Positions 1 to 64,000 of a stretch of DNA of 64,000 nucleotides are shown here, piece by piece. The stretch's first letter is position 1, and every line of letters starts with the position of its first letter. The stretch spans positions 62,001 through 126,000 of the forward strand of contig CAIULL010000070.1 of NCBI GenBank assembly GCA_903899985.1, given 5' to 3'. The notes under the pieces were generated by a model. That model had not been told where the DNA came from. It was given only the letters and a program-made list of their open reading frames with translations, and did not search any database. The position numbers and the translations under genes are program-made. The stretch comes from an uncultured Schlesneria sp. (lineage in GTDB: Bacteria; Planctomycetota; Planctomycetia; Planctomycetales; Planctomycetaceae).

Positions 1-2
1 AC

Positions 3-1349
3 ATGAACGCGATCTGGGAATTTATTCAACACCAACTGGCAACCAACCAATTGTTTGGTGGGGGCTTGATCCTGATGGTGGGGGGAGGTCTGCTCGCTTA
101 CTTCAGGGAAGTTCCCAGCCGAATCTGGCAGTGGCTCCGGCGGCGGTGGTTGATCGAAATCGACATTCTCGACCGTGATCCAGCCTTTGAATGGATCGAC
201 AAATGGCTGGCACAGCACACCTACGCCAAAGATCGGGCTCGCAGTCTGACCGTGAAAACGGTCTCGGTCGACTACAGCGAACGTCAGGCAGATCCTTCGA
301 TGGATGCCCGTCCTCGGATCCTGTTTTCCCCTGCACCGGGCGAGCACATTTTTTTCTATCGAGGCAGGCTGGTCATTTTGAACCGCGAACGGCCCAAGCC
401 TGATGGAAATCAGGGGCAGTCGCTCAGCGTGCGCGAATCATTCGCCATCCATATTTTCAGCCGTGATCGTAAAATCGCTCAGCAGCTGCTCGAGGATGCC
501 CGGGACGTGGCCTTACCTCCAGGCGACAACCGCCTGGCGATTCATCGGGCTTCGTACTCATCCTGGGATGAGCAAATGAAGCGGCTGCCTCGCCCGCCGG
601 AATCGGTCGTGCTGCGTGATGGCTTGATGGAAAGCCTGATCGAAGACGTTCGCAGTTTTCTCGTTCGTCGTGAATGGTACGTGGAGCGGGGGATTCCGTA
701 TCGCCGTGGTTACCTGCTTTACGGTCCACCAGGAACCGGAAAAAGTTCCGCAGTTCTGGCGATTGCGTCGGCGATGAAGATGGATATTGCAATCCTGAGT
801 CTCGCCAATTCGTCGCTGGACGACGATGATCTGTGCCAGTTGTTATCCAATTGTCCCGTAAACTCGATCGTCCTGATCGAAGACATCGATTGTGTTTTTG
901 TCGAGCGAAAAGCGACAGAAGATAAAGCGAACAAGTTAACCTTCAGTGGCCTTTTGAACGCCATCGACGGCGTTGCTGCAGGTGAAGGTCGAATTCTGTT
1001 TGCCACGACGAATCATATCGATCGACTTGATCCCGCGTTGATCCGGCCTGGCCGAATCGATCGGAAAGAATTGATCGACTATGCGGATCGGGATCAACTG
1101 CGTCGGTTGTTCGTTCGATTCTTCGGTGACAATGATCCGTCCATGGCGGACTACTTCTCCGAGAGCCTGGCAGAGCGAACGTTGCCAATGTCGGCCGTTC
1201 AGACATACTTGATTACGCATGCCGACAGCGCGGACGACGCGCTGATGAATCTTGATGAGCTGGCAGCGGAAGCGGTCAGGGTTTCGGATCGTGATGAATC
1301 GACTGAAGCGGACGCGGCTCGATTCGAGGCGGTTGATTATACGCTTTAA
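3..1349 (+). CDS. BCS1-like membrane-anchored AAA ATPase
   Basis: 448 residues. A hydrophobic segment (about residues 18-34) is followed by a BCS1-N-like region and one AAA module. Walker A is GPPGTGKSS near residue 241, Walker B is IVLIEDID near 289, sensor 1 is the ATTN segment, and the arginine-finger region is DPALIRPGRID. Length and order match the family of mitochondrial Bcs1, which moves folded Rieske protein across the inner membrane; bacterial homologues are known but their substrates mostly are not. I infer a membrane-bound protein-remodelling ATPase with the ATPase in the cytoplasm. The ATG lies two bases from the window edge, so its ribosome site cannot be seen, but the N-terminal membrane anchor suggests the gene is complete. 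A strong hairpin starts 11 bases after the stop codon. Confidence 0.85.
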   Translation: MNAIWEFIQHQLATNQLFGGGLILMVGGGLLAYFREVPSRIWQWLRRRWLIEIDILDRDPAFEWIDKWLAQHTYAKDRARSLTVKTVSVDYSERQADPSMDARPRILFSPAPGEHIFFYRGRLVILNRERPKPDGNQGQSLSVRESFAIHIFSRDRKIAQQLLEDARDVALPPGDNRLAIHRASYSSWDEQMKRLPRPPESVVLRDGLMESLIEDVRSFLVRREWYVERGIPYRRGYLLYGPPGTGKSSAVLAIASAMKMDIAILSLANSSLDDDDLCQLLSNCPVNSIVLIEDIDCVFVERKATEDKANKLTFSGLLNAIDGVAAGEGRILFATTNHIDRLDPALIRPGRIDRKELIDYADRDQLRRLFVRFFGDNDPSMADYFSESLAERTLPMSAVQTYLITHADSADDALMNLDELAAEAVRVSDRDESTEADAARFEAVDYTL

Positions 1350-1359
1350 AATGGAGTGG

Positions 1360-1400
1360 TTTTCGTCTCGCGGCGGCTTCCAGCCGCCGCGAGATGAAAA
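1360..1400. terminator. Strong hairpin after the BCS1-like gene
   Basis: Perfect 13-bp arms TCTCGCGGCGGCT (1366-1378) and AGCCGCCGCGAGA (1382-1394) around a TCC loop. The stem extends outward with one mismatch to 1360-1400, giving T-rich and A-rich flanks. It follows the stop codon at 1349 and could end transcription in both directions. The core CGGCGGCT-TCC-AGCCGCCG recurs at 45270-45296, so it is also a dispersed repeat. Confidence 0.7.
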
Positions 1401-1493
1401 AGGCTCTTTTGAACGTGCGGCCAACGGCATTCGCAATACTGCGTTTGAAGGCTGTCGGCGGGAGCGGATTCCGGTAACATTCGTAGCTGTTCT

Positions 1494-1592
1494 GGGGTCG
1501 GGCGTTCAGAATTCAAAAATTGGCCGAACGCGCGACTTCCGAAGTTTATATCGTTTTCGCGGCCAATTTTTGAAATCTGAACACCCGACCCC
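1494..1592. repeat. 99-bp element with 32-bp terminal inverted repeats
   Basis: Arms 1494-1525 and 1561-1592 are inverted copies of 32 bases with two mismatches, separated by 35 bases. Each arm starts with GGGGTCGGG at its outer end. The outer sequence also occurs at 45214-45233 (19 of 20 bases when inverted relative to 1486-1505). No reading frame fits it. It could be a MITE-like element or an RNA hairpin. It ends only 12 bases before the GTG start of the next gene, so it may affect that gene's translation. Confidence 0.65.
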
Positions 1593-1604
1593 CTAAAGTA
1601 AAAC

Positions 1605-3893
1605 GTGCTCAGTTCCTTTCTTAATCCCTGGATGCTGGCGGGTCTGGCAGGCATTGCGCTGCCGGTGATCGCGCACCTGCTAAGTCGTAAGAAATACGAT
1701 CTGGTCGAATGGGGAGCGATGCAGTTTCTGGAACTCGATCCGAGCGCCAAACGCAAGATTCGGCTGGAGGAACTGCTGCTGATGCTCGTCCGTATTGGAC
1801 TGGTGGCAATGGTTGCTATCGCTCTGGCTCGTCCCTGGATTGGCAGCCAATGGTTCGGTGGATTTGTCTCGACCCAGTCGCGTGACGTCGTGCTGATTGT
1901 GGATGGATCCTACAGTATGGGCTGGGATGCTCAGGGGAATGGGAAAACGCCTCATTCTCGATCGATGCAACTCGCTCGAGAATTTCTCGGTGATCTGTTG
2001 CCCGGCGATTCCATCCAGATCATTGATGCCAGGGAGCAACCCCAACTTCTATTGCCCGATGCCACACGTGATTCCTATCGCGCGAAAGAAGCGTTGAATG
2101 ATCTGGCTGCTCCGTCAGGGACTGCCGATCTGGCTGCCGCCGTCCAGAAAGGAGTACAGCTTCTGGGGTCGGCGACAAACCTGCAACGTGAAGTGATTGT
2201 CTTCACGGACCTGCAGGCACTCAGTTGGAAGGGCGGGGATGAAACTCTGTGGGCGAGGTTCGATGATGTACGCAGCCAGTCGCCGATTGCTCCGCGAGTG
2301 TGGGTCATCGACTCATCGGGAGGCGAACTAGGCGAGGCGGCCAATTTCACGATCGATCGTCTGCAACTTTCTCGCGAACTGGCGATTGTTGGTGTACCTG
2401 TCAAAATCAGCAGCAAAGTGAAATTCTCTGGCGGCGATACTCCGATCGCTCGCAAAGTTCACCTTGAGATCGATCAGCTTCGACTCCCTGACCAGACAGT
2501 TCAGATCAAGCTTCAGCCGCAAGGGGAAACGACCGTCGAATTTGAATACCGTTTCGAGTCGGCGGGGTCTCATCTGATCAGCCTGGTCCTCGATGACGAC
2601 GCCTTGTCCGGCGACAATCGAGCCGACGCGGTCGTGACGGTAACCGAATCGCTTCCGGCATTACTGGTTGATGGGGACCATAAACTCGACGCGACCAAGT
2701 GCGAGACTTTTTTTGCCAATGCCGCGCTGCTTTCAGCGGGTGACGAACAACCGTGGATCAAGCCGACGGTGATCGATCCTGATCAATTGACGATTGAACG
2801 CCTGAAACCGATGTCGATCGCCGTCATTGCCAACGTGGCCACGCTGACCGACGCTGCCATCGACGCCCTGCGTCAATTTGTGGCGAGTGGCCACGGGGTG
2901 TTGTTCACTCTGGGTGACAAGGTCGACAAGGATCATTATCGCAGCAAATTATTTGCGGACGGCAAAGGGTTGCTCCCCTGTCGACTCGATCAGCCGGGAA
3001 CGGAGGATGGGAATGAGAAACGAGGCGTTCGCGTGTTGGGAAACAGCCTTGAACAAAGCTGGCTGCAACCGTTTCGAGCCGACCGAGGTGGCACGCTGAG
3101 TGACGCTCGCTGGTCCCGCTGGTGGAAAGTCCTATTGCCGAAAGAACACGCTGGCAAGCCTGGTTCATTTTTGCCAAATGAGGATCGAGACGAACTTTTT
3201 GTTGATAAGCTTGATCCTGAATCGTCGCTCAAAATCGGCACGTCTATCGTGGAAGCCCGGTTGACGACAGGCGACCCGCTGCTCATCACGCGCCGTTATG
3301 GTCGCGGCGTGACGGCGTTACTGACATCGTCGCTGGACGCCGATTGGAATACTCTTCCCGCAAAACAGGACTACGTGCCGTTTCTGCACGAGTTGCTGTT
3401 TTCTCTGGCGACGCCGACCGCATCCCGGAATCTCGACGTTGGTTCGCCGTTGATCCTGATCGTCTCGCCCGATTTAAAAATCGACGACTACCAGTTTTTG
3501 AATCCTGCCAACAAGCCATTGCCGGGCGAAAAGATTGACGGATCGTTCGAACCCGCAGTTCGCTTGCGAGCAACAACATTGCCTGGGGTCTATCGATTCG
3601 TCCGAAAAATCTTGAAAGCGAATGAGCCAAATCGCCCAGAATACTTCGTAGCGAATTTCGATCGAAGCGAGTCAGTATTAACTCCGTTAACGGAAGCCGA
3701 GCGAGAAGTTCTTGCAAAAGACGACCGAATGAAATTCGTCACCGATCTTCCCGACCTGCGAAAAAACATGTTCGCCGACAGTTCAAGAACCGAGATCTGG
3801 TGGATGATCCTTTACGTGTTTCTTGCCAGCCTGGCAGTTGAGGCGTGGATGACAAGGCGAATGGTGCGCGGTGGGTACTCGGTCGCACCATAG
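1605..3893 (+). CDS. BatA-domain / von Willebrand factor A membrane protein
   Basis: 762 residues with GTG start. The N-terminus has the BatA-type double membrane segment (about 8-24 and 58-75) separated by the basic stretch LLSRKKYDLVEWGAM. A VWA domain follows with the MIDAS motif DGSYSM near residue 100, then a long extracytoplasmic region resembling the beta-sandwich and glutamine-amidotransferase-like part of planctomycete BatA proteins. A last membrane helix (IWWMILYVFLASLAVEAW) lies near the C-terminus. In this family the gene usually belongs to a MoxR/DUF58/BatA cluster; neither partner is in this window, though the DUF4175-like protein at 35966 is the type often found with such clusters. 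Role: probable metal-dependent adhesion or scaffold of a MoxR-linked envelope system (inference). Confidence 0.85.
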   Translation: MLSSFLNPWMLAGLAGIALPVIAHLLSRKKYDLVEWGAMQFLELDPSAKRKIRLEELLLMLVRIGLVAMVAIALARPWIGSQWFGGFVSTQSRDVVLIVDGSYSMGWDAQGNGKTPHSRSMQLAREFLGDLLPGDSIQIIDAREQPQLLLPDATRDSYRAKEALNDLAAPSGTADLAAAVQKGVQLLGSATNLQREVIVFTDLQALSWKGGDETLWARFDDVRSQSPIAPRVWVIDSSGGELGEAANFTIDRLQLSRELAIVGVPVKISSKVKFSGGDTPIARKVHLEIDQLRLPDQTVQIKLQPQGETTVEFEYRFESAGSHLISLVLDDDALSGDNRADAVVTVTESLPALLVDGDHKLDATKCETFFANAALLSAGDEQPWIKPTVIDPDQLTIERLKPMSIAVIANVATLTDAAIDALRQFVASGHGVLFTLGDKVDKDHYRSKLFADGKGLLPCRLDQPGTEDGNEKRGVRVLGNSLEQSWLQPFRADRGGTLSDARWSRWWKVLLPKEHAGKPGSFLPNEDRDELFVDKLDPESSLKIGTSIVEARLTTGDPLLITRRYGRGVTALLTSSLDADWNTLPAKQDYVPFLHELLFSLATPTASRNLDVGSPLILIVSPDLKIDDYQFLNPANKPLPGEKIDGSFEPAVRLRATTLPGVYRFVRKILKANEPNRPEYFVANFDRSESVLTPLTEAEREVLAKDDRMKFVTDLPDLRKNMFADSSRTEIWWMILYVFLASLAVEAWMTRRMVRGGYSVAP

Positions 3894-4009
3894 CCTGCCA
3901 AAATCAAACGAAAAAGCACTGCCCGCTCGTATCGAAGTTGTCAGTTCTTGAAATCGCTCAATTCCGCAGGACCGGCTTGTTCGATGACATTTCATCGACG
4001 TGCCTTATT

Positions 4010-4681
4010 TCAGACGCCTGGCTCCCCAAGCAAATAGGCTCTCATACTGCGTCGTCCTGTCCGGACGGAAAAATCGCCGTAGCACAATTGTCGGAGAATA
4101 GAATCCGGGCGCAGGTACCAACTCGCCCAGGTCAATGGAGAATCGCCGTTCATGTCTTTGACATCGATAGTTGCGCCTGCATCGAGAAGAATTTGGATCG
4201 TTTCCTCCGTGCCAAACGCTGCCGCACGATGAAGTGGTGTTTCCCCTTTTGTTCGGCAATCTCGCATGAACCCACCTGTTTCAACGGATTCTTTCGTGAC
4301 GGAGTTTGGATTGGCACCTGCAGCAAGTAACACCTTGAGGACCAGATCGTGAGCCAGGCGATCGGACGTGCACAAGGCTGCGTGCAGCGGCGTTTCCCCG
4401 GTATCTGCTTGCGGGTGATTGGCATCGGCACCGTGCTCGATCAGGAATTGGCAAAGTCGCCAATGCCCATGAAACGCCGCGCCGTTGAGGTCAACGTTTT
4501 CTCCGAGCGTTTCGAGTGATTCCCCGTTGGCGAGCAGGTACCGGATGGCACTGACATCGCCGTAATAGGCGCACCATTTCAGCAGGCAAGTTCCGTGTCT
4601 GTCCGTCGAATTCGCGGGATTGCCTGCTGATAAATAGTCAAAAACTAAGTCTGTACGGCCGTTTGTAATTCGATCAAGCAT
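4010..4681 (-). CDS. Ankyrin-repeat protein
   Basis: 223 residues with ATG start. It contains about five ankyrin repeats, visible as LLKWCAYYGDVSAIRYLLANG, NGAAFHGHWRLCQFLIEHGADAN, TPLHAALCT...VLLAAGANPN, TPLHRAAAFGTEETIQILLDAGA and SPLTWASWY. There is no signal peptide, so it is probably cytoplasmic. Ankyrin repeats bind other proteins and give no catalytic function. It is convergent with the BatA gene (116 bases between the stops) and stands alone on its strand. Confidence 0.8.
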   Translation of the reverse strand: MLDRITNGRTDLVFDYLSAGNPANSTDRHGTCLLKWCAYYGDVSAIRYLLANGESLETLGENVDLNGAAFHGHWRLCQFLIEHGADANHPQADTGETPLHAALCTSDRLAHDLVLKVLLAAGANPNSVTKESVETGGFMRDCRTKGETPLHRAAAFGTEETIQILLDAGATIDVKDMNGDSPLTWASWYLRPDSILRQLCYGDFSVRTGRRSMRAYLLGEPGV

Positions 4682-4947
4682 GCTTTCCTCGTCGTGTAAT
4701 TTGCTTACAAATGCTCGGCGACCGAACCGTTAATTGTGTCGTGCGACGTCGATTCAGATTTGGTTTCATTTCATTTTGCCGCAGCCATTCGCGCAATGAT
4801 CGTCAGTGGAGATCAAAACATCAAATGGAAAAATTTGCATCTCGATTGACGATAATCAAATAATTTCGGCCAAGCGCAGCAATAAAAACTGCGGGGTTGG
4901 CTCCTCGACGATTGTTCTGTAGTTGGCACTTTCGTCGCGTTGTCGTT

Positions 4948-5227
4948 AACCGCGAAGCGGTGCAGGAATACAGCCTGGGGTTTTAAACGCAGGAGGGTCC
5001 GAATCGGAAGGTACTCAGCCCTGATAAGGGCGTAGGATTCCTGCAGCTGATCCCAGCGATAACCTTGGCGGGGGATCGTCATATAAGGAGGAAATGCTGG
5101 TCGAACGTTGAATTTGTTTTCCGGGGCAACGTGGGAATCGTCCTACGCTCCTTCGGAGCTTGAATTGAGCCATATCGTCATTCCCCGGTTGAAACCCCGG
5201 GCTTTATTCCTGCGCCGCTTCGCGGCT
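4948..5227. repeat. Imperfect inverted repeat pair, 39-bp arms
   Basis: 4948-4986 and 5189-5227 match in inverted orientation at 34 of 39 positions, with a shared core CGCGAAGCGG(T/C)GCAGGAATA. Sequences just inside the arms (around 5027-5040 and 5128-5150) are also weakly inverted copies, which suggests two head-to-head copies of one longer repeat. Confidence 0.6.
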
Positions 5228-5273
5228 AAATGCGAGACGATTGTCCGTAATCTTAATCCCCATGAAACGTTAA

Positions 5274-5326
5274 CCCGACGCGTAAGCGAGGGACACCAAG
5301 GCGGCGACCCTCACTTACGCGTTGGG
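5274..5326 (-). terminator. Stem-loop downstream of trpA
   Basis: Arms CCCGACGCGTAAGCGAGGG (5274-5292) and its inverted copy at 5308-5326 pair at 17 of 19 positions around a 15-base loop. It begins 17 bases beyond the trpA stop on the minus strand. The arm resembles a repeat I recall as common in other planctomycete genomes, where it often gives spurious peptides containing TRRVSEG. A terminator or RNA-stabilising role is inferred. Confidence 0.55.
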
Positions 5327-5343
5327 CAATCGAATAGCCGATG

Positions 5344-6162
5344 TTATGTATGCGCCGCGTCGGCCAGCGTTTTTGCAAAACTACCGATGTCGCGCAGGGT
5401 CGCATCGGTCTTCGAAGAATCGCTTGCCAGGTTCTCCAGCAGCTTGACGATGGCCGAGCCGACAATGACTCCGTCGGCTTTGCCTTTCAGGTGGTGGATC
5501 TGGTCCGAGGCACTGATCCCGAAGCCGACTGCGAGTGGAAGGGTTGTCTGAGTTCGCAGCGACTTCAGCATTTCGGCGAGTTGCGGCGCGAGTTCTTTTC
5601 GAACTCCGGTCGTTCCTGCAACGGCGATGCAGTAAACGAAGCCCGTTGCGTGCTTCAGGATTTTTGCCGCTCGATCAGGTGGCGTTGTCGGAGCGACGAG
5701 TTGAATCAGGTCCAACTGGTGTTTGGCCATCAGGGCCGCGAAACCCGATGCTTCATCGCCTGGCAAATCAGGAACAATCAGTCCTGCAAACCCGGCCGCT
5801 TTGGCTTCTTGAACGAACGAGTCAATTCCGTGTCGGAAGATGATGGCGTACGAGACCATGCCGACGAGCGGAGCGTGTATCTCGCGGCTGACGCCAGTGA
5901 TCGTGGCAAAGATTTCTTTTAACTTGACGTGCTTGGCCAATGCCCGAGTGTACGACGCTTGAATCACAGGGCCATCCGCAATCGGATCGCTGTAGGGGAA
6001 ACCGACTTCGATCAGGTCGGCTCCGCTTGCGGCGAGTTCCTTCAGCAACTTGGCCGTGGTCGGAAGGTCCGGGTCACCTGCCGCGATGAATGGCATGAAC
6101 GCCATGCGATTTGACGACTTTAGTGCGGAAAAAACGGCGGTAATGCGAGAGGCTTGAGACAC
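5344..6162 (-). CDS. trpA: Tryptophan synthase alpha chain
   Basis: 272 residues, the normal length. It cleaves indole-3-glycerol phosphate to indole and glyceraldehyde 3-phosphate and passes indole to TrpB. The catalytic glutamate is in DLIEVGFPYSDP, and the catalytic aspartate is in the SDPIADGP loop. The glycine-rich phosphate-binding segments AVGFGIS and GVIVGSAIV are present. The start is GTG, preceded by GTGAAAG at six bases; the same motif precedes trpB. It lies 89 bases downstream of trpB in the same direction, so the two probably share a transcript. A stem-loop follows the stop. Confidence 0.95.
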   Translation of the reverse strand: MSQASRITAVFSALKSSNRMAFMPFIAAGDPDLPTTAKLLKELAASGADLIEVGFPYSDPIADGPVIQASYTRALAKHVKLKEIFATITGVSREIHAPLVGMVSYAIIFRHGIDSFVQEAKAAGFAGLIVPDLPGDEASGFAALMAKHQLDLIQLVAPTTPPDRAAKILKHATGFVYCIAVAGTTGVRKELAPQLAEMLKSLRTQTTLPLAVGFGISASDQIHHLKGKADGVIVGSAIVKLLENLASDSSKTDATLRDIGSFAKTLADAAHT

Positions 6163-6251
6163 GATATACTTTCACGAAGTCAAATAATTCGATCAGGCTA
6201 TGCGGATTCCATTTTGATGCAGGCGAACTTGAAAGCGATCGCCGTTTCAGA

Positions 6252-7487
6252 TCAAAGATCTTGATCTGTGAGTCGAGCGACCTCGTTGACGTCTTTGTCG
6301 CCACGACCGGAGAGGCAAACAACGATGATATCGCTGGGTTTACGCTGTTTCGCTCGCTCGAGTGCATAGGCGATCGCATGCGAAGTTTCCAAGGCTGGAA
6401 GTATCCCTTCGGTTCGAGCGACATACTGCATTGTCTCAAGTGCTCGCTTATCGCCGATGTTGACGTAGCGGACTCGACCCGTGTCTTTCCAGTAGGCGTG
6501 TTCAGGACCGACTCCAGGGTAATCCAATCCGGCCGAGATCGAATGAACGTCGGCTGTCTGGCCATCTTCGTCCTGCAACACGTAGCTGTAAGTACCATGC
6601 AGAATTCCCTTGTTGCCAAACGTCAGGGTGCTGGCGTGGTCGCCCGCTTTGGGGCCTCGCCCTCCTGCTTCGACGCCGGTGATCTCGACTGATGCATCAT
6701 CGACGAACGGATAAAACATGCCGGCAGAATTGGAACCGCCGCCGACGCAGGCGATCACTTCATCGGGCAATCGTCCTGTCGTCGCAAGGCATTGCGACCG
6801 AGCTTCCTTACCAATGACTGACTGAAAATCACGGACGATCATCGGGAACGGATGCGGTCCAACGACAGAGCCGAGGATGTAATGAGTGTCCTCGACAGAA
6901 GCCATCCAGTCTCGCATTGCTTCGTTAATTGCATCTCGCAGTGTACGCGATCCGCTGGTCACGGGCCGAACCTCAGCACCCATCGTTCGCATGATAAAGA
7001 CATTCAACTTTTGACGTCGGATATCTTCTTCGCCCATATAGACGACGCAGGGGAGGCCAAAGCGAGCACAGGCGGTTGCGGTCGCGACGCCATGCTGGCC
7101 AGCTCCCGTTTCGGCGATGACCCGTTTTTTTCCCATTCGCAGCGTGAGCAGCGTCTGTCCGATCGTATTATTAATTTTGTGAGCACCGGTGTGGTTCAGG
7201 TCTTCACGTTTGAAATAGATCTGAGCACCACCACACGCGTTCGTCAGTCGCTCGGCAAAGTACAGCGGGTTTGGCCGGCCGACGAAGGTATGCAGCAAGC
7301 CGTCGAGTTGCTTATGGAACGACGGATCAGCTTTGGCTTTGGCGTATTCAACGGTCAGTTCTTCCAGAGCGTGCATCAGCGTTTCAGGGACGAACCGGCG
7401 ACCAAACTCACCGAAACGGCCTTCGGCATCAGGGACCTGTGATGTGGCGTGACCAGAAGACGGGGTATCAGGCAATGCAACAGACAT
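6252..7487 (-). CDS. trpB: Tryptophan synthase beta chain
   Basis: 411 residues from the ATG at 7487; an in-frame TTG at 7493 would add two residues but sits directly on the likely ribosome site (GTGAAAG, six bases before the ATG), so ATG is preferred. The enzyme condenses indole with serine using PLP. The PLP lysine lies in HTGAHKINN, the phosphate-binding glycine run is GGGSNSAG, and the ETGAGQHG substrate loop is present. No other trp genes are in the window, so the pathway is split in this genome. The 149-base gap to the divergent GlcD gene should hold the promoter; I saw no clear attenuator. Confidence 0.95.
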
Positions 7488-7636
7488 AGACAACTTTCAC
7501 AGGGCAAAAAACGATTAACTGATGATTTACTTCGCGATGATCAGGGATTGTATCTTCGATGCGGAATGAAAACCACGTTCCGGGATGGCGAGTGTCTTCA
7601 CATTTCGCCTGGCATTTCTTAAGTTAATTTTCGCAA

Positions 7637-9169
7637 ATGCCGTCTCGTGAAGTTCATAGCAACCTCCGCGTCTTTCGAAACGAATCCCTCCCGATGACGA
7701 CAACTCTGGCTGAACCCGCTCGACCGACCTCCCGTCCGCAGCAATTGCTTGAACGCTTGCGAGCGGTCGTCGGTGACGAATCGCTGTTATTTAATCCTGA
7801 TGAATTGCTCGTCTACGAATGCGATGGATTCGTCGTCGATAAGAAGTCGCCTGACGTCGTTGTCTTTCCGACGACGACTGAACAGGTCGTTGCAATCGTT
7901 AAACTCTGCAACGAATTCGACGTTCCATTCGTTCCACGTGGTGCGGGAACCAGTCTCGCCGGAGGTTGTCTTCCGGTCGGTGGCGGTGTGATGATTGCCC
8001 TGACGCGGATGAAAAAAATCCTGGAAGTGAATTACCGCGACCGTTACGCCATCGTCGAACCCGGCTTGGTCAACGTCCACCTGACGAATCATTTGAAGGG
8101 GAGTGGTTACCACTACGCTCCTGATCCGTCGAGCCAGGGTGCCTGTACGATCGGCGGAAATTTTGCCACCAACTCGGGTGGCCCTCATACGTTGAAATAC
8201 GGCGTGACTGTGAATCACGTGCTGGGTGCCGAGGTCGTGCTTCCCAACGGCGACGTTGTTCAATTGGGAGGGCCGGTGGAAGAGACTCCCGGTTACGACC
8301 TGACCGGGCTATTCGTCGGTAATGAAGGGACGTTGGGGATCGCGACGAAGGTGATCGTTCGGCTAACCCGCGATCCTGCCGCGTATCGGACAATGCTGGG
8401 TATTTTCGAGACTGTGGCCGATGCAACAAAAGCGATCAGCGGAATCATCGGCGCCGGGATTGTTCCTGCCGCATTAGAGATGATGGATCAGGGGATCGTC
8501 AGTGCGGTCGAGCAGGCGTTTCACTTTGGTTTTCCTCTGGACGCCGGTGCGGTCCTGCTGATCGAAGTGGACGGCATGGAAGTGGCCGTCGATGAAGAGG
8601 CTCAACGGATCATTTCCATTTGTACTCAAAACGGTGCACGAGAAGTCCGTCAGGCGAATTCAACGAAAGAACGACTTTTGCTCTGGAAGTGCCGCAAGCA
8701 GGCTTTCGGTGCCATCGGTCGCCTTAGTCCCAGCTATTGCACTCAGGACGGAGTCGTCCCGCGAACGAAGCTTCCAGAGATTCTGGAATTCATCATCGCC
8801 TGTGGCGAACGACACGGGCTGCGGATCGTCAACGTCTTCCATGCAGGGGATGGAAACATTCACCCGATTCTGCTGTTCGATGAGAGAAACAGTGAACAGG
8901 TTAGCCGCGTATTAAAGGCCAGTGACGAGATTCTGGGAAAATGTATCGAGCTTGGCGGCAGCGTGACCGGCGAACATGGGATCGGTGTCGAGAAAATCAG
9001 TTTCATGGATCGACTGTTTGCCCCCGAGGACCTGGCAGTGATGAGATCGATTCGAGATTGTTTCAATCCGACGGGTCGCTGCAGTCCCGGCAAGATGCTT
9101 CCCGTTTCGGCGGGTTGTGGCAATGAAAGTGTCGTCAAGCAAAAACCAGGTCGACGAGCTGCGATGTAA
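7637..9169 (+). CDS. FAD-linked oxidase, GlcD / D-lactate dehydrogenase type
   Basis: 510 residues. It has the FAD-binding type 4 (PCMH) fold with PRGAGTSLAGG and PSSQGACTIGGNFATNSGGPH, then the FAD-oxidase C-terminal domain with HAGDGNIHP and GSVTGEHGIGVEK. It ends with the FNPTGRCSPGKMLP stretch typical of GlcD. The expected reaction is oxidation of glycolate or D-lactate (or a related 2-hydroxy acid) to the keto acid, with electrons passed to a GlcF-like or quinone partner; no GlcE or GlcF is present here. An alternative ATG at 7694 would remove 19 poorly conserved-looking residues, and neither start has a good ribosome site. Next to a hydroxyacid dehydrogenase gene. Confidence 0.88.
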   Translation: MPSREVHSNLRVFRNESLPMTTTLAEPARPTSRPQQLLERLRAVVGDESLLFNPDELLVYECDGFVVDKKSPDVVVFPTTTEQVVAIVKLCNEFDVPFVPRGAGTSLAGGCLPVGGGVMIALTRMKKILEVNYRDRYAIVEPGLVNVHLTNHLKGSGYHYAPDPSSQGACTIGGNFATNSGGPHTLKYGVTVNHVLGAEVVLPNGDVVQLGGPVEETPGYDLTGLFVGNEGTLGIATKVIVRLTRDPAAYRTMLGIFETVADATKAISGIIGAGIVPAALEMMDQGIVSAVEQAFHFGFPLDAGAVLLIEVDGMEVAVDEEAQRIISICTQNGAREVRQANSTKERLLLWKCRKQAFGAIGRLSPSYCTQDGVVPRTKLPEILEFIIACGERHGLRIVNVFHAGDGNIHPILLFDERNSEQVSRVLKASDEILGKCIELGGSVTGEHGIGVEKISFMDRLFAPEDLAVMRSIRDCFNPTGRCSPGKMLPVSAGCGNESVVKQKPGRRAAM

Positions 9170-9215
9170 CTCTTCAACACTCGATGTGATGACCACCCCT
9201 TTGAGAAAGCATCCA

Positions 9216-10163
9216 ATGTCTGACGCAACAATTCCGATCATGGGCGACGGACTACCTCCGGCCTTACGGGAGATGCTTGGTCCCGAATTTGAAATTCTGG
9301 AGTGGGACGAATCGGCAAAATCAACGGCACCGTCCAGGGCGGCAGGGATCATCACTTATGGTCATCCGCATGTGGGGGGCGAGTTGATGGACAGGGTTCC
9401 GAATCTGAAGGTCATCAGCAATCATGGTGTCGGAGTTGATCACATCGATGTTGGCGCAGCGAAGGAACGGAAAATTCCTGTCGGCAATACGCCTGGTTGT
9501 CTCGACGCATCAACGGCTGACATGACAATGGCGCTGATGCTGGCGACGGCTCGTAATGTGGTTGTCGGCGATCGTTTCGCTCGTTCGCCCGAGTTCACTC
9601 ATTACGACCCCTCGCAACTGATCGGCTATGAAGTCTCGGGAAGTACGCTTGGAATTGTGGGACTCGGTCGCATCGGACGTCAGGTCGCGAAACGTGCCCT
9701 GGCCTTCGACATGAAGGTGCTGTATCACAACCGGAAACGGGACGAGCAGGCTGAGCGTGAACTGGGTGTGACTTATGCTTCGCTGGATGATCTGCTGCGG
9801 CAATCGGATTTCGTTTCACTCAATTGTCCGTTGACTCCTGACACCACGAATCTGATCGGCAAGCGCGAATTCGGGCTGATGAAGTCAACAGGCATTCTGC
9901 TGAATATCGCTCGCGGCCCGGTAGTCGATCACGACGCGTTGTTCGCGGCGTTGAACTCGAAGCGAATTGCCGGCGCGGGGCTGGACGTCACCTCACCTGA
10001 ACCGCTTCCTCGCAATCATCCGTTACTCGGACTGACGAACGTGGTGATTACGCCGCATCTCGGCAGTGCGTCGAACCGAACACGAAATCGCATGATGCAG
10101 ATGACCGTCGAAAATCTGCGAGCAGGCCTCGAAGGGAAACCGCTCCCTTGGGCTTGTACCTGA
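9216..10163 (+). CDS. D-2-hydroxyacid dehydrogenase, NAD(P)-dependent (glyoxylate/hydroxypyruvate reductase-like)
   Basis: 315 residues from the ATG at 9216, which has GAGAAAG six bases upstream. A longer frame from 9117 would overlap the GlcD gene by 53 bases and add unlikely sequence. The Rossmann motif is GIVGLGRIGRQVA. The catalytic arginine is in NIARGPVVD, the glutamate in DVTSPEPLP and the histidine in TPHLGSAS. It reduces a 2-keto acid to the D-hydroxy acid or the reverse. Its position 46 bases after the GlcD gene suggests an operon acting on the same glyoxylate/glycolate or pyruvate/D-lactate pair from opposite directions. The exact substrate is not decided by sequence. Confidence 0.88.
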   Translation: MSDATIPIMGDGLPPALREMLGPEFEILEWDESAKSTAPSRAAGIITYGHPHVGGELMDRVPNLKVISNHGVGVDHIDVGAAKERKIPVGNTPGCLDASTADMTMALMLATARNVVVGDRFARSPEFTHYDPSQLIGYEVSGSTLGIVGLGRIGRQVAKRALAFDMKVLYHNRKRDEQAERELGVTYASLDDLLRQSDFVSLNCPLTPDTTNLIGKREFGLMKSTGILLNIARGPVVDHDALFAALNSKRIAGAGLDVTSPEPLPRNHPLLGLTNVVITPHLGSASNRTRNRMMQMTVENLRAGLEGKPLPWACT

Positions 10164-10164
10164 A

Positions 10165-10270
10165 AGAGAGGATGAAGTAGGAAGGACGAAGGCTGAAAAA
10201 AGAGCCATCGAGAATCCTCTTCATCCATTCTGATTCATCCTTCATCCTTCCACCTTCATCCTTTTTATAT
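10165..10270. repeat. Purine/pyrimidine repeat with GGATGAAG / CTTCATCC inverted halves
   Basis: The first half (about 10169-10195) carries GGATGAAG and GGAAGGACGAAGG on the plus strand. The second half (about 10218-10262) carries TTCATCC units four times. The halves can pair as a long imperfect stem. It lies between the dehydrogenase stop and the speA start, so it may act as a terminator or as spacing RNA. Confidence 0.5.
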
Positions 10271-10281
10271 CGGCCTGCGTC

Positions 10282-12183
10282 ATGAACGACGAAATTCTGC
10301 AGCGAATCCAACAGGTTTACGGTGTCGAGAACTGGTCCGCCGGTTATTTCGACATTAATCCCAAGGGGAATATCATCGTTCATCCGGCCAAGGATGATCC
10401 CAGGTATGTGGATTTGAAAGGGTTAGTCGATGACCTGCTGGCGAAGCAGAAGATGCAGTTGCCGCTCTTGATCCGGTTTCCTCAACTGTTGACCAGCCAG
10501 TTAAGGATTCTTTCCGGGGCTTATCAGGCCGCGATCGCTCAGTACGGCTTTCAGGGGCAGCACTATCCTGTCTTTCCGATGAAGGTCAATCCCCGGCGTG
10601 AAGTTGTGGAAGAGTTTTTGCGGGACAGCAGCCGTTGTCGTGTCGGCCTGGAATGTGGTTCTAAAGCTGAGTTGTACGCTGCTGTGGCTCAAGATCAGAC
10701 GTCCGAGTCGTTACTGCTCTGTAATGGCTTTAAGGACGAAGCGTTCGTCAAGACCGCGCTGCTGGCCGTTCAGGCGGGCAAGCGGGTCACCATCATTGTC
10801 GAGAAACTGAACGAATTGAAGATGGTGATCAAGCTGGCGCAGCAGACCGGCGTGGCTCCTTGGATTGGCTTGCGAGCGAAACTCTATTCACGCGGATCGG
10901 GCAAATGGGCGTCGTCCGGGGGCGAGTCTGCCAAGTTCGGTTTGACCACATCGGAACTGCTCGACTGTGTCAGGTTGCTGAGAGAGACAAAACTCGACCA
11001 TCGGCTGAAACTACTTCACTTCCATATCGGCTCGCAGATTACCGACATCAAGCGAGTCAAAAACGCGATGAAGGAAGCGGCCCGGGTCTATGCGAAGTTG
11101 CGGCAGATTGGGTGCGGAATTGAGTTCCTGGATATCGGCGGGGGGTTGGGTGTCGACTACGACGGTTCGCAGACTCGGTTTGAATCAAGCGTCAATTACA
11201 CCGTGCAGGAATTTGCGAACGACGTAATCTATGTGGTGAAGGGGGTCTGTGATGACGAGGACGTGCCGCACCCGAATATTGTGACTGAAAGTGGACGGTT
11301 CATGACCGCTTATCACACGGTTTTTATCACGTCGATCCGCGACGAAATCGAAACCTTTGCCGAAGACAAACCCGAAGTGACGATCGACGATGACGATCCT
11401 CAAGTGATTACCGAGCTGAAGGAATTGTTTGACGGGATCAACGGCAAGAATTATGCGGAGTACTATCACGACGCACTGGAACATAAAGACGAACTGCACA
11501 CACAATTCAACCTGGGTTTGATCAGTCTGGAAGATCGGGCGAAGGGTGAAGTTCTGTTCTGGGAGACGTGCGCAAAGGCACTCAAAGAATCGGAAGAAGA
11601 CAGTTTTCCGGACGATGAATTCGAAGCTTTGAAAACGATTCTGGCTCAGAAATACTTGTGTAACTTTTCACTATTCCGTTCGGCACCGGATAGCTGGGCA
11701 ATCAAGCAACTTTTCCCGATCGTGCCGATTCACAGGCTTAATGAAATGCCGTCAGACTACGCAACGCTGGTCGATGTGACGTGCGACAGTGACGGCAAAA
11801 TCGACAAATTCGTAGATCTGAAAGACGTCAAAGACACGCTGGAACTACATAAGTGGAAGGACGGCCAGGACTATTATCTCGGCATCTTCCTGACTGGGGC
11901 GTATCAGGAGGTGATGGGCAGCCATCACAACCTTTTTGGAAATCCCAACGAAGCTCAGGTCGTGATCGACAGCGATGGCCGCTATCACGTGACAAAACTC
12001 GTGCAGGGAAGCCGCATCAGCGATATGTTGTTGTTTGCGAGATACGACAAGGCACAATTGCTGGAGTCGTATCGAAAACAACTCGCCGCGCGTGTGGAAG
12101 CCGGCGCGCTGACCAAAGAAGCCGCCGACGAGTTAGCAGCGGAATACGAAGCCGGAGCGGGGAAGGGGACGTATTTAGAGTGA
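10282..12183 (+). CDS. speA: Biosynthetic arginine decarboxylase
   Basis: 633 residues, the usual SpeA size. It decarboxylates arginine to agmatine, the first step of putrescine and spermidine synthesis. The PLP-lysine segment is FPMKVNPRREVVEEFL, the barrel contains HFHIGSQITDI and the DIGGGLGVDYDG loop, and ESGRFMTAYHTV corresponds to the conserved E-S-G-R region near the cofactor phosphate. The long C-terminal part is also as in SpeA. Start ATG at 10282. No agmatinase or agmatine deiminase gene is in the window. It is followed after 24 bases by a short antitoxin-like gene that is probably unrelated. Confidence 0.93.
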   Translation: MNDEILQRIQQVYGVENWSAGYFDINPKGNIIVHPAKDDPRYVDLKGLVDDLLAKQKMQLPLLIRFPQLLTSQLRILSGAYQAAIAQYGFQGQHYPVFPMKVNPRREVVEEFLRDSSRCRVGLECGSKAELYAAVAQDQTSESLLLCNGFKDEAFVKTALLAVQAGKRVTIIVEKLNELKMVIKLAQQTGVAPWIGLRAKLYSRGSGKWASSGGESAKFGLTTSELLDCVRLLRETKLDHRLKLLHFHIGSQITDIKRVKNAMKEAARVYAKLRQIGCGIEFLDIGGGLGVDYDGSQTRFESSVNYTVQEFANDVIYVVKGVCDDEDVPHPNIVTESGRFMTAYHTVFITSIRDEIETFAEDKPEVTIDDDDPQVITELKELFDGINGKNYAEYYHDALEHKDELHTQFNLGLISLEDRAKGEVLFWETCAKALKESEEDSFPDDEFEALKTILAQKYLCNFSLFRSAPDSWAIKQLFPIVPIHRLNEMPSDYATLVDVTCDSDGKIDKFVDLKDVKDTLELHKWKDGQDYYLGIFLTGAYQEVMGSHHNLFGNPNEAQVVIDSDGRYHVTKLVQGSRISDMLLFARYDKAQLLESYRKQLAARVEAGALTKEAADELAAEYEAGAGKGTYLE

Positions 12184-12207
12184 TATTGAAAGAAAAAGGT
12201 TGATTTG

Positions 12208-12426
12208 ATGACTGGCCACAAACCATTTTCTGAGTTAGCGGCGAAGATGTCTCCTGAGCGACAGGCGCAAGCTCATGCACGGACGACGGAGATGCTCACA
12301 GAGATGGTGGTGGCCGAAGCACTTCAGTTCTTGGAAATGAAGCCGAAGGAATCTGACGACGGAACCTTTCGCGACGTATCTGATCACGCGAATAAACACC
12401 GATTGCGATGGAAAAAAGGATGCTGA
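12208..12426 (+). CDS. Short protein resembling the N-terminus of a HigA/XRE-type antitoxin (possible remnant)
   Basis: 72 residues from the ATG at 12208. The stretch KPFSELAAKMSPERQAQAHARTTEMLTEMVVAE resembles the leader helix found before the helix-turn-helix in HigA-like antitoxins, but the expected HTH domain does not follow; the tail is basic (HRLRWKKGC) and the frame ends. No RelE/HigB-like toxin was found beside it. It may be a truncated antitoxin, a stand-alone short regulator, or chance. AAAGG precedes the start at eight bases. Confidence 0.45.
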   Translation: MTGHKPFSELAAKMSPERQAQAHARTTEMLTEMVVAEALQFLEMKPKESDDGTFRDVSDHANKHRLRWKKGC

Positions 12427-12945
12427 AAGTCAGCTTGTGCGCGACCTGTTTCTCTGCAGCGTTTCGGCAACTGTTTCAATCGCATTGTGGAGAGCGACAA
12501 CTTGATTGTGCTCGTTTGTTTCTGACGAGTGGTAAAAAGTTCGCCAGATGGTGAATGAACTCTCACTCTGTGCCATGATGTGTCCGCAGTCATTGGTATT
12601 GCGATTCCTTTCGGCATATTCGAATGTTTAATTCAAGTCGAAACTTCGAGCGACGTTGTACGAACGAAACGCTTGAGGTTTTGTGTTTTGGCGGGTCTCG
12701 AAGACTCGGCGCCACCCTTTGTTGAAGCGATACCTCGTACCGCGACTCCATCAGACTTAGCCAATGTCTTTCGATTGAATCGTCATTTCAAAAGTTTTCA
12801 ACAATTGGCTCGCCGCTTGCTTCGATGGATTTACGAGTGACATATCCGCGTCGCGTGAAAGCAATCCAAATTAATCTCCGTTGTTGATTTGTCTCGCGAT
12901 GGCTTTTTCTCACTCGGTGCAGAAACACCATTAGAGGAACGGTTC
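12427..12945. other. 519-base stretch without a supported gene
   Basis: An 86-codon open frame here (12580-12840) was not accepted. Around 12690-12725 the sequence resembles the start of the tandem repeats at 47382 and 47526: both give the peptide GLEDS followed by PFVE. It is therefore a diverged copy of a dispersed repeat. The rest holds nothing I recognise, apart from the ribosome site of the next gene. Confidence 0.5.
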
Positions 12946-13938
12946 GTGATACTGCGATTCGATGATCGAAATTGGCATCCGACGTTGCGAACGCTGCGTT
13001 GGACATTGGCGATCGCGCTGTTGACCTTGGTTATCATTTGGAAAACGTGCCCAGTCTTCGCGGGAATTTCTGCGGACCAAATGCGAAAGGGGCTGGAGCA
13101 CACGGGAAACGTCAATGATTTTGCAAAGGTGCTTAGTTCTGTTGAACGCGCCGATCTTGAATCGCGATGCCTCAATTTGCGAAAGAAGACAGGTGCCTCA
13201 CTGGTGATCGTGACTATTGAGTCGCTACAGGGTGGGGACATCGATGATTTTGCGAACAAGCTGTTTAATCAATGGGGGATTGGCCAGAAGGGAAAGGATG
13301 ATGGCCTGTTGTTGCTTGTTGCAGTGCGTGATCACAAATTCCGAATTGAAGTCGGTTATGGGCTCGAACCGATCATCCCTGATGCGCTCGGGTTGAGAAT
13401 TCTGAACGAGGAATTGCCCGACCGATTCAGACAAGCCCGCTATGCCGATGGGTTAAGAGCCGCAATCGTCCGTCTGACACAACTCGTCGAACGGCGGCAG
13501 CCGGCGGCGTTGACACACGTTGTGCAACCTCATGCAAAGAGAGATTTGGTCATGGTGCTCTGCTCCGTGTTCCTCATTGGGCTCGGATTGGGCTCGAAAG
13601 TGACGTCGTTGTGTCTGTTTTCGTTTATCGTTTGCTTAATGTATTTGACGTCGTGCATCAGTAGCGTGCCACCGCTATTGTTGATTCCGATGGCCATCGT
13701 GCCGGTCTGGCTGGGATGTGCTGTTGGTCGGCTTGGAGTCGTCATTGACCACTTGCGTGGTCAACACGTCGAAGACGTCACCTGGTCCGAAATGGACTGG
13801 GTCTGGAGTCGTCCTCGTGAAGTGGAAGACCGATCATATTGGACTCGAGGCGGGTATGGCAGAAGTTCAGGTGGCTTCGGCGGCGGAAGTTTTGGCGGTG
13901 GTAGTTCCGGGGGCGGTGGGGGTTCGGGAGGCTGGTGA
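12946..13938 (+). CDS. TPM-domain membrane protein (YgcG-like)
   Basis: 330 residues from the GTG at 12946, chosen because AGAGGA sits seven bases upstream; an upstream TTG at 12889 is possible. A signal or membrane segment lies at about residues 20-36. A TPM domain follows with LEHTGNVNDFAKVLS, the GASLVIVTI strand, FNQWGIGQKGKDDGLLLLVA and the IEVGYGLEPIIPD motif. Two hydrophobic helices come next, and the tail is glycine- and serine-rich (GGGSSGGGGGSGGW), as usual for this family. TPM proteins have been linked to thylakoid photosystem repair and to weak phosphatase activity, but the bacterial role is unclear. Its stop lies one base before the next start, so the two genes are cotranscribed. 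Confidence 0.82.
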   Translation: MILRFDDRNWHPTLRTLRWTLAIALLTLVIIWKTCPVFAGISADQMRKGLEHTGNVNDFAKVLSSVERADLESRCLNLRKKTGASLVIVTIESLQGGDIDDFANKLFNQWGIGQKGKDDGLLLLVAVRDHKFRIEVGYGLEPIIPDALGLRILNEELPDRFRQARYADGLRAAIVRLTQLVERRQPAALTHVVQPHAKRDLVMVLCSVFLIGLGLGSKVTSLCLFSFIVCLMYLTSCISSVPPLLLIPMAIVPVWLGCAVGRLGVVIDHLRGQHVEDVTWSEMDWVWSRPREVEDRSYWTRGGYGRSSGGFGGGSFGGGSSGGGGGSGGW

Positions 13939-13939
13939 T

Positions 13940-14677
13940 ATGCCAAAATTACTTCACAAAATGACTCCGGAGCAGTTTGTCGAACGATTGAGGTCTGCAC
14001 TTCCGACAAGCTTGAAGTCGGTGGTTCTTTATGGTTCGGCGGCTGCTGGTGATTTTCTTCCCGGAAAGTCAACCTACAACTTGCTGGTGGTTTTGCATCG
14101 ACTGGGCATTGCTGAGCTTGATGCGCTCTCGGTGGGTGTCGCTGAGTGGACTCGAAATGGCAATGATCCGCCGCTACTTTTTACAACAGACCAGCTCAAG
14201 AGCTTCTTTGATACGTTCCCGATCGAACTGGCCGATATCCAGCAATCAAGAAAGACACTGTTCGGCGAAGACTTGATGGCGACGATCGCAGTTCGTGAGG
14301 ATGTTCTGCGCTTGCAATTAGAGCATGAACTGAATGGAAAGCTGATGTCGCTTCACCGCCATTTTTTGCAAACGCACGGGAAAGGTTCACGTATTACACC
14401 ATTGATGACGGAATCGCTTTCGACGTTTCTGGTTTTATTCCGTGCGGCGCTGCGCCTGTTCCAGTCTGAAGTACCTGCGGCGAAATTTGACGCTCTTACC
14501 GAACTTGGAAAACACATTTCTATCGATTCAGCACCGTTCCAATCGATTCGCGAATTGACTGCAAACGGAAGAACGCTTGGTGATCGTCCGGCCCATGAGT
14601 TGTTCGCGGATTATCGAGACGCGATTGAAAAGCTTGTCACCGCAATCAATCAGTACATTCGCGCCAAAACGCCATGA
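13940..14677 (+). CDS. Nucleotidyltransferase-fold protein, possibly inactive
   Basis: 245 residues from the ATG at 13940, with GGGAGG eight bases upstream inside the end of the TPM gene. The N-terminus shows the MNT-like motif VVLYGSAAAGDF (residues 28-39), followed by STYNLLVVL (44-52), where family members generally have an acidic residue in place of T45. The remainder is helical, with a HEPN-like feel but no clear RxxxxH motif. Active relatives transfer AMP or another nucleotide to a protein or small molecule; loss of the metal-binding acid suggests a binding role instead (inference). It forms a two-gene unit with the TPM protein. Confidence 0.7.
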   Translation: MPKLLHKMTPEQFVERLRSALPTSLKSVVLYGSAAAGDFLPGKSTYNLLVVLHRLGIAELDALSVGVAEWTRNGNDPPLLFTTDQLKSFFDTFPIELADIQQSRKTLFGEDLMATIAVREDVLRLQLEHELNGKLMSLHRHFLQTHGKGSRITPLMTESLSTFLVLFRAALRLFQSEVPAAKFDALTELGKHISIDSAPFQSIRELTANGRTLGDRPAHELFADYRDAIEKLVTAINQYIRAKTP

Positions 14678-14881
14678 ACTTTTCAAAACAGCAGAATCAT
14701 ATTCACAGTCAATCGGGCTTAATGAGGCGAGTTGATCTCAACGTCAAGATTGCGCGCAGCAGTCAATTGTTTGCCCCGACTGTCAATCGCCCAACAACGA
14801 AAGAATCATGTCCCTTTGACGTTTGTCGCGTTCGAGCTAATAATTGGGCGGTTCCCATTTCCGCGGCGATTACGGTGACTC

Positions 14882-16012
14882 ATGGCTGGTTGGTTGAGTC
14901 GAACGACGTCTCTTTTTCAGAAACCACCGCCGCCACCTCCTGAACCATTTGAGGTGGAATGCGACTGTGGTAGCAAAGTCGTTGGCCAACGAGGGGGAAA
15001 TTATCAGAAACCGGCTTGCCCCAATTGCTCCCGTCCAGTGTTTGTGCTCCCTTTAAACGTTTATCCTCGGCCACTACCGAAGTCCCCTCCGAAAAGTACG
15101 TCGCCGACGAAGGGGGGCGAATCGAAGGGGACTCAAGCTCCGACGAATACGGTGGTCCAGGACATCCCAGCGCTCAATCCGACGAAGCCGGCGAGCGGTA
15201 AAAAACCGGACGCGGGACGTACCGCGCCGGCCGCCATTCCTGCCGAACCGGAACTGTTGCGTGAGCCGCGTTCCCCTCTATTTACTCCCTTGCGATTGGT
15301 GGCTGCGGCAATCCTGTTGGTGAGTCTTCTTACGATTCGTGGATTAATGGATCGGCAACGTATTGAATCCGCGAAAGCAACGGTTGCTGCTTCTGCCGAT
15401 AAAGGAATGGCCGCCATCAAAGAGGGTGACTTTGCCACGGCAGCAAAGGAATTGGAAAAGGCCCGGCTTGCGGTGGATCTGCTTGGCCGAAAAGACCAGA
15501 CGGCCGACGACATCCGCCGAAACAGCCGCGAAGCGACGGCGATCGCCAATCTCGCCGCAAGCTCATTGACCGAGTTCCTGGAAGAGACTCTTGCCAACGC
15601 CAAGCCCGGTCAGTCTGAACCGCTGAGAATGGCAAGTCTCGACAAAAACGCCTGGGTTCTTTTTGATGCGACTGTGATACCGACGGGAGAGGGAGGAAAT
15701 CTGCTGACGGTTGATTCTCCCGTATTTCTGAAATCCGCTTCCGTTGAAATTGAGATTGATTCGGCGGTGATCAGTCAGTTCGCTCGTTTAGCGGAATCTG
15801 GTGAGAATCCACGAGTCATTTTTGCGGCGCAGTTAGAACAAGTTTCGGCTCCTGTAGGTGAACCACCGAAGTCTGTACTGACGTTGAACGGAAAAACAGC
15901 ATTCCTCTGGACGAGTTACGATACTTACGCCGCCATCGGATATCGTCCGCACGACCCCGAAAGCGAGCAGCAGACCAAGGCGCTGCTCGAACGACAACTC
16001 GAAATTCGTTGA
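14882..16012 (+). CDS. Zinc-ribbon, single-pass membrane protein of unknown function
   Basis: 376 residues with ATG start. After a polyproline run (residues 15-20), a zinc ribbon is formed by C27xC29 and C46xxC49. A proline/lysine-rich linker follows, then one membrane helix (about 139-157, LVAAAILLVSLLTIRGLM), a helical region rich in alanine, lysine and glutamate (about 165-220), and a soluble C-terminal domain. The layout, with the ribbon inside and the domain outside, resembles several planctomycete-only proteins, and no enzyme family was recognised. It lies 204 bases after the nucleotidyltransferase gene. A perfect 13-bp hairpin starts 29 bases after the stop. Confidence 0.7.
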   Translation: MAGWLSRTTSLFQKPPPPPPEPFEVECDCGSKVVGQRGGNYQKPACPNCSRPVFVLPLNVYPRPLPKSPPKSTSPTKGGESKGTQAPTNTVVQDIPALNPTKPASGKKPDAGRTAPAAIPAEPELLREPRSPLFTPLRLVAAAILLVSLLTIRGLMDRQRIESAKATVAASADKGMAAIKEGDFATAAKELEKARLAVDLLGRKDQTADDIRRNSREATAIANLAASSLTEFLEETLANAKPGQSEPLRMASLDKNAWVLFDATVIPTGEGGNLLTVDSPVFLKSASVEIEIDSAVISQFARLAESGENPRVIFAAQLEQVSAPVGEPPKSVLTLNGKTAFLWTSYDTYAAIGYRPHDPESEQQTKALLERQLEIR

Positions 16013-16040
16013 TCGTTTCAAGTGACAAACAGTCTTGTGC

Positions 16041-16070
16041 CACTGCTTGACCGTCATCGGTCAAGCAGTG
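16041..16070 (+). terminator. CACTGCTTGACCG hairpin, copy 1
   Basis: Perfect arms CACTGCTTGACCG (16041-16053) and CGGTCAAGCAGTG (16058-16070) with a TCAT loop, followed by TTCTTCG. It lies 29 bases after the stop of the zinc-ribbon gene. The same hairpin occurs at 44281-44311 and 50450-50479. Confidence 0.7.
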
Positions 16071-16169
16071 TTCTTCGAATGGGTTGTGTCGTGGCGAAGG
16101 GACTGCATCCAGAAAACTCTTATTCTTCGGCACCTAACCAGAAAATGACAGTTCACCACGGAGTATATT

Positions 16170-17030
16170 ATGGTTCGTCTGATTCTTGCGGTGGGTTGCG
16201 TTTGTTTGATGATTAACGTGGTAAATCACATTGCAGTCGCTGATGACGCCAAACCGGATCGCAAGCCGACAACAAAACTGCTGGTCCCCGCTTACTTTTA
16301 TCCCGCGGGTGAAGGACTGAAAACCTGGAATCGGTTGATTGATTCACACGCCCCTGAAGACCGCATCGAAATCGTTGCTATTGCCAATATCAACAGCGGT
16401 AACGTGGGGACGACGATCGATTCAAACTACGCTGACGTGATCGGACGAGCTGCCAAAAAGGGGCTGACGGTCATTGCTTACATTACGTCTGATTATGCCA
16501 ATGCTCACGGCGTCGCATCGCTCGAAACAGCGAAGGGCAATGTGACGAACTGGTTCAAGCTGTACCCCCAATTGCACGGGGTGTTCATTGATGAGCAGAC
16601 ATCCGACGGAGCGGCGATCGCGTTGTATTACGAACCTCTTCGGAAACACATCCGTTCGATCAATCCCAAGGCATTAGTCATCGGCAATCCTGGCAACAAT
16701 TGTGTCGAAGACTATCTCGTCAAGCGTCCGGACGGGCCGGTCATGGATGTTGTGATCATCCATGAGAACAACGAAACGAAAGTTCCCTATGCCAATGCTG
16801 TGCCGGCAGCCTGGATGTCGAATTATTCTTCGGATCGGTTTGCCATGCTGGTTCACACCAGTGCCACGTTCGGCAAACAATTGCGGCTGGCCCGGAATCG
16901 CGGTGCCGGTTATGTCTTCGTGACGGACGCGGTCGGACCTCCGCCAGACACAATCCACCCCTGGGGCAAGTTGCCTGCTTATTGGGAGGACGAACTGCAA
17001 ATGATCGGCGCGTTCAACGACAATCGTTGA
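16170..17030 (+). CDS. Secreted spherulation-specific family 4 (spherulin-4-like) protein
   Basis: 286 residues with ATG start and GGAG eight bases upstream. A signal peptide is predicted by eye (hydrophobic residues 4-20, cleavage near AVADDAKP). The mature part follows the Spherulin4 pattern: LVPAYFYP, IVAIANINSG, VIAYITSDYA, GVFIDEQTSD and the late DVVIIHENNE strand. These look like a TIM-barrel, glycoside-hydrolase-like fold, with the acidic FIDE motif as a candidate catalytic site. The natural substrate of the family is poorly known; a surface polysaccharide is a guess. It is monocistronic, with hairpin copy 1 just upstream. Confidence 0.78.
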   Translation: MVRLILAVGCVCLMINVVNHIAVADDAKPDRKPTTKLLVPAYFYPAGEGLKTWNRLIDSHAPEDRIEIVAIANINSGNVGTTIDSNYADVIGRAAKKGLTVIAYITSDYANAHGVASLETAKGNVTNWFKLYPQLHGVFIDEQTSDGAAIALYYEPLRKHIRSINPKALVIGNPGNNCVEDYLVKRPDGPVMDVVIIHENNETKVPYANAVPAAWMSNYSSDRFAMLVHTSATFGKQLRLARNRGAGYVFVTDAVGPPPDTIHPWGKLPAYWEDELQMIGAFNDNR

Positions 17031-17146
17031 ACGGTATTCTCTAGTGCCGATCAATCTCCGATGGCGATTTGACGTTCACCGGGCTATCGTCGATGCGTAT
17101 CACGCAACAGGTAGACCAGTGAAAACGATTCTCAGAAGGAGATATT

Positions 17147-17746
17147 ATGCAATGTTTGAATCCCGCCTCACGACAAAAACATCTCCTGCGGACATTGTTC
17201 GCGTCTTTAGCCTGCCTGGCCATGATTGTCCCTGCGTACGCAGCTGATCCTGCCAAAAAAGACGCGATTACCGAGGCCGAAGTGAATGCAGCTCAACAAG
17301 CATGGTGTGATGGACTCGTGAAAATCGGGAAGGTCCACAAAGAAGCGGGCGACTACAAAGCCGTGGCGGCTCAAGTGATTCACGATCTTTATGACTACAA
17401 CGATGGAAAGGTGTTTTTCAAGCCGACATTAGCGTTTGGAAAGAATACTTTTCGCCCCACCAGGGAAGGGGCACTTTCTTACTTTGTGGGGGGCGGCAAG
17501 GACTTTCCAGAAGACACCGGCTTTGCCCTGAAACACTGGGTGAAAGTTCGATATGACAACAACGCTGCTGAGAACGGGATTCAGATTCACGGCGATATCG
17601 CGATCACCATGGGGAATGTGTATCTCACCAATGCCAATGGTGACGAAGTGACGGTCGACAAGACGTTCGTGTTTCGGAAGTGCAAAGATGGCAAGCTTCG
17701 GCTTTGTGTTCACAAGTCTGCACTGCCGTTTGAACCAGCGAAGTAG
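17147..17746 (+). CDS. Secreted NTF2/SnoaL-like protein
   Basis: 199 residues with ATG start and an excellent ribosome site (AGAAGGAG, seven bases upstream). A clear signal peptide runs to about residue 32 (ACLAMIVPAYA before ADPAKK). The mature region has an early helix (AQQAWCDGLVKIGKVHKEAGDY) and then beta strands ending in VYLTNANGDEVTVDKTFVFRKCKDGKLRLCVHKS. That is the pattern of cone-shaped NTF2/SnoaL-like domains, including CaMKII-association-like members. No catalytic residue can be named. Probably periplasmic. It lies 116 bases downstream of the spherulin-like gene and may be separately expressed. Confidence 0.65.
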   Translation: MQCLNPASRQKHLLRTLFASLACLAMIVPAYAADPAKKDAITEAEVNAAQQAWCDGLVKIGKVHKEAGDYKAVAAQVIHDLYDYNDGKVFFKPTLAFGKNTFRPTREGALSYFVGGGKDFPEDTGFALKHWVKVRYDNNAAENGIQIHGDIAITMGNVYLTNANGDEVTVDKTFVFRKCKDGKLRLCVHKSALPFEPAK

Positions 17747-17835
17747 GACCTTAGCGGAAGTTCTTCTTTTGGAATTGGGGACGGACTGCGCAAAACTGAC
17801 GTGAAGACAAACCAGAAAATTAAGTAGTTGAGATC

Positions 17836-18162
17836 ATGGTTCATTTCGTGATTGCGTGGATCTCGAGTCTTTTGTCGCCGTTTGTGGTCTGCTTTTTCGC
17901 GGTCGACTTGATTTCCAGATTATTTCCTGCGGAAAAATACCGTTACACGGAATTGGCCTTGAGGGTCATCGCGGTTATTTTTTCACTCGCCCTTCCCGGC
18001 GGGATTATGGTCACATTTGGATACCTGTGGTTCTCGACCAGCCTGATCTTTTTGCTTGTCGGTTTGGTGTTTTTTGGGATTGCGCTTTTAATACAAAACC
18101 AAGATGAAGCGTTCGTCGTCACTACAATCGTGATTTTCCTCATGATCCAATTGAGTCTCTAA
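17836..18162 (+). CDS. Small three-helix membrane protein
   Basis: 108 residues with ATG start, mostly hydrophobic. Membrane segments lie at about residues 5-27, 43-66 and 68-85, with a possible fourth at the C-terminus (VVTTIVIFLMIQLSL). No family was recognised. The ribosome site is weak. Convergent with the DUF1552 gene. I accept it as a gene because of its length, composition and position, but a chance hydrophobic frame is possible. Confidence 0.5.
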   Translation: MVHFVIAWISSLLSPFVVCFFAVDLISRLFPAEKYRYTELALRVIAVIFSLALPGGIMVTFGYLWFSTSLIFLLVGLVFFGIALLIQNQDEAFVVTTIVIFLMIQLSL

Positions 18163-18255
18163 GTGCATCAAGACACGGAGTTCCGCGAAAGGAAGAAGCT
18201 TAAGGCTTCGGCCGCAATTTCGCGATTGGCCGATGGAAGTTCGACATGCGACCCG

Positions 18256-18304
18256 CGAAGCGGAGCTTCGAAGAAGTACGTTCCCAAGCGGGAGCTTGGG
18301 AACG
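18256..18304. terminator. Two adjacent hairpins between convergent genes
   Basis: CGAAGC-GGA-GCTTCG (18256-18270) is followed by CGTTCCCAAGC (18279-18289) and GCTTGGGAACG (18294-18304) around GGGA. Both stems are perfect. The second resembles a dispersed palindrome I recall from several bacterial groups. They lie between stops at 18162 (+) and 18327 (-), as a two-way terminator would. Confidence 0.6.
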
Positions 18305-18326
18305 AGAATTTCGCGGATCGTTCGAA

Positions 18327-19664
18327 CTAGACTTGGGTGAACACGGAATCTTGAAGGACTCCGGTACTGTCAGAAAACGACGGTTCTTCAATCTTCATTG
18401 AACGCAGGATGCTCAGGTAAAGATTCGACATCGGCGTATTTGGTTTACGCCAATGTGTTCCGTGCTTCAGTCCCATGTTCGCGCCGCCTGCGATCAATGT
18501 TGGCAGATTGGTCGGGTTATGCGTGGTGCTGGCTCCGCTGCCGTAAAGCACGATCGAATTATCCAGCACGCTGCCGTTGATGTCCTGAAATTGCTGCAGC
18601 CGGCCCAGGAAGTAGGCGATCTGTTCGCTTAAGAATAAATCGTACTTGGCAAACGCGAGTTGGCCTTCTTTGTCTTCGGCATGTGACAGGCTGTGATGAG
18701 TTCGGTTGAGGCCCAGCTTGACCGGGAATGTATCGCTGACACCCATGCCGTCTTCGCGATTGAGCATGAATGCGACGGAACGAGTGATGTCAGCGTCGAA
18801 GGCGAGCGCGATCAGATCGAACATGTTCCGGTAATATTCGTGAGGTTCTCCCTCGGAATTCGCGTCGAGGTTCAGATGCGAATAGTCTTGTGATTTGATG
18901 GGGATATCGATCCATTTTTCTGATGCGGTCAATCGAGTCTCGATCTCATCGAGCGAGGTCATGTATTGATCCATTTTTTCCCGGTCGGACTGACCGAGTT
19001 GCTTGTTCAGCGATTTGGCGTTGTCCAGCACAGCGTCGACCAGCTTGATCCGTCGCTGAAGTTGTTCTCGTTGTGTGGCAAGTGATGCCCGATCACCACG
19101 GAACAGTCGATCGAAGACTCGACGCGGATTGTTTTCGGCCGGGATCGGCTTCCCTTCCTGATTATACGAGATCGTTCCGGTTCGCGAGAGAAACCCGACA
19201 CCAGCGTCGATCGACAGGACCAGCGAGGGCTGGCGGCAATATTGTTTTGTGTGCGTCGCCACGACCTGATCGAGCGCCACCGAGTTGAACATCCCTGGTT
19301 TCGGATTGTGCAGCGGTGCTCCCGTCAGCCACATATCCGAGCAGAGGTGGGGATCGGCTTTTGTTCCGTTCGGGTGGTAAAGGCCGCCCATGAAGCTCAG
19401 CTTGTCGCGGAACGGACTGAGTGGCTCGGTCGATTTACCGAATTCAAAACCGCGTCCTTCGGTCTTGGGAAACCAGCTCCACTCGTCGATCCCGTTGGTC
19501 GGCTTTGGCAATGACATTCCGTTGGCGGTGTACATCGCACAGAACCGTCGAGGCGCTGTTTCAGCGACTTCTTTTCCCATCGCTTCGAGCAGTGGCAGCG
19601 ACAAGGTCACGCCCGCCAAACCCTTTAATACCGCACGACGATCGAGTTGAACCGATGAGCCCAT
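18327..19664 (-). CDS. DUF1552 protein (HXXSHH family), Tat-type leader
   Basis: 445 residues with ATG start. The leader has twin arginines ([22 protein letters not shown]), as expected for Tat export. The family signature region [14 protein letters not shown] carries the histidine cluster that names the HXXSHH domain. The protein is normal in length and nearly always encoded with a DUF1592 cytochrome-like protein in planctomycetes; here that gene ends 46 bases upstream on the same strand. Its function is not established; a periplasmic metal-dependent or sulfatase-fold activity acting with the cytochrome partner is an inference. Confidence 0.9.
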
Positions 19665-19710
19665 GGAATCTAAATCCGGAACGAAGTTGGTAATTGACCG
19701 ACAGTAAAAA

Positions 19711-22700
19711 TCACTTCTTTATGAATAAGTCACTTTTGATGACAAACTTTATCATATCGTGCATTCGGTAGTCATTGGACCTCAAATTTTTTCCTTGTTC
19801 CTGCAGAAACATGAATTCGTTGTAGGTCAGGTTGCGGCCAATGGCATAACAGGCCAGATGTTTCATGAAACTGAAGGCGACCTGATCGATCCGATCGTTC
19901 GCAAGGTATGCCTTTAATCCATTCAGGTCTTTGACTTCCGTTCCATCAGGAAGTTTCGAACGGGGGTCGATAGTGGCTCCCGTTTTCAGCAGGCCTCCGG
20001 CGTCGAATGATTCAAACGGAAATCCCCATGGGTCGATTCCCGAATGACATTTCGCGCAGCCCTGCTGGTTGCGGTGCTGTTCCAGTTTCTCCCGGAGTGT
20101 CAGCAGGGTTCCATCGTCCTCTTTAATTCGGGGAACATTCGGCGGTGGATCGTCTGGAGGTTCGGCAATGATTTTGCGTGCCACCCAGGCTCCCCGTTTG
20201 ATCGGATTTGATTCGCGGCCATCACTTAGCCCCGCAAGAATACCGGCGTTTGTCAGCACTCCACCCAGGTTTTCCTGGCCGTGTTTGATCGGGACAAACC
20301 GAAACCCGTTTTCCGTCTGGCTTCCCAGGTTGTAATAGCTGGCGACGATTTCGTTAGCGACGATGAAATCGGACTGAACCAGATTTCGCAGCGGAAGATT
20401 TTGTTCGATCAGGTATGCCAGAAATTGGACCGGTTCCCGTCGCAATTGAGTCTTCGCGTCGCGCGTCAGTCTTGGGTATCGTTTGGAATCAACGGAGACG
20501 ACATCCAGTTTATCGAGACTCAGCCATTGAGACGCGAACTCATTGATGAATTGCTCGAAACGCGGATCGCCGATCATGCGTTCGGTCTCGGTGTCGAGCG
20601 AACGAAGCAGTTCGTTTTTTGAAGCGAGTTCCAGCAAACGCTGGTCGGGTGCTGTATTCCACAGAAAGTACGATAATTTCGAAGCGAGTTCGTAGGGATC
20701 GAGGTCTTCCGGTTCTGGTGTCTGACTGTTCTCGATGAGGAAGAGGAACTGAGGAGCGTTCAGCACAACTAACAGTGCGTCTTTGATACTTTGACGATGG
20801 TTACCGGTACTGGCGAACGATTTTTGCCAGACAGAAAAGATTGCGTCGAGTTCTGCGTCTGTAACAGGTCGTCGAAAGGCTCGCGCGGCGAACGATTGGA
20901 GGATCGCTCGGGCCTCCATCGCCGGCTCGTTCTCGGTTGCTGACGCATTAAAGATATTCTGGTGGGTTGCTGGAGGCCAGGATTCGTAATACGGGCCTTC
21001 GAACTCAACCGACCGAATCTTCAAACGGGGCATGTCGCGGCCATCGGTGTATTCGCTGCGGACGCCAATTTCCCGGATTCCCGCCAGATAGTTGACGTTA
21101 TCCTTTTCGACATCGGGGTTGGGGAAATCGTTGATCGCCCCTTCGAAGATGAATTCTTCCAGCTCGCCGGAAGCGACACGTTGCGGCTGTCCGACCTGGG
21201 TCAGCGTGCTTCCACAATCGCGGCGTAATCCCAGGTAAACACCCAGGGACGGAGCTCGGTTTTCAAAAACCGAAAACCGCTGGGCTGATTCGTGCGAGTT
21301 ATCCAGTCGGCTGAAGACCAGTCGGCGTAATTTTGAATTGTCACCAAGACGTGCCGATAACTTCAGTTCGCCAACAGGCAATCTGACCAGCAGGAATGCC
21401 GATGCAAGTTCTTTCGATTTGTCCTCGTCGTTTGGCCGAGCCGGTAAAAAAGTCAATTTCCGCAACTCGCCTGCAAATTGACGATCACCCAGTGTTACAG
21501 AGAACAGATCTTTTGCTGGATCTCCACCGCAGACAACGTCCAGCTGATAGATACCCGCGTCTTTGATCAGCACAAAGGCATTGGCGTTGGGAGTCAATTC
21601 ACTGAGGGGAACAGAGATCGCGTTATCATTTGCGAGCGCCGGCGAGTCGGAATCGATCAGCAGTCCATCGTCGTACCTGGCGGCACGGACTGTGACGCGA
21701 AAATTACCTTCTTCAGGTAACTCTCGAAGTGAAATCTTGAAGTTGGCCATCGGTCCATAGGTGTCGGACTGACCAAAGATTTCCGGGCTGGGGATCGCAG
21801 GTCGCAACAGCAAACCTTCGGGGACCACCTGAAAGGCCTGTCCCTTAGGGTAGCCGGGTGATCCGCGCATGCAGGCGAAGACCGAATGATAGATGCTGTT
21901 GAATTTTTTCCAGGCGCGAATCGTGTCGTTTCCGACGTAGCCTTCGATAAAATCGTATTCCTTTCGCATGAAAAACGGTTCGTAGGCAAACGGCTTTTTC
22001 GGCGTCAGTTCCGTGACCAGAACATCGGGATTGTTCAGGAGAAAATTATTGGCACCGAGAATCAGTTTATCTGGACATGGCTCGGGATTAATTGCTGTCC
22101 CCAGATCCATGCGAAAGTTCTGGATCACGGGCTTTTTACTTTCGTCGACGATGCACAGGTCCAGGGCCTTTTCGGCAATGTTGAAATAGGATTCGACCTG
22201 AAGCGGCGACAGGATCATGGTATGGCTTTGGTTCGTGAAGCCTTCCTTGGAAATTCCATCAGGCGGCAGCGATTCCGTGAGATCTTCTTCCAGTAACAAC
22301 AGGCTTTTCAGTGTATTGCGATATTGCGAGACCGTGAGCCGCCTGACAGATCCATTCTTTTTCGTGTCACGCGCCCGCGCGGCGGTAATGGTCGACACGA
22401 TCCAATCGTTCAATGTCCGGCGTTGCTCTGCCGTGAGCTGCAATTCATCAACGGGAGGCATGACGCCGTCATCCACTTGCTTTTGAATCGCTTTCAGAAG
22501 AAAGAGTTGCCGGTCTTCCGGTGTTGCGGTCAACTGGTCAACGCGGACACCCGATTTCATGTCGTCAGCGTTATGGCAACGAACGCAGAATTTCTGAAGA
22601 AGTGGCTGGATCTGTTCGTGGAATGCGGTCGCATCAGTGGATACAGCTGAAGCCGAATTCGCAGGCGCATCTTCTGCCGTTGCCAGTTCGCTTTGAATCC

Positions 22701-22770
22701 AAAAAGCAATTCCAATGGCAACGAGCGGAAGAATATGGCTTCGATCGAAAAACCTGTTTTTGTCAGTCAT
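19711..22770 (-). CDS. Planctomycete cytochrome-type protein with DUF1587/1592/1588/1585/1595 domains
   Basis: 1019 residues from the ATG at 22770; a TTG 20 codons upstream is open but less likely because the signal segment ([15 protein letters not shown]) follows this ATG. The N-terminal c-type haem motif is C62-V-R-C-H66. DUF1587-like sequence follows ([13 protein letters not shown]), then the DUF1595 segment ([16 protein letters not shown]), DUF1592 ([27 protein letters not shown]), and DUF1588 ([25 protein letters not shown]) with a second CAKCH motif. DUF1585 ends the protein ([17 protein letters not shown]). It is an extracytoplasmic electron-transfer or oxidoreductase protein of unknown substrate, in an operon with the DUF1552 gene. 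Confidence 0.92.
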
Positions 22771-23112
22771 GTTGTCAGCAAATTCAGGAGGTAGGTGATC
22801 AGCAAAGGCAAGTTTCGGGGCAGGATACAACGTCGCGGAGATTAATTGGCCGATGCAGTCTACGTACCGAAGTGATGGCTCGGCAATTCAAAAGTCAGTT
22901 CGAAGCCACGCGGCGCGGAACAAATTATTCAGTTCCAATGAATTTTCTCAGTAAGCAGCCGCACAACTTCAGGTGAATACGTTTGTTTGTTACAGTTGGA
23001 CAGGATCTGTCTGAGAGCAAATAGATTGATATTTGCTGAGCTATCGTGTCCCTCACCTCCCCTCATTCTGCGGGTGATTGTTTTTGCGTGGAATTTTGGA
23101 TCGCGACCGCAT
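22771..23112. other. 342-base divergent intergenic region
   Basis: It separates the DUF1592 operon (minus) from the first giant kinase (plus) and should hold both promoters. Its last part (about 23094-23105, TTTTGGATCGCG) is also found just before the second kinase gene. Nothing else was recognised. Confidence 0.5.
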
Positions 23113-26100
23113 ATGGCACTCGAGATCGCATCACGATTTGTCAATTCGCCATTGAGCGAACAGGATCAACGCCTCGTCAAGTCGGCAACGGATGCGTTTC
23201 GAATTTCCTGGCAGAGTCATCAACGCCCCGATATCGAAGCGTATTTAGCGATATTGCCGGAATCGTTAAAGCTGGCCGCTCTGGCTGAGTTAATGACACT
23301 CGATATTGCATTTCGCCGAGCTGAGGGCAAGTTCTGTTCGCCGACAGATTATACGACGAAATTTCCTGGATATATCGAGACGGTTTCGAAGCTGTTTGAC
23401 CATTTACAAGCATCAGACACGCAACCTACTGCTGAATCTACCGCAATCGAGGCACGTTCAGTGAATGACGAGCATGATCCTTTGAAAAAAGCGTCTGAAA
23501 GTCGCAAAAGCAAATCAGATGGTTCAGACGAATTGAAGAATGTCCCTGAACAGTTTGGCCGATACCGCATTGTGCGTGAACTTGGCCGTGGTGGTATGGG
23601 CGCAGTCTACCTGGCGGTTGACGGACAGCTGGGGCGAAACGTCGCTTTAAAGATTCCTTTCTTCCGCGAAGATGACGAGCAGGAGGCTGTCGAACGTTTC
23701 TATCGCGAGGCGCGAGCGATGGCGATTGTTCAGCACGCCAACTTGTGCCCTGTCTATGATGTTGGCCAGTTTGAAGAGTGGCACTTCCTGACCATGGCAT
23801 ACATCGATGGTCAGCCCCTTTCAAATGTATTGAAAGACGCGAACTTCGTTTCGGTGCCCCAGGCCGCGGCGCTGGTGAAGACGGTTGCAGTGGCGGTGCA
23901 TAAGGCGCACGAAGCAGGGATCGTGCATCGCGACTTGAAGCCCGCCAATATCATGCTGACGAAAGATGGTGATCCGATCATCATGGATTTTGGATTGGCC
24001 CGTCGAAAGTCAACCGGTGAAGTCGACTTAACTCGAACGGGCGCCGTTTTTGGAAGTCCAGCCTACATGGCGCCCGAGCAGGTTGAGGCCAGGCACGATG
24101 AAATTGGGCCGGCCACCGATATTTATGCCATGGGGGTGATTCTGTATCAATTGGTCACGGGGCAAAGGCCGTTTCAAGGTTCCGTGATGTCAATTTTTGG
24201 ACAAATCCTTTCGAATGTGCCTGATCCCCCTTCGAAATGGCGTCGAGACTTGCCACCCGAACTCGATTCAATCTGCTTGAAGGCGCTCGCAAAATCTCCT
24301 TCGGAACGGCACGCCTCGGCTGCAGAATTTGCCGAGGAATTGTCCTATCTGGTGAATCCAGCCGGCAGTGACTTGAAGACAATTTCGTACCATTCTCGTT
24401 CCGATGCCGGGTCCGCTCCCGGGGGGGAAAGTGACAGTGCGTCAAACAGCCGGTCACGACGTGATGCGGAGTTACGGCAAGTGACAGTTGCCGTTTTCAA
24501 CTATGAAATTGACGGCGACAACTCGTCAATCGATGCGAGCAGATCCTCAACGTCCTCCCAAGCGGAACTCTTGCACGAGCAGTCACAGTCGTTCGCCGCG
24601 TTCGTTAATGAACAAGCCGCACAACTCGGTGGTGTGACGGTGCAAGGAACGGGGCAGGAAGTCTTGACCTGTTTTGGTTTTCCACAGGCGTTTGAGGATG
24701 CCCCGCAGCGAGCCGTTCGAGCGGCACTGCAAGTCATGCGCAAGCTTACCGTAACCGATCCTCAGGTGGCGAAATTGCCCCTGGCAAGACAGGCGTGGGT
24801 CCTGCTGCACTCGGGAGAAGCGGTCGCCGAAGAAATTGGCGGCGCACAAGGTGCCGCGGTGTCATTGGTGGGTGAGGTTCGCAATACCGCACTACGGCTG
24901 AGCGGCATCGTTGAACCGGGAAACGTTGTGGTCAGTGCGGCGATCCACCGGCGAGTGGCATTGTATTTCGAGTGTGAATCGCTGGGGATACAGCGGGTTC
25001 GCGGAGTTTCTCAGCCCGTCGAACTATTCAAAGTCACGAAAGAAGCGGCCTCGCGTAACCGGGTGGAACTGGTCGATCCGGGCAACTTATCACCGCTCGT
25101 CGGGCGTGATACGGAACTTTTGATTCTCAAGGACCGCTGGGAGCAGGCACAGGACGGGTTGGGCCAGGTTGTCCTTCTGATCGGTGACGCTGGTCTTGGC
25201 AAGTCCCGTTTGATCCGCGAGTTGCGGGAACACGTCATTGGTTCGGATACCGAAGGCGCTGCCGTCATTGAATGGCGGTGTGCGCAGCACCAGCAGGGAA
25301 CCAGCTTTTTTCCCGTCGTCGAATTTCTCACGCGATTGTTTAACTTTGAAAATCTTTCGGCTGCCGATCGGCTGAAAACCGTGGTGCGATACCTGCGCGA
25401 TTGGAACCTCGAATCGACCGAAAATGTCTCATTGCTGTGCGGGCTGCTTGGCGTTGCTACGGATGACCGTTTTCCAGCGCTTGCCCTTTCGCCACAAAAA
25501 GTGAAGGAACGGACCGAGCAACTGTTGCTTCAGTGGTTGAAGCAGATGGTTGAGATCAGCCCGATGTTATTCATCGTTGAAGACTTGCACTGGCTTGATC
25601 CATCGACGCTGCAATTGCTTGAAAAGTACGTCGTGGAATTCGAGGCTGGCCGTATGCTCAGTCTTCTGACATTCCGTCCAGAATTTGAAACGCCCTGGAA
25701 GAGCAGCCCGCATCAAACTCAGATTGCTTTGAACCGTCTGACCAAACGGCAGATCGGCGAGATGATGCGGAAACGGACCAGGCGTCGTGAAATCCCTGAG
25801 TTAATCCTGCAGCAAGTGATTGAACGGACTGACGGAATTCCCTTGTTCGTGGAAGAATTCACGGTCGTGATCATCGAGTCTGGAATTCTGGACCGTTCTG
25901 ATTCCGGCGCTGATTCGTCGTCGCTGCTCAAGATCATTCCGTCCACGCTGCACGATCTGTTGTTGTCTCGACTGGATCGTATGTCCGCCGATCGCGAAGT
26001 CATTCAGTTGGCATCCACAATCGGGCGTGAGTTCGGATTTGGTCTGTTGTCGGCCGCCTGTTCGCTGCCAGCAGCCCAGCTGCAGACCGAACTCGACAAG

Positions 26101-27621
26101 CTCGTGAAAGCCGAGATCCTTTTTAAAAAGGGGGATGCAGCCGAAGCGAGCTACATCTTCAAACATGCACTGCTGCAAGACGCCGCCTATCGTTCGATGC
26201 TCACGAAAAGGCGTCAAGCATGTCATCAGCGGATTGCCGAAGTGATCGAGGCGAAGTTTGACGACATCGTCAATTCACAGCCAGCTCTCCTGGCACATCA
26301 TTTCAATGAGGCCGGTGACAGTAATAAGGCGAGTCAATACTGGCTGAAAGCTGGTCAGAAATCTCAGCAACAGTCGGCCAATATTGAAGCGATCAGCCAG
26401 CTGACTCAGGGGCTGAAGATTCTGCAGACGCTTCCAGAGTCTGAACATCGAGACCAGTTAGAACTCGCGTTTCAAACGGCACTTTCTCCTGTCCTGATGG
26501 CAGCACGCGGCTGGTCCGCTCCAGAAGTCGGGATCGCGATCGAGCGAGCTCAACAACTCTGTTCCAGATACGGCACTCTGGAAGATCAGTTTTTTGTGAT
26601 GTGGGGGCTTTGGGGTTGGAGAGTCATTCGAGCAGATCTGGATCTTTGCGAGGGGATCTCACGCGAGATCATGCAACTGGTGGAAAACTCGGCAGACGGC
26701 GAAAAATTGTTGCCTGAAGCATACTGGGTCGTCGGTTGCACGGCATATTATCAAGGAGAATTCAGTACCGGACTGAAGTTGCTTGAGCTGGGACTGGTGC
26801 ATGCGAATCCCGATCTGGAGAAAGCTTATGCATTAAAGACCGGTCAGCACTGCAGTGTGATGTGCAGCAGCCATTCGGCACTGGCCCTCTGGGAATTAGG
26901 CTATCCGGACCAGGCATTGCAGCGAGCGGACGAGACAGTTCAGTTCGCCAGGAGACTCGGGCACCCATTCAGCTATGCAATGGCCTTGTTTTTCAGTCGA
27001 CAGGTCCTGCAGTTTTGTGGTCGCGATCAGGAAGCGATTGATCGAATTGAAGAAGAGTACAAAATCTGCCACGAGCAAGGATTTGTTTTTTTCGAAGTCC
27101 ATGCCATCTACGGTCGTGGAGAATTACTGCTCAGGGAAGGCAAGGTCGATGAAGGACGAAAGCTGTGTCATCAAGGTTTGGAAATGCTGAAAGGGGCAGG
27201 CGCAAATCTGTCGATGGATCATCCCTATCGAAATATTGCGGAAGCCTGCCTTGTCGCAGGACTACCCGATGATGCCAGTTTATGGCTGGGTCGCGGATTG
27301 AATCTTGTTGAGAATCATCACGAACGAGGGATGTTAAGCGAGTTCCTGCGTTTGAAGGGGGAACTCGCACTTGCTGCCGGTGACGAAAAAGTGGCTGAAG
27401 ATTGCTTTCAAAAAGCGGTCGAAGTTGCTCGACAACAACAGGCCAAATCGTGGGAATTGAGGGTGATGATCAGTTTCGCCGAATTAAGGCGGCGTCAGGG
27501 TCGATCAAATGAAGGCCGACAGTTGCTGCAATCAACCTACGACTTCTTCACGGAGGGTTTTGATACCGCGGATCTACTCAGGGCAAAAAAGTTGCTGCAG
27601 GAACTAAAATCGACGATATGA
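23113..27621 (+). CDS. Giant Ser/Thr kinase with cyclase-like, STAND ATPase and TPR domains (copy 1)
   Basis: 1502 residues from the ATG at 23113. An open frame extends 42 codons upstream, but the paralogue at 29333 starts at the equivalent point and the two share TTTTGGATCGCG just before it. Domains in order: planctomycete kinase leader (1-120); kinase (about 150-430) with GRGGMG, HRDLKPAN, DFGLARR and YMAPEQ, all catalytic residues present; a class III cyclase homology domain (about 453-643) whose metal aspartates are replaced (VAVFNYE, GTGQE); a STAND/AAA ATPase with Walker A GDAGLGKSR near 691 and Walker B LFIVEDLHWLD near 818; and TPR repeats to the end. It has no membrane helix and is probably cytoplasmic. 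The architecture recalls the kinase/cyclase fusion proteins described beside TOMM peptide clusters. It is followed 36 bases later by an FAD enzyme. Confidence 0.9.
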   Translation: MALEIASRFVNSPLSEQDQRLVKSATDAFRISWQSHQRPDIEAYLAILPESLKLAALAELMTLDIAFRRAEGKFCSPTDYTTKFPGYIETVSKLFDHLQASDTQPTAESTAIEARSVNDEHDPLKKASESRKSKSDGSDELKNVPEQFGRYRIVRELGRGGMGAVYLAVDGQLGRNVALKIPFFREDDEQEAVERFYREARAMAIVQHANLCPVYDVGQFEEWHFLTMAYIDGQPLSNVLKDANFVSVPQAAALVKTVAVAVHKAHEAGIVHRDLKPANIMLTKDGDPIIMDFGLARRKSTGEVDLTRTGAVFGSPAYMAPEQVEARHDEIGPATDIYAMGVILYQLVTGQRPFQGSVMSIFGQILSNVPDPPSKWRRDLPPELDSICLKALAKSPSERHASAAEFAEELSYLVNPAGSDLKTISYHSRSDAGSAPGGESDSASNSRSRRDAELRQVTVAVFNYEIDGDNSSIDASRSSTSSQAELLHEQSQSFAAFVNEQAAQLGGVTVQGTGQEVLTCFGFPQAFEDAPQRAVRAALQVMRKLTVTDPQVAKLPLARQAWVLLHSGEAVAEEIGGAQGAAVSLVGEVRNTALRLSGIVEPGNVVVSAAIHRRVALYFECESLGIQRVRGVSQPVELFKVTKEAASRNRVELVDPGNLSPLVGRDTELLILKDRWEQAQDGLGQVVLLIGDAGLGKSRLIRELREHVIGSDTEGAAVIEWRCAQHQQGTSFFPVVEFLTRLFNFENLSAADRLKTVVRYLRDWNLESTENVSLLCGLLGVATDDRFPALALSPQKVKERTEQLLLQWLKQMVEISPMLFIVEDLHWLDPSTLQLLEKYVVEFEAGRMLSLLTFRPEFETPWKSSPHQTQIALNRLTKRQIGEMMRKRTRRREIPELILQQVIERTDGIPLFVEEFTVVIIESGILDRSDSGADSSSLLKIIPSTLHDLLLSRLDRMSADREVIQLASTIGREFGFGLLSAACSLPAAQLQTELDKLVKAEILFKKGDAAEASYIFKHALLQDAAYRSMLTKRRQACHQRIAEVIEAKFDDIVNSQPALLAHHFNEAGDSNKASQYWLKAGQKSQQQSANIEAISQLTQGLKILQTLPESEHRDQLELAFQTALSPVLMAARGWSAPEVGIAIERAQQLCSRYGTLEDQFFVMWGLWGWRVIRADLDLCEGISREIMQLVENSADGEKLLPEAYWVVGCTAYYQGEFSTGLKLLELGLVHANPDLEKAYALKTGQHCSVMCSSHSALALWELGYPDQALQRADETVQFARRLGHPFSYAMALFFSRQVLQFCGRDQEAIDRIEEEYKICHEQGFVFFEVHAIYGRGELLLREGKVDEGRKLCHQGLEMLKGAGANLSMDHPYRNIAEACLVAGLPDDASLWLGRGLNLVENHHERGMLSEFLRLKGELALAAGDEKVAEDCFQKAVEVARQQQAKSWELRVMISFAELRRRQGRSNEGRQLLQSTYDFFTEGFDTADLLRAKKLLQELKSTI

Positions 27622-27657
27622 CAATGGCTGGATTGTGGATCGGGACGTTTGTCAAAA

Positions 27658-29094
27658 ATGAATGAATCAGACCGCAGGTTGGGCAAACATGCGATTGTGA
27701 TCGGAGGCAGCATCTGTGGTCTGCTGACCGCGCGGGTGCTCAGGTCGCATTTCGATAAAGTCACAGTGATTGAACGCGACTCGTTTTCGACGAATTACGA
27801 GCCTCGTAAGGGTGTTCCGCAGGGAAGAAATGTCCACGTCATTTTCGGTGGCGGAGTGCGCGTCATCAATCGACTTTTCCCGGGCTTTTTTGATGAACTT
27901 GCCAGAACTGGATCTGTTGTTTGTGACTTTGCAAAAGACTTGTGCTGGTATCACGGAGGCGTTTGGAAGGCCCGGCCAGCGTCGGAATTAGTGTCGTACT
28001 GGCAGAGTCGACCGTTCCTGGAATCCAATCTGCTGCGCCGACTCAAAGCCGATACCGATATTCGGATTCTGGAACAGTGTGCTGTCACGGGATTTCTTTC
28101 ATCCCCCGACAAGTCTCGTATCACCGGTGTCGAACTTCGTGCTCATGAGGAGACCGGAAAAACCGAAGCCATCGAGGCTGATCTGATTGTCGACGCGGGG
28201 GGGCGAGGAAGTCAGACGCCCGCATGGCTTGAAGCGATTGGCTATCAAAGGCCTGTCGAAACGACGGTTGAAGTCAACATCGGATATGCGAGTCGAATCT
28301 ACGAACCAAGCCAGGACACCACGCGTGACTGGCAAATCATGGCCCTTTATGGGACTCCGCCAGACAGTAAACGGACAGGTTACATTTTTCCGATCGAAGG
28401 GGGGCGATGGCTGGTCAGTCAGGTTGGCTTCTTGAAGGATTACCCACCTGACGATGACGAAGGTTATCTTGAATTCGCAAAGTCGCTGGAATTGCCCGAT
28501 TTTTACGATGCAATCAAGGACGCAAAACCACTCACGCCAATTTCCACATTCAAGTTTCCAGCCAATCGTTGGCGACGCTATGACCATCTTAAGCGGTTTC
28601 CCGCAGGACTATTGGTCATTGGAGATGCGATTTCGACATTCAACCCAGTTTACGGACAAGGGATGAGCGTTTGCTCGCTCGAAGTCGATGAACTTCGTCA
28701 GTTGCTTGAACACTGCCAGGGAAGCGCCGCGATCTCCACTGATCTGGCGAAAAAGTTTTTTCGAAAAGCGGCAAAGATCATCGAAACCCCCTGGATGCTG
28801 GCAACACAATCCGATTTTCTTTATCCGGAAACGTCAGGGAGGCGGCCGGTACATACGAATTTACTGAACTGGTATCTGCTGAGGATGTTGCAGCTTTGTT
28901 CGGGCAACGAACGAATCGTAAAAACGTTTTACGAAGTCTTGCACTTCATCAAAAAACCCACAGCATTCTTCCACCCGGCGGTTTTATTTCCCGTATTTGG
29001 TCGCGGCCTTGGCTTGAAAAAGTCTTACGATCCTTCAAAACAGCGTCCCAGCGTGACTTCAACAACGCATCTCAGCGTGACGACGCGGACTTAA
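27658..29094 (+). CDS. FAD-dependent mono-oxygenase, epoxidase/hydroxylase type
   Basis: 478 residues from the ATG at 27658 (a TTG at 27649 is possible). The dinucleotide fold is AIVIGGSICGLLTARVL with the ribose-binding ERD 20 residues on. The second FAD motif is LLVIGDAISTFNPVYGQGMSV (GD plus the PxxGQGM loop), and the middle motif DLIVDAGGRGS is present. The early segment RKGVPQGRNVHVIFGGG resembles the polyene epoxidase/LasC-like branch of group A flavin mono-oxygenases and also tryptophan-halogenase relatives, but the halogenase WxWxIP motif was not seen. The expected reaction is oxygen insertion into an organic substrate using FADH2. It lies between the two paralogous kinases in the same direction, 36 bases after the first. 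Confidence 0.82.
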   Translation: MNESDRRLGKHAIVIGGSICGLLTARVLRSHFDKVTVIERDSFSTNYEPRKGVPQGRNVHVIFGGGVRVINRLFPGFFDELARTGSVVCDFAKDLCWYHGGVWKARPASELVSYWQSRPFLESNLLRRLKADTDIRILEQCAVTGFLSSPDKSRITGVELRAHEETGKTEAIEADLIVDAGGRGSQTPAWLEAIGYQRPVETTVEVNIGYASRIYEPSQDTTRDWQIMALYGTPPDSKRTGYIFPIEGGRWLVSQVGFLKDYPPDDDEGYLEFAKSLELPDFYDAIKDAKPLTPISTFKFPANRWRRYDHLKRFPAGLLVIGDAISTFNPVYGQGMSVCSLEVDELRQLLEHCQGSAAISTDLAKKFFRKAAKIIETPWMLATQSDFLYPETSGRRPVHTNLLNWYLLRMLQLCSGNERIVKTFYEVLHFIKKPTAFFHPAVLFPVFGRGLGLKKSYDPSKQRPSVTSTTHLSVTTRT

Positions 29095-29332
29095 GCAGAC
29101 AGACTTCGAATCGGTGAGTCCAAGTGGCGCTTCGTCAGTCAGTTTTTGGGATGCTCCAAAAATTTTCCGGGGCGAAGTCGCGTAACTTCAGGTCAGTGTC
29201 TTTGTGTGATATAGTTGTATAGCGACAATTTGTACGAAAACTTATCGGTTTTTGCCGCGCGTTGTGGCAATCACCTTTGACGCGTTCTGCTTGCAATCTT
29301 TCGTAGCTTAGATTTTTGGATCGCGGGCCCAA

Positions 29333-32300
29333 ATGGAACACGACATCGTTTCCGATTCTGCAACTTCGCCCCTGAACGAACAGGATCTGCGGCTCATCGC
29401 CGCAGTAAAGGGTGCGTTTCAAATTTCCTGGCAGAAAAATCAATCTCCTGACATTGAAGAGTACTTAAAGAAATGTCCGGAACCGCTAAGGCCGGCGGCT
29501 CTGGCTGAGTTAATGACTCTGGATATCGGGTTTCGCCGGGCTGCGGGTGCGGCCTGTTCGCTGACGGATTATACGACGAGATTTCCTGGATATCTCGAAA
29601 CGGTTTCAAAGCTGTTTGATCAGTTACAGTCGTCAGACACGCAACCAACTTGTGAAGCGACCTTAATTGAGGCGAGTTCAGCAGTGGACGACGATGTTCC
29701 GTTGAATAAAAATCCGGAAGGTCACAAGCGGAAATCAGACGGTTCAGACGATTTGAAGGAAGTCCCCAAACAATTTGGCCGCTACCGAATTCTGAGTGAG
29801 CTTGGCCGTGGTGGTATGGGAGCCGTGTTTCTGGCCCTTGACGGAGAACTCGATCGAAAAGTCGCTCTCAAGATCCCATTCTTTAAGGAAGATGACGAGA
29901 AGGAAGCGGTCCAGCGATTCTATCGCGAGGCGAAAGCCATGGCGGTTGTTCAGCACGCCAACTTGTGTCCTGTGTTTGATGTGGGCCGGTTTGGAGAGTG
30001 GCACTTCCTGACGATGGCGTTCATTGACGGCCAGCCACTTTCGAATATGTTGAAAGATTCGAATTTCCTTTCCGTGACCCAGGCCGCCACACTGATGAAG
30101 ACTGTTGCGGTCGCGGTGCAGAAAGCGCACGAAGCAGGGATCGTGCATCGCGACTTGAAGCCCGCCAATATCATGCTGACGAAGGATGGTGATCCGATCA
30201 TCATGGACTTTGGATTGGCCCGTCGAAAGTCAACCGGCGAAGCCGACTTGACTCAAACTGGTGCCGTCTTTGGAAGTCCAGCCTATATGGCTCCCGAGCA
30301 GGTTGAGGCCAGGCACGATGAAATTGGACCGGCCACCGACGTTTACGCGCTGGGAGTCATTCTGTATCAGATGGTCACGGGCCACCGGCCATTTCAAGGT
30401 TCGGTGGCGTCGATTTTTGGACAAATCGTCTCAAACGTGCCCGCCCCCCCTTCGAAATGGCGTCAAGGATTGCCACCCGAGCTTGATGCAATCTGTTTGA
30501 AGGCGCTCGCAAAATCCCCTGCAAACCGGCATGCCTCAGCAGCAAAGTTTGCCGAGGAATTGTCGTATCTGGTGAATCCCGCCGGCAGTGATGTGAAGAC
30601 CATTTCTTATCATACTCGTCCCGATGTCGAATCCGCCGCCGGGGCAGAAGCTGAAAGTACGTCAAACAACCGTTCACGACGTGATGCGGAGTTACGACAG
30701 GTGACCGTTGCCGTTTTCAACTATGAAAGCGACGGCGACGAAGGCTCGATTAGCATGAACCGGGCGTCGATGTCTTCCCAGTCGGAAATGTTGCATGAGC
30801 AGTCTCAGTCGTTTGCCGCGTTCGTGACGGAACAGGCCGCAGAACTCGGCGGTGTGACGGTGCAGGGAACCGGACAGGAAGTCCTCACCTGCTTTGGGTT
30901 TCCTCAGGCGTTCGAAGATGCCCCGCATCGCGCGATTCGAGCAGCACTGCAAGTCATGCGGAAGCTCGCCGTGGCAGATCCCAAGGGGGTGAAACTACCT
31001 CCTGCAAGTCAGGTGTGGGTGGTTTTACATTCGGGTGAGGCCGTCGCAGAGGTCTCTGAGGGTTCACAAGGGCCGAGTGTTTCATTAGTGGGTGAAGCCC
31101 GTAACACGGCGCTTCGGTTGAGTGCCATTGTTGAACCGGGAACGGTTGTGGTCAGTACGGCGACCCACGCACGCGTGGCGCTGTACTTCGAGTGCGAATC
31201 ATTGGGAACGCAGCGGGTCCGCGGAATTTCTCAGCCCGTTGAACTTTTCAAAGTCAATAAAGAAGCCGCCTCGCGAAATCGAGTCGAGCTGGTCGATCCG
31301 GGTAATTTATCTCCGCTGGTTGGACGTAATACCGAGCTTGCGATTCTGAAGGATCGTTGGGAACAGGCTCAAGATAGTCTGGGTCAGATTGTCCTTTTGA
31401 TTGGTGACGCAGGGCTCGGCAAGTCGCGGTTGATCCGCGAGTTGCGGGAACACGTCATTGATTCGGATACGGAAGACGCCGCCGTGATCGAATGGCGATG
31501 TGCTCAGCATCAGCAAGGAACAAGCTTTTTTCCCGTCATCGAATTTCTCACGCGGTTGTTTGACTTCGAGAATCTTTCCGCAGCAGATCGGTTAGAAACC
31601 GTTGTTCGCTACCTGCGCGAGTGGAAAATCGAATCGGCGGAAAACGTCGCATTACTTTGCGGGCTGCTCGGCGTTGCCACCGATAGCCGTTTTCCCGCTC
31701 TCGCCTTGCCGCCGCAAAAAGTAAAGGAACGGACAGAAAAGTTGCTGCTTCAGTGGTTGAAGCAGATGGTTGAGATCAGCCCGATGTTGTTCATCGTTGA
31801 AGACTTGCACTGGCTCGATCCCTCGACCCTGGAATTACTCGAAAAGCATGTATCGGAATTCGAGACCGGTCGCATGCTCAGCATCCTGACTTTCCGTCCG
31901 GAATTCGAGACTCCGTGGAAAAGCAAACCACATCAAACGCAGATCGCTTTGAGTCGTCTGACCAAGCGGCAAATCGGCGAAATGATGCGGAAAAGGACCA
32001 AGCGCAGCGATATTCCAGAGCCAATCCTGCAACAGGTCATCGAACGTACCGACGGGATTCCGTTGTTTGTCGAAGAATTTACCGTCGTCATCCTGGAGTC
32101 GGGAATCCTGGATCGTCCGGATATCAATGAGGAAAACTCGTCCCTCTTGAACGTCATCCCGGCGACACTCCGCGATTTGCTGCTGTCTCGACTCGATCGC
32201 ATGGCCGCCGATCGTGAAGTTATTCAGCTTGCCTCAACAATCGGGCGAGAATTCAGCTTCAGTCTGTTGTCGGCCGCTTGTACCTTGCCGGAAAACCAGT

Positions 32301-33829
32301 TGCTGGGCGAGCTTGATAAATTACTGTCTGCAGGGATTCTCTTTAAAAAGGGAGAAGGCTCAGATGCGAGTTACATCTTCAACCATGCGCTGCTGCAAGA
32401 CGCGGCCTATCGCTCGATGCTCACCAAGCGACGGCAATCGTGTCATCAGAATATCGCCCAAGCCCTGGAATTGCATTTCACAGACATTGTCCATGCTCAA
32501 CCCGCTCTGCTCGCACATCATTACACCGAGGCGGGCATTACTGAAAAAGCGATTGACTACTGGATGAAGGCGGGACAGAAGTCGCAGGAACAGTCGGCGA
32601 ACATTGAGGCCATCCAGCATTTCGAAAAGGGACTGGCCCAGACAATGCTGCTGCCGGAATCGTCGGAACGCGACGTCCTGGAATTGAATTTGAAGTTGCC
32701 ACTTACCGGAGCCCTCATGGCGGTGCAGGGTTACGCGGCGAAGGAGGTCGAACCCGTTCAGAATCGGTGCATCGAGATCTGTCGCCAGCTTGGCGAGGGG
32801 TCACCGTTGTTTCTGGTCATGTTCACAAACTGGGAATGGCTGTTTATTCGCGGTCGGTTCGCCGATTGCTTCCGGCGCTGTGACGAACTTCTTGCTCTGG
32901 CCAAGGAGAAACAAGGCCCTGGAATGATGGGTGAAGCACGGTGGGCACTGACCTGTACGTCGTTTTACGCAGGGGACTTCGCTTCGGCACACGATCATGC
33001 AGTGATCGGATCGCAAAATCATCACCGTGAAGCGAGCATCGAATTTGCGAAAATCACGCAGCAGAACAGCGGGTCGTTGAACCTGATATTTCTTGGCTCG
33101 TCCCTTTGGCAATTGGGTTTTGCCGATCAGGGCCTTTCCTGGTCGCTGAAAGCTCTCGACCTGACTCTGGATTTGAAACACGCTTTCACCGAAGCGATGA
33201 TTTACTGGCAAATTGCTCAAGTCTACGATTTTGCTGGAATGGGGGATAAGACGATCGAATACGGCGAGCGTTGTATGAAGATCGCTGACGAGCAAGGATT
33301 CGTTTTCTGGGCGGCACTTGGAACCGCTTGTGTCGGTGTTGGTCTTAAGCATCTTGGCCGTTACGACGAGGCGATCGAGGCACTGCAAAAGGCACTCGTA
33401 CAAGTCGAAGCCACCGGGTCATTTATTCTGTTTACTAAGTACCGTGCACATCTAGCAGATTCGTTATGGCAATCAGGGCAACGTGATGCGGCAGTCAAGC
33501 AACTTGATCAGGCGTTCGCTGATCAAAGCGGGGGTGAGCTGTTTATGCACTCCGAGTTGCTACGGATTCGCGGGGACTTCCAGTTTGATAAAGGTGATCT
33601 GGATGCAGCCGAGGCGACGTATGGCGAATCGCTGGCGGTCGCCAGAAAGCAAAGCGCGAAGTTTTACGAGCTCAGGACGATGGTGCATCTCTGTCGAATC
33701 TGGCAGAAGCGAGGTGACATCGGCGGACTGAAGCAGAATCTGGAGCCGCTTTACAACTGGTTTACAGAAGGCTTTGAAATGCCCGATCTGAAAGCGGCCA
33801 GGAAACTGCTCGAAGGACTTTCCACTTAG
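29333..33829 (+). CDS. Giant Ser/Thr kinase with cyclase-like, STAND ATPase and TPR domains (copy 2)
   Basis: 1498 residues with ATG start. It has the same domain order as copy 1: leader (1-125); complete kinase (GRGGMG near 160, HRDLKPAN near 272, DFG near 292); degenerate cyclase homology domain (VAVFNYE, GTGQE); STAND ATPase with GDAGLGKSR near 692 and LFIVEDLHWLD; then TPR repeats. Through the ATPase part the two proteins are very similar, with mostly conservative changes; past about residue 1090 they diverge strongly, although both remain TPR-rich. The pair therefore arose by duplication, with different C-terminal sensing surfaces. The 238 bases before it are enough for its own promoter. 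Confidence 0.9.
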   Translation: MEHDIVSDSATSPLNEQDLRLIAAVKGAFQISWQKNQSPDIEEYLKKCPEPLRPAALAELMTLDIGFRRAAGAACSLTDYTTRFPGYLETVSKLFDQLQSSDTQPTCEATLIEASSAVDDDVPLNKNPEGHKRKSDGSDDLKEVPKQFGRYRILSELGRGGMGAVFLALDGELDRKVALKIPFFKEDDEKEAVQRFYREAKAMAVVQHANLCPVFDVGRFGEWHFLTMAFIDGQPLSNMLKDSNFLSVTQAATLMKTVAVAVQKAHEAGIVHRDLKPANIMLTKDGDPIIMDFGLARRKSTGEADLTQTGAVFGSPAYMAPEQVEARHDEIGPATDVYALGVILYQMVTGHRPFQGSVASIFGQIVSNVPAPPSKWRQGLPPELDAICLKALAKSPANRHASAAKFAEELSYLVNPAGSDVKTISYHTRPDVESAAGAEAESTSNNRSRRDAELRQVTVAVFNYESDGDEGSISMNRASMSSQSEMLHEQSQSFAAFVTEQAAELGGVTVQGTGQEVLTCFGFPQAFEDAPHRAIRAALQVMRKLAVADPKGVKLPPASQVWVVLHSGEAVAEVSEGSQGPSVSLVGEARNTALRLSAIVEPGTVVVSTATHARVALYFECESLGTQRVRGISQPVELFKVNKEAASRNRVELVDPGNLSPLVGRNTELAILKDRWEQAQDSLGQIVLLIGDAGLGKSRLIRELREHVIDSDTEDAAVIEWRCAQHQQGTSFFPVIEFLTRLFDFENLSAADRLETVVRYLREWKIESAENVALLCGLLGVATDSRFPALALPPQKVKERTEKLLLQWLKQMVEISPMLFIVEDLHWLDPSTLELLEKHVSEFETGRMLSILTFRPEFETPWKSKPHQTQIALSRLTKRQIGEMMRKRTKRSDIPEPILQQVIERTDGIPLFVEEFTVVILESGILDRPDINEENSSLLNVIPATLRDLLLSRLDRMAADREVIQLASTIGREFSFSLLSAACTLPENQLLGELDKLLSAGILFKKGEGSDASYIFNHALLQDAAYRSMLTKRRQSCHQNIAQALELHFTDIVHAQPALLAHHYTEAGITEKAIDYWMKAGQKSQEQSANIEAIQHFEKGLAQTMLLPESSERDVLELNLKLPLTGALMAVQGYAAKEVEPVQNRCIEICRQLGEGSPLFLVMFTNWEWLFIRGRFADCFRRCDELLALAKEKQGPGMMGEARWALTCTSFYAGDFASAHDHAVIGSQNHHREASIEFAKITQQNSGSLNLIFLGSSLWQLGFADQGLSWSLKALDLTLDLKHAFTEAMIYWQIAQVYDFAGMGDKTIEYGERCMKIADEQGFVFWAALGTACVGVGLKHLGRYDEAIEALQKALVQVEATGSFILFTKYRAHLADSLWQSGQRDAAVKQLDQAFADQSGGELFMHSELLRIRGDFQFDKGDLDAAEATYGESLAVARKQSAKFYELRTMVHLCRIWQKRGDIGGLKQNLEPLYNWFTEGFEMPDLKAARKLLEGLST

Positions 33830-34183
33830 TTGATCCCTCGTACGGCACGCCGTGAAGGATTCTCTTCGGGACGACGTGGTGTTCGCAGGATGCTCGTTTC
33901 TCCTGATGCCGAAGGTATTCAGGCGAATCGCCGGTGGCCCAGCGAAGACTGGATCGATCGCTTCGACGATTCTGGAATCCCCGCAGGGATTCCAGAACTA
34001 TCTGTCGATTTGGTGTCGTTTCAACAATATCGTTATCGGGCAGGATTTGATCCCGCTGGGATCGATCGGATCCCGCGACTTCGGCACCTGTGGTGTCACT
34101 AACGCTTCGTCACCGGCTATTCGCGGTGTCGTTTCATATAGAACACAAGGTGTGGAACCCGTGTTTTCTCGCAGAAGAATTAT
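33830..34183. other. 354-base gap between kinase copy 2 and the P450 gene
   Basis: No gene accepted. It holds a perfect 12-bp hairpin (33970-33997) and nearby repeated GATCCCGC/GGGATC words (34049-34077). The genes on either side converge, so terminators are expected here. Confidence 0.55.
33970..33997. terminator. Perfect hairpin TTCTGGAATCCC / GGGATTCCAGAA
   Basis: Arms 33970-33981 and 33986-33997 pair perfectly around CGCA. There is no clear T tract. It lies between convergent genes, 141 bases after the kinase stop, and also has the look of a dispersed palindrome. Confidence 0.5.
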
Positions 34184-35578
34184 TCACGGTTTCGCCTGGT
34201 GCGGTACAAGCTTGGCCTTCAATTCTTTTGTTTCGACGACTCCACAGTGAAGGCTCGGTTTAAACGATCCGCTTGTCTTGACGTAGACCTTTGAGAGCAT
34301 CGATGCCAGGACAATCTTCATGGAGAACATGGCGATTTTCCACCCCACGCACATACGTGGCCCTCGCCCGAAGGGGAAGAAATAGTCGCTTCCAATCGGA
34401 TTCGCTTCAACCCCCCCATTGGCCCATCGTTCAGGATCAAATTGATCTGGATTCTTCCAATGGTTTGCTGACCTTTGAACGGCATTCGCGACAATCATCA
34501 CGGCCGTATTTGGTGGAATTTCCCGGCCTCCCAGTGTCGTTGATCTGTCTTTGCGCACATTGCGCCCGAAAACCTGGACAGGAGGAATCAGCCGCAGCGA
34601 CTCACGTAAAACGTGATCCAGAAAAGAGGATTCTCCGATCGAAGACATGTCATAATCGGGCTTGTGCCGTCTCATCTCTGCCAGTTCGCCGTAGAGTTTC
34701 TTTTCAATCTCAGGATTCTCGTTGAGCAGGTGAAAAGTGTTGACGATCCCCGCGGCTGACGAAACGTCGCCGCCGACGTGAAATTCACTCAGGAAGTCGA
34801 CAAGCTGTTCGTCCGGAATATCTGATCCCTGCCTCAAGAAAATGCTCAGCAGATCGTTGGCATTCGGGTCAGGATTCTGTCGGGCCTCTTTGACGATTTT
34901 GTCATACGAGCCATAGTGAGCGGCCATAGCGCTGTGAAACGATGGTTGAAGAGGCGGAATCAACAGTGCCTGAGGGGTCGCCATGCGTCGCGTCGCCACC
35001 ACGGTCATTGTGTAGTAATTCTCGTAACCACCCGCATGGAACTTGGGGCCGCATACGATGCTGTTGAAGACATCGAAGAAGACCCGCTGAATCTTGTCGA
35101 GGATTTCGATTTCACCGACGGTCTCAAGCATCTTCGACAGGTGCTGGTCAACCACGGATTTGATGAGGGAAAACTGGGACTCCAACCAGGCGTCCAATCC
35201 GTCGATCAGACACGGATGGGAATGAGGCTTCCTCAAGTTATTCCATTCTGGCGAATTCAGGTTGAAAACGGTGTTACGCAACACCGGCCTGAGGGCTTTG
35301 ATTGGATAATCCTTGTAGTAATCATCGGCTTTATCAATCAAAACGTCGCGAATCAGATTCGGATCGTTAAGGATGAGTGTTGGCTCACTGCCAAGCCAGC
35401 ACAACGTCATGCCACCGTATTTTTTTTCGTAATCCGCAAAAACTTCCCACGGATTTCGCGTTGCGAATTCACCCATGTTACCAATCGGGAAAACCGGCGT
35501 CGGGCCGGGAATTCCCTCAAATTTTTTCATCAAAGACCCGTATCGAATCCGGAACAACGTGTCAAAAATTCCTGCCAT
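34184..35578 (-). CDS. Cytochrome P450
   Basis: 464 residues with ATG start. The haem-binding loop is FPFGRGPRMCVGW (residues 401-413, cysteine ligand C410). The K-helix ExxR is in VLRESLRL, the PERF-like motif is FDPERW, and the I-helix oxygen groove reads FHVGGDVSSAAG, where the usual threonine is serine. The N-terminus has the proline-rich hinge PGPTPVFPIGN but only a weak hydrophobic start, so the protein may be soluble or loosely membrane-bound. It would oxidise an unknown lipid-like or natural-product substrate with electrons from a reductase or ferredoxin not encoded here. It faces the kinase/FAD-enzyme cluster convergently. Confidence 0.92.
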   Translation of the reverse strand: MAGIFDTLFRIRYGSLMKKFEGIPGPTPVFPIGNMGEFATRNPWEVFADYEKKYGGMTLCWLGSEPTLILNDPNLIRDVLIDKADDYYKDYPIKALRPVLRNTVFNLNSPEWNNLRKPHSHPCLIDGLDAWLESQFSLIKSVVDQHLSKMLETVGEIEILDKIQRVFFDVFNSIVCGPKFHAGGYENYYTMTVVATRRMATPQALLIPPLQPSFHSAMAAHYGSYDKIVKEARQNPDPNANDLLSIFLRQGSDIPDEQLVDFLSEFHVGGDVSSAAGIVNTFHLLNENPEIEKKLYGELAEMRRHKPDYDMSSIGESSFLDHVLRESLRLIPPVQVFGRNVRKDRSTTLGGREIPPNTAVMIVANAVQRSANHWKNPDQFDPERWANGGVEANPIGSDYFFPFGRGPRMCVGWKIAMFSMKIVLASMLSKVYVKTSGSFKPSLHCGVVETKELKAKLVPHQAKP

Positions 35579-35965
35579 AAATCATATCACCTTGCTGGAA
35601 TTGAAATGCCGGGCCGGACTGGAGTCATGACGATTGAAGGGATCTATAAACACGAATGACAATTCGCCCTTCCATTCAATTTCGACATCTTTGCGGAATT
35701 GAGGAAGGACCGTGATTGTGAAATAAAACCCGACTGGAACGCCGCAAAAAGAGTATCAAACACTGATCGACACTTCAATCAGCGATGCAAAATCACTCTT
35801 TTCTTAAGGTTCACCCAATGATCGCTGGCTGGTCCATTTCAGCGAGTTTCCGAAAAAAACAGGAAAAACTCGAATTGCATCTCTGATTCGCGAGACCCAT
35901 ACTACTTATCGAGTGTTTCATTTCGGGGAATTCATTTCGCGTTGGTATTTGGGCAGGAGGTTGTG
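35579..35965. other. 387-base divergent intergenic region
   Basis: Lies between the P450 (minus) and the 2064-residue protein (plus) and should hold both promoters. Only the AGGAGG ribosome site at 35955-35960 was recognised. Confidence 0.5.
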
Positions 35966-38900
35966 ATGTCGACCGCTCCGACAGGAATTCCGCCGCTGAT
36001 TGAACGCCAACTACTGGCCCTGGACAAGCAGATTCGTGATTCGGCGTTTATTCGCGGGTCGGGCCGTCTGGTGCTTTGGGTCTGTCTGTTTCTGGTCGGC
36101 GGCTTTTTTCTCGACGCGTTTCTCGGTCTTAACGGAACCGTTCGCGGATGCCTGCTTGGTACCTGGATCGTTCTCGCCCTGTGGCTGCTATGGCGAGGGG
36201 TGATCCGCCCGGCAATCGCGCCGGTGTCCTTTTCTGCTTTGGCCGCTTTGGTCGAACAACAGTTTCCCGAGTTACGCGAGCGTTTGACCTCGCTCGTTGA
36301 GTTGCGCGGGAATGAGGGGGCCGAATTAGCGCCGGGTGCATCGAAATTGATGCAAGATTTGCTTGCACGTCAAACCGTGAAAGCATTGGACCAGTTTTCT
36401 GTCGATCAAGTCGGTTCTCAGTACGGTCCATTACGGGCGGTGCTCGCGGGAGCGTTTTCGGTCCTGCTTCTGATCGCACCGTTTGCCTGGAATTCTGACG
36501 GCTATGGTCTTTTGTGGAGTCGGTTTTTTGTTCCCTGGGGTAACTACGCGTGGGGTTCGAATCTGGATTTGAAAGTCGTTGAGGGGGATCAGGTGGTTGC
36601 CCGTGGCACAGACGTGCCAGTTCATGTGGTACTGACCGATCGACGCCGTCACCGTGAAATCGATCGAAACAACGTCAAGTCTCTCTGGTTGAACTGGCAT
36701 GACGCAACAAATGCCTCAGACCGCCGCAGGCTTGAGTGGGATGCGGAAAGCGAATCATTCACGACGACACTACCCCATGTTTTGCAAACGGTGACATTCC
36801 ATGTGACGACGGACGGGGCGAGTTCTGGTACGCACCGGATCGATGTGGCTGACCCTCCGGTTGTGACTCAGTTCAAGCTTGAGATTGAACCGGCCGCGTA
36901 TACCGGACTGCCAGCCAAAATACTGACCGGAGTCCCCGGTGAAGTCCACGTTACGGAATTCAGTCGAATTCAATTGCAGGTGGAATTCAACGAGCCGGTT
37001 ATCGAAGCCGAACTGCGGTGGCCGGCTGAATCTCAGGAACAGGTGAATTTGCCTGCCAGGTCAGATCCGAAATCAGTCCAGAAAGTCGCCATCGAGAAAG
37101 CCATACCGATCGAACTGTCCGCAGACCGTCGCTTGGGAATTTTGAATGTCACAGCAAATCTGACGGGACCGTTTGCGGTGCGAGTCAAGAATTCGTTTGG
37201 ACTTCGAAATAACGATCCGTCTCGGTTGTTAATCGTCAAGCCCGATCTCCCGCCGGAAATCAAACTGACCGGCTCCGAAGAACCGGTACTGGCCCGTCCT
37301 GACGACATCGTTGAACAGTCGATCGAGGTGGCAGATGATTTTGGGCTGACCGCGGTGGAGTTGCATGCCGAGTCCTCAACCGGAATGAAGCACGTTGAAC
37401 AGCTGACCGTTGAGCAATTACGTGAGTCGCATGTTTCTCACACGTTCTCGCTGGACCTCGCTCCATTTGCGTTAAAGGGGGGCCAGGTCGTGACGTATCG
37501 AGTGCGTGCCGTCGATAATTGTCCTCAGCCCGTTCCTCATGAGGTTTGGACGTCTCCACGGACGTTGATGATCAATACCAGCCTGAAGCAGCTTCCCGAC
37601 CAGGAACTGGCGGCAGAAGAAAAGAGCCTGGAACAGGAATTGACCAGCCTGAGAACGGAGCTGAATGAATCAAAAGAGGCCCTGGCGAAACTTCATCAGC
37701 AAACCGAACAAGAATCGCTGAACAAGAAACCAGAAACCGACAAAACCGAGCGATTGATCGCGCTGCAAGAAGCGCAAGACAAGCTGATCGAACGGTTGCA
37801 ACAGCTAAGCGATCGCCTGGCTGAGCGTCGCATGACAAAAGATCTGGCACCGCTGGCGGATCGGATCGCCACGGAAGACCTGCAGGTTGCTCAGGACCGG
37901 CTGGATCAGGCGAAGAATCAGGCTGCGCGTGACCAGCTGGAACCAATTTCCCAGGCGATCGACCGGACGGCAGCCGCTGATCGGCAGTTGCAACAGTTGG
38001 AACGTCATCTCAACGAACTTAACAAATTAGAGCAGGACCTCGTCGAATTGACTCGCGTGGCCCAACGTGCCGAGCGGCTTGCTGAGCAGTTGGAAAAGTT
38101 CGAAGCGGAACAGCAGGCTGTTGCAGATCAAGGAGCTCGACAGGCGGAACAGAAGCAGGCCGAAAGAGACGGACAGACCCCTGGTTCTCAGGATCAACAG
38201 GCGTCTGTGAATAAAAAAAATCCTGAAGCAGATTCGCAGGGAACGCGATCACAGCAAACTGAAAATGAAAAGGTCTCAAAACCAAATCAGGAACCCGCAG
38301 ACAATGCGAAGACAGATCCGGCCGCAGCAGAGGCTCTTCAAAAGCTCAAGGACGAAGGGCAGAAGCTGACGGATCAGATGAATGAACTGTTGAAGAAGCA
38401 TCCCGAGCTTTTAGAAGCCGCTCGCCGAGAGCAACAGGATCAGCTTAATCGACTTGCAGATCAGGCGCGTCAGCTCGCGGTGCCGCAGGAGCGACTTGCA
38501 GAGGCATTAAAGCAAGAAGCCGAGAACGCACCTGCCGTTGCTTCGCGACCAGAAAACGAAGTCACGCCCAGTGCCGACGAGACGAACAAGGCGGCCGATA
38601 GGATGGCTGAGACTCAGCCGGGAACTACGCCACAACAGACTGCTGTTCAGAATGCGGACTCGAGAAAACCAGACACAGGTAATGCCGATTCTTCAAAAGT
38701 AGACCCATCGAAAACCGATGCACCGCAGCCGGCGAAATCGGATATGCCGAAGTCTGAAGGGGAAGCCAAGGACGGGTCGAAGTCCGACTCAAAGGATCGC
38801 AATTCCTCGCAGGCGGACGAATCGCAATCGGATGCACAAAAACCAGCGAATGCAGCCGCAATGAAAGCCGATGCTTCGAAGGCAGATGCATCGAAGCCAG

Positions 38901-41900
38901 ACGAGCAGAATGCAGACGGGGCAAAGCCCGACGCGAAGAATGGTAGTCCCTCGAAAACGGATCCCTCTCAGCCGGACTCTGAAAAGCCTGCAACCGCTGA
39001 CATGGCGAAAAAAGAGCCATCGAAACCTGATGGTCAGAATGCGGAGACATCGAAGCCCGATTCGAAGAACAGCAATCCTGGGAAGTCAGATGCACCGCCA
39101 GCTGAGACACAAAAACCAGCGAACGCTGCCGCAATGAAATCTGATGCTTCGAAGCCTGACGAGCAGAATGCGGATGGGGCCAAGCTCGACGCGAAGAATG
39201 GTAATCCCGCGAAGACAGATCCCTCGCAATCGGACTCTGAAAAGCCTGCAACCGCTGACATTGCGAAAAAAGAGCCATCGAAACCTGATGCACAGAATGC
39301 GGAGACGTCGAAGTCTGATTCGAAGAACAGCAATCCTGGGAAGTCAGATGCATCGCCATCTGAGACACAAAAACCAGCGAGCGCGGCCGCAATGAAAGCC
39401 GACGCATCGAAGGCCGATGCATCGAAGCCTGACGAGCAGAATGCAAACGGGGCCAAGCCCGACGCGAATAATGGTAATCCCTCGAAAACAGATCCCTCTC
39501 AATCGGACTCTCAAAAGCCTGCAACCGCGGACATGGCGAAAAAAGAGCCATCGAAACCTGATGGACAGAATGCGGAGACGTCGAAGCCCGATTCGAAGAA
39601 CAGCAATCCTGGGAAGTCAGATGCATCGCCATCTGAGACACAAAAACCAGCGAGCGCAGCCGCAATGAAAGCCGATGCATCGAAGCCAGACGAGCAGAAT
39701 GCAAACGGGGCAAAGCCCGACGCGAAGAATGGTAATCCGTCGAAAACAGATCCCTCACAACCGGACTCTGAAAAGCCGGCAACCGCTGACATGGCGAAAA
39801 AAGAGCCATCGAAACCTGATGGACAGAATGCGGAGACATCGAAACCTGATTCGAAGAACGGAAATTCTGTGAAGGCGGATGCATCGTCATCGGATCAGCA
39901 AAAACCAGCGAACGCTCCCCCAACGAAAGCCGATGCATCGAAGCCTGGCGAACAAAATCCGGATGGGGCAAAGCCAGACGCCAAGAACAGCAATCCATCG
40001 AATTCAAATGGATCGCAATCCGCAACGCAGAAACCAGCAACTGCTGGGATGCCAAAGCCCGATGCCGGAACGCCAGAAAATCCAAAATCAGGTGAGCCTC
40101 AAGCGGCGACACCTCAATCCGATAAACAGAATCCCCCTTCCGCTAAATCAGATGCATCACCGGCGGCCAATAAGCCGGCAAATTCTAAGGAATCCGATTC
40201 CCAGCCAAATCCTCAGGCGGCTGCGAATAGTCCGGCGAAGTCACCACAAAATGATCAAAAGGATCAAGCCGGGGCGAAACCATCACTGCAGCAACAGGGG
40301 GCTGCTGCGGCACAAAAGCAGGAACAAATTGCTCGTGAAGCGACTCAGCAAGCGGTGGAACTTGCCAAGGAAACAGGAGCGGATTCGCCGGCAACGAAAG
40401 CGGCTGCGGAGTTTGCACGGAAAGCCGATGCCGCAAAACAGCAAGCTCAAGCAGGCCAGTTAGCTCAGGCCGCGAAAGAGGCCCGTGAAGCGCAAAAAGC
40501 ATCGGAAGATGCGAGCAAGCAATTGAATCCGGAAGGCCGGTCGACCTCGCCTCAATCGAAGAAGGCTCAACAACTTTCCGAACAACAGCGTGACTCGGCC
40601 AAACAGTTGGAAGAACTTTCGAAGTCGTCAGACGCGGCACGCGGTGCCCAGGTACAGGGACAACGTCAGCTTGCGGAAGCGACAAAAAAACTGGCAGAAC
40701 AACTCGATCAGACTTCGCAAACATTGAAATCCAAGCCACTCAATTCACCTCAATCAGCAGAAGCGGGTGAACGAGCAAAGAAGTCGGCTGAGCAGGCACA
40801 GCAGGCGATGAAGCAGTCGGCACAATGCAATTCACAACAGGATGCGCAAAAGTCGGCACAAGCGGCCGCTGATGCCGCTGAGAAACTTAAGCAAGCCGCC
40901 AATGAAGTGAAGCCAACACCTCCGCAATCACCCAAGGCGACTCCAGTTCCGAAAAAGGTGGGGTCACAAGTTGCGCAGGCAACAAAACAAATTCAGGAGG
41001 CTCAACAGAAACTCGGACAGTGCAACTGTCAGAATCCAAGCGCGTCGAGTTCAGGTTCCAAATCGGGATCGAGTTCTTCATCAAATCCGAACGCGAGCTC
41101 GCAGAGCCAAACACCACAAGACGAGAAACCGCCCGGAAAACCCAAATCGGGTGGTAAGGGAGTCGGTCCGAGTGGCGAGGGAGGGAAAAAGCTGGGCGAG
41201 GCTCCGCCGGCTGAAAAACCGCCTGCAAAATCTCCATCAGACAGTAAGCCGCCGGGTCAGAGCAGTCAGGAAGGGAAGAAGCCGAGTCCGTCCCAACAGG
41301 ATGGAAAGCAGCCTGGAAAATCTCCGTCCGACAGCAAGCCGTCGGGTCAGAGCAGTCAGGAAGGGAAACAGCCGAGTCCTTCCCAGCAGGATGGGAAGCA
41401 GCCCGGAAAATCTCCGTCCGACAGCAAGCCGCCGGGGCAGAGCGGTCAGGAAGGGAAGCAGCCGAGTCCGTCCCAGCAGGATGGGAAGCAGCCTGGAAAA
41501 TCTCCGTCGGACAGCAAGCCGTCGGGGCAGAGCAGTCAGGAAGGGAAACAACCGAGTCCGTCCCAGCAGGATGGGAAGCAACCTGGAAAATCTCCGTCCG
41601 ACAGCAAGCCGTCGGGGCAGAGCAGTCAGGAAGGGAAACAGCCGAGTCCTTCGCAGCAGGAGGGGAAAAAAGCTCAGCAGGACGGAAAGCAACAAGGTCA
41701 GGCGTCCAAGCCCGGAAAGCCTGATGGTTCGCCATCGGAAGGAGAATCGAACAGTAATCAGGTTGGAAATCAACAACAGCCGAAAAGTTCCGAGTTTGCC
41801 CAGGCGGCTCAACAATTCCGTGATGTGGCGGCGATGCTAAGGCAGACACGCGGTGAACCAAAAGAGAATTTAGCAGCACGCGAACCGATGAAATCGCAAA

Positions 41901-42160
41901 AGCCTGGAAAGCCGATGCCGGGTGAGCCTCAGCAGAATTCTGAGCCGGGAGAAAGCGGAGCGAATGCGCAGGGAACCACGGCGACTCCTGATCTCAGTCA
42001 TCTCGATCTCGAGCTTCAGCAGCAGGCCCGCCAAAACTGGGGTCGGTTGCCAGGGCAACTTCGTACGGAAATCCTGCAAGGGGCGGGAAAGAAGTCGCAT
42101 CCGGAATATACTCAGCGGATCAAGTCGTACTTCGACGAAATTACAAAACCTGCCAAGTGA
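35966..42160 (+). CDS. 2064-residue DUF4175-like membrane protein with coiled coils and tandem repeats
   Basis: Start ATG at 35966 with AGGAGG five bases upstream; an open TTG at 35942 is ignored. Two membrane helices at about residues 33-80 and one at 158-176 are followed by beta-sandwich-like segments (PPEIKLTGSEEPVLARPDD and neighbours). A long coiled coil spans about 540-840 (LEQELTSLRTELNESKEALAKLHQQTEQ and on). Then come Lys/Ser/Asp/Pro/Ala-rich repeats of 86-91 residues (about 960-1370), more helical Gln/Ala-rich sequence, and five exact-period 30-residue repeats (about 1755-1905). The conserved C-terminus (NWGRLPGQLRTEILQ, YFDEITK) matches planctomycete proteins found with MoxR/BatA systems. 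Role: probably a long envelope tether (inference). It is followed at 21 bases by a prenyltransferase-repeat protein. Confidence 0.85.
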   Translation: MSTAPTGIPPLIERQLLALDKQIRDSAFIRGSGRLVLWVCLFLVGGFFLDAFLGLNGTVRGCLLGTWIVLALWLLWRGVIRPAIAPVSFSALAALVEQQFPELRERLTSLVELRGNEGAELAPGASKLMQDLLARQTVKALDQFSVDQVGSQYGPLRAVLAGAFSVLLLIAPFAWNSDGYGLLWSRFFVPWGNYAWGSNLDLKVVEGDQVVARGTDVPVHVVLTDRRRHREIDRNNVKSLWLNWHDATNASDRRRLEWDAESESFTTTLPHVLQTVTFHVTTDGASSGTHRIDVADPPVVTQFKLEIEPAAYTGLPAKILTGVPGEVHVTEFSRIQLQVEFNEPVIEAELRWPAESQEQVNLPARSDPKSVQKVAIEKAIPIELSADRRLGILNVTANLTGPFAVRVKNSFGLRNNDPSRLLIVKPDLPPEIKLTGSEEPVLARPDDIVEQSIEVADDFGLTAVELHAESSTGMKHVEQLTVEQLRESHVSHTFSLDLAPFALKGGQVVTYRVRAVDNCPQPVPHEVWTSPRTLMINTSLKQLPDQELAAEEKSLEQELTSLRTELNESKEALAKLHQQTEQESLNKKPETDKTERLIALQEAQDKLIERLQQLSDRLAERRMTKDLAPLADRIATEDLQVAQDRLDQAKNQAARDQLEPISQAIDRTAAADRQLQQLERHLNELNKLEQDLVELTRVAQRAERLAEQLEKFEAEQQAVADQGARQAEQKQAERDGQTPGSQDQQASVNKKNPEADSQGTRSQQTENEKVSKPNQEPADNAKTDPAAAEALQKLKDEGQKLTDQMNELLKKHPELLEAARREQQDQLNRLADQARQLAVPQERLAEALKQEAENAPAVASRPENEVTPSADETNKAADRMAETQPGTTPQQTAVQNADSRKPDTGNADSSKVDPSKTDAPQPAKSDMPKSEGEAKDGSKSDSKDRNSSQADESQSDAQKPANAAAMKADASKADASKPDEQNADGAKPDAKNGSPSKTDPSQPDSEKPATADMAKKEPSKPDGQNAETSKPDSKNSNPGKSDAPPAETQKPANAAAMKSDASKPDEQNADGAKLDAKNGNPAKTDPSQSDSEKPATADIAKKEPSKPDAQNAETSKSDSKNSNPGKSDASPSETQKPASAAAMKADASKADASKPDEQNANGAKPDANNGNPSKTDPSQSDSQKPATADMAKKEPSKPDGQNAETSKPDSKNSNPGKSDASPSETQKPASAAAMKADASKPDEQNANGAKPDAKNGNPSKTDPSQPDSEKPATADMAKKEPSKPDGQNAETSKPDSKNGNSVKADASSSDQQKPANAPPTKADASKPGEQNPDGAKPDAKNSNPSNSNGSQSATQKPATAGMPKPDAGTPENPKSGEPQAATPQSDKQNPPSAKSDASPAANKPANSKESDSQPNPQAAANSPAKSPQNDQKDQAGAKPSLQQQGAAAAQKQEQIAREATQQAVELAKETGADSPATKAAAEFARKADAAKQQAQAGQLAQAAKEAREAQKASEDASKQLNPEGRSTSPQSKKAQQLSEQQRDSAKQLEELSKSSDAARGAQVQGQRQLAEATKKLAEQLDQTSQTLKSKPLNSPQSAEAGERAKKSAEQAQQAMKQSAQCNSQQDAQKSAQAAADAAEKLKQAANEVKPTPPQSPKATPVPKKVGSQVAQATKQIQEAQQKLGQCNCQNPSASSSGSKSGSSSSSNPNASSQSQTPQDEKPPGKPKSGGKGVGPSGEGGKKLGEAPPAEKPPAKSPSDSKPPGQSSQEGKKPSPSQQDGKQPGKSPSDSKPSGQSSQEGKQPSPSQQDGKQPGKSPSDSKPPGQSGQEGKQPSPSQQDGKQPGKSPSDSKPSGQSSQEGKQPSPSQQDGKQPGKSPSDSKPSGQSSQEGKQPSPSQQEGKKAQQDGKQQGQASKPGKPDGSPSEGESNSNQVGNQQQPKSSEFAQAAQQFRDVAAMLRQTRGEPKENLAAREPMKSQKPGKPMPGEPQQNSEPGESGANAQGTTATPDLSHLDLELQQQARQNWGRLPGQLRTEILQGAGKKSHPEYTQRIKSYFDEITKPAK
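38860..39880 (+). repeat. Coding tandem repeats of 258-273 bp
   Basis: Four units are marked by GCGAA(G/T)AATGGTA at about 38934, 39191, 39464 and 39722, giving steps of roughly 257, 273 and 258 bases. The longer unit carries five extra codons (ASKAD repeated). All are in frame inside the 2064-residue protein. High similarity between units suggests recent copy-number change. Confidence 0.8.
41228..41670 (+). repeat. Five coding tandem repeats of exactly 90 bp
   Basis: Units begin at about 41228, 41318, 41408, 41498 and 41588, each encoding KSPSDSKPxGQSxQEGKxP and SPSQQDGKQPG. The period is 30 residues and third-position differences are few. Confidence 0.85.
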
Positions 42161-42181
42161 GTGGAAAGGACGAGACCACTG

Positions 42182-43204
42182 ATGTCGAAAATCGTTCTGA
42201 TCCTCACCGTGACGATCGCGATTGTTCTTCCACGAAACCTCTGTTTTGCAATCGATGATCAGGTGGTCGACAACGCGGTCGTGAATGCTTTGCGAATACT
42301 TTCCCGGCTACAGAATCCGAATGGAAGCTGGAGCATCGAAATCACTGGTGAATCCACGGCGGCGACATCGCTGGCGGTGATGTCGTTTCTGGCAGCGGGC
42401 CATGTGCCTGGAGAAGGCCCTTATGGCGCGGCGATTGAGCGTGGCATCAACTACGTGGTCGATCATCAGGAAGCAAACGGAATGATTGTGGACCGTCGCG
42501 GACACGGACCGATGTACGATCACGGGATCAGTACGCTGATGTTGGCCGAGGTGTCGGGGATGACCTCCAAAACTCAATCCGCCAGGGTGCGAAAGGTGCT
42601 GGAAAACGGGGTGAAGTTGATTCTGAAAGCCCAACAGGTTCGAAAGGGACGAAACGACGCGGGTGGCTGGCGATACCAGTTGAACAGCCCTGATAGTGAT
42701 TTAAGCGTAACAGGTTGGCAATTGCTGGCTCTGCGAGCGGCAAAAGATATCGGTTGTGATGTCCCGATTGAGCGGATTGATTACGCCGTCAGTTATGTCA
42801 AAAGATGTTCAAGCGGACGTGGTTTTGCGTATCAACCGATGGGTGGACCGACTTCGACGCTGACGGCGGCGGGGATCCTTTGCCTTCAAGTGTGCGACCA
42901 CCTGGACGACAATGAAGTTCATTCGGGGATTCAATTCCTGCAGCGTCAACCCCTTCGTTACGACGACGGCTGGTACTTCTATGGAGCCTACTATCACGCG
43001 ATCAGCGCCTATAAATTTGGTGGACCTGACTGGGAACGGACCAAGGCGATTCTGTTTGAACAGCTAGTGGCAAACCAGCAACCGGTCGGAGGCTGGAAGG
43101 CGATGAACGGCAACGAACGACCACAGGGCCAGGTCTATTCAACCAGCCTCGGAGTTCTCGCTCTGACAGTCGAATATGGATATCTACCGATTTATCAGCG
43201 GTAA
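42182..43204 (+). CDS. Exported prenyltransferase/squalene-oxidase-repeat protein
   Basis: 340 residues from the ATG at 42182. An open GTG at 42161 directly abuts the upstream stop and would spoil the clear signal peptide (KIVLILTVTIAIVLPRNLCFA). The mature part shows repeats of the alpha6/alpha6 barrel: NPNGSWSIE, GGWRYQLNSPDSDLSVTGWQ, and GGWKAMNG near the end. The DxDD of squalene-hopene cyclases is not seen, so cyclase activity is unlikely; such exported planctomycete proteins may bind hydrophobic or peptide partners. It is 21 bases downstream of the 2064-residue protein and surely cotranscribed. Confidence 0.8.
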   Translation: MSKIVLILTVTIAIVLPRNLCFAIDDQVVDNAVVNALRILSRLQNPNGSWSIEITGESTAATSLAVMSFLAAGHVPGEGPYGAAIERGINYVVDHQEANGMIVDRRGHGPMYDHGISTLMLAEVSGMTSKTQSARVRKVLENGVKLILKAQQVRKGRNDAGGWRYQLNSPDSDLSVTGWQLLALRAAKDIGCDVPIERIDYAVSYVKRCSSGRGFAYQPMGGPTSTLTAAGILCLQVCDHLDDNEVHSGIQFLQRQPLRYDDGWYFYGAYYHAISAYKFGGPDWERTKAILFEQLVANQQPVGGWKAMNGNERPQGQVYSTSLGVLALTVEYGYLPIYQR

Positions 43205-43266
43205 TGAATTATTCGGATTGCAACGCAAGCCAAATTCCACAAAATCGACTGCAATTTGACGAAGCC

Positions 43267-43287
43267 CCACCGCCCCCGTGGCGGTGG
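43267..43287. terminator. GC-rich hairpin after the prenyltransferase-repeat gene
   Basis: CCACCGCC (43267-43274) pairs with GGCGGTGG (43280-43287) around CCCGT. It lies 63 bases after the stop and before the convergent mobA gene. Confidence 0.5.
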
Positions 43288-43467
43288 TTAACGGGCCTTT
43301 GCACCAGCACAAGACCCCATTCACCGATACGATGAATGCAAATTCAGAGACGAGAAAACGAAGAAAAAAAGATTGGAACACTAATCAGCACTCATCTTCG
43401 CTAATCAGAAAATTCAAAATTCCTTCCGACTCTTATTCGTGCGATTCGTAAAATTCGTGGTCAAAAC

Positions 43468-44124
43468 TCACTTGGTTTTATCTCTGTGCATCAGTGGCTG
43501 AAATTTCTTCGCATCTTCCGAGAAACCTGCCACCGCCAATGCTTTTAGGTAATCTTCTGGATGATTCAGGTTTTCGAGAGTCGCCAGCTCAGGATCGACC
43601 GATCGCAACTCATCGACCAGGACTTCTCGCGTGTTGACTTCGTCAAACAGAAATCGGGGACGCAATCGGTCGGCTCCAAGTAGTTTCTGTACGTGCTCGA
43701 GAACCGACGTTCGATAAACGGCGGCGAGCGGGTGATGATGCTGGCCATCACGCGGCACCGCAATGTCGTGGTCTCCGATCAGTTCAAACATTCGCACGAT
43801 AAAAGCGGGGAGGAGCAGTGGCACGTCGCAACTGGTGACGTATACGGCGTCGACGTTTGTTTTGGTCATCCGTAGTCCAGCCGCCAAACCTTCCAGCGGG
43901 CCCCGATCCTGACGTTCGTCGTGCGCAACGATGATCTCATGGGGAATTTCAGGCAATTGCTGACCGGGCGCGGCGACAACGACAATCTTATCGGAAGAGA
44001 CGATCTGGCTGACCAGGCGAATGACTCGCTGCAGCATCAACTCGGGGCCGAACGGCAGCGTCGCTTTGTCGCGTCCCATGCGACTCGATTTGCCGCCACA
44101 GAGAATAATCGCTCCTTTTTCCAT
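43468..44124 (-). CDS. mobA: Molybdenum cofactor guanylyltransferase
   Basis: 218 residues from the ATG at 44124. The frame is open back to 44283, but the family begins at the nucleotide-binding motif ILCGGKSSRMGRDKA (residues 7-21), and the extra 53 codons run into a hairpin repeat. It transfers GMP from GTP to Mo-molybdopterin to make the guanine dinucleotide cofactor. The metal-binding segment VYVTSCDVPLL carries the expected aspartate, and PLAAVYRTSVLEHVQ is the substrate-side stretch. With the two MoeA-type genes at 48-52 kb it gives three late Moco genes within 9 kb. No molybdoenzyme is visible nearby. Confidence 0.88.
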   Translation of the reverse strand: MEKGAIILCGGKSSRMGRDKATLPFGPELMLQRVIRLVSQIVSSDKIVVVAAPGQQLPEIPHEIIVAHDERQDRGPLEGLAAGLRMTKTNVDAVYVTSCDVPLLLPAFIVRMFELIGDHDIAVPRDGQHHHPLAAVYRTSVLEHVQKLLGADRLRPRFLFDEVNTREVLVDELRSVDPELATLENLNHPEDYLKALAVAGFSEDAKKFQPLMHRDKTK

Positions 44125-44280
44125 GTCATCATTTCGTATCAGGTGGTCGAAGTGTTCCCAATTGTGTGAAATCCGTTTGTGAGTTAGTGTGACAGACAAG
44201 ACGGAAAATGGAACAATCACACCCATACTTGTTCGAATGGTTTTAAATCGGTGCTTTGTCAGACAACTGAATGACTGTGC

Positions 44281-44311
44281 CACTGCATGACCGTCTTTCG
44301 GTCAAGCAGTG
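44281..44311 (+). repeat. CACTGCTTGACCG hairpin, copy 2
   Basis: CACTGCATGACCG (44281-44293) and CGGTCAAGCAGTG (44299-44311) pair with one mismatch around TCTTT, followed by CTTTTTG. It lies between divergent mobA and fhcC, so here it cannot be an ordinary terminator of either. See copies at 16041 and 50450. Confidence 0.7.
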
Positions 44312-44375
44312 CTTTTTGACTGGCCGAAGACACCAGACAGACAAACGACATCAAGAATTGAATAAGGATCGCACC

Positions 44376-45200
44376 GTGCTACGGCTCACCTATCGCGGCG
44401 AAACTGCTGTTCCTGTCGAGATTGAAGGGTTCACCCCTGACTGGGCCTGCGATAAGTCACTCGCCGAAATTGAACAATTTCTGATCTTTCACGGCAATCA
44501 AAAACTTCCGTTGGCCGAGATGTTCACGGTAACTGGGGACGCCAGCGACAAACGATTTGAGTTTGAGGGAAATCTGGCGGGCGTTCACTGGATCGGGGCG
44601 CACATGGCCTCGGGCGAAATCCACGTTCAAGGTTCCGTCGGACGTCACGTCGGCAGCGATCTGAATGGTGGCAAGATCGTGGTTGAGGGAAGCGCGAACG
44701 GCTGGGTCGGCGCCGAAATGCGACGTGGCGTGATCCATGTGAAAGGAAATGCCGGTCATCTGACCGGTGCCGCCTATCGTGGTTCCGTGAAAGGAATGAC
44801 GGGAGGGACAATCCTGGTCGATGGCAACGCCGGAAACGAAATCGGCCTGACGATGCGGCGAGGGATGATCGCGATCGGAGGAACGGCAGGGGACATGCTC
44901 GGTTTCAATATGATTGCCGGGACGATTCTGGTCTTTGGTGAGTGTGGTATCCGTCCCGGTGCGGGGATGCGTCGAGGGACCCTCGGTCTCTTCGGCCCCA
45001 ATCCACCGCCGTTATTGCCAAGCTTCCGGTACGGTTCGACGTATCGTCCCCAGGTCGTTCCATTGATGCTGCGAACCCTGGTCAATAAGGGTTTTCAAGT
45101 CGACGAATCGTTGTTCGAATCTGACTTTGACCTGTACCACGGTGACCTGGTCTCAGTCGGTCGCGGCGAGATTCTGTTCCGTCATGTGATGGCGACATAG
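44376..45200 (+). CDS. fhcC: Formylmethanofuran dehydrogenase subunit C-like protein (FhcC)
   Basis: 274 residues from the GTG at 44376, with AAGGA seven bases upstream; the longer frame from 44271 would run through a hairpin repeat. The body is the right-handed GXXGXXX beta-helix shared with the C-terminal domain of glutamate synthase: GEIHVQGSVGRHVGSDLNGG, GVIHVKGNAGHLTGA, GTILVDGNAGNEIG, GTILVFGECGIRPG. In methylotrophic bacteria and planctomycetes this subunit belongs to the formyltransferase/hydrolase complex that links formyl-H4MPT (methanofuran analogue) to formate. The partners FhcA, FhcB and FhcD are not in the window. It is divergent from mobA. Confidence 0.85.
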   Translation: MLRLTYRGETAVPVEIEGFTPDWACDKSLAEIEQFLIFHGNQKLPLAEMFTVTGDASDKRFEFEGNLAGVHWIGAHMASGEIHVQGSVGRHVGSDLNGGKIVVEGSANGWVGAEMRRGVIHVKGNAGHLTGAAYRGSVKGMTGGTILVDGNAGNEIGLTMRRGMIAIGGTAGDMLGFNMIAGTILVFGECGIRPGAGMRRGTLGLFGPNPPPLLPSFRYGSTYRPQVVPLMLRTLVNKGFQVDESLFESDFDLYHGDLVSVGRGEILFRHVMAT

Positions 45201-45209
45201 AAAGAGGGG

Positions 45210-45323
45210 TTGGACACCCGACCCCAGAACAGCCAGCTCACAGCCAAGTTTGGTTGATATTATTTGCCCGAATCGGCGGCTTCCAGCCGCCGATTCAAAA
45301 AGGCATGGAGGCTGGAAGCCGCC
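45210..45323. repeat. Cluster of dispersed palindromes after fhcC
   Basis: 45214-45233 is an inverted copy of 1486-1505 (19 of 20). GAATCGGCGGCT (45270-45281) and AGCCGCCGATTC (45285-45296) form a perfect hairpin around TCC, like the one at 1366-1394. GGCTGGAAGCCGCC (45310-45323) is a further inverted copy of the same core. It lies between convergent fhcC and the FGE-like gene, so it may end both transcripts. Confidence 0.65.
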
Positions 45324-45353
45324 ACTAAAAAGCCGACAATATCATCGCAGAAA

Positions 45354-46283
45354 TTACCAAACAATTCGAAACCCCGTTCCCAGGTGACGCGTCCCTTGCC
45401 CACCCCAGAATCGGAAGGCGGACCTCGCAAATCTGGCACCCGCGCCGAAATTCCCGCCGCGGACGATGTGGAAATCTTCACCTACCCCAATTACGGGGTC
45501 AACCCGGGAGTGATTCGTGTACGCATCATCTGTAGCGCAGTCGAAACACCACTCACCAACATTTCCATGCATATCGAATAGTCCGAACTGGTTTTTCATT
45601 TCCCGATAAGAACCAACAATGGTTGGTCTTTCTAAGTATTTTCCTTTTGTTGTCGTACCGAAAGGATGTTTGCCGTTGATGTTCGCCTTGTCACCATTTA
45701 ACACGCCCCCGAAATGAAATGGTGACGTGGTGCCAGCGCGGCAGGCATATTCCCATTCCGCTTCAGTGGGAAGCCGGTAGCCGTCACCACCAGAAAGTGT
45801 GACTCTGGCCCTTTTAATGGAATCGCCCTCCCGTCGAATCTCATCGATCGAATAACAGGCCGAAAGTCCGTCTGCCTCACTCAGTTTATTGCAAAATTCG
45901 ATCGCATCGAACCAGGAAACTGAGTCGACCGGGAACCGGCTTGTGTCCAGACCCTCAACTTTTTTGTAGACACTGGGATTAGTTCCCATCACCGTCAGGT
46001 ACTCCCCCTGAGTCACCTCGTAAATCCCCATCAAGAATGATTTTGAGATCTGTACTTCATGTTGGGGTTGCTCGATGCTGGCTCGTTCCACGTCGAACCG
46101 GTTATCCGCTTCGACATAAGCCTTCAAATCAGCGGGGCTGCTTCCCATTTTGAAGGTGCCAGGCGGAATTTTCACGAACTGCATTCCGGTTGCCTTTGAC
46201 GTGAGCACTTCGCCAGCAACCAAGGTTGTGAGAGTCTCAGAAGAAATCCAAATGCAATAGATCACAACGATCAAATACTTCAT
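45354..46283 (-). CDS. Exported formylglycine-generating-enzyme (SUMF1)-fold protein
   Basis: 309 residues from the ATG at 46283, with GAGGTG four bases upstream; a longer open frame to 46313 is rejected. Signal peptide at about residues 3-24. The FGE-sulfatase domain runs to the end: FVKIPPGTFKMGSS, EVTQGEYLTVMGTNPS, PVDSVSWFDAIEFCNKLS, YRLPTEAEWEYACRAGT, DMHGNVGEWCFD and IVRGGNFGAGARFARSAFRF. The cysteine pair that binds copper in true formylglycine-generating enzymes is absent from the C-terminal RGG region, so it is probably not a sulfatase activator but one of the many binding-type relatives in planctomycetes. Acts outside the cytoplasm (inference). Confidence 0.85.
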   Translation of the reverse strand: MKYLIVVIYCIWISSETLTTLVAGEVLTSKATGMQFVKIPPGTFKMGSSPADLKAYVEADNRFDVERASIEQPQHEVQISKSFLMGIYEVTQGEYLTVMGTNPSVYKKVEGLDTSRFPVDSVSWFDAIEFCNKLSEADGLSACYSIDEIRREGDSIKRARVTLSGGDGYRLPTEAEWEYACRAGTTSPFHFGGVLNGDKANINGKHPFGTTTKGKYLERPTIVGSYREMKNQFGLFDMHGNVGEWCFDCATDDAYTNHSRVDPVIGVGEDFHIVRGGNFGAGARFARSAFRFWGGQGTRHLGTGFRIVW

Positions 46284-46309
46284 TCGGCACCTCAATCGAT
46301 ATGCGATCG

Positions 46310-46573
46310 TCAAATACCCGGCAAGTGAGGCATTTTATCGTGTCGTTTTCGGTAGAAGAACGAGTCTGGGCCGACTTTTCTTCCGGGCTGATATCTTTTC
46401 GCCTTCAGGGGAAAGATTCGGATATATTCAATGTCTACAAATCCCCCCACCTCAAAAGCGCAGGTCGGAATTTTAGTTTGTTGTACCAATTCCCGCGCGT
46501 ATTCAGCGGCTCGCTTCGATGCCGCGAGCACGATGAGCTTTTGTTTGGTTGTTACGTCGGACTTGCGGATCAT
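46310..46573 (-). CDS. Small hypothetical protein upstream of the FGE-like gene
   Basis: 87 residues with ATG start and no clear ribosome site. Ordinary mixed composition, basic C-terminus (FFYRKRHDKMPHLPG), no membrane helix and no known domain. It ends 26 bases before the FGE-like start on the same strand, so it could be cotranscribed. An overlapping frame on the other strand is also open, so the call is tentative. Confidence 0.35.
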   Translation of the reverse strand: MIRKSDVTTKQKLIVLAASKRAAEYARELVQQTKIPTCAFEVGGFVDIEYIRIFPLKAKRYQPGRKVGPDSFFYRKRHDKMPHLPGI

Positions 46574-46721
46574 GGGTTGTCGTCTTGGAACTCATGCGTT
46601 TCATTTTGACTCTCTGATCCTTACTGCAAATGGTAATCAGTCGATTTCTAGAACTCGTGAAGTCGGTTCAACGATCGAATTCAGCGGGGTGGGGAACGTG
46701 CTGTGTACACGCCGGTCCGAG

Positions 46722-46755
46722 GCTGGCAGCATCGCCGACGTGGCCGACGCTGCCA
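46722..46755. repeat. CTGGCAGC / GCTGCCAG inverted repeat
   Basis: Arms 46722-46729 and 46748-46755 are perfect. The inner sequence CGCCGAC / GGCCGAC adds a shorter nested symmetry. Not next to a gene end, so a terminator role is not indicated. Confidence 0.45.
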
Positions 46756-47381
46756 GTGTCAAAAACAACCGTGAGAAGCGATTTTCATGAGCACCTTCAA
46801 AACGTTAAGAAAAGTTGTCTGTTTTTCTGTTTACATGCGACTTTGTTGTTTGTAATATCGTTGTCGCAAAATATGTTTGTGGAGTTGGTAGGCCTTTTTT
46901 TGATAGTTTAACCCGCAGCCATCGGCGTAGGCGGATCGGCGTTCAGCCGATCTCTTCAAACGTCGCTGGACATTGATAGTTATCGACAAGTCGATTGGAT
47001 CGCAGTGGCCGAATGAGCGAATGACACTTCGGGTTTGTCAGTGACGCCGCTTGACTCGCTTCTCTTCGAGGCGCGGTTAAACGATTTTTTTGGTCGATGG
47101 GCTGGTTTGTGATGGAGTCGGGCGGAAAAAATCTTGGGATTCACGTCCCGGGCTCGCCTGGGAACGCCTGTTGGGCATGCTACTTGAAAATCAAAGGCGG
47201 TTCCGGTTTGTGGTGTACGACGGCGATTTTGATCTTTGACATCCTGGAATCAATTTTTGATACGGCTCACGTCGTCGTCGGTTTTTGGCGGCGGGCGATC
47301 CGTGGCGGTTCATTGTTTGGATGTTCAGGATGTGATCGAGGCATTGGGCTTTGGGACGTTTTGTCATGCTTGTTTTCTTTC

Positions 47382-47668
47382 GGTGGGTCTTGAAGACTCG
47401 ACCACACCTTACGAAGAATCCGCGCCGCCGGTCGAAGTTGGTCAAGTTGGCCAACTTCAAACTTGTGACAAAGCCTATGAAATAAGGAACTTGGTCAACT
47501 TTGCCAACTTTTATTTCGATGATTTGGTGGGCCTCGAAGACTCGATCGCACCTTTCGTAGAATCCGGGCCGCCGGTCGAAGTTGGTCAAGTTGGCCAACT
47601 TCAAACTTGCGAAAAGGCCTATGAAATACGGAACTTGGTCAACTTTGCCAACTTTATTCGATGAATCG
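47382..47668. repeat. Tandem repeat, unit 142-144 bp, two copies plus start of a third
   Basis: GGTGGG at 47382, 47526 and 47668 marks unit starts. Each unit contains the palindrome AAGTTGGCCAACTT, a segment giving AYEIRNLVNFANF in one frame, and a closing TTTGCCAACTTT. The two units are nearly identical, and the frame stays open through both. Confidence 0.75.
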
Positions 47669-48095
47669 GTGGGCCTCGAAGGCTGTTTTCGCGTATGGCT
47701 GGGTTGGATTGCGGTTTGTGGTGAAGGGGCTCAATCGAATTTGCTTTTGATGGGACGTATGGGACTGATGTGACACATGGGACTGATATAGGTGAGGAGT
47801 ATTCCGGTTTAATATCCCGGGCTCGCTTTGAGAATCGAACTCGATCGAAGTCCGTCGAACTCGATCGAACTCGAATACCCTCGAAAATACGAAAAATCGT
47901 CGCAGAACACCTATGATTTATGGGGAATGGTCGAAGTCGGTCGAACTTGATCGAACTTTTACATCAGATTGTCTGGCGGGTGATGACGGCAGAATTGAAG
48001 AGAAGATGTATGAACCGAAGGTAACTAAGTGAGGACAAGTCAGAAAGACGGCTCGGGTGGAACCTCGCCCTCCCGAAGACGAAGCGAGAACGTTT

Positions 48096-48345
48096 GAAGT
48101 TTGCCAAGTTGGCCAACTTCAATCCTGCGAAAAGCCTATGAAACACGGAACTTTGCCAACCGTGTCGAACTTTGCCAACTTTTTTCGATTTGTCGATGGG
48201 ACTTTGAAGACGTGTTCCATCCTACAAAGAACCCGGCCCGCCAGATCGAAGTTTGCCAAGTTGGCCAACTTCAAACCTGCGAAAAAGCCTATGAAACACG
48301 GAACTTTGCCAACTTTGTTTCGATGATTCGGTGAGGTTTCAAAGA
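48096..48345. repeat. Diverged copies of the palindrome repeat, spacing 152 bp
   Basis: GAAGTTTGCCAAGTTGGCCA starts at 48096 and 48248. Each is followed by a (C/G)AAAAGCC or AAAAAGCC block, CTATGAAACACGGAACTTTG and TTTCGAT. This is the same family as 47382-47668 but with altered outer parts. The last copy ends just before the stop of the MoeA-PBP gene. Confidence 0.7.
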
Positions 48346-48356
48346 CTTGTTCCGCA

Positions 48357-50270
48357 CTACGGTCGACAATTGAAGCCGAGTTCTTTCAGGCGTTTTCTTG
48401 TGGTCTCTTCTGACAGAAGTTTGACGAAGGCTTGAACGGCGGGCCGGTCGAATCGCGATTTGGGGATGGCGAAGTCGTACCGTTCTTCCTGGTAGTGTAG
48501 GAAGCCGAGATTGTTGGCTTGTGCGACCGATTGGATGGCGACTCCCCAGTCGGCTCGACCTTGAGTGATCGCGGCGGCGACGGCGTTGTGGTTGCTCGGT
48601 TGAACGGCGTAACCGTTTGGCTTCTTTCCGGCGAGAAGTCGGTCGATCAGAATTCGAGTGCCACTTCCCTGATTGCGGCTGACCATAACGCAACGGCTGT
48701 CGGCGATTAACGATGGAATTTCGGTGGCGATGTGACCTTCAAATCGAGAATCTCCCTTGCGGAAGAGGATTCCCTGGGCTCGGCCATAGCCGTCGATTAA
48801 CTGAACAGAATCGGATAAGAACGGGCGGTTGTAGAGGCCGGTTTCGGGGTCAAGCAGATGGAATCCTGCCAGATCGCATTCATTTCTTTTTACGGCGGCA
48901 AGACCTGCAGAGCTTCCCACCGTAAGCAGTTTCGATGTGACGCCACGTCGTTGAAGTTCGGACAGAAGATAATCCAGCCCATCACAGTGGCTGCCGATGA
49001 CGATCAAGTCAGCGACTTCGAGGCCGCGACCGATGAGACGGACTTCGACGGGCTGACCCGCTTCGACAATTTCTGTATGACGCGGGATCGTGACAAAGCC
49101 ATCGGCTCGGCTGAATGTTGTTACCGAACCGGAGCCACGTCCCATCGGAAATGCTGACAAACCGGAATCGGTTTTGACGAGACCGACCAGCAGGTACTCG
49201 GTCCTGCCGACTTCGGAATTGGCTTTCACTGCCAACGTTGCTTTGACCGTTTCGTGAGATTCAACCGACCGTCCAGCCAGCAGCCTGATTACGGGAGCAA
49301 CGAATTCGTGAAACGTAAAAATCGCCGATGTGGGAAAACCGGGAAGGATTACGACAGGTTTTCCGCCGGTCACAGCCAGGCAAAGTGGTTTTCCCGGTTT
49401 CAGGGCGACTCCGTGAGCGACAATTCCCGGATCTTTGAATTCCGAGACGACACGGTAGCACAGGTCCCCCTTTCCTTTGCTTGTCCCACCGGAAAGGAGC
49501 ACCAGATCGGATTCAGCGAGGGCTCGTTGAACCATTTCTCGTAAGGCCGAGACATCATCTCGGACAATCCCAAAGAAGTGTGGTTGACCACCCAATTCAC
49601 GAACGGCGTCGGCGAGGATTTGTGAATTCGAGTCGTACACACACGCGGGTCGGATCGGCTGGCCGGGGGCGATGATCTCGTTACCTGTGGAGATGATAGC
49701 AACCCGTGGCTTTTTCCAGACGTCGACATGACTTTCACCCAGGGCGGCCAAAACTCCCGTTTCACGGCTGGTCAATTCGGTGCCAATTCGCAGGACGGAT
49801 TCGCCGGTTGAGATGTCGGTTCCGGCGAAGGAGACTCCGAACCCCGGCGTGACCGCTCGCTGAATTAATACGTGATCCTGCTGCACGTCGGCCGATTCGA
49901 TCATCAAGATCGCGTCGGCTCCGCGTGGTATCATCCCCCCGGTTGAGATACTGATTGCCTCACCCGATTGTAATTCGATGGTTGGTTCCGTCCCGGCATC
50001 CAGCGTGTCGGGCAGAAGGCGGACTGATTTTGGCGACATTTCGGTCGCGCCGAATGTGTCATTGGCCTGGACTGCAAACCCGTCAAAGTTCGAACGATCA
50101 AATGAAGGGACATCGACTCGGGCGATGATATCCTGAGAAAGGACTCGGCCAAGCGCATCTGCCAGTGCGACTCTTTCGATACCGATGGGGGCTAATGAGA
50201 GTGCCGCTCGGAACCGTCGTTCGGCTTCGTCTCGATCGATCACGTTTAAAAACTGATCCTGGCCAGACAT
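48357..50270 (-). CDS. MoeA molybdotransferase fused to a PBP-like domain
   Basis: 637 residues with ATG start. Residues 1-405 are MoeA: RVDVPSFDRSNFDGFAV, GEAISISTGGMIPRGADAILMIE, RVAIISTGNEI, DLVLLSGGTSKGKGD and KPGKPLCLAVTGGKPVVILPGFPTSA. From about 415 a periplasmic-binding-protein-like domain follows (LIVIGSHCDGLDYLLSEL, GSSAGLAAVKRNECDLAGFHLLD, SRNQGSGTRILIDRLL, WGVAIQSVA). It inserts molybdenum into adenylylated molybdopterin; the fused domain resembles those that bind molybdate or tungstate or a LysR-type ligand, and it has no signal peptide, so it probably acts in the cytoplasm. Lies downstream of a second moeA in the same direction, separated by 244 bases and a hairpin. Confidence 0.9.
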   Translation of the reverse strand: MSGQDQFLNVIDRDEAERRFRAALSLAPIGIERVALADALGRVLSQDIIARVDVPSFDRSNFDGFAVQANDTFGATEMSPKSVRLLPDTLDAGTEPTIELQSGEAISISTGGMIPRGADAILMIESADVQQDHVLIQRAVTPGFGVSFAGTDISTGESVLRIGTELTSRETGVLAALGESHVDVWKKPRVAIISTGNEIIAPGQPIRPACVYDSNSQILADAVRELGGQPHFFGIVRDDVSALREMVQRALAESDLVLLSGGTSKGKGDLCYRVVSEFKDPGIVAHGVALKPGKPLCLAVTGGKPVVILPGFPTSAIFTFHEFVAPVIRLLAGRSVESHETVKATLAVKANSEVGRTEYLLVGLVKTDSGLSAFPMGRGSGSVTTFSRADGFVTIPRHTEIVEAGQPVEVRLIGRGLEVADLIVIGSHCDGLDYLLSELQRRGVTSKLLTVGSSAGLAAVKRNECDLAGFHLLDPETGLYNRPFLSDSVQLIDGYGRAQGILFRKGDSRFEGHIATEIPSLIADSRCVMVSRNQGSGTRILIDRLLAGKKPNGYAVQPSNHNAVAAAITQGRADWGVAIQSVAQANNLGFLHYQEERYDFAIPKSRFDRPAVQAFVKLLSEETTRKRLKELGFNCRP

Positions 50271-50514
50271 GCGACACCCGCTTTTTTTTGAATTCAGAGT
50301 TTGCCAGATAAAACCGATGCTCCGGCAACGATTGGTTCATTTTCGGGAAGTGCTCATCATGCGGAGCGACAATGGCTGTTTTGGTTTACGGAGAAGCCTC
50401 GCTGGAGTCATCGGGAAGGCAGTTTCTGCTCTTTTTACCGGGGGAAGAGCACTGCTTGACCGAAGACGGGCAAGCAGTGGCACTTTAATTCAAACGATTG
50501 GCTTGGCGCAAGCT
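50271..50514. other. Gap between the two MoeA-type genes
   Basis: 244 bases containing hairpin copy 3 at 50450-50479 and the upstream region of the MoeA-PBP gene. No gene seen. Confidence 0.5.
50450..50479 (-). terminator. CACTGCTTGACCG hairpin, copy 3
   Basis: CACTGCTTGACCG (50450-50462) and CGGGCAAGCAGTG (50467-50479) pair with one mismatch around AAGA. On the minus strand it begins 35 bases after the moeA stop, in the same orientation relative to the gene as copy 1. Confidence 0.65.
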
Positions 50515-51765
50515 TCAATACAAAAAAACCTCGACTTGGGCACCATCAGGGAATCCTTCGCTGTCGGAAGGGACGATGACAAATCCGTCGGACCGGGTTG
50601 TGGAGCTGAGGATTGAAGCTCCGCCGATCGCCATCGGCGTGGCTTCGTTTCCGTGGATCTGAACTCGAGCGTAATCGACTCGACCAACGGTCGAAACCAG
50701 TTTACGTGTCAGACGGACGAGGACTCGGCGGTAGGGCCAGTCACGCGAGCGACCGCCTATTGCCCGAATCGCTCGGCCTGCGAAGAAGTCATAGGCACAA
50801 AGACAGGAAACGGGGTTTCCGGGGAGCAGGAAGACGAGGCGTTCTTGCAGTCGACCCATCCCCGTGGGGCTGCTGGGCCGCATGGCGATTCCGTGAATGG
50901 CAACTTCGCCCAGTTCGGCAAGCAGTTTTGGTGCATAGTCTTCCTGGCCTACGCTTGACCCACCGGAAACGAGAACGATATCAGCCGGGTCCAGTAAGGC
51001 CTGGCGGATCGCGTCTGGCTCATCTCGAACGATGCTGGGGAAAATGACTTCACCGCCGTCCCGTTCAATTAATGCAGCCAGCATCGGTCCGTTAGCATCG
51101 GCGATTTGATAGCCAATGGGTGTGGTTCCCGCTGGAAGCAGTTCATTACCGGTGATCAGGATTCGCACTTGAGGCCGACGGACGACGGAAAGATGACTGA
51201 CACCGATGGAAGAGATGACACCAATATCTTGAGGGCGCAGCTGTCGGCCTTGATGCACGACGACATCACCGATTCGGATATCCTCACCGATCGTTCCAAC
51301 ATGTTTGCCCGAGGAGACTTCACCGAGACTCAGCATGGTCTCACCATCCAGTTCGGTGTTCTCGACGGGAAGTACGGCATCGGCACCTGCGGGAAGGGGT
51401 GCTCCGGTCATGATGCGGACCGCCTGCCCCGTTTCAATGTGGCCTGAAAATGGGACACCTGGCAGGCAAGTGCCGACGACTTTGAAGGGCAGCCTGTTGT
51501 AGGAGGAGGCACCGTAGGTTTCCTCGCTGCGCAAGGCAAAGCCGTCCATCATCGACCGTGCAAAACTCGGAACATCGACGCGACTTGTGACATCCTTTGC
51601 GAGGATACGAGTTGCGGCTTTACCGGCATTGATGACTTCGGTATTGAGGTGTTCAAAAGCAGGTATCGCAGAATCAATCCAGGCCCAGGCCGCCTCAACC
51701 GTGGCGCGATTGGCGAAGCCACGCATGCGGACATCCGTCGGTGAGTGTTCTGGGGTCGGGGGCAT
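50515..51765 (-). CDS. moeA: Molybdopterin molybdotransferase
   Basis: 416 residues from the ATG at 51765, a normal MoeA size. The frame is open to 51903, but the extra 46 residues have no family likeness. Motifs: RVDVPSFARSMMDGFAL, GQAVRIMTGAPLPAGADAVLPVE, RILITGNELLPAG, DIVLVSGGSSVGQEDY and LVFLLPGNPVSCLCAYDFF. It places molybdenum in adenylylated molybdopterin. Having this plus a PBP-fused MoeA may mean separate loading for molybdenum and tungsten, or for two classes of enzyme (inference). Divergent from the ABC-F gene. Confidence 0.92.
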   Translation of the reverse strand: MPPTPEHSPTDVRMRGFANRATVEAAWAWIDSAIPAFEHLNTEVINAGKAATRILAKDVTSRVDVPSFARSMMDGFALRSEETYGASSYNRLPFKVVGTCLPGVPFSGHIETGQAVRIMTGAPLPAGADAVLPVENTELDGETMLSLGEVSSGKHVGTIGEDIRIGDVVVHQGRQLRPQDIGVISSIGVSHLSVVRRPQVRILITGNELLPAGTTPIGYQIADANGPMLAALIERDGGEVIFPSIVRDEPDAIRQALLDPADIVLVSGGSSVGQEDYAPKLLAELGEVAIHGIAMRPSSPTGMGRLQERLVFLLPGNPVSCLCAYDFFAGRAIRAIGGRSRDWPYRRVLVRLTRKLVSTVGRVDYARVQIHGNEATPMAIGGASILSSTTRSDGFVIVPSDSEGFPDGAQVEVFLY

Positions 51766-51986
51766 CAGGCAAGTTTTTTGGAGTTGAGAATTCAGCAATA
51801 ATTGGATTGAGGATACCACGTGAGTGAGCAACGAGGCGAGCCGAGTGGAGTCCTTTGTTTGTGTTTTGTCGACTTCTCCTTTTGTTCTGCTCTGAGGTTT
51901 CATACAAGAACGCCGCAGAGGGATCGATTTTCGGATAGAATTTGAGCCGTATCAGTTCGGCCAGTCATCGTTAGACGGGGATTTGG

Positions 51987-53885
51987 ATGGCGTTATTAAG
52001 TTTACGAGATGTCAGTTTTGGGTTCGGTACCCCTCCTTTGATGTCTCATATCGATTTGCAGATTGAACGAGGCGAACGTGTGGGGTTGCTCGGGCGGAAT
52101 GGGACCGGGAAGTCGACGCTGATGAAGCTGATGGTCAGGGAATTGCCGCCAGATCAGGGTCTGGTCGATCATCAGCCGGGAATTCGAATTGCTCGACTGG
52201 TTCAAGATGTTCCTGTCGGACGGGTCGGTACAATTTTTGACGAAGTCGCAGCCGGTCTGGGGGAGGAAGGGATCGCCGTCGCGGCTCAGTTTCACTTGCA
52301 CCATCCCGAAGCATCGCTTTCCGAGGCTGAACGAGTCGAGCTGGAGCGACGAGCCGAAACACTGAATCACGACACCGGTTGGCAGTTAGAACATCGTATC
52401 GAACAGATGCTGGAACGGATGCAGCTTGATCCATTGACCCCGTTTGACAGTCTTTCGTCAGGGATGAAGCGACGAGTCCTGCTGGGGCAGTCACTGGTCT
52501 CTGAACCCGATATTCTTCTGCTTGACGAACCGACAAACCATCTCGACATTGATGCAATTCGATGGCTGGAAGAATTCCTGCAGCGGTTCAATGGCACGCT
52601 GATCTTCGTCACACACGACCGAGTTTTTCTGCAGCGACTGGCGACTCGGATTGTTGAACTGGATCGAGGACGACTGTTCGACTGGCCTTGTGATTACGCG
52701 ACGTTTCTCGAGCGGAAAGAGGCGGCGCTCGCGGCGGAAGAGCAGCAGCAGGCCCTGTTTGATAAGAAGCTTGCGGTCGAGGAGGCGTGGATCCGTAAGG
52801 GAGTCAAGGCTCGCCGTGTTCGAAACGAAGGTCGTGTTCGTGCCTTGAAAAAGCTTCGCGAAGAACGGAAAGCTCGTCGTGAAAAGGTCGGCAACGTCAA
52901 AGTCGAGATCCAAGAGGCAGAACGATCAGGAGCATTGGTCGTTGACGTCAAGAACCTTTCGTATGAGATCGGATCGCGGCCGATCATTCGAGATCTGACG
53001 ACGACCATCATGCGTGGCGATAAAGTGGGGATTATCGGTACGAACGGATCAGGTAAGACGACCCTGTTGCGGCTATTGCTGGGGGAATTGACTCCGACAT
53101 CCGGCGTCGTCAAACGGGGGACGAATCTGGAAGTGGCCTACTTCGATCAATTGCGAGCTCAGCTCGACGAAGAAAAGACAGTCCAGGAAAACGTCTCTGA
53201 AGGGAAAGATCTGCTCACGATCAATGGCCAGCAGCGGCATATTATCGGATATCTGGAAGATTTCCTGTTTACGCCCGAGCGGACTCGCAGCCCGGCGCGC
53301 TATCTCTCCGGGGGTGAACGAAACCGACTGCTTTTAGCTCGTTTGTTTTCCAAGCCATCGAACGTGCTGGTGCTGGATGAACCGACAAACGATCTCGACG
53401 CCGAGACTCTCGATCTACTGGAAGAATTGATTGTCAATTACCCCGGTACAGTCTTGCTGGTGAGTCATGATCGGGCATTCCTTAACAACGTTGTCACCAA
53501 CACGCTGGTGTTTGAGGGAGACGGTTTCGTCAGAGATTACACGGGTGGATACGACGACTGGCTGGCGCAACGAAAGGCAATCGCGGAGTCATCCGTTGAA
53601 CGGGTACCGTCGGCCCCCGCTAATCGAGTCATCGCCCCTGCGGTAACGGCGGATGTTCCACGTCGCAGGACTTTTAAGGAACAGCAAGAGTTATCACAAT
53701 TACCTCGCAAAATCGAAGAGCTTGAAAAGGAACAGCGTGAACTCCATACGACTATGGCTTCACCGGAATTCTATCAGCAGGATAAGCTCGTGATCGCAAA
53801 GGCCACGAAACGACTGGAAGCTCTCGAGCAGGAAATGACGACGACTTTCGAACGATGGGAGCTGCTGGAAGCACTGGCTGAATAA
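51987..53885 (+). CDS. uup: ABC-F family ATPase, Uup type
   Basis: 632 residues with ATG start. Two ABC modules lie on one chain with no membrane helices: Walker A GRNGTGKST near residue 36 with signature LSSGMKRRV and DEPTNHLD; Walker A GTNGSGKTT near 351 with LSGGERNRL and DEPTNDLD. A charged linker (about 240-305) joins them, and the C-terminus forms a short coiled coil (residues 560-632), as in Uup. ABC-F proteins act on ribosomes, and Uup affects transposon excision and ribosome assembly. The symbol is by similarity; EttA- or YheS-like roles remain possible. Confidence 0.87.
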   Translation: MALLSLRDVSFGFGTPPLMSHIDLQIERGERVGLLGRNGTGKSTLMKLMVRELPPDQGLVDHQPGIRIARLVQDVPVGRVGTIFDEVAAGLGEEGIAVAAQFHLHHPEASLSEAERVELERRAETLNHDTGWQLEHRIEQMLERMQLDPLTPFDSLSSGMKRRVLLGQSLVSEPDILLLDEPTNHLDIDAIRWLEEFLQRFNGTLIFVTHDRVFLQRLATRIVELDRGRLFDWPCDYATFLERKEAALAAEEQQQALFDKKLAVEEAWIRKGVKARRVRNEGRVRALKKLREERKARREKVGNVKVEIQEAERSGALVVDVKNLSYEIGSRPIIRDLTTTIMRGDKVGIIGTNGSGKTTLLRLLLGELTPTSGVVKRGTNLEVAYFDQLRAQLDEEKTVQENVSEGKDLLTINGQQRHIIGYLEDFLFTPERTRSPARYLSGGERNRLLLARLFSKPSNVLVLDEPTNDLDAETLDLLEELIVNYPGTVLLVSHDRAFLNNVVTNTLVFEGDGFVRDYTGGYDDWLAQRKAIAESSVERVPSAPANRVIAPAVTADVPRRRTFKEQQELSQLPRKIEELEKEQRELHTTMASPEFYQQDKLVIAKATKRLEALEQEMTTTFERWELLEALAE

Positions 53886-53899
53886 AAAGCTTTGAGAGT

Positions 53900-53960
53900 T
53901 GAATGGGACTGATACGTCCATTAGTACGTACAAGACTTATTTGTCCTGTGGGTCCCCTAT
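53900..53960. repeat. TGGGACTGATA-type repeat
   Basis: ATGGGACTGATACGTCC at 53903-53919, with GTGGGTCCC at 53949-53957, gives an imperfect inverted pair. The TGGGACTGAT word occurs twice at 47760-47787. Lies between the ABC-F stop and the lipoprotein gene. Confidence 0.4.
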
Positions 53961-54014
53961 CTTTTCCCAAAAATTCAAACCATCTATTGAGACTTTCTTC
54001 AGGAGATTGACACC

Positions 54015-55025
54015 ATGCGTTATTTGTTTTGTTCGATACTTTGTTTTGCGACGGTGATGGGTTGTGCAGGAAATCACGATCCATCGGCGGCAAAAAAAGG
54101 GACTGGCCCAGCGACTGATGGGGCGAAAACCAAACCATTGCGAATTGCGGTCATTCCGAAGGGGACGACTCACATCTTCTGGAAATCGGTGCATGCGGGA
54201 GCTGTTCAGGCTGCCAAGGATCTGGGGGATATTGAGATTCTCTGGAAAGGGCCGCTGCTTGAAAATGACCGTGACGGCCAGATCAACGTAGTACAGGATT
54301 TTGTAGCGAACCGCGTGGACGGAATCTGTCTGGCCCCACTCGACAAACAAGCATTGATCGGACCGGTGAACGATGCGGTTGAAGCGGGTGTTCCGGTCGT
54401 GATTTTTGACAGTGCGCTTCAAGACGAATCGAAAATCGTCAGTTACGTCGCAACCGACAATCGCAAAGGAGGTGAACTGGCTGCCCGTCATCTGGCAAAA
54501 GTTCTGGGTGAGAAAGGGAACGTGATCCTGCTGCGATATAACGCTGGAAGCGAAAGTACGGAACAACGTGAAGAAGGTTTTCTCGACACGTTGACGAAAG
54601 AATTCCCAGGTATCGAGGTGATTTCGTCGAAGGAATACGCCGGGACGACTCCTGAATTATCGCTTGATAAGGCGACTCAAGTGTTGAGCAATTTCAAGGA
54701 TCGGGTGAATGGCATTTTCGCAGTCTGTGAACCGAATGCGAACGGAATTTTGATTGCCTTGAAAGAAACGCAACTCGCCGGCAAGGTGAAGTTTGTGGCA
54801 TTTGATTCCAGCGAAGACTTAATCCGTGCGATGAGCGACGGAGCCTGCAACGGGATTGTCCTGCAGGACCCCGTGACAATGGGCTATCAGTCCGTGCAGG
54901 CGATCGTGAAATCGATCCGAGGTGAAAAGGTTGAAAAACGGATCGGTACCGGTGAGTTTCTGGCGACCCCAGAGAATATGAAGTCGCCTGAAATGGATAA
55001 GCTGCTGAATCCTGAACGTTTTTGA
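54015..55025 (+). CDS. Sugar-type ABC substrate-binding lipoprotein (RbsB-like)
   Basis: 336 residues with ATG start and AGGAG nine bases upstream. Lipoprotein signal with lipobox VMGC (cysteine at residue 17). The mature protein is a type I periplasmic-binding fold: LRIAVIPKGTTHIFWKSVHAGAVQAAKDLG, NRVDGICLAPLD, VVIFDSALQ, GNVILLRYNAGSESTEQREEGF and the hinge-strand GIVLQDPVTMGYQSVQAI. It would bind a monosaccharide or similar small molecule. No permease or ATPase gene of an importer is adjacent, so it is an orphan receptor or the rest is elsewhere. Confidence 0.88.
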   Translation: MRYLFCSILCFATVMGCAGNHDPSAAKKGTGPATDGAKTKPLRIAVIPKGTTHIFWKSVHAGAVQAAKDLGDIEILWKGPLLENDRDGQINVVQDFVANRVDGICLAPLDKQALIGPVNDAVEAGVPVVIFDSALQDESKIVSYVATDNRKGGELAARHLAKVLGEKGNVILLRYNAGSESTEQREEGFLDTLTKEFPGIEVISSKEYAGTTPELSLDKATQVLSNFKDRVNGIFAVCEPNANGILIALKETQLAGKVKFVAFDSSEDLIRAMSDGACNGIVLQDPVTMGYQSVQAIVKSIRGEKVEKRIGTGEFLATPENMKSPEMDKLLNPERF

Positions 55026-55086
55026 ACGGCAAGGGATAGTTGCAAGTTTTCGCGGGTTTGTGCCATTGTCCTCAGGTGTGACCCGC

Positions 55087-55935
55087 TTACGCCGCACGGC
55101 GTGCCTGTTGGATTTCAGTTGCAGGCTTATTTTGAGGGTTGAATTTGATGGTCCTGGGTGGCTCGTTTGGGACAGGAGCATCATGGGTCACTGGCGTTTC
55201 CCGAATTCCTTCGAGGCCGAGCAGGAACAGATCGCGAAGTGAGCGAACCGCTTCACCCACGTTGATCTTGGATTGACCGATAATCCGGTCTTCGAACACG
55301 ATCGGCGTTTCCACGATACGACAATTGTTTCGAACACATCGGTAGAGGAATTCTTCCTGAAAGGCATAACCGCGCGAACGAATCTTGGCGAAATCCAATT
55401 CTCGCAATTTACTGATACGATAGCACCGGAAGGCACCGCTACAATCTTTGGCTCTCAGGCCGAGTAAAATGTGTGAATACCAGTTGATTGACTGGCTCAT
55501 AAAATGGCGAAGAAGGCTCCATCCGGTAATGCTGCCACCAGGAACATAGCGAGAGCCGATGGCGACGTCGGCAAAATTCATGCATTCACTGAGTGCCGGT
55601 AGATACCGGGGATGGTGACTGAAGTCGGCGTCCATATTCTGAACGAAGTCGTAATTGTGATCAATGGCCCATTGAAAACCCGCCAGGGTGGCGGCACCGA
55701 GACCTTCTTTTTTGGTTCTGAGAAGGAGTTTCACTCGTGAATCGGTCGACATCATGTGTCGGACAACGTCTGCCGTTCCGTCAGGAGAACTGTCATCGAC
55801 GACAAGAACGTCTGCAAACGGAAGTTGTTCAAGCACCTGAGGAACCAGCTTGGCGATGTTTTCTCGCTCGTTATAGGTACAAAGCGTGACAACGAAGCGG
55901 GGTGATCTTGCGATGGCGACGGATGCAGGTGACAT
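55087..55935 (-). CDS. Polyprenol-phosphate mannosyltransferase-like GT2 glycosyltransferase
   Basis: 282 residues with ATG start. GT-A motifs of the Dpm1 group: VTLCTYNERENI, LVVDDSSPDGTADVV, QNMDADFSHHPRYLP (metal-binding DAD), GSRYVPGGSI and the DCSGAFRCYR segment. No C-terminal membrane helices are present, so it resembles the soluble catalytic form. It transfers a sugar, usually mannose, from a nucleotide sugar to polyprenol phosphate for envelope glycan or lipid synthesis. Its stop is 61 bases from the lipoprotein stop (convergent). Confidence 0.87.
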   Translation of the reverse strand: MSPASVAIARSPRFVVTLCTYNERENIAKLVPQVLEQLPFADVLVVDDSSPDGTADVVRHMMSTDSRVKLLLRTKKEGLGAATLAGFQWAIDHNYDFVQNMDADFSHHPRYLPALSECMNFADVAIGSRYVPGGSITGWSLLRHFMSQSINWYSHILLGLRAKDCSGAFRCYRISKLRELDFAKIRSRGYAFQEEFLYRCVRNNCRIVETPIVFEDRIIGQSKINVGEAVRSLRDLFLLGLEGIRETPVTHDAPVPNEPPRTIKFNPQNKPATEIQQARRAA

Positions 55936-56105
55936 TTGAGACTCCAGAGGCTCCGATGTAACTAAGGGGATTGGATGATCGTTGAAGATCGAAAAGACGT
56001 CTAGATCAACACGAAGCGAGTTGATTGTTGACGGGTTTGCGGCGTAGCATCTTTGATTAAGGCATTACTTTTGCTTATTCAGGCGGATTTGGTTGGGAAC
56101 CAGCT

Positions 56106-56687
56106 TTGTCGAACGTTTCAGATCAAACGCTGATCGAGCAGCTCCGCCGGGGAGATCGGACAGCGTTTGCGCTTGTGATCGAACGGAATCAGCGATCGGT
56201 CTATGGCTATCTTCGAGCACGGCTGCAACAGGCCAGCGACGCAGACGATATGACGCAGGAGGTCTTTCTTCGGTTCTACCTGTCTCAGGCTCGGTTTGAT
56301 TCGACGGCCCTGGTCAGGCCCTGGCTGCTTGGAATTGCCAGGAATCTGCTGCGCGAACATGTCCGGGACGTCAAACGACGCAAAGAGGTGGCCTGGACAG
56401 AACTTTGCCTTGAATTGGAATCGGTGTTACCTCCCGACGCTTTGTGGTCAGATGCCGACGATGTGATCCGGTATCTACCCAAGTGTCTGGAGGAACTCGG
56501 GCCGAGTGCCCGACAGGCGGTCGATCTGCATTATCGATCTCAACGAAAGCTGGCGGAAATTGGTCACGAGTTGCATCGCAGCGAAGGGGCCGTCAAGCTC
56601 CTGATGCATCGTGCCCGACAGGCTTTGAAGGATTGTCTCCATCTGAATTCGACACGAACTGGCCCAGGAAAGGGCGACCAAGTATGA
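56106..56687 (+). CDS. ECF sigma factor
   Basis: 193 residues. No in-frame ATG is near, so TTG at 56106 is the likely start. Region 2 runs through RNQRSVYGYLRARLQQASDADDMTQEVFLRFYLSQARFD and region 4 through LGPSARQAVDLHYRSQRKLAEIGHELHRSEGAVKLLMHRARQAL, a complete sigma-70 ECF layout. It directs RNA polymerase to an unknown set of promoters. Its stop overlaps the next start (ATGA), showing translational coupling to the DnaJ-C-like gene, and a FecR-like giant membrane protein follows, which suggests surface-signal control. Confidence 0.9.
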   Translation: MSNVSDQTLIEQLRRGDRTAFALVIERNQRSVYGYLRARLQQASDADDMTQEVFLRFYLSQARFDSTALVRPWLLGIARNLLREHVRDVKRRKEVAWTELCLELESVLPPDALWSDADDVIRYLPKCLEELGPSARQAVDLHYRSQRKLAEIGHELHRSEGAVKLLMHRARQALKDCLHLNSTRTGPGKGDQV

Positions 56688-56932
56688 ACGTTCCCGAGTT
56701 TATGCATCTCAATGATGTCAAACAGTCAAAAGACGATTTTCAGGCCGATATCTGGCTGAGGCGAGTTCAGATTAACGAACAGCAAACGGTTTCATTTCGA
56801 CGACCTGATGGGTTGGACAGTCAGCTGAATCTCACTCGCCAGATGCGAGAAGGGACGATGCTGAAGTTGGTGGGAAAGGGTGTTGGTGGTCGGGGAAACC
56901 TTGTGCTGCAGGTTCGACTGATTGACTTTTGA
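56684..56932 (+). CDS. 82-residue DnaJ C-terminal-domain-like protein
   Basis: Start ATG at 56684 overlaps the sigma stop by four bases, with AAAGGG nearby as ribosome site. The second half (QQTVSFRRPDGLDSQLNLTR, then REGTMLKLVGKGVGGRGNLVLQVRL) follows the pattern of the peptide-binding C-terminal domain of DnaJ, where a glycine-rich turn is preceded by an x-x-G-T-x-L-x-L-x-G-K-G run. No J domain, no cysteines and no membrane helix. It may hold the sigma factor or its partner, or act as a small chaperone; this is inferred from coupling only. Similarity to DnaJ is weak and short. Confidence 0.7.
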   Translation: MNVPEFMHLNDVKQSKDDFQADIWLRRVQINEQQTVSFRRPDGLDSQLNLTRQMREGTMLKLVGKGVGGRGNLVLQVRLIDF

Positions 56933-57032
56933 CGGGATCAACTTGCCTCAGCCCTGATTGAAATCCTGTTTCCGCGGAAGACGCTGGAAAGAATTTATTC
57001 GACGTTTCATCCTTTGATGTTTGAATGATTTC

Positions 57033-60000
57033 ATGACCGACCTTGAACTGATCGAACTGCTGCAACAGAAATCTGCTGGAGAATTGACGCCGGCTGAAGT
57101 CGATGAGATCCAGGCTCGCTGGACACAGTCCCCCGATCTGCGGCAGGCACTGGTCCAGCATCTGCGTTTAGAATCACAGTTGAGGGGGGCTCTTGGCTCG
57201 GTCCACCTCGACGTGGATACGATCTTGAAACGCGCTTCCGAGCAGCGAAAAGTTCAAAGTGCATTTTCGAGACGTTGGGGATGGCTGATTGGTCTGGCTT
57301 GTCTGATCGCGGCTGGAGCGGGTCTGTTGATGTTCGTCCCAAGGCCGCGGGAACCGGAACAGATCGTCGATCGTTTGCCGGACGAGACTTTGTTGACGCC
57401 AAAAATTCCTGCTGACGCATCGATGCCGAATAATCTTGGAGACAAATCAGCGGAGTCGGCAGTCAGCATTACGACAAGTGAGAAGCCTGTCGAACCAGAA
57501 ACGTCGAAACCGTCGCCAAAGGTCGACCCGTTGCCCAAACCCGTAGTCGTGGATGTCGCCGCGAATGAGCCCTGGTCGGCGTCACTGGCGCGAGACATTG
57601 CCCCATGGGGACCTGAAAGCCCAAATCTGACCGCCTCATTTAAATCAGCAGGGCACAACGAATTTCCTGAATCTGAGGGGAAGCGATGGCTCGCGCAAGT
57701 GGAGGCGTTTCCCTACGACTGGTCGACGGAGAATATGGGCAATCCTGTTCGGCGGATTGCAAAGTTTCACGGACTGGCGCGTCTTCGAGCTCCCTGGCCC
57801 GAAGACGCTCTTCTCCGGGTGACGCCGTTTGAAGTTTCCGAAATGACGTTTTATTTTTGGCGAGGTCCAACCGGGATTGCACTTCGCTTTTATACACGTC
57901 GTGAGCCTCATCTTTGGGCTGCGTTTGAGATCGCTCGAGAGAATTCATCTCCAAAGCCAACGCGATTCGGACTTTTGACGACAGACAGTGGAGCATATTT
58001 CCGGTCGACTCCGGGAACGTTTGATGTTCGTTATCAGAACGGCGAACTCGTGCTGGCTCGTGGTGGAGTCACGCTGCTGACCGCCCCATTCGCTGGAGTG
58101 CCAATCGAAGTCTATGTTGAAGGTCAATTCCGTTTGCGTGGACTTTCCATGCATCGTAGCGTGGCATTCCCTTCCCAACCGGATAACCCACACCCTGTGA
58201 TGGTTTCAAGCCCGGCTGCAAAAGTACCCTGGGCCATGTCAGTTGAATCACCCGCAAGTGTGATTGCCAACGAGGATGGGTCTGTTTCCATGTCGGTCGA
58301 CTCGCGAGAGAAGGGGGGGGTGATCTGCTTTCCGTTCGGCTGGTTATCAGCGATGGAACAATCGCAACATTCCAACGGCTTGTTTGAAGTGATTGTCCGC
58401 GTGGAATCCGCTGAGCCAGGGACGGGGATCTATCTCGGTGACCGCGACGGGCGACCATTGCATCAGGTTGGATTCTTTAAGGACTCAACAACACAACAGA
58501 TGACCTTTGGGATTTTGCGTCCGGGGGAAATACGAGAAGTATCGAATTATAACCTCGATGATTACCCGCCTCCGTTCTTCGCCAGGGCGGGATGGCTCAA
58601 GTTAATTGCCGGGCTGGGAACGTTGCATGTTCAAGTAAGTGGTGACGGGCTTCACTGGGGGCACGTGATTGAGTCTCCCGGACGTGACATGCCTGGTGCT
58701 GTAGGCTCAATGGGAATGTTTGGATTGCAGGGACCGAATCCTCGCACGATTCGAGTCCGACAGATCGAAGTTCGTGAACTCGCGGGGGTCACGAGTCTGG
58801 CAGATCCACTTCTCCTGTCGCGAGTGACTCCGTTTAAGAAAGAAGATTGGAGGGACTCGACAACCTGGAATCACCGGGTGCTTGATACGCAACCAGCCGA
58901 AGTCGATGAAACGGCGTGGTTCACGGCAAACGCCGTCGCAGCGTTGTCGCAGGGGCCGCCGAAAGAGTTCGGGCTGAACCTGCTTCGACAACTGGTCAAA
59001 GTCGAAATGCGATCGTCACGACCCTTCGAACAGAAGCGTCAACTGCTCGACGATGCCTGTTCCTTATGCGATCTTTTCGATGACGGACATTCAAAAACGC
59101 TGGGAGTCTGGTATGAGGAGCTTGGCTGGCAACTCGCTGCATCAAATGAATTGCAGCCAGTCCGAAAAGTCCGAGCTGCGTGGCTTCATTCTCCGATCTG
59201 GACTTCCAGTAAAATGCGATACGTATGGGAACGATTGCATTCGCATGAAATCCTTGAAGCTGTCTATCGACGCGAATGGACTTCGGCGTGGTCTTTGTCT
59301 CAAGCGGCAACTTACTGGAACCTGCTTCCTCATCCGGATTATCGCCCAACGGACAGAGGAGAGGAGCTCGATCGACACGTGAGATGGGCGAAAGCCATGG
59401 TTGCGGAAGCTGCACCCCAAATCGACGATGGAACCGGAGGTGTTTTGCCTTTGGGGCAAAGACATCCATTTGTCCCTGTGTTGAATAAAGAAGCCTACAA
59501 CGTCAGGGCGGAACTGGAATCCGCGCTGAGTGGCCAGAATTATGACGATGCCTGCCGCATTGTCATGTCAATTGCCGAACGCGATGGACCGGGTTTATTG
59601 CCCGACTCCGATGATCGTCAACTTTATGTTTCGATTTCGACAGCGATCGGGATCGCTCGGTCGTTGCATCCTGCCTTTGTTCAAACAATGTCCGAAAAGT
59701 TTGAGCCACTGGGGCAGATCCGGATCAGGTCATCGATTAATCGTCGTGATGTTGCGAGCTTGCAAGCGGTTACGCTGCAGTTTAACGGAACCGATGCCGC
59801 ACGAAATGCTCATCTTTCATTGGGCGACCTGGCAATGTCGATTGGACAATTTGAATCAGCAGGGGAGCATTTCAGTGACGCTCTTGTGGATGCCAGCCCT
59901 CGTATGAAGGAAAAACTTGAGCCGAGGTTGTTGATTGCACGTGCGCTTGGGGGACGATTAACAGCATCGCAATGGGCGGCAATCTCGACGCAAGTCCCAA

Positions 60001-61799
60001 CGGGAGCATTCGAACTTAATGGGACTATGATTTCTCCTGCCGAATTTCAAAGCCTGATGACCGGACTTGTTGCTCGAACTTCGACATCGGGATTGATTAC
60101 GGAAGCACCTCATCAGCCGATTGCTCCTTTTCCAATGACGGCCACGAAGATGGAATCCAGAGCGCAGTTTGATGGCCATCCGGGAAATAACCCAGGTCGG
60201 CATGAGTATCGTTTTGGCGATCCGTTTGGCCGGCAATTATCGGTCATTTCCGACGATCAGCGGATCTTTGTCAGCAATCGTTTTCAGGTGAATGCCTACT
60301 CTGTTGTCGATGGACATCAGCTCTGGGCGCAGGGACTGGGAAGCGAACAGGGTGAGGCGTATGCGTTGCCGTTTACCCCCTTTAAACCGTTGCTCACGTC
60401 TTCGCATCTTTATGTTCGACGACTGACGAAAGCCGGGCCGGAATTAGCATGTCTAAAGCTGGATGATGGACAAGTCATCTGGCATCAACGCCCCACACAT
60501 AGCGTGTTGTCCGATCCGGTCGTCTGGAATGGGCGTCTTTTTGCTTTAACACTCACGAAGAACGAGGACGATTTTGTTCAGGTTGAGGCCACCTGGTTTG
60601 ATTCCACGAATGGAAATGTCGCCTCTTCGCGTCCGCTGTTTCGACTTCGAGAAGCCTCGGATCGGCAGTTTTCAGGTCAATTGACGCTTAGCGACCGTGT
60701 CGCCGTGTGTTCCGTCGCTGGCACGACAGCTTGTTTTGATTCGCGAGGTGAGATCCGCTGGACCAGACGGCAAATGTTCATACAAAAGCCAACCGACGAA
60801 CTGGCAGAAGACCAGAGAGTGGTTGCACCTGTCGTCAAAGCGGGCCGAGTTATCCTCACGGTTCCCGGTGTGCGGGAGGTCAGCTGTCTTGAGCTTGATT
60901 CTGGTCGGATTGTCTGGAGTCGTCCAATAACAGATCTCCGTGGACTTCTTTATGTCGGTGAAACTCGGGTCCTGATCGAAACCGTTAAAGGGCTCGCCGG
61001 TCTGGATGTCCGATCCGGTGATATTGTCTGGCGACGTCCGGTTGAGTCTCGATTGGAAGCGTGCATTGTCGATGGACCGACATTAGTTTTTGCTCGCCGT
61101 GTCACCTTTCCAAACAACCGCTCCAAGCCGGTGTTGGTTTGGCTTGATTCGGAGACGGGAGAGGAACGTGGCCAAACGTTGGTTGATGTCGCAGATCGCG
61201 AAGAATTTCAACTCGGGCCGATGTTCTCGGCGGGTCAGAAATGGTGGTCGTTCGTGGGTCAGTCGTGGAAAGAACCGAAACGGGAATTAAACGAGCTTGT
61301 GCGAGTCCCCGCAATAATTCCACGATCATTCGTCGATGAATCACTGCAAGCCTGGAAACCGGAATTGCCGGAAGCGCAACTTGCAGAAATCGAGTTGATT
61401 GTTCCCGGCTGGTTTCCCGTAGCGAATTATCGAGAACGACTTATCGTTCATCGTGGTGACATTCGTGGTGAAACGGCTGTCCTCGTCAGCAAGCTTGATC
61501 CGCAACATTCGGTCAGATTCACTGGTCGCATCTCGCTCGATTCCGGTCGAAAACAGAGACTGAACGTGCGGGTAGGAAATCAACCGGGTCAAAAATGGAA
61601 ATTAATACTTCGGTCGATGACTCGACTTATTTATGAGCAAGATATTGAAGACGCTGGAAGTGTTAACGGCTGGCGCGATGTGTCGATCGATCTCAGTCCG
61701 CTGGCGGGACAGAACGTCCCCCTGCAATTGATCCAGACTTCTGCTAATAACACGGCTGCTGAAGCACTCTTGAAGCGGGTTGAATTGGTCGTCGAATAG
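57033..61799 (+). CDS. 1588-residue one-pass membrane protein, FecR-like head and PQQ-type propeller
   Basis: Start ATG at 57033; a TTG four codons upstream is open. The cytoplasmic head (LELIELLQQKSAGELTPAEVDEIQARW) resembles the short helical domain before the membrane helix in planctomycete FecR-like proteins. The helix is at about 83-103 (WGWLIGLACLIAAGAGLLMFV). Outside lie a laminin-G/DUF1583-like part (residues 200-600: GIYLGDRDGRPLHQVGF, SGDGLHWGHVIE), a helical TPR-like middle (about 620-1040), and a PQQ/WD40-like propeller (about 1070-1450) with blade motifs DGHQLWAQ, DGQVIWHQ, RGEIRWTR, SGRIVWSR and SGDIVWRR. A last beta-sandwich ends the chain. By layout it could be the signal receptor for the sigma factor 345 bases upstream (inference). 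Confidence 0.82.
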   Translation: MTDLELIELLQQKSAGELTPAEVDEIQARWTQSPDLRQALVQHLRLESQLRGALGSVHLDVDTILKRASEQRKVQSAFSRRWGWLIGLACLIAAGAGLLMFVPRPREPEQIVDRLPDETLLTPKIPADASMPNNLGDKSAESAVSITTSEKPVEPETSKPSPKVDPLPKPVVVDVAANEPWSASLARDIAPWGPESPNLTASFKSAGHNEFPESEGKRWLAQVEAFPYDWSTENMGNPVRRIAKFHGLARLRAPWPEDALLRVTPFEVSEMTFYFWRGPTGIALRFYTRREPHLWAAFEIARENSSPKPTRFGLLTTDSGAYFRSTPGTFDVRYQNGELVLARGGVTLLTAPFAGVPIEVYVEGQFRLRGLSMHRSVAFPSQPDNPHPVMVSSPAAKVPWAMSVESPASVIANEDGSVSMSVDSREKGGVICFPFGWLSAMEQSQHSNGLFEVIVRVESAEPGTGIYLGDRDGRPLHQVGFFKDSTTQQMTFGILRPGEIREVSNYNLDDYPPPFFARAGWLKLIAGLGTLHVQVSGDGLHWGHVIESPGRDMPGAVGSMGMFGLQGPNPRTIRVRQIEVRELAGVTSLADPLLLSRVTPFKKEDWRDSTTWNHRVLDTQPAEVDETAWFTANAVAALSQGPPKEFGLNLLRQLVKVEMRSSRPFEQKRQLLDDACSLCDLFDDGHSKTLGVWYEELGWQLAASNELQPVRKVRAAWLHSPIWTSSKMRYVWERLHSHEILEAVYRREWTSAWSLSQAATYWNLLPHPDYRPTDRGEELDRHVRWAKAMVAEAAPQIDDGTGGVLPLGQRHPFVPVLNKEAYNVRAELESALSGQNYDDACRIVMSIAERDGPGLLPDSDDRQLYVSISTAIGIARSLHPAFVQTMSEKFEPLGQIRIRSSINRRDVASLQAVTLQFNGTDAARNAHLSLGDLAMSIGQFESAGEHFSDALVDASPRMKEKLEPRLLIARALGGRLTASQWAAISTQVPTGAFELNGTMISPAEFQSLMTGLVARTSTSGLITEAPHQPIAPFPMTATKMESRAQFDGHPGNNPGRHEYRFGDPFGRQLSVISDDQRIFVSNRFQVNAYSVVDGHQLWAQGLGSEQGEAYALPFTPFKPLLTSSHLYVRRLTKAGPELACLKLDDGQVIWHQRPTHSVLSDPVVWNGRLFALTLTKNEDDFVQVEATWFDSTNGNVASSRPLFRLREASDRQFSGQLTLSDRVAVCSVAGTTACFDSRGEIRWTRRQMFIQKPTDELAEDQRVVAPVVKAGRVILTVPGVREVSCLELDSGRIVWSRPITDLRGLLYVGETRVLIETVKGLAGLDVRSGDIVWRRPVESRLEACIVDGPTLVFARRVTFPNNRSKPVLVWLDSETGEERGQTLVDVADREEFQLGPMFSAGQKWWSFVGQSWKEPKRELNELVRVPAIIPRSFVDESLQAWKPELPEAQLAEIELIVPGWFPVANYRERLIVHRGDIRGETAVLVSKLDPQHSVRFTGRISLDSGRKQRLNVRVGNQPGQKWKLILRSMTRLIYEQDIEDAGSVNGWRDVSIDLSPLAGQNVPLQLIQTSANNTAAEALLKRVELVVE

Positions 61800-61893
61800 A
61801 CCTTGACCGAAAGGCAGATCGCGGTGATCGGTTTCGCACTTCTGTTTTGAGCGATCGCGGGTCTTGAGACTGTTTTTCGAGCGGAATCTCGTT

Positions 61894-63588
61894 CTATTCC
61901 GGTAGATGATGCTTCGCGTGCACAGGGAAGATAATCGCATTTGCGATGCAGGCGAGAGCGAGCAGGCCGGCCATTAGATACATCGTGGAATTATAAAGCG
62001 TGGCGGAAGGATTGATTGTTCCTGGCGGGGCGATCAACATCAGTTTAGACAGCGTCACGGTCTTGTTCGCGACGAGAAGGTCAAGCTGATCCAGTGAACC
62101 TCCAAACGCCTCTGTGAATTTCATCGGGTCGACGTTCCTGGCAAGATTGAAAACGGCGCGTTTTAAAGAGGATTCACGAAGTGACGTAATGGCCCACGGT
62201 CCTAGAACACCCGCGATACTCCATGCTGTCAATAAGCGTCCATGAATACCCCCAACGTATTTTGTCCCGAATAAGTCGGCGATGTAGGCGGGGATCGTAG
62301 CGAATCCACCTCCATACATCGTAAAAATCAACATCGTCGAAATGTAAAAGCTGACCAGCCAGACAACAGATGGACCAACGCTTTGTTGCGCTGAGAAAAA
62401 CGGCAGTGAAAGGTATAGCGGAATCCCCAGCAAAAAGTAGAGTGCATACGTTCGCTGGCGACCAAGATAATCTGAAGCGCTCGCCCAGAAAAATCGACCG
62501 ATCATATTAAATACGCCGATAGCCAGTACGAACCCACCGGCGAATCGGGCTGTTACGATCTGAGGCAGTGTTGGTCCGAAGATCTCGGTCATCATCGTTT
62601 TCGCCACTCCAAGTACACCGATACCAGCTGTGACATTGAAACAGAGGACAATCCACAATAGATAAAACTGGGGTGTTCGTAGAGCCTGAGTTGCATCCAC
62701 GGTCCCCTGGCTGATCATTCGCCGATTTGCCGAAGGGGCATTTGCGGGTGTCCAGTCGGCTGGCTTCCAGTCGTCCGCGGGAAGTCGATAAGAAAATGCG
62801 GCGATCATCATCACGAGGAAATATCCGATTCCCAGGACAAAAAATGTCTCGGCAACTCCCGCTGATCCCGTTCCAACAACATAAACACCAGGTTCGGTTT
62901 GAGCGGAAAGGCGTGACGCTTCATTCTGTGAGATGACGATCACCGGCCGTTCTTCTGATTCGTTGACGGCGTACAAACGTCCCTCTTTTAGCTGTGGCTT
63001 AACGATTTCCTGTGTCCCCAAATACCGTGGAGCACGGTAGAATTGGTCGATTAGAAAGTCATTGAGTGGCGCTCCGATAATTGCTCCGCCACCGAATCCC
63101 ATAATGGCCATTCCAGCGGCCATACCTCGACGATCAGGAAACCACTTGATCAGCGTGCTGACAGGGGACACATAACCTAAACCCAATCCAATCCCTCCGA
63201 TGACACCATAGCCAAGGTATAGAAGCCACAGTTGATGGAGATAGATCCCAAGACCATCGATCAGGAAGCCTCCTCCCCAACAGGCTGCGGCAATACTTCC
63301 AACAGCACGTGGTCCGACACGTTCGAGCCAGTTGCCAGCAAAAGCGGCTGAAAGGCCAAGGCAAACAATCGCCACACTAAAGATCCAGACCACGCTGCCC
63401 AGGCTCCAGTCGTCTGCAGCAGGAGCAACGACCCCCCGAACTTTGATGAGGGCAGGGTTAAAGTTGCTCCATGCGTAAACAGAACCGATACAGAGATGGA
63501 TGGCAATCGACGCAGGCGGGACCTTCCAGCGATTGAAGCCGGCCGGTGCGATGATTCGATTTTTCGCAAAGACATGGAAGAAGGACAT
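61894..63588 (-). CDS. MFS transporter, oxalate/formate antiporter (OFA) family
   Basis: 564 residues from the ATG at 63588; ATG 63603 and TTG 63618 are also open and none has a good ribosome site. About 12 membrane helices. Family features are GSVYAWSNFNPAL in the first helix, YVSPVSTLIKWFPDRRGMAAGMAIMGFGGGA in the helix 4-5 region, and GIGVLGVAKTM later. A hydrophilic insert of about 80 residues (PRYLGTQEIV to YVVGTGSAG) lies before the seventh helix and is larger than in OxlT. It probably moves a small carboxylate such as oxalate, formate or lactate; the substrate is not decided. Convergent with the propeller protein (94 bases between stops). Confidence 0.85.
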   Translation of the reverse strand: MSFFHVFAKNRIIAPAGFNRWKVPPASIAIHLCIGSVYAWSNFNPALIKVRGVVAPAADDWSLGSVVWIFSVAIVCLGLSAAFAGNWLERVGPRAVGSIAAACWGGGFLIDGLGIYLHQLWLLYLGYGVIGGIGLGLGYVSPVSTLIKWFPDRRGMAAGMAIMGFGGGAIIGAPLNDFLIDQFYRAPRYLGTQEIVKPQLKEGRLYAVNESEERPVIVISQNEASRLSAQTEPGVYVVGTGSAGVAETFFVLGIGYFLVMMIAAFSYRLPADDWKPADWTPANAPSANRRMISQGTVDATQALRTPQFYLLWIVLCFNVTAGIGVLGVAKTMMTEIFGPTLPQIVTARFAGGFVLAIGVFNMIGRFFWASASDYLGRQRTYALYFLLGIPLYLSLPFFSAQQSVGPSVVWLVSFYISTMLIFTMYGGGFATIPAYIADLFGTKYVGGIHGRLLTAWSIAGVLGPWAITSLRESSLKRAVFNLARNVDPMKFTEAFGGSLDQLDLLVANKTVTLSKLMLIAPPGTINPSATLYNSTMYLMAGLLALACIANAIIFPVHAKHHLPE

Positions 63589-63704
63589 CGTACAGCGACT
63601 CATTAGCGAAGATATCAAGTTGTCCGTAACTCAAGACCGAAACCACTATCGGAAAACACCACTTATGCAACGTCGCGTGTGAATATAGGTCGTCAGGTTG
63701 CCGC

Positions 63705-63956
63705 TCATTCGCCGTCAATCCTCTTGGGGCGAACACGGGCGTACAACACCGTGATTCCTAGTCCGGTGAAAAGACACCGCGAGACTTTGCCGACCCCGAT
63801 TGGTTTGGCTCGATTGCGAATCAGACGAGTCTCGGCGACGAGGTCACGTAACATTTGACGTTCGACGTTCATCGTCGTCCATACGAGATCTGTAAAAATA
63901 CTGACTGTAAAATAAGGTACCAGATACATTGCAGCCCACATTAGTCGCATCGTCAT
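63705..63956 (-). CDS. Small hydrophobic protein at the window edge, start undecided
   Basis: 83 residues from the ATG at 63956, but the frame stays open to the window end (64000) with plausible sequence (IYGKPPSPWR), so the gene may be longer. The N-terminus has a membrane segment (MWAAMYLVPYFTVSIFTDLVW), followed by a basic region (RLIRNRAKPIG) and a second weak hydrophobic stretch. No family was recognised. Same strand as, and upstream of, the OFA transporter (116 bases to its start), so it may be a partner in one transcript. Confidence 0.5.
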   Translation of the reverse strand: MTMRLMWAAMYLVPYFTVSIFTDLVWTTMNVERQMLRDLVAETRLIRNRAKPIGVGKVSRCLFTGLGITVLYARVRPKRIDGE

Positions 63957-64000
63957 TCGCCATGGAGATGGCGGTTTTCCATAAATCGTGATGATCCTGG

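Follow-up and report, generated by a model that had tools for sequence, protein, structure and literature searches.

Genes and domains at the locus

The window considered here, a 64,000-nucleotide stretch of the genome of an uncultured planctomycete (Schlesneria sp.), harbours two giant paralogous genes of the same architecture, KinA and KinB, on either side of a gene coding for a MonCI/Lsd18-like FAD-dependent mono-oxygenase (Table 1). Coordinates and domain searches confirmed this arrangement, which had been proposed in an initial annotation, including the short gap between the first two genes: the ATG of the FAD gene lies exactly 36 bases past the stop codon of KinA. To the same picture we add a cytochrome P450 gene convergent with KinB. 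The conserved start of KinA is the ATG at 23113, the mechanically predicted open reading frame beginning at a TTG (22987).

Table 1. Coordinates of genes, domains and flanking regions in the window.
Feature	Position	Strand	Evidence or remark
KinA: N-domain, Hanks kinase, pseudo-cyclase, STAND ATPase, FAD-type TPR tail	23113..27621	+	start supported by homologues at loci L020, L022 and L042
KinA 5' region	22945..23112	+	alignable with KinB 5' region; duplicated with the gene
KinA protein kinase domain	23563..24315	+	Pfam PF00069, E 9e-47; catalytic motifs VALK, HRDLKPAN and DFG intact (motif alignment)
KinA cyclase-like domain	24430..25062 (approximate limits)	+	metal-binding Asp positions lost: VFNY, GQE
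KinA STAND ATPase (AAA_16)	25093..25635	+	Walker A GDAGLGKSRL, Walker B VEDLHWLD
KinA TPR tail, FAD type	26395..27618	+	tail tree; AlphaFold2 model
FAD-dependent mono-oxygenase, MonCI/Lsd18-like	27658..29094	+	FAD motifs VIGGSICGL and GDAISTFNPVYGQGM
KinB 5' region	29155..29332	+	alignable with KinA 5' region
KinB: architecture as KinA, TPR tail of the AOS/LOX group	29333..33829	+
KinB protein kinase domain	29783..30532	+	VALK, HRDLKPAN, DFG
KinB cyclase-like domain	30785..31243	+	Pfam PF00211, E 6e-5; metal-binding Asp positions lost
KinB STAND ATPase (AAA_16)	31313..31870	+
KinB TPR tail, nested in the AOS/LOX tail group	32615..33826	+	tail tree; AlphaFold2 model
Cytochrome P450, kinase-linked subfamily, convergent with KinB	34184..35578	-	PF00067, E 5e-66
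P450 I-helix motif GGDVSS	34757..34774	-	replaces (A/G)Gx(D/E)T(T/S); acid-alcohol pair absent

In both proteins, Pfam searches recovered a protein kinase, a degenerate guanylate-cyclase-like domain, an AAA_16/STAND module and TPRs, in this order. Both kinase domains are of the Hanks type, with the catalytic lysine and the HRDLKPAN and DFG motifs in place. In the cyclase-like domains, alignment shows Asn/Tyr and Gln in place of the two metal-binding aspartates, both of which a relative (G151) retains. Because both are lost, a catalytic class III nucleotide cyclase was rejected, and catalysis by this domain appears very unlikely in KinA and KinB. The ATPase, for which AAA_16 is the best match in this genome, keeps Walker A and B and is followed by the tail, modelled with AlphaFold2 as an all-helical TPR superhelix in KinA (pLDDT 80) and as a good TPR superhelix in KinB (pLDDT 85). 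Matches to the KinA model include MalT domain III (1hz4) and the STAND structure of PH0952 (6mfv), both precedents for STAND proteins equipped with a TPR sensor (PMC4381067, PMC6468293); taken together, the fold matches of the two tails were generic, with LGN, APC/C and Rap among them, and identified no ligand. A STAND core with a C-terminal TPR superhelix is shared with MalT, PH0952 and AfsR (PMC4381067, PMC6468293, PMC10936776), but here the output is a kinase instead of a DNA-binding domain, and tails have been swapped between paralogues, tracking the neighbouring enzyme.

The initial annotation had been reminded by this domain set of the kinase/cyclase fusions found near TOMM clusters, and indeed, over their full length, the proteins match no family better than TIGR03903 (TOMM_kin_cyc), whose large Ser/Thr kinases adjoin TOMM precursors in Burkholderia (PMC2887384), with kinase, cyclase-like domain, STAND ATPase and TPRs in the same order over about 1260 aligned positions. 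Yet the scores (639.4 and 604.0 bits) fall below the family cut-off of 705.75, the cyclase metal ligands are both lost, and the linkage is to enzymes of lipid-oxygenase type instead of peptide cyclodehydratases. The neighbours examined, in the window as in relatives, included neither a cyclodehydratase nor a dehydrogenase nor a precursor peptide, in a search that was not exhaustive for small peptides. A TOMM-associated system is accordingly extremely improbable, and we do not retain the link.

Divergence of the twin kinases

KinA and KinB are 67% identical overall, with 64% in the N-domain, 85% in the kinase, 80% in the cyclase-like domain, 87% in the STAND module and only 31% in the TPR tail. 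As anticipated, then, the paralogues are alike from kinase through ATPase (about 80-87%) and diverge in the tail, so that divergence is far from equal along their length. Synonymous divergence follows the same course, with dS values of 0.58 (kinase), 1.1 (STAND module), 1.5 (winged-helix part) and, close to saturation, about 3 (TPRs); this gradient indicates that the tail difference exceeds mere relaxed constraint and that the two halves of the genes have different histories.

The tails also have closer relatives elsewhere. Tail identity between KinA and its counterpart in G169 is 52-73%, and between KinB and G153_2 62-83%, both from other genera, versus 15-45% between the twins. Trees of the family supported the same separation: on the tail tree, the class of the neighbouring enzyme changes four times, the minimum (97% of bootstraps), versus ten times (9-11) on the STAND core tree. 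Forcing the FAD-associated members into one clade on the STAND tree was rejected (p-AU 1.7e-6), as was forcing KinA and KinB into one clade on the tail tree (p-AU 4.9e-5). Cores recombine between copies, and in our reading homologous recombination between copies is what brings tails and cores into new combinations. G001 carries a hybrid gene (codons 1-400 KinA-like, the remainder KinB-like), the FAD gene and the A tail having been lost together. In some sister genomes either half, KinA-FAD or KinB-P450, is missing.

These results bear on the simplest account of the locus, an ordinary tandem duplication followed by relaxed constraint on the TPR repeats, with the neighbouring enzymes as hitchhikers. 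KinA and KinB are indeed tandem paralogues with alignable 5' regions, but each tail is closer to those of other genera than to its twin, the AU tests contradict this history, and the same enzymes recur at unrelated loci with gaps below 130 bases; we therefore give it very little credence. Relaxed constraint on the tail alone is ruled out by the tail relatives in other genera, the AU tests and the synonymous gradient. The earlier proposal of two sensors with a shared output and different inputs, tied to oxidative enzymes, is upheld by the covariation of tail and neighbouring enzyme and by the recurrence of the kinase-FAD order, described below. Its image of a symmetrical pair enclosing one enzyme is not: KinA, with its FAD-type tail, owns the FAD gene, and KinB, with a tail of the AOS/LOX group, adjoins the P450.

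The FAD mono-oxygenase and the P450

The solved structures nearest to the FAD gene product are MonCI (E 1e-66) and Lsd18 (E 4e-61), the MonCI-type match spanning residues 13-392, and both sequence family and conserved FAD motifs place it in this type. The gene is single copy in the window's genome. It is recurrently linked to a kinase, the kinase-FAD order being found again in two genomes of the same genus (G004, G005), in another genus (G169) and at loci of other planctomycetes (L093, L099). MonCI and Lsd18/LasC are flavin epoxidases of polyether biosynthesis that act on polyene polyketides (PMC10560226, PMC12144862), whereas the window's gene is embedded with STAND kinases; within the portion of the window that was examined, no polyketide synthase lies beside it. 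That the window's enzyme would use fatty acids is our inference.

All 17 members of the kinase-linked P450 subfamily carry GG-x-(V/I/F)-S or something close to it in the I-helix, and all lack the acid-alcohol pair while keeping the cysteine ligand and ExxR; six ordinary P450s, from these genomes or related ones, served for comparison and read AGHETT at that site. Judged from its sequence, the window's P450 is without the oxygen-activating pair, a trait of the peroxide-rearranging P450s of plants and animals (CYP74, CYP5A1, CYP8A1), of which CYP74 enzymes require neither O2 nor redox partners (PMC10813956). CYP74 membership, looked for because of this I-helix, was rejected: the best 60 solved matches were CYP3A, CYP97-like, CYP46, CYP102 and others, with no CYP74, the best solved relatives of the linked P450s being CYP3A-like. 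There are only about two P450s per genome, and still ten of them adjoin a kinase.

Oxygenating enzymes next to the kinases of relatives

An oxygenating enzyme lies within 4 kb (<=4 kb) at 34 of the 50 planctomycete core loci of the kinase family, versus a listed enzyme at only 1 of 80 non-planctomycete homologues; about five of the 16 planctomycete loci without one are cut by contig ends. The classes comprise MonCI-like FAD mono-oxygenases, coral-type allene oxide synthases (AOS; E 1e-81 to coral AOS 1u5u), catalase-like enzymes together with di-heme peroxidases, GMC oxidoreductases, lipoxygenases (LOX, identified by PF00305) and P450s without the acid-alcohol pair. They are mostly on the strand of the kinase with gaps of 0-130 bases (FAD 2-104, AOS 35-114, GMC 6-164, catalase-like/di-heme 0-129), and LOX lies upstream of the kinase at five loci. 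One locus of another genus (L074) unites them in the order kinase-FAD><P450-LOX-AOS, its FAD enzyme and P450 being 68% and 60% identical to those of the window.

Among 170 genomes of the order, 27 of which code for the kinase, 17 of the 21 genomes with LOX (p 4e-13) and all 10 with AOS (p 2e-9) are kinase genomes, although these Fisher p-values overstate independence, given the relatedness of the genomes and the many MAGs among them. The window's genome codes for one LOX on another contig (G000:C112), with intact iron ligands (HEASTHLGRTH, HAAVN and a C-terminal Ile), and lacks AOS; the catalase-type AOS and LOX known from coral (1u5u/3dy5) are both partner genes in relatives, with only the latter present here. 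A TIR-nSTAND1 protein adjoins the lipoxygenase in this genome and in G004. Directly downstream of the kinases of several relatives, though not in the window, lie members of a RoxA-like di-heme family (NF040606), related to the di-heme peroxidases PA2077/PA2078 of Pseudomonas oleate-diol synthesis (PMC4496055, PMC5155153). LOX was undetected in genomes of the GMC type, and some partners may therefore act on something other than oxylipins.

A proposed reading: modular sensors matched to oxygenation steps

Linkage, co-occurrence and covariation of tail and enzyme form a strong genomic pattern. We regard it as somewhat probable that KinA and KinB belong to a family of planctomycete sensors, modular STAND kinases in which each tail is matched to one oxygenation step, probably on lipids of the oxylipin type. 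The core (planctomycete kinase N-domain, active Hanks kinase, dead cyclase and STAND ATPase) would act as switch and output and the C-terminal TPR tail as input module, matched to the adjoining oxygenating enzyme, so that the KinA tail would pair with the MonCI-like mono-oxygenase directly downstream; the KinB tail, of the AOS/LOX group, lies beside the P450. The tail may bind either its partner enzyme or a compound that this enzyme uses as substrate or forms as product; binding would open an ADP-held STAND module, as in MalT, and the opened protein would multimerise, whereupon the kinase domain would signal. We infer the ligand, the lipid substrate, the multimerisation and the output or target of the kinase. 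The company kept by the family (LOX, coral-type AOS, di-heme fatty-acid-dioxygenase relatives, catalase-like peroxidase, P450, FAD epoxidase, patatin and FadL) points to oxygenated unsaturated fatty acids, i.e. oxylipins. Several observations count against this reading: the 16 loci where no listed enzyme was seen, the FAD-type tail of G002 whose FAD gene is missing, the placement of LOX on another contig and the lack of AOS in the window's genome, the GMC-type genomes in which LOX was undetected, and the polyketide substrates of MonCI and Lsd18.

The matching of tail and enzyme is equally compatible with docking, in which the tail would hold the enzyme protein for phosphorylation by the kinase and no lipid would be sensed, and protein binding is common for TPR superhelices, as the LGN, APC/C and Rap matches illustrate. 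However, the KinB tail groups with AOS/LOX tails although the P450 next to it has a different fold, G002 retains an FAD-type tail with its FAD gene missing, and the understood STAND proteins with TPR tails (MalT) take small inducers as well as proteins. We consider such a scaffold or direct regulator unlikely.

Less likely still is an NLR-like control of stress or defence, with the oxygenases as effectors or peroxide detoxifiers and the lipid link incidental. Conflict systems often include STAND proteins (PMC7159879), the TIR-nSTAND1 neighbour of the lipoxygenase would fit, and catalase-like and di-heme peroxidase partners suit peroxide handling; against this stand how strongly the family co-occurs with lipoxygenase and with AOS of the coral type, and a PADLOC search for defence systems that matched only generic kinase domains.

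Implications for possible lipid signalling in planctomycetes

Bacterial oxylipins are known mainly from Pseudomonas. In the literature searched, planctomycetes were not found together with bacterial lipoxygenase and no receptor-like partner of bacterial lipoxygenases appeared; the key terms were absent from a review of 18-carbon oxylipins and from a survey of conflict systems in multicellular prokaryotes.

A receptor-type family travelling with lipoxygenase, AOS and related enzymes provides direct candidates for bacterial lipid sensing, together with predicted functions for the MonCI-like FAD enzyme and the P450 subfamily, and offers a natural experiment in which STAND sensors gain new specificities by tail swapping. 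More tentatively, the modular sensors could constitute a planctomycete system of lipid mediators, a conceivable reading that we put at somewhat less than even: each oxylipin-type enzyme (LOX, AOS, peroxide-type P450, di-heme fatty-acid dioxygenase, epoxidase) would be paired with an NLR-like STAND kinase whose swappable TPR tail reads the product of its branch, giving one output for different oxylipins. If so, enzymes equivalent to those of coral and plant oxylipin pathways would serve dedicated signalling in bacteria.

Organization of the KinA/KinB locus

Within this 8.0 Mb planctomycete genome, KinA has no full-length relative other than KinB, and KinB none other than KinA; the remaining matches (about 70) are confined to the kinase domain. 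The genome's two best AAA_16 domains are those of KinA and KinB, and the FAD enzyme gene is present in one copy. The 2072-codon frame just past the P450 had no Pfam match, and sister genomes keep it at 74-88% over aligned parts.

Features of the kinase locus in the window (part of contig C70)
Feature	Position	Strand	Remarks
KinA	23113-27621	+	
FAD enzyme	27658-29094	+	between KinA and KinB
KinB	29333-33829	+	
P450	34184-35578		convergent with KinB
Open frame	35942-42160		

In both paralogues the catalytic kinase motifs and the STAND ATPase are intact, and both metal-binding aspartates are gone from the cyclase-like domains; a relative, G151, still has Asp at both positions. TIGR03903 (TOMM kinase/cyclase) matched both at full length, with a score under the family cut-off. 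The paralogues share 80-87% identity from kinase to STAND versus 31% in the C-terminal tail, and their synonymous divergence increases along the gene. The tails were modelled as TPR superhelices, with no decisive relative among the fold matches.

Oxygenating enzymes adjoin most planctomycete relatives

Gene neighbourhoods were tabulated for 50 planctomycete core proteins, many from metagenome-assembled genomes, and at least one listed enzyme lay near the kinase in 34 of these loci, enzymes outside the listed families escaping the count. The list comprised FAD mono-oxygenases related to MonCI/Lsd18, a family of about 360 residues identified as coral-type allene oxide synthase (AOS; 1u5u, E 1e-81), a catalase-like protein (3e4w, E 7e-13), RoxA-like di-heme peroxidases (NF040606), which are kin of Pseudomonas oleate-diol synthases (PMC4496055), GMC oxidoreductase, lipoxygenase (LOX; PF00305) and P450. 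The usual order was an optional LOX, the kinase, then FAD, AOS, catalase-like plus di-heme, or GMC on one strand, followed by a convergent P450; the same-strand gaps were mostly below 130 bases, give or take a few codons under our simple longest-ORF calls. At a single locus in G169, from another genus, AOS, LOX and P450 converge on FAD and kinase (68% and 60% identity to the window for FAD and P450). Patatin and FadL genes recurred nearby, and among 80 non-planctomycete homologues one had any such neighbour, a patatin.

Additional partners are possible at two more kinases of the family: downstream of one, a protein whose C-terminal domain resembles intradiol dioxygenases (L172:2172-4241), and, 63 bases past the other, a protein resembling acetoacetate decarboxylase (L170:6025-6777). 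In G024, another genus, adjoining remnants of a kinase N-part and FAD gene (L025:8280-9543) are a kinase-FAD locus, either decayed or mis-assembled.

The tail and the core have separate histories

When relatives were compared stretch by stretch, KinA and its G169 counterpart were 52-73% identical in the tail and just 24-51% in the kinase domains, and KinB's tail was 62-83% identical in most stretches to that of G153_2, one of two copies in another genus; the tails of KinA and KinB share 15-45%. The two G153 copies again have similar cores and different tails. Constraining FAD-linked proteins to group was rejected on the STAND tree (p-AU 1.7e-6), and a tail tree forced to unite KinA and KinB was rejected as well (p-AU 4.9e-5). 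The single kinase of G001, kin of the window's genome, is a hybrid, KinA-like over codons 1-400 (43 to 11 diagnostic sites) and KinB-like thereafter; the hybrid's 5' region is the KinA one (81%, against 54% to that of KinB), and neither KinA's tail nor the FAD gene remains. G005, also kin, retains KinA-FAD and the P450 and lacks KinB, so that FAD gene and KinA-type tail are present or absent together in these sister genomes. Taken together, these comparisons show that the kinase halves recombine by way of the shared core.

For 29 proteins in five classes (FAD, AOS, catalase/di-heme, GMC, P450), defined by the first enzyme downstream and excluding loci without one, the tail tree required four class changes, the fewest that five classes allow, with the same count in 971 of 1000 bootstraps, versus ten (9-11 across all bootstraps) on the STAND tree and eight on the kinase tree (24 proteins). 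Including enzyme-less loci gave 10 (tail) versus 14 (STAND). Judged from these phylogenies, the tail predicts the neighbouring enzyme, with exceptions such as G002, whose tail is FAD-type and whose FAD gene is missing. KinB-type tails are nested within the AOS/LOX tail group, a position that fits the P450 standing in for AOS.

The linked P450, lipoxygenase and AOS

In all 17 P450s of the linked subfamily the I-helix motif is without its acid and its threonine, both present in ordinary P450s of the same genomes (AGHETT), and the cysteine ligand and ExxR are still there. Such a loss is the pattern of P450s that use peroxide where others use O2 with a reductase. Neither O2 nor a reductase is required by CYP74 enzymes (PMC10813956); membership of CYP74 was unsupported by the matches of the linked P450.

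Across 170 genomes of the order, 27 had the kinase family, found in 17 of the 21 with LOX (Fisher p 3.8e-13) and all 10 with AOS (p 2e-9), both p-values ignoring relatedness. A search of the window's genome for AOS found none; its one LOX, with intact iron ligands, lies on a different contig. There it immediately follows a 1628-residue TIR-nSTAND1 protein (L183:6396-13371, contig C112); in G004, the closest relative, a FadL-type porin gene separates the two (L184:2613-11194). This pairing is a second STAND-lipoxygenase neighbourhood, of different architecture.

Elsewhere in G004 (contig C174, L212:3491-9450), one strand carries in succession a di-heme peroxidase fusion of 1259 residues, a relative of AOS and a catalase-like protein, with no kinase of the KinA/KinB family nearby. 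Three loci (L190:6628-11145, L191:8467-12926, L193:8816-13290) pair LOX with proteins of about 870 residues bearing a C-terminal catalase/AOS domain, an operon version of coral AOS-LOX, which is one fusion protein.

Discussion

In MalT and PH0952, a TPR sensor keeps the STAND module closed until inducer binding (PMC4381067, PMC6468293). By analogy, the tail would respond to the neighbouring oxygenation step, whether by recognising its substrate, its product or its protein, and this recognition would release a STAND-kinase output common to the family. The genomic parts of this mechanism are observed here. The chief rival is that the tail docks the neighbouring enzyme. For the recognition mechanism we infer the ligand, the lipid chemistry, multimerisation and the kinase target. 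Because the window's own locus is homologous to that of G169 and its genome carries LOX on another contig, this locus may be involved with oxylipins.
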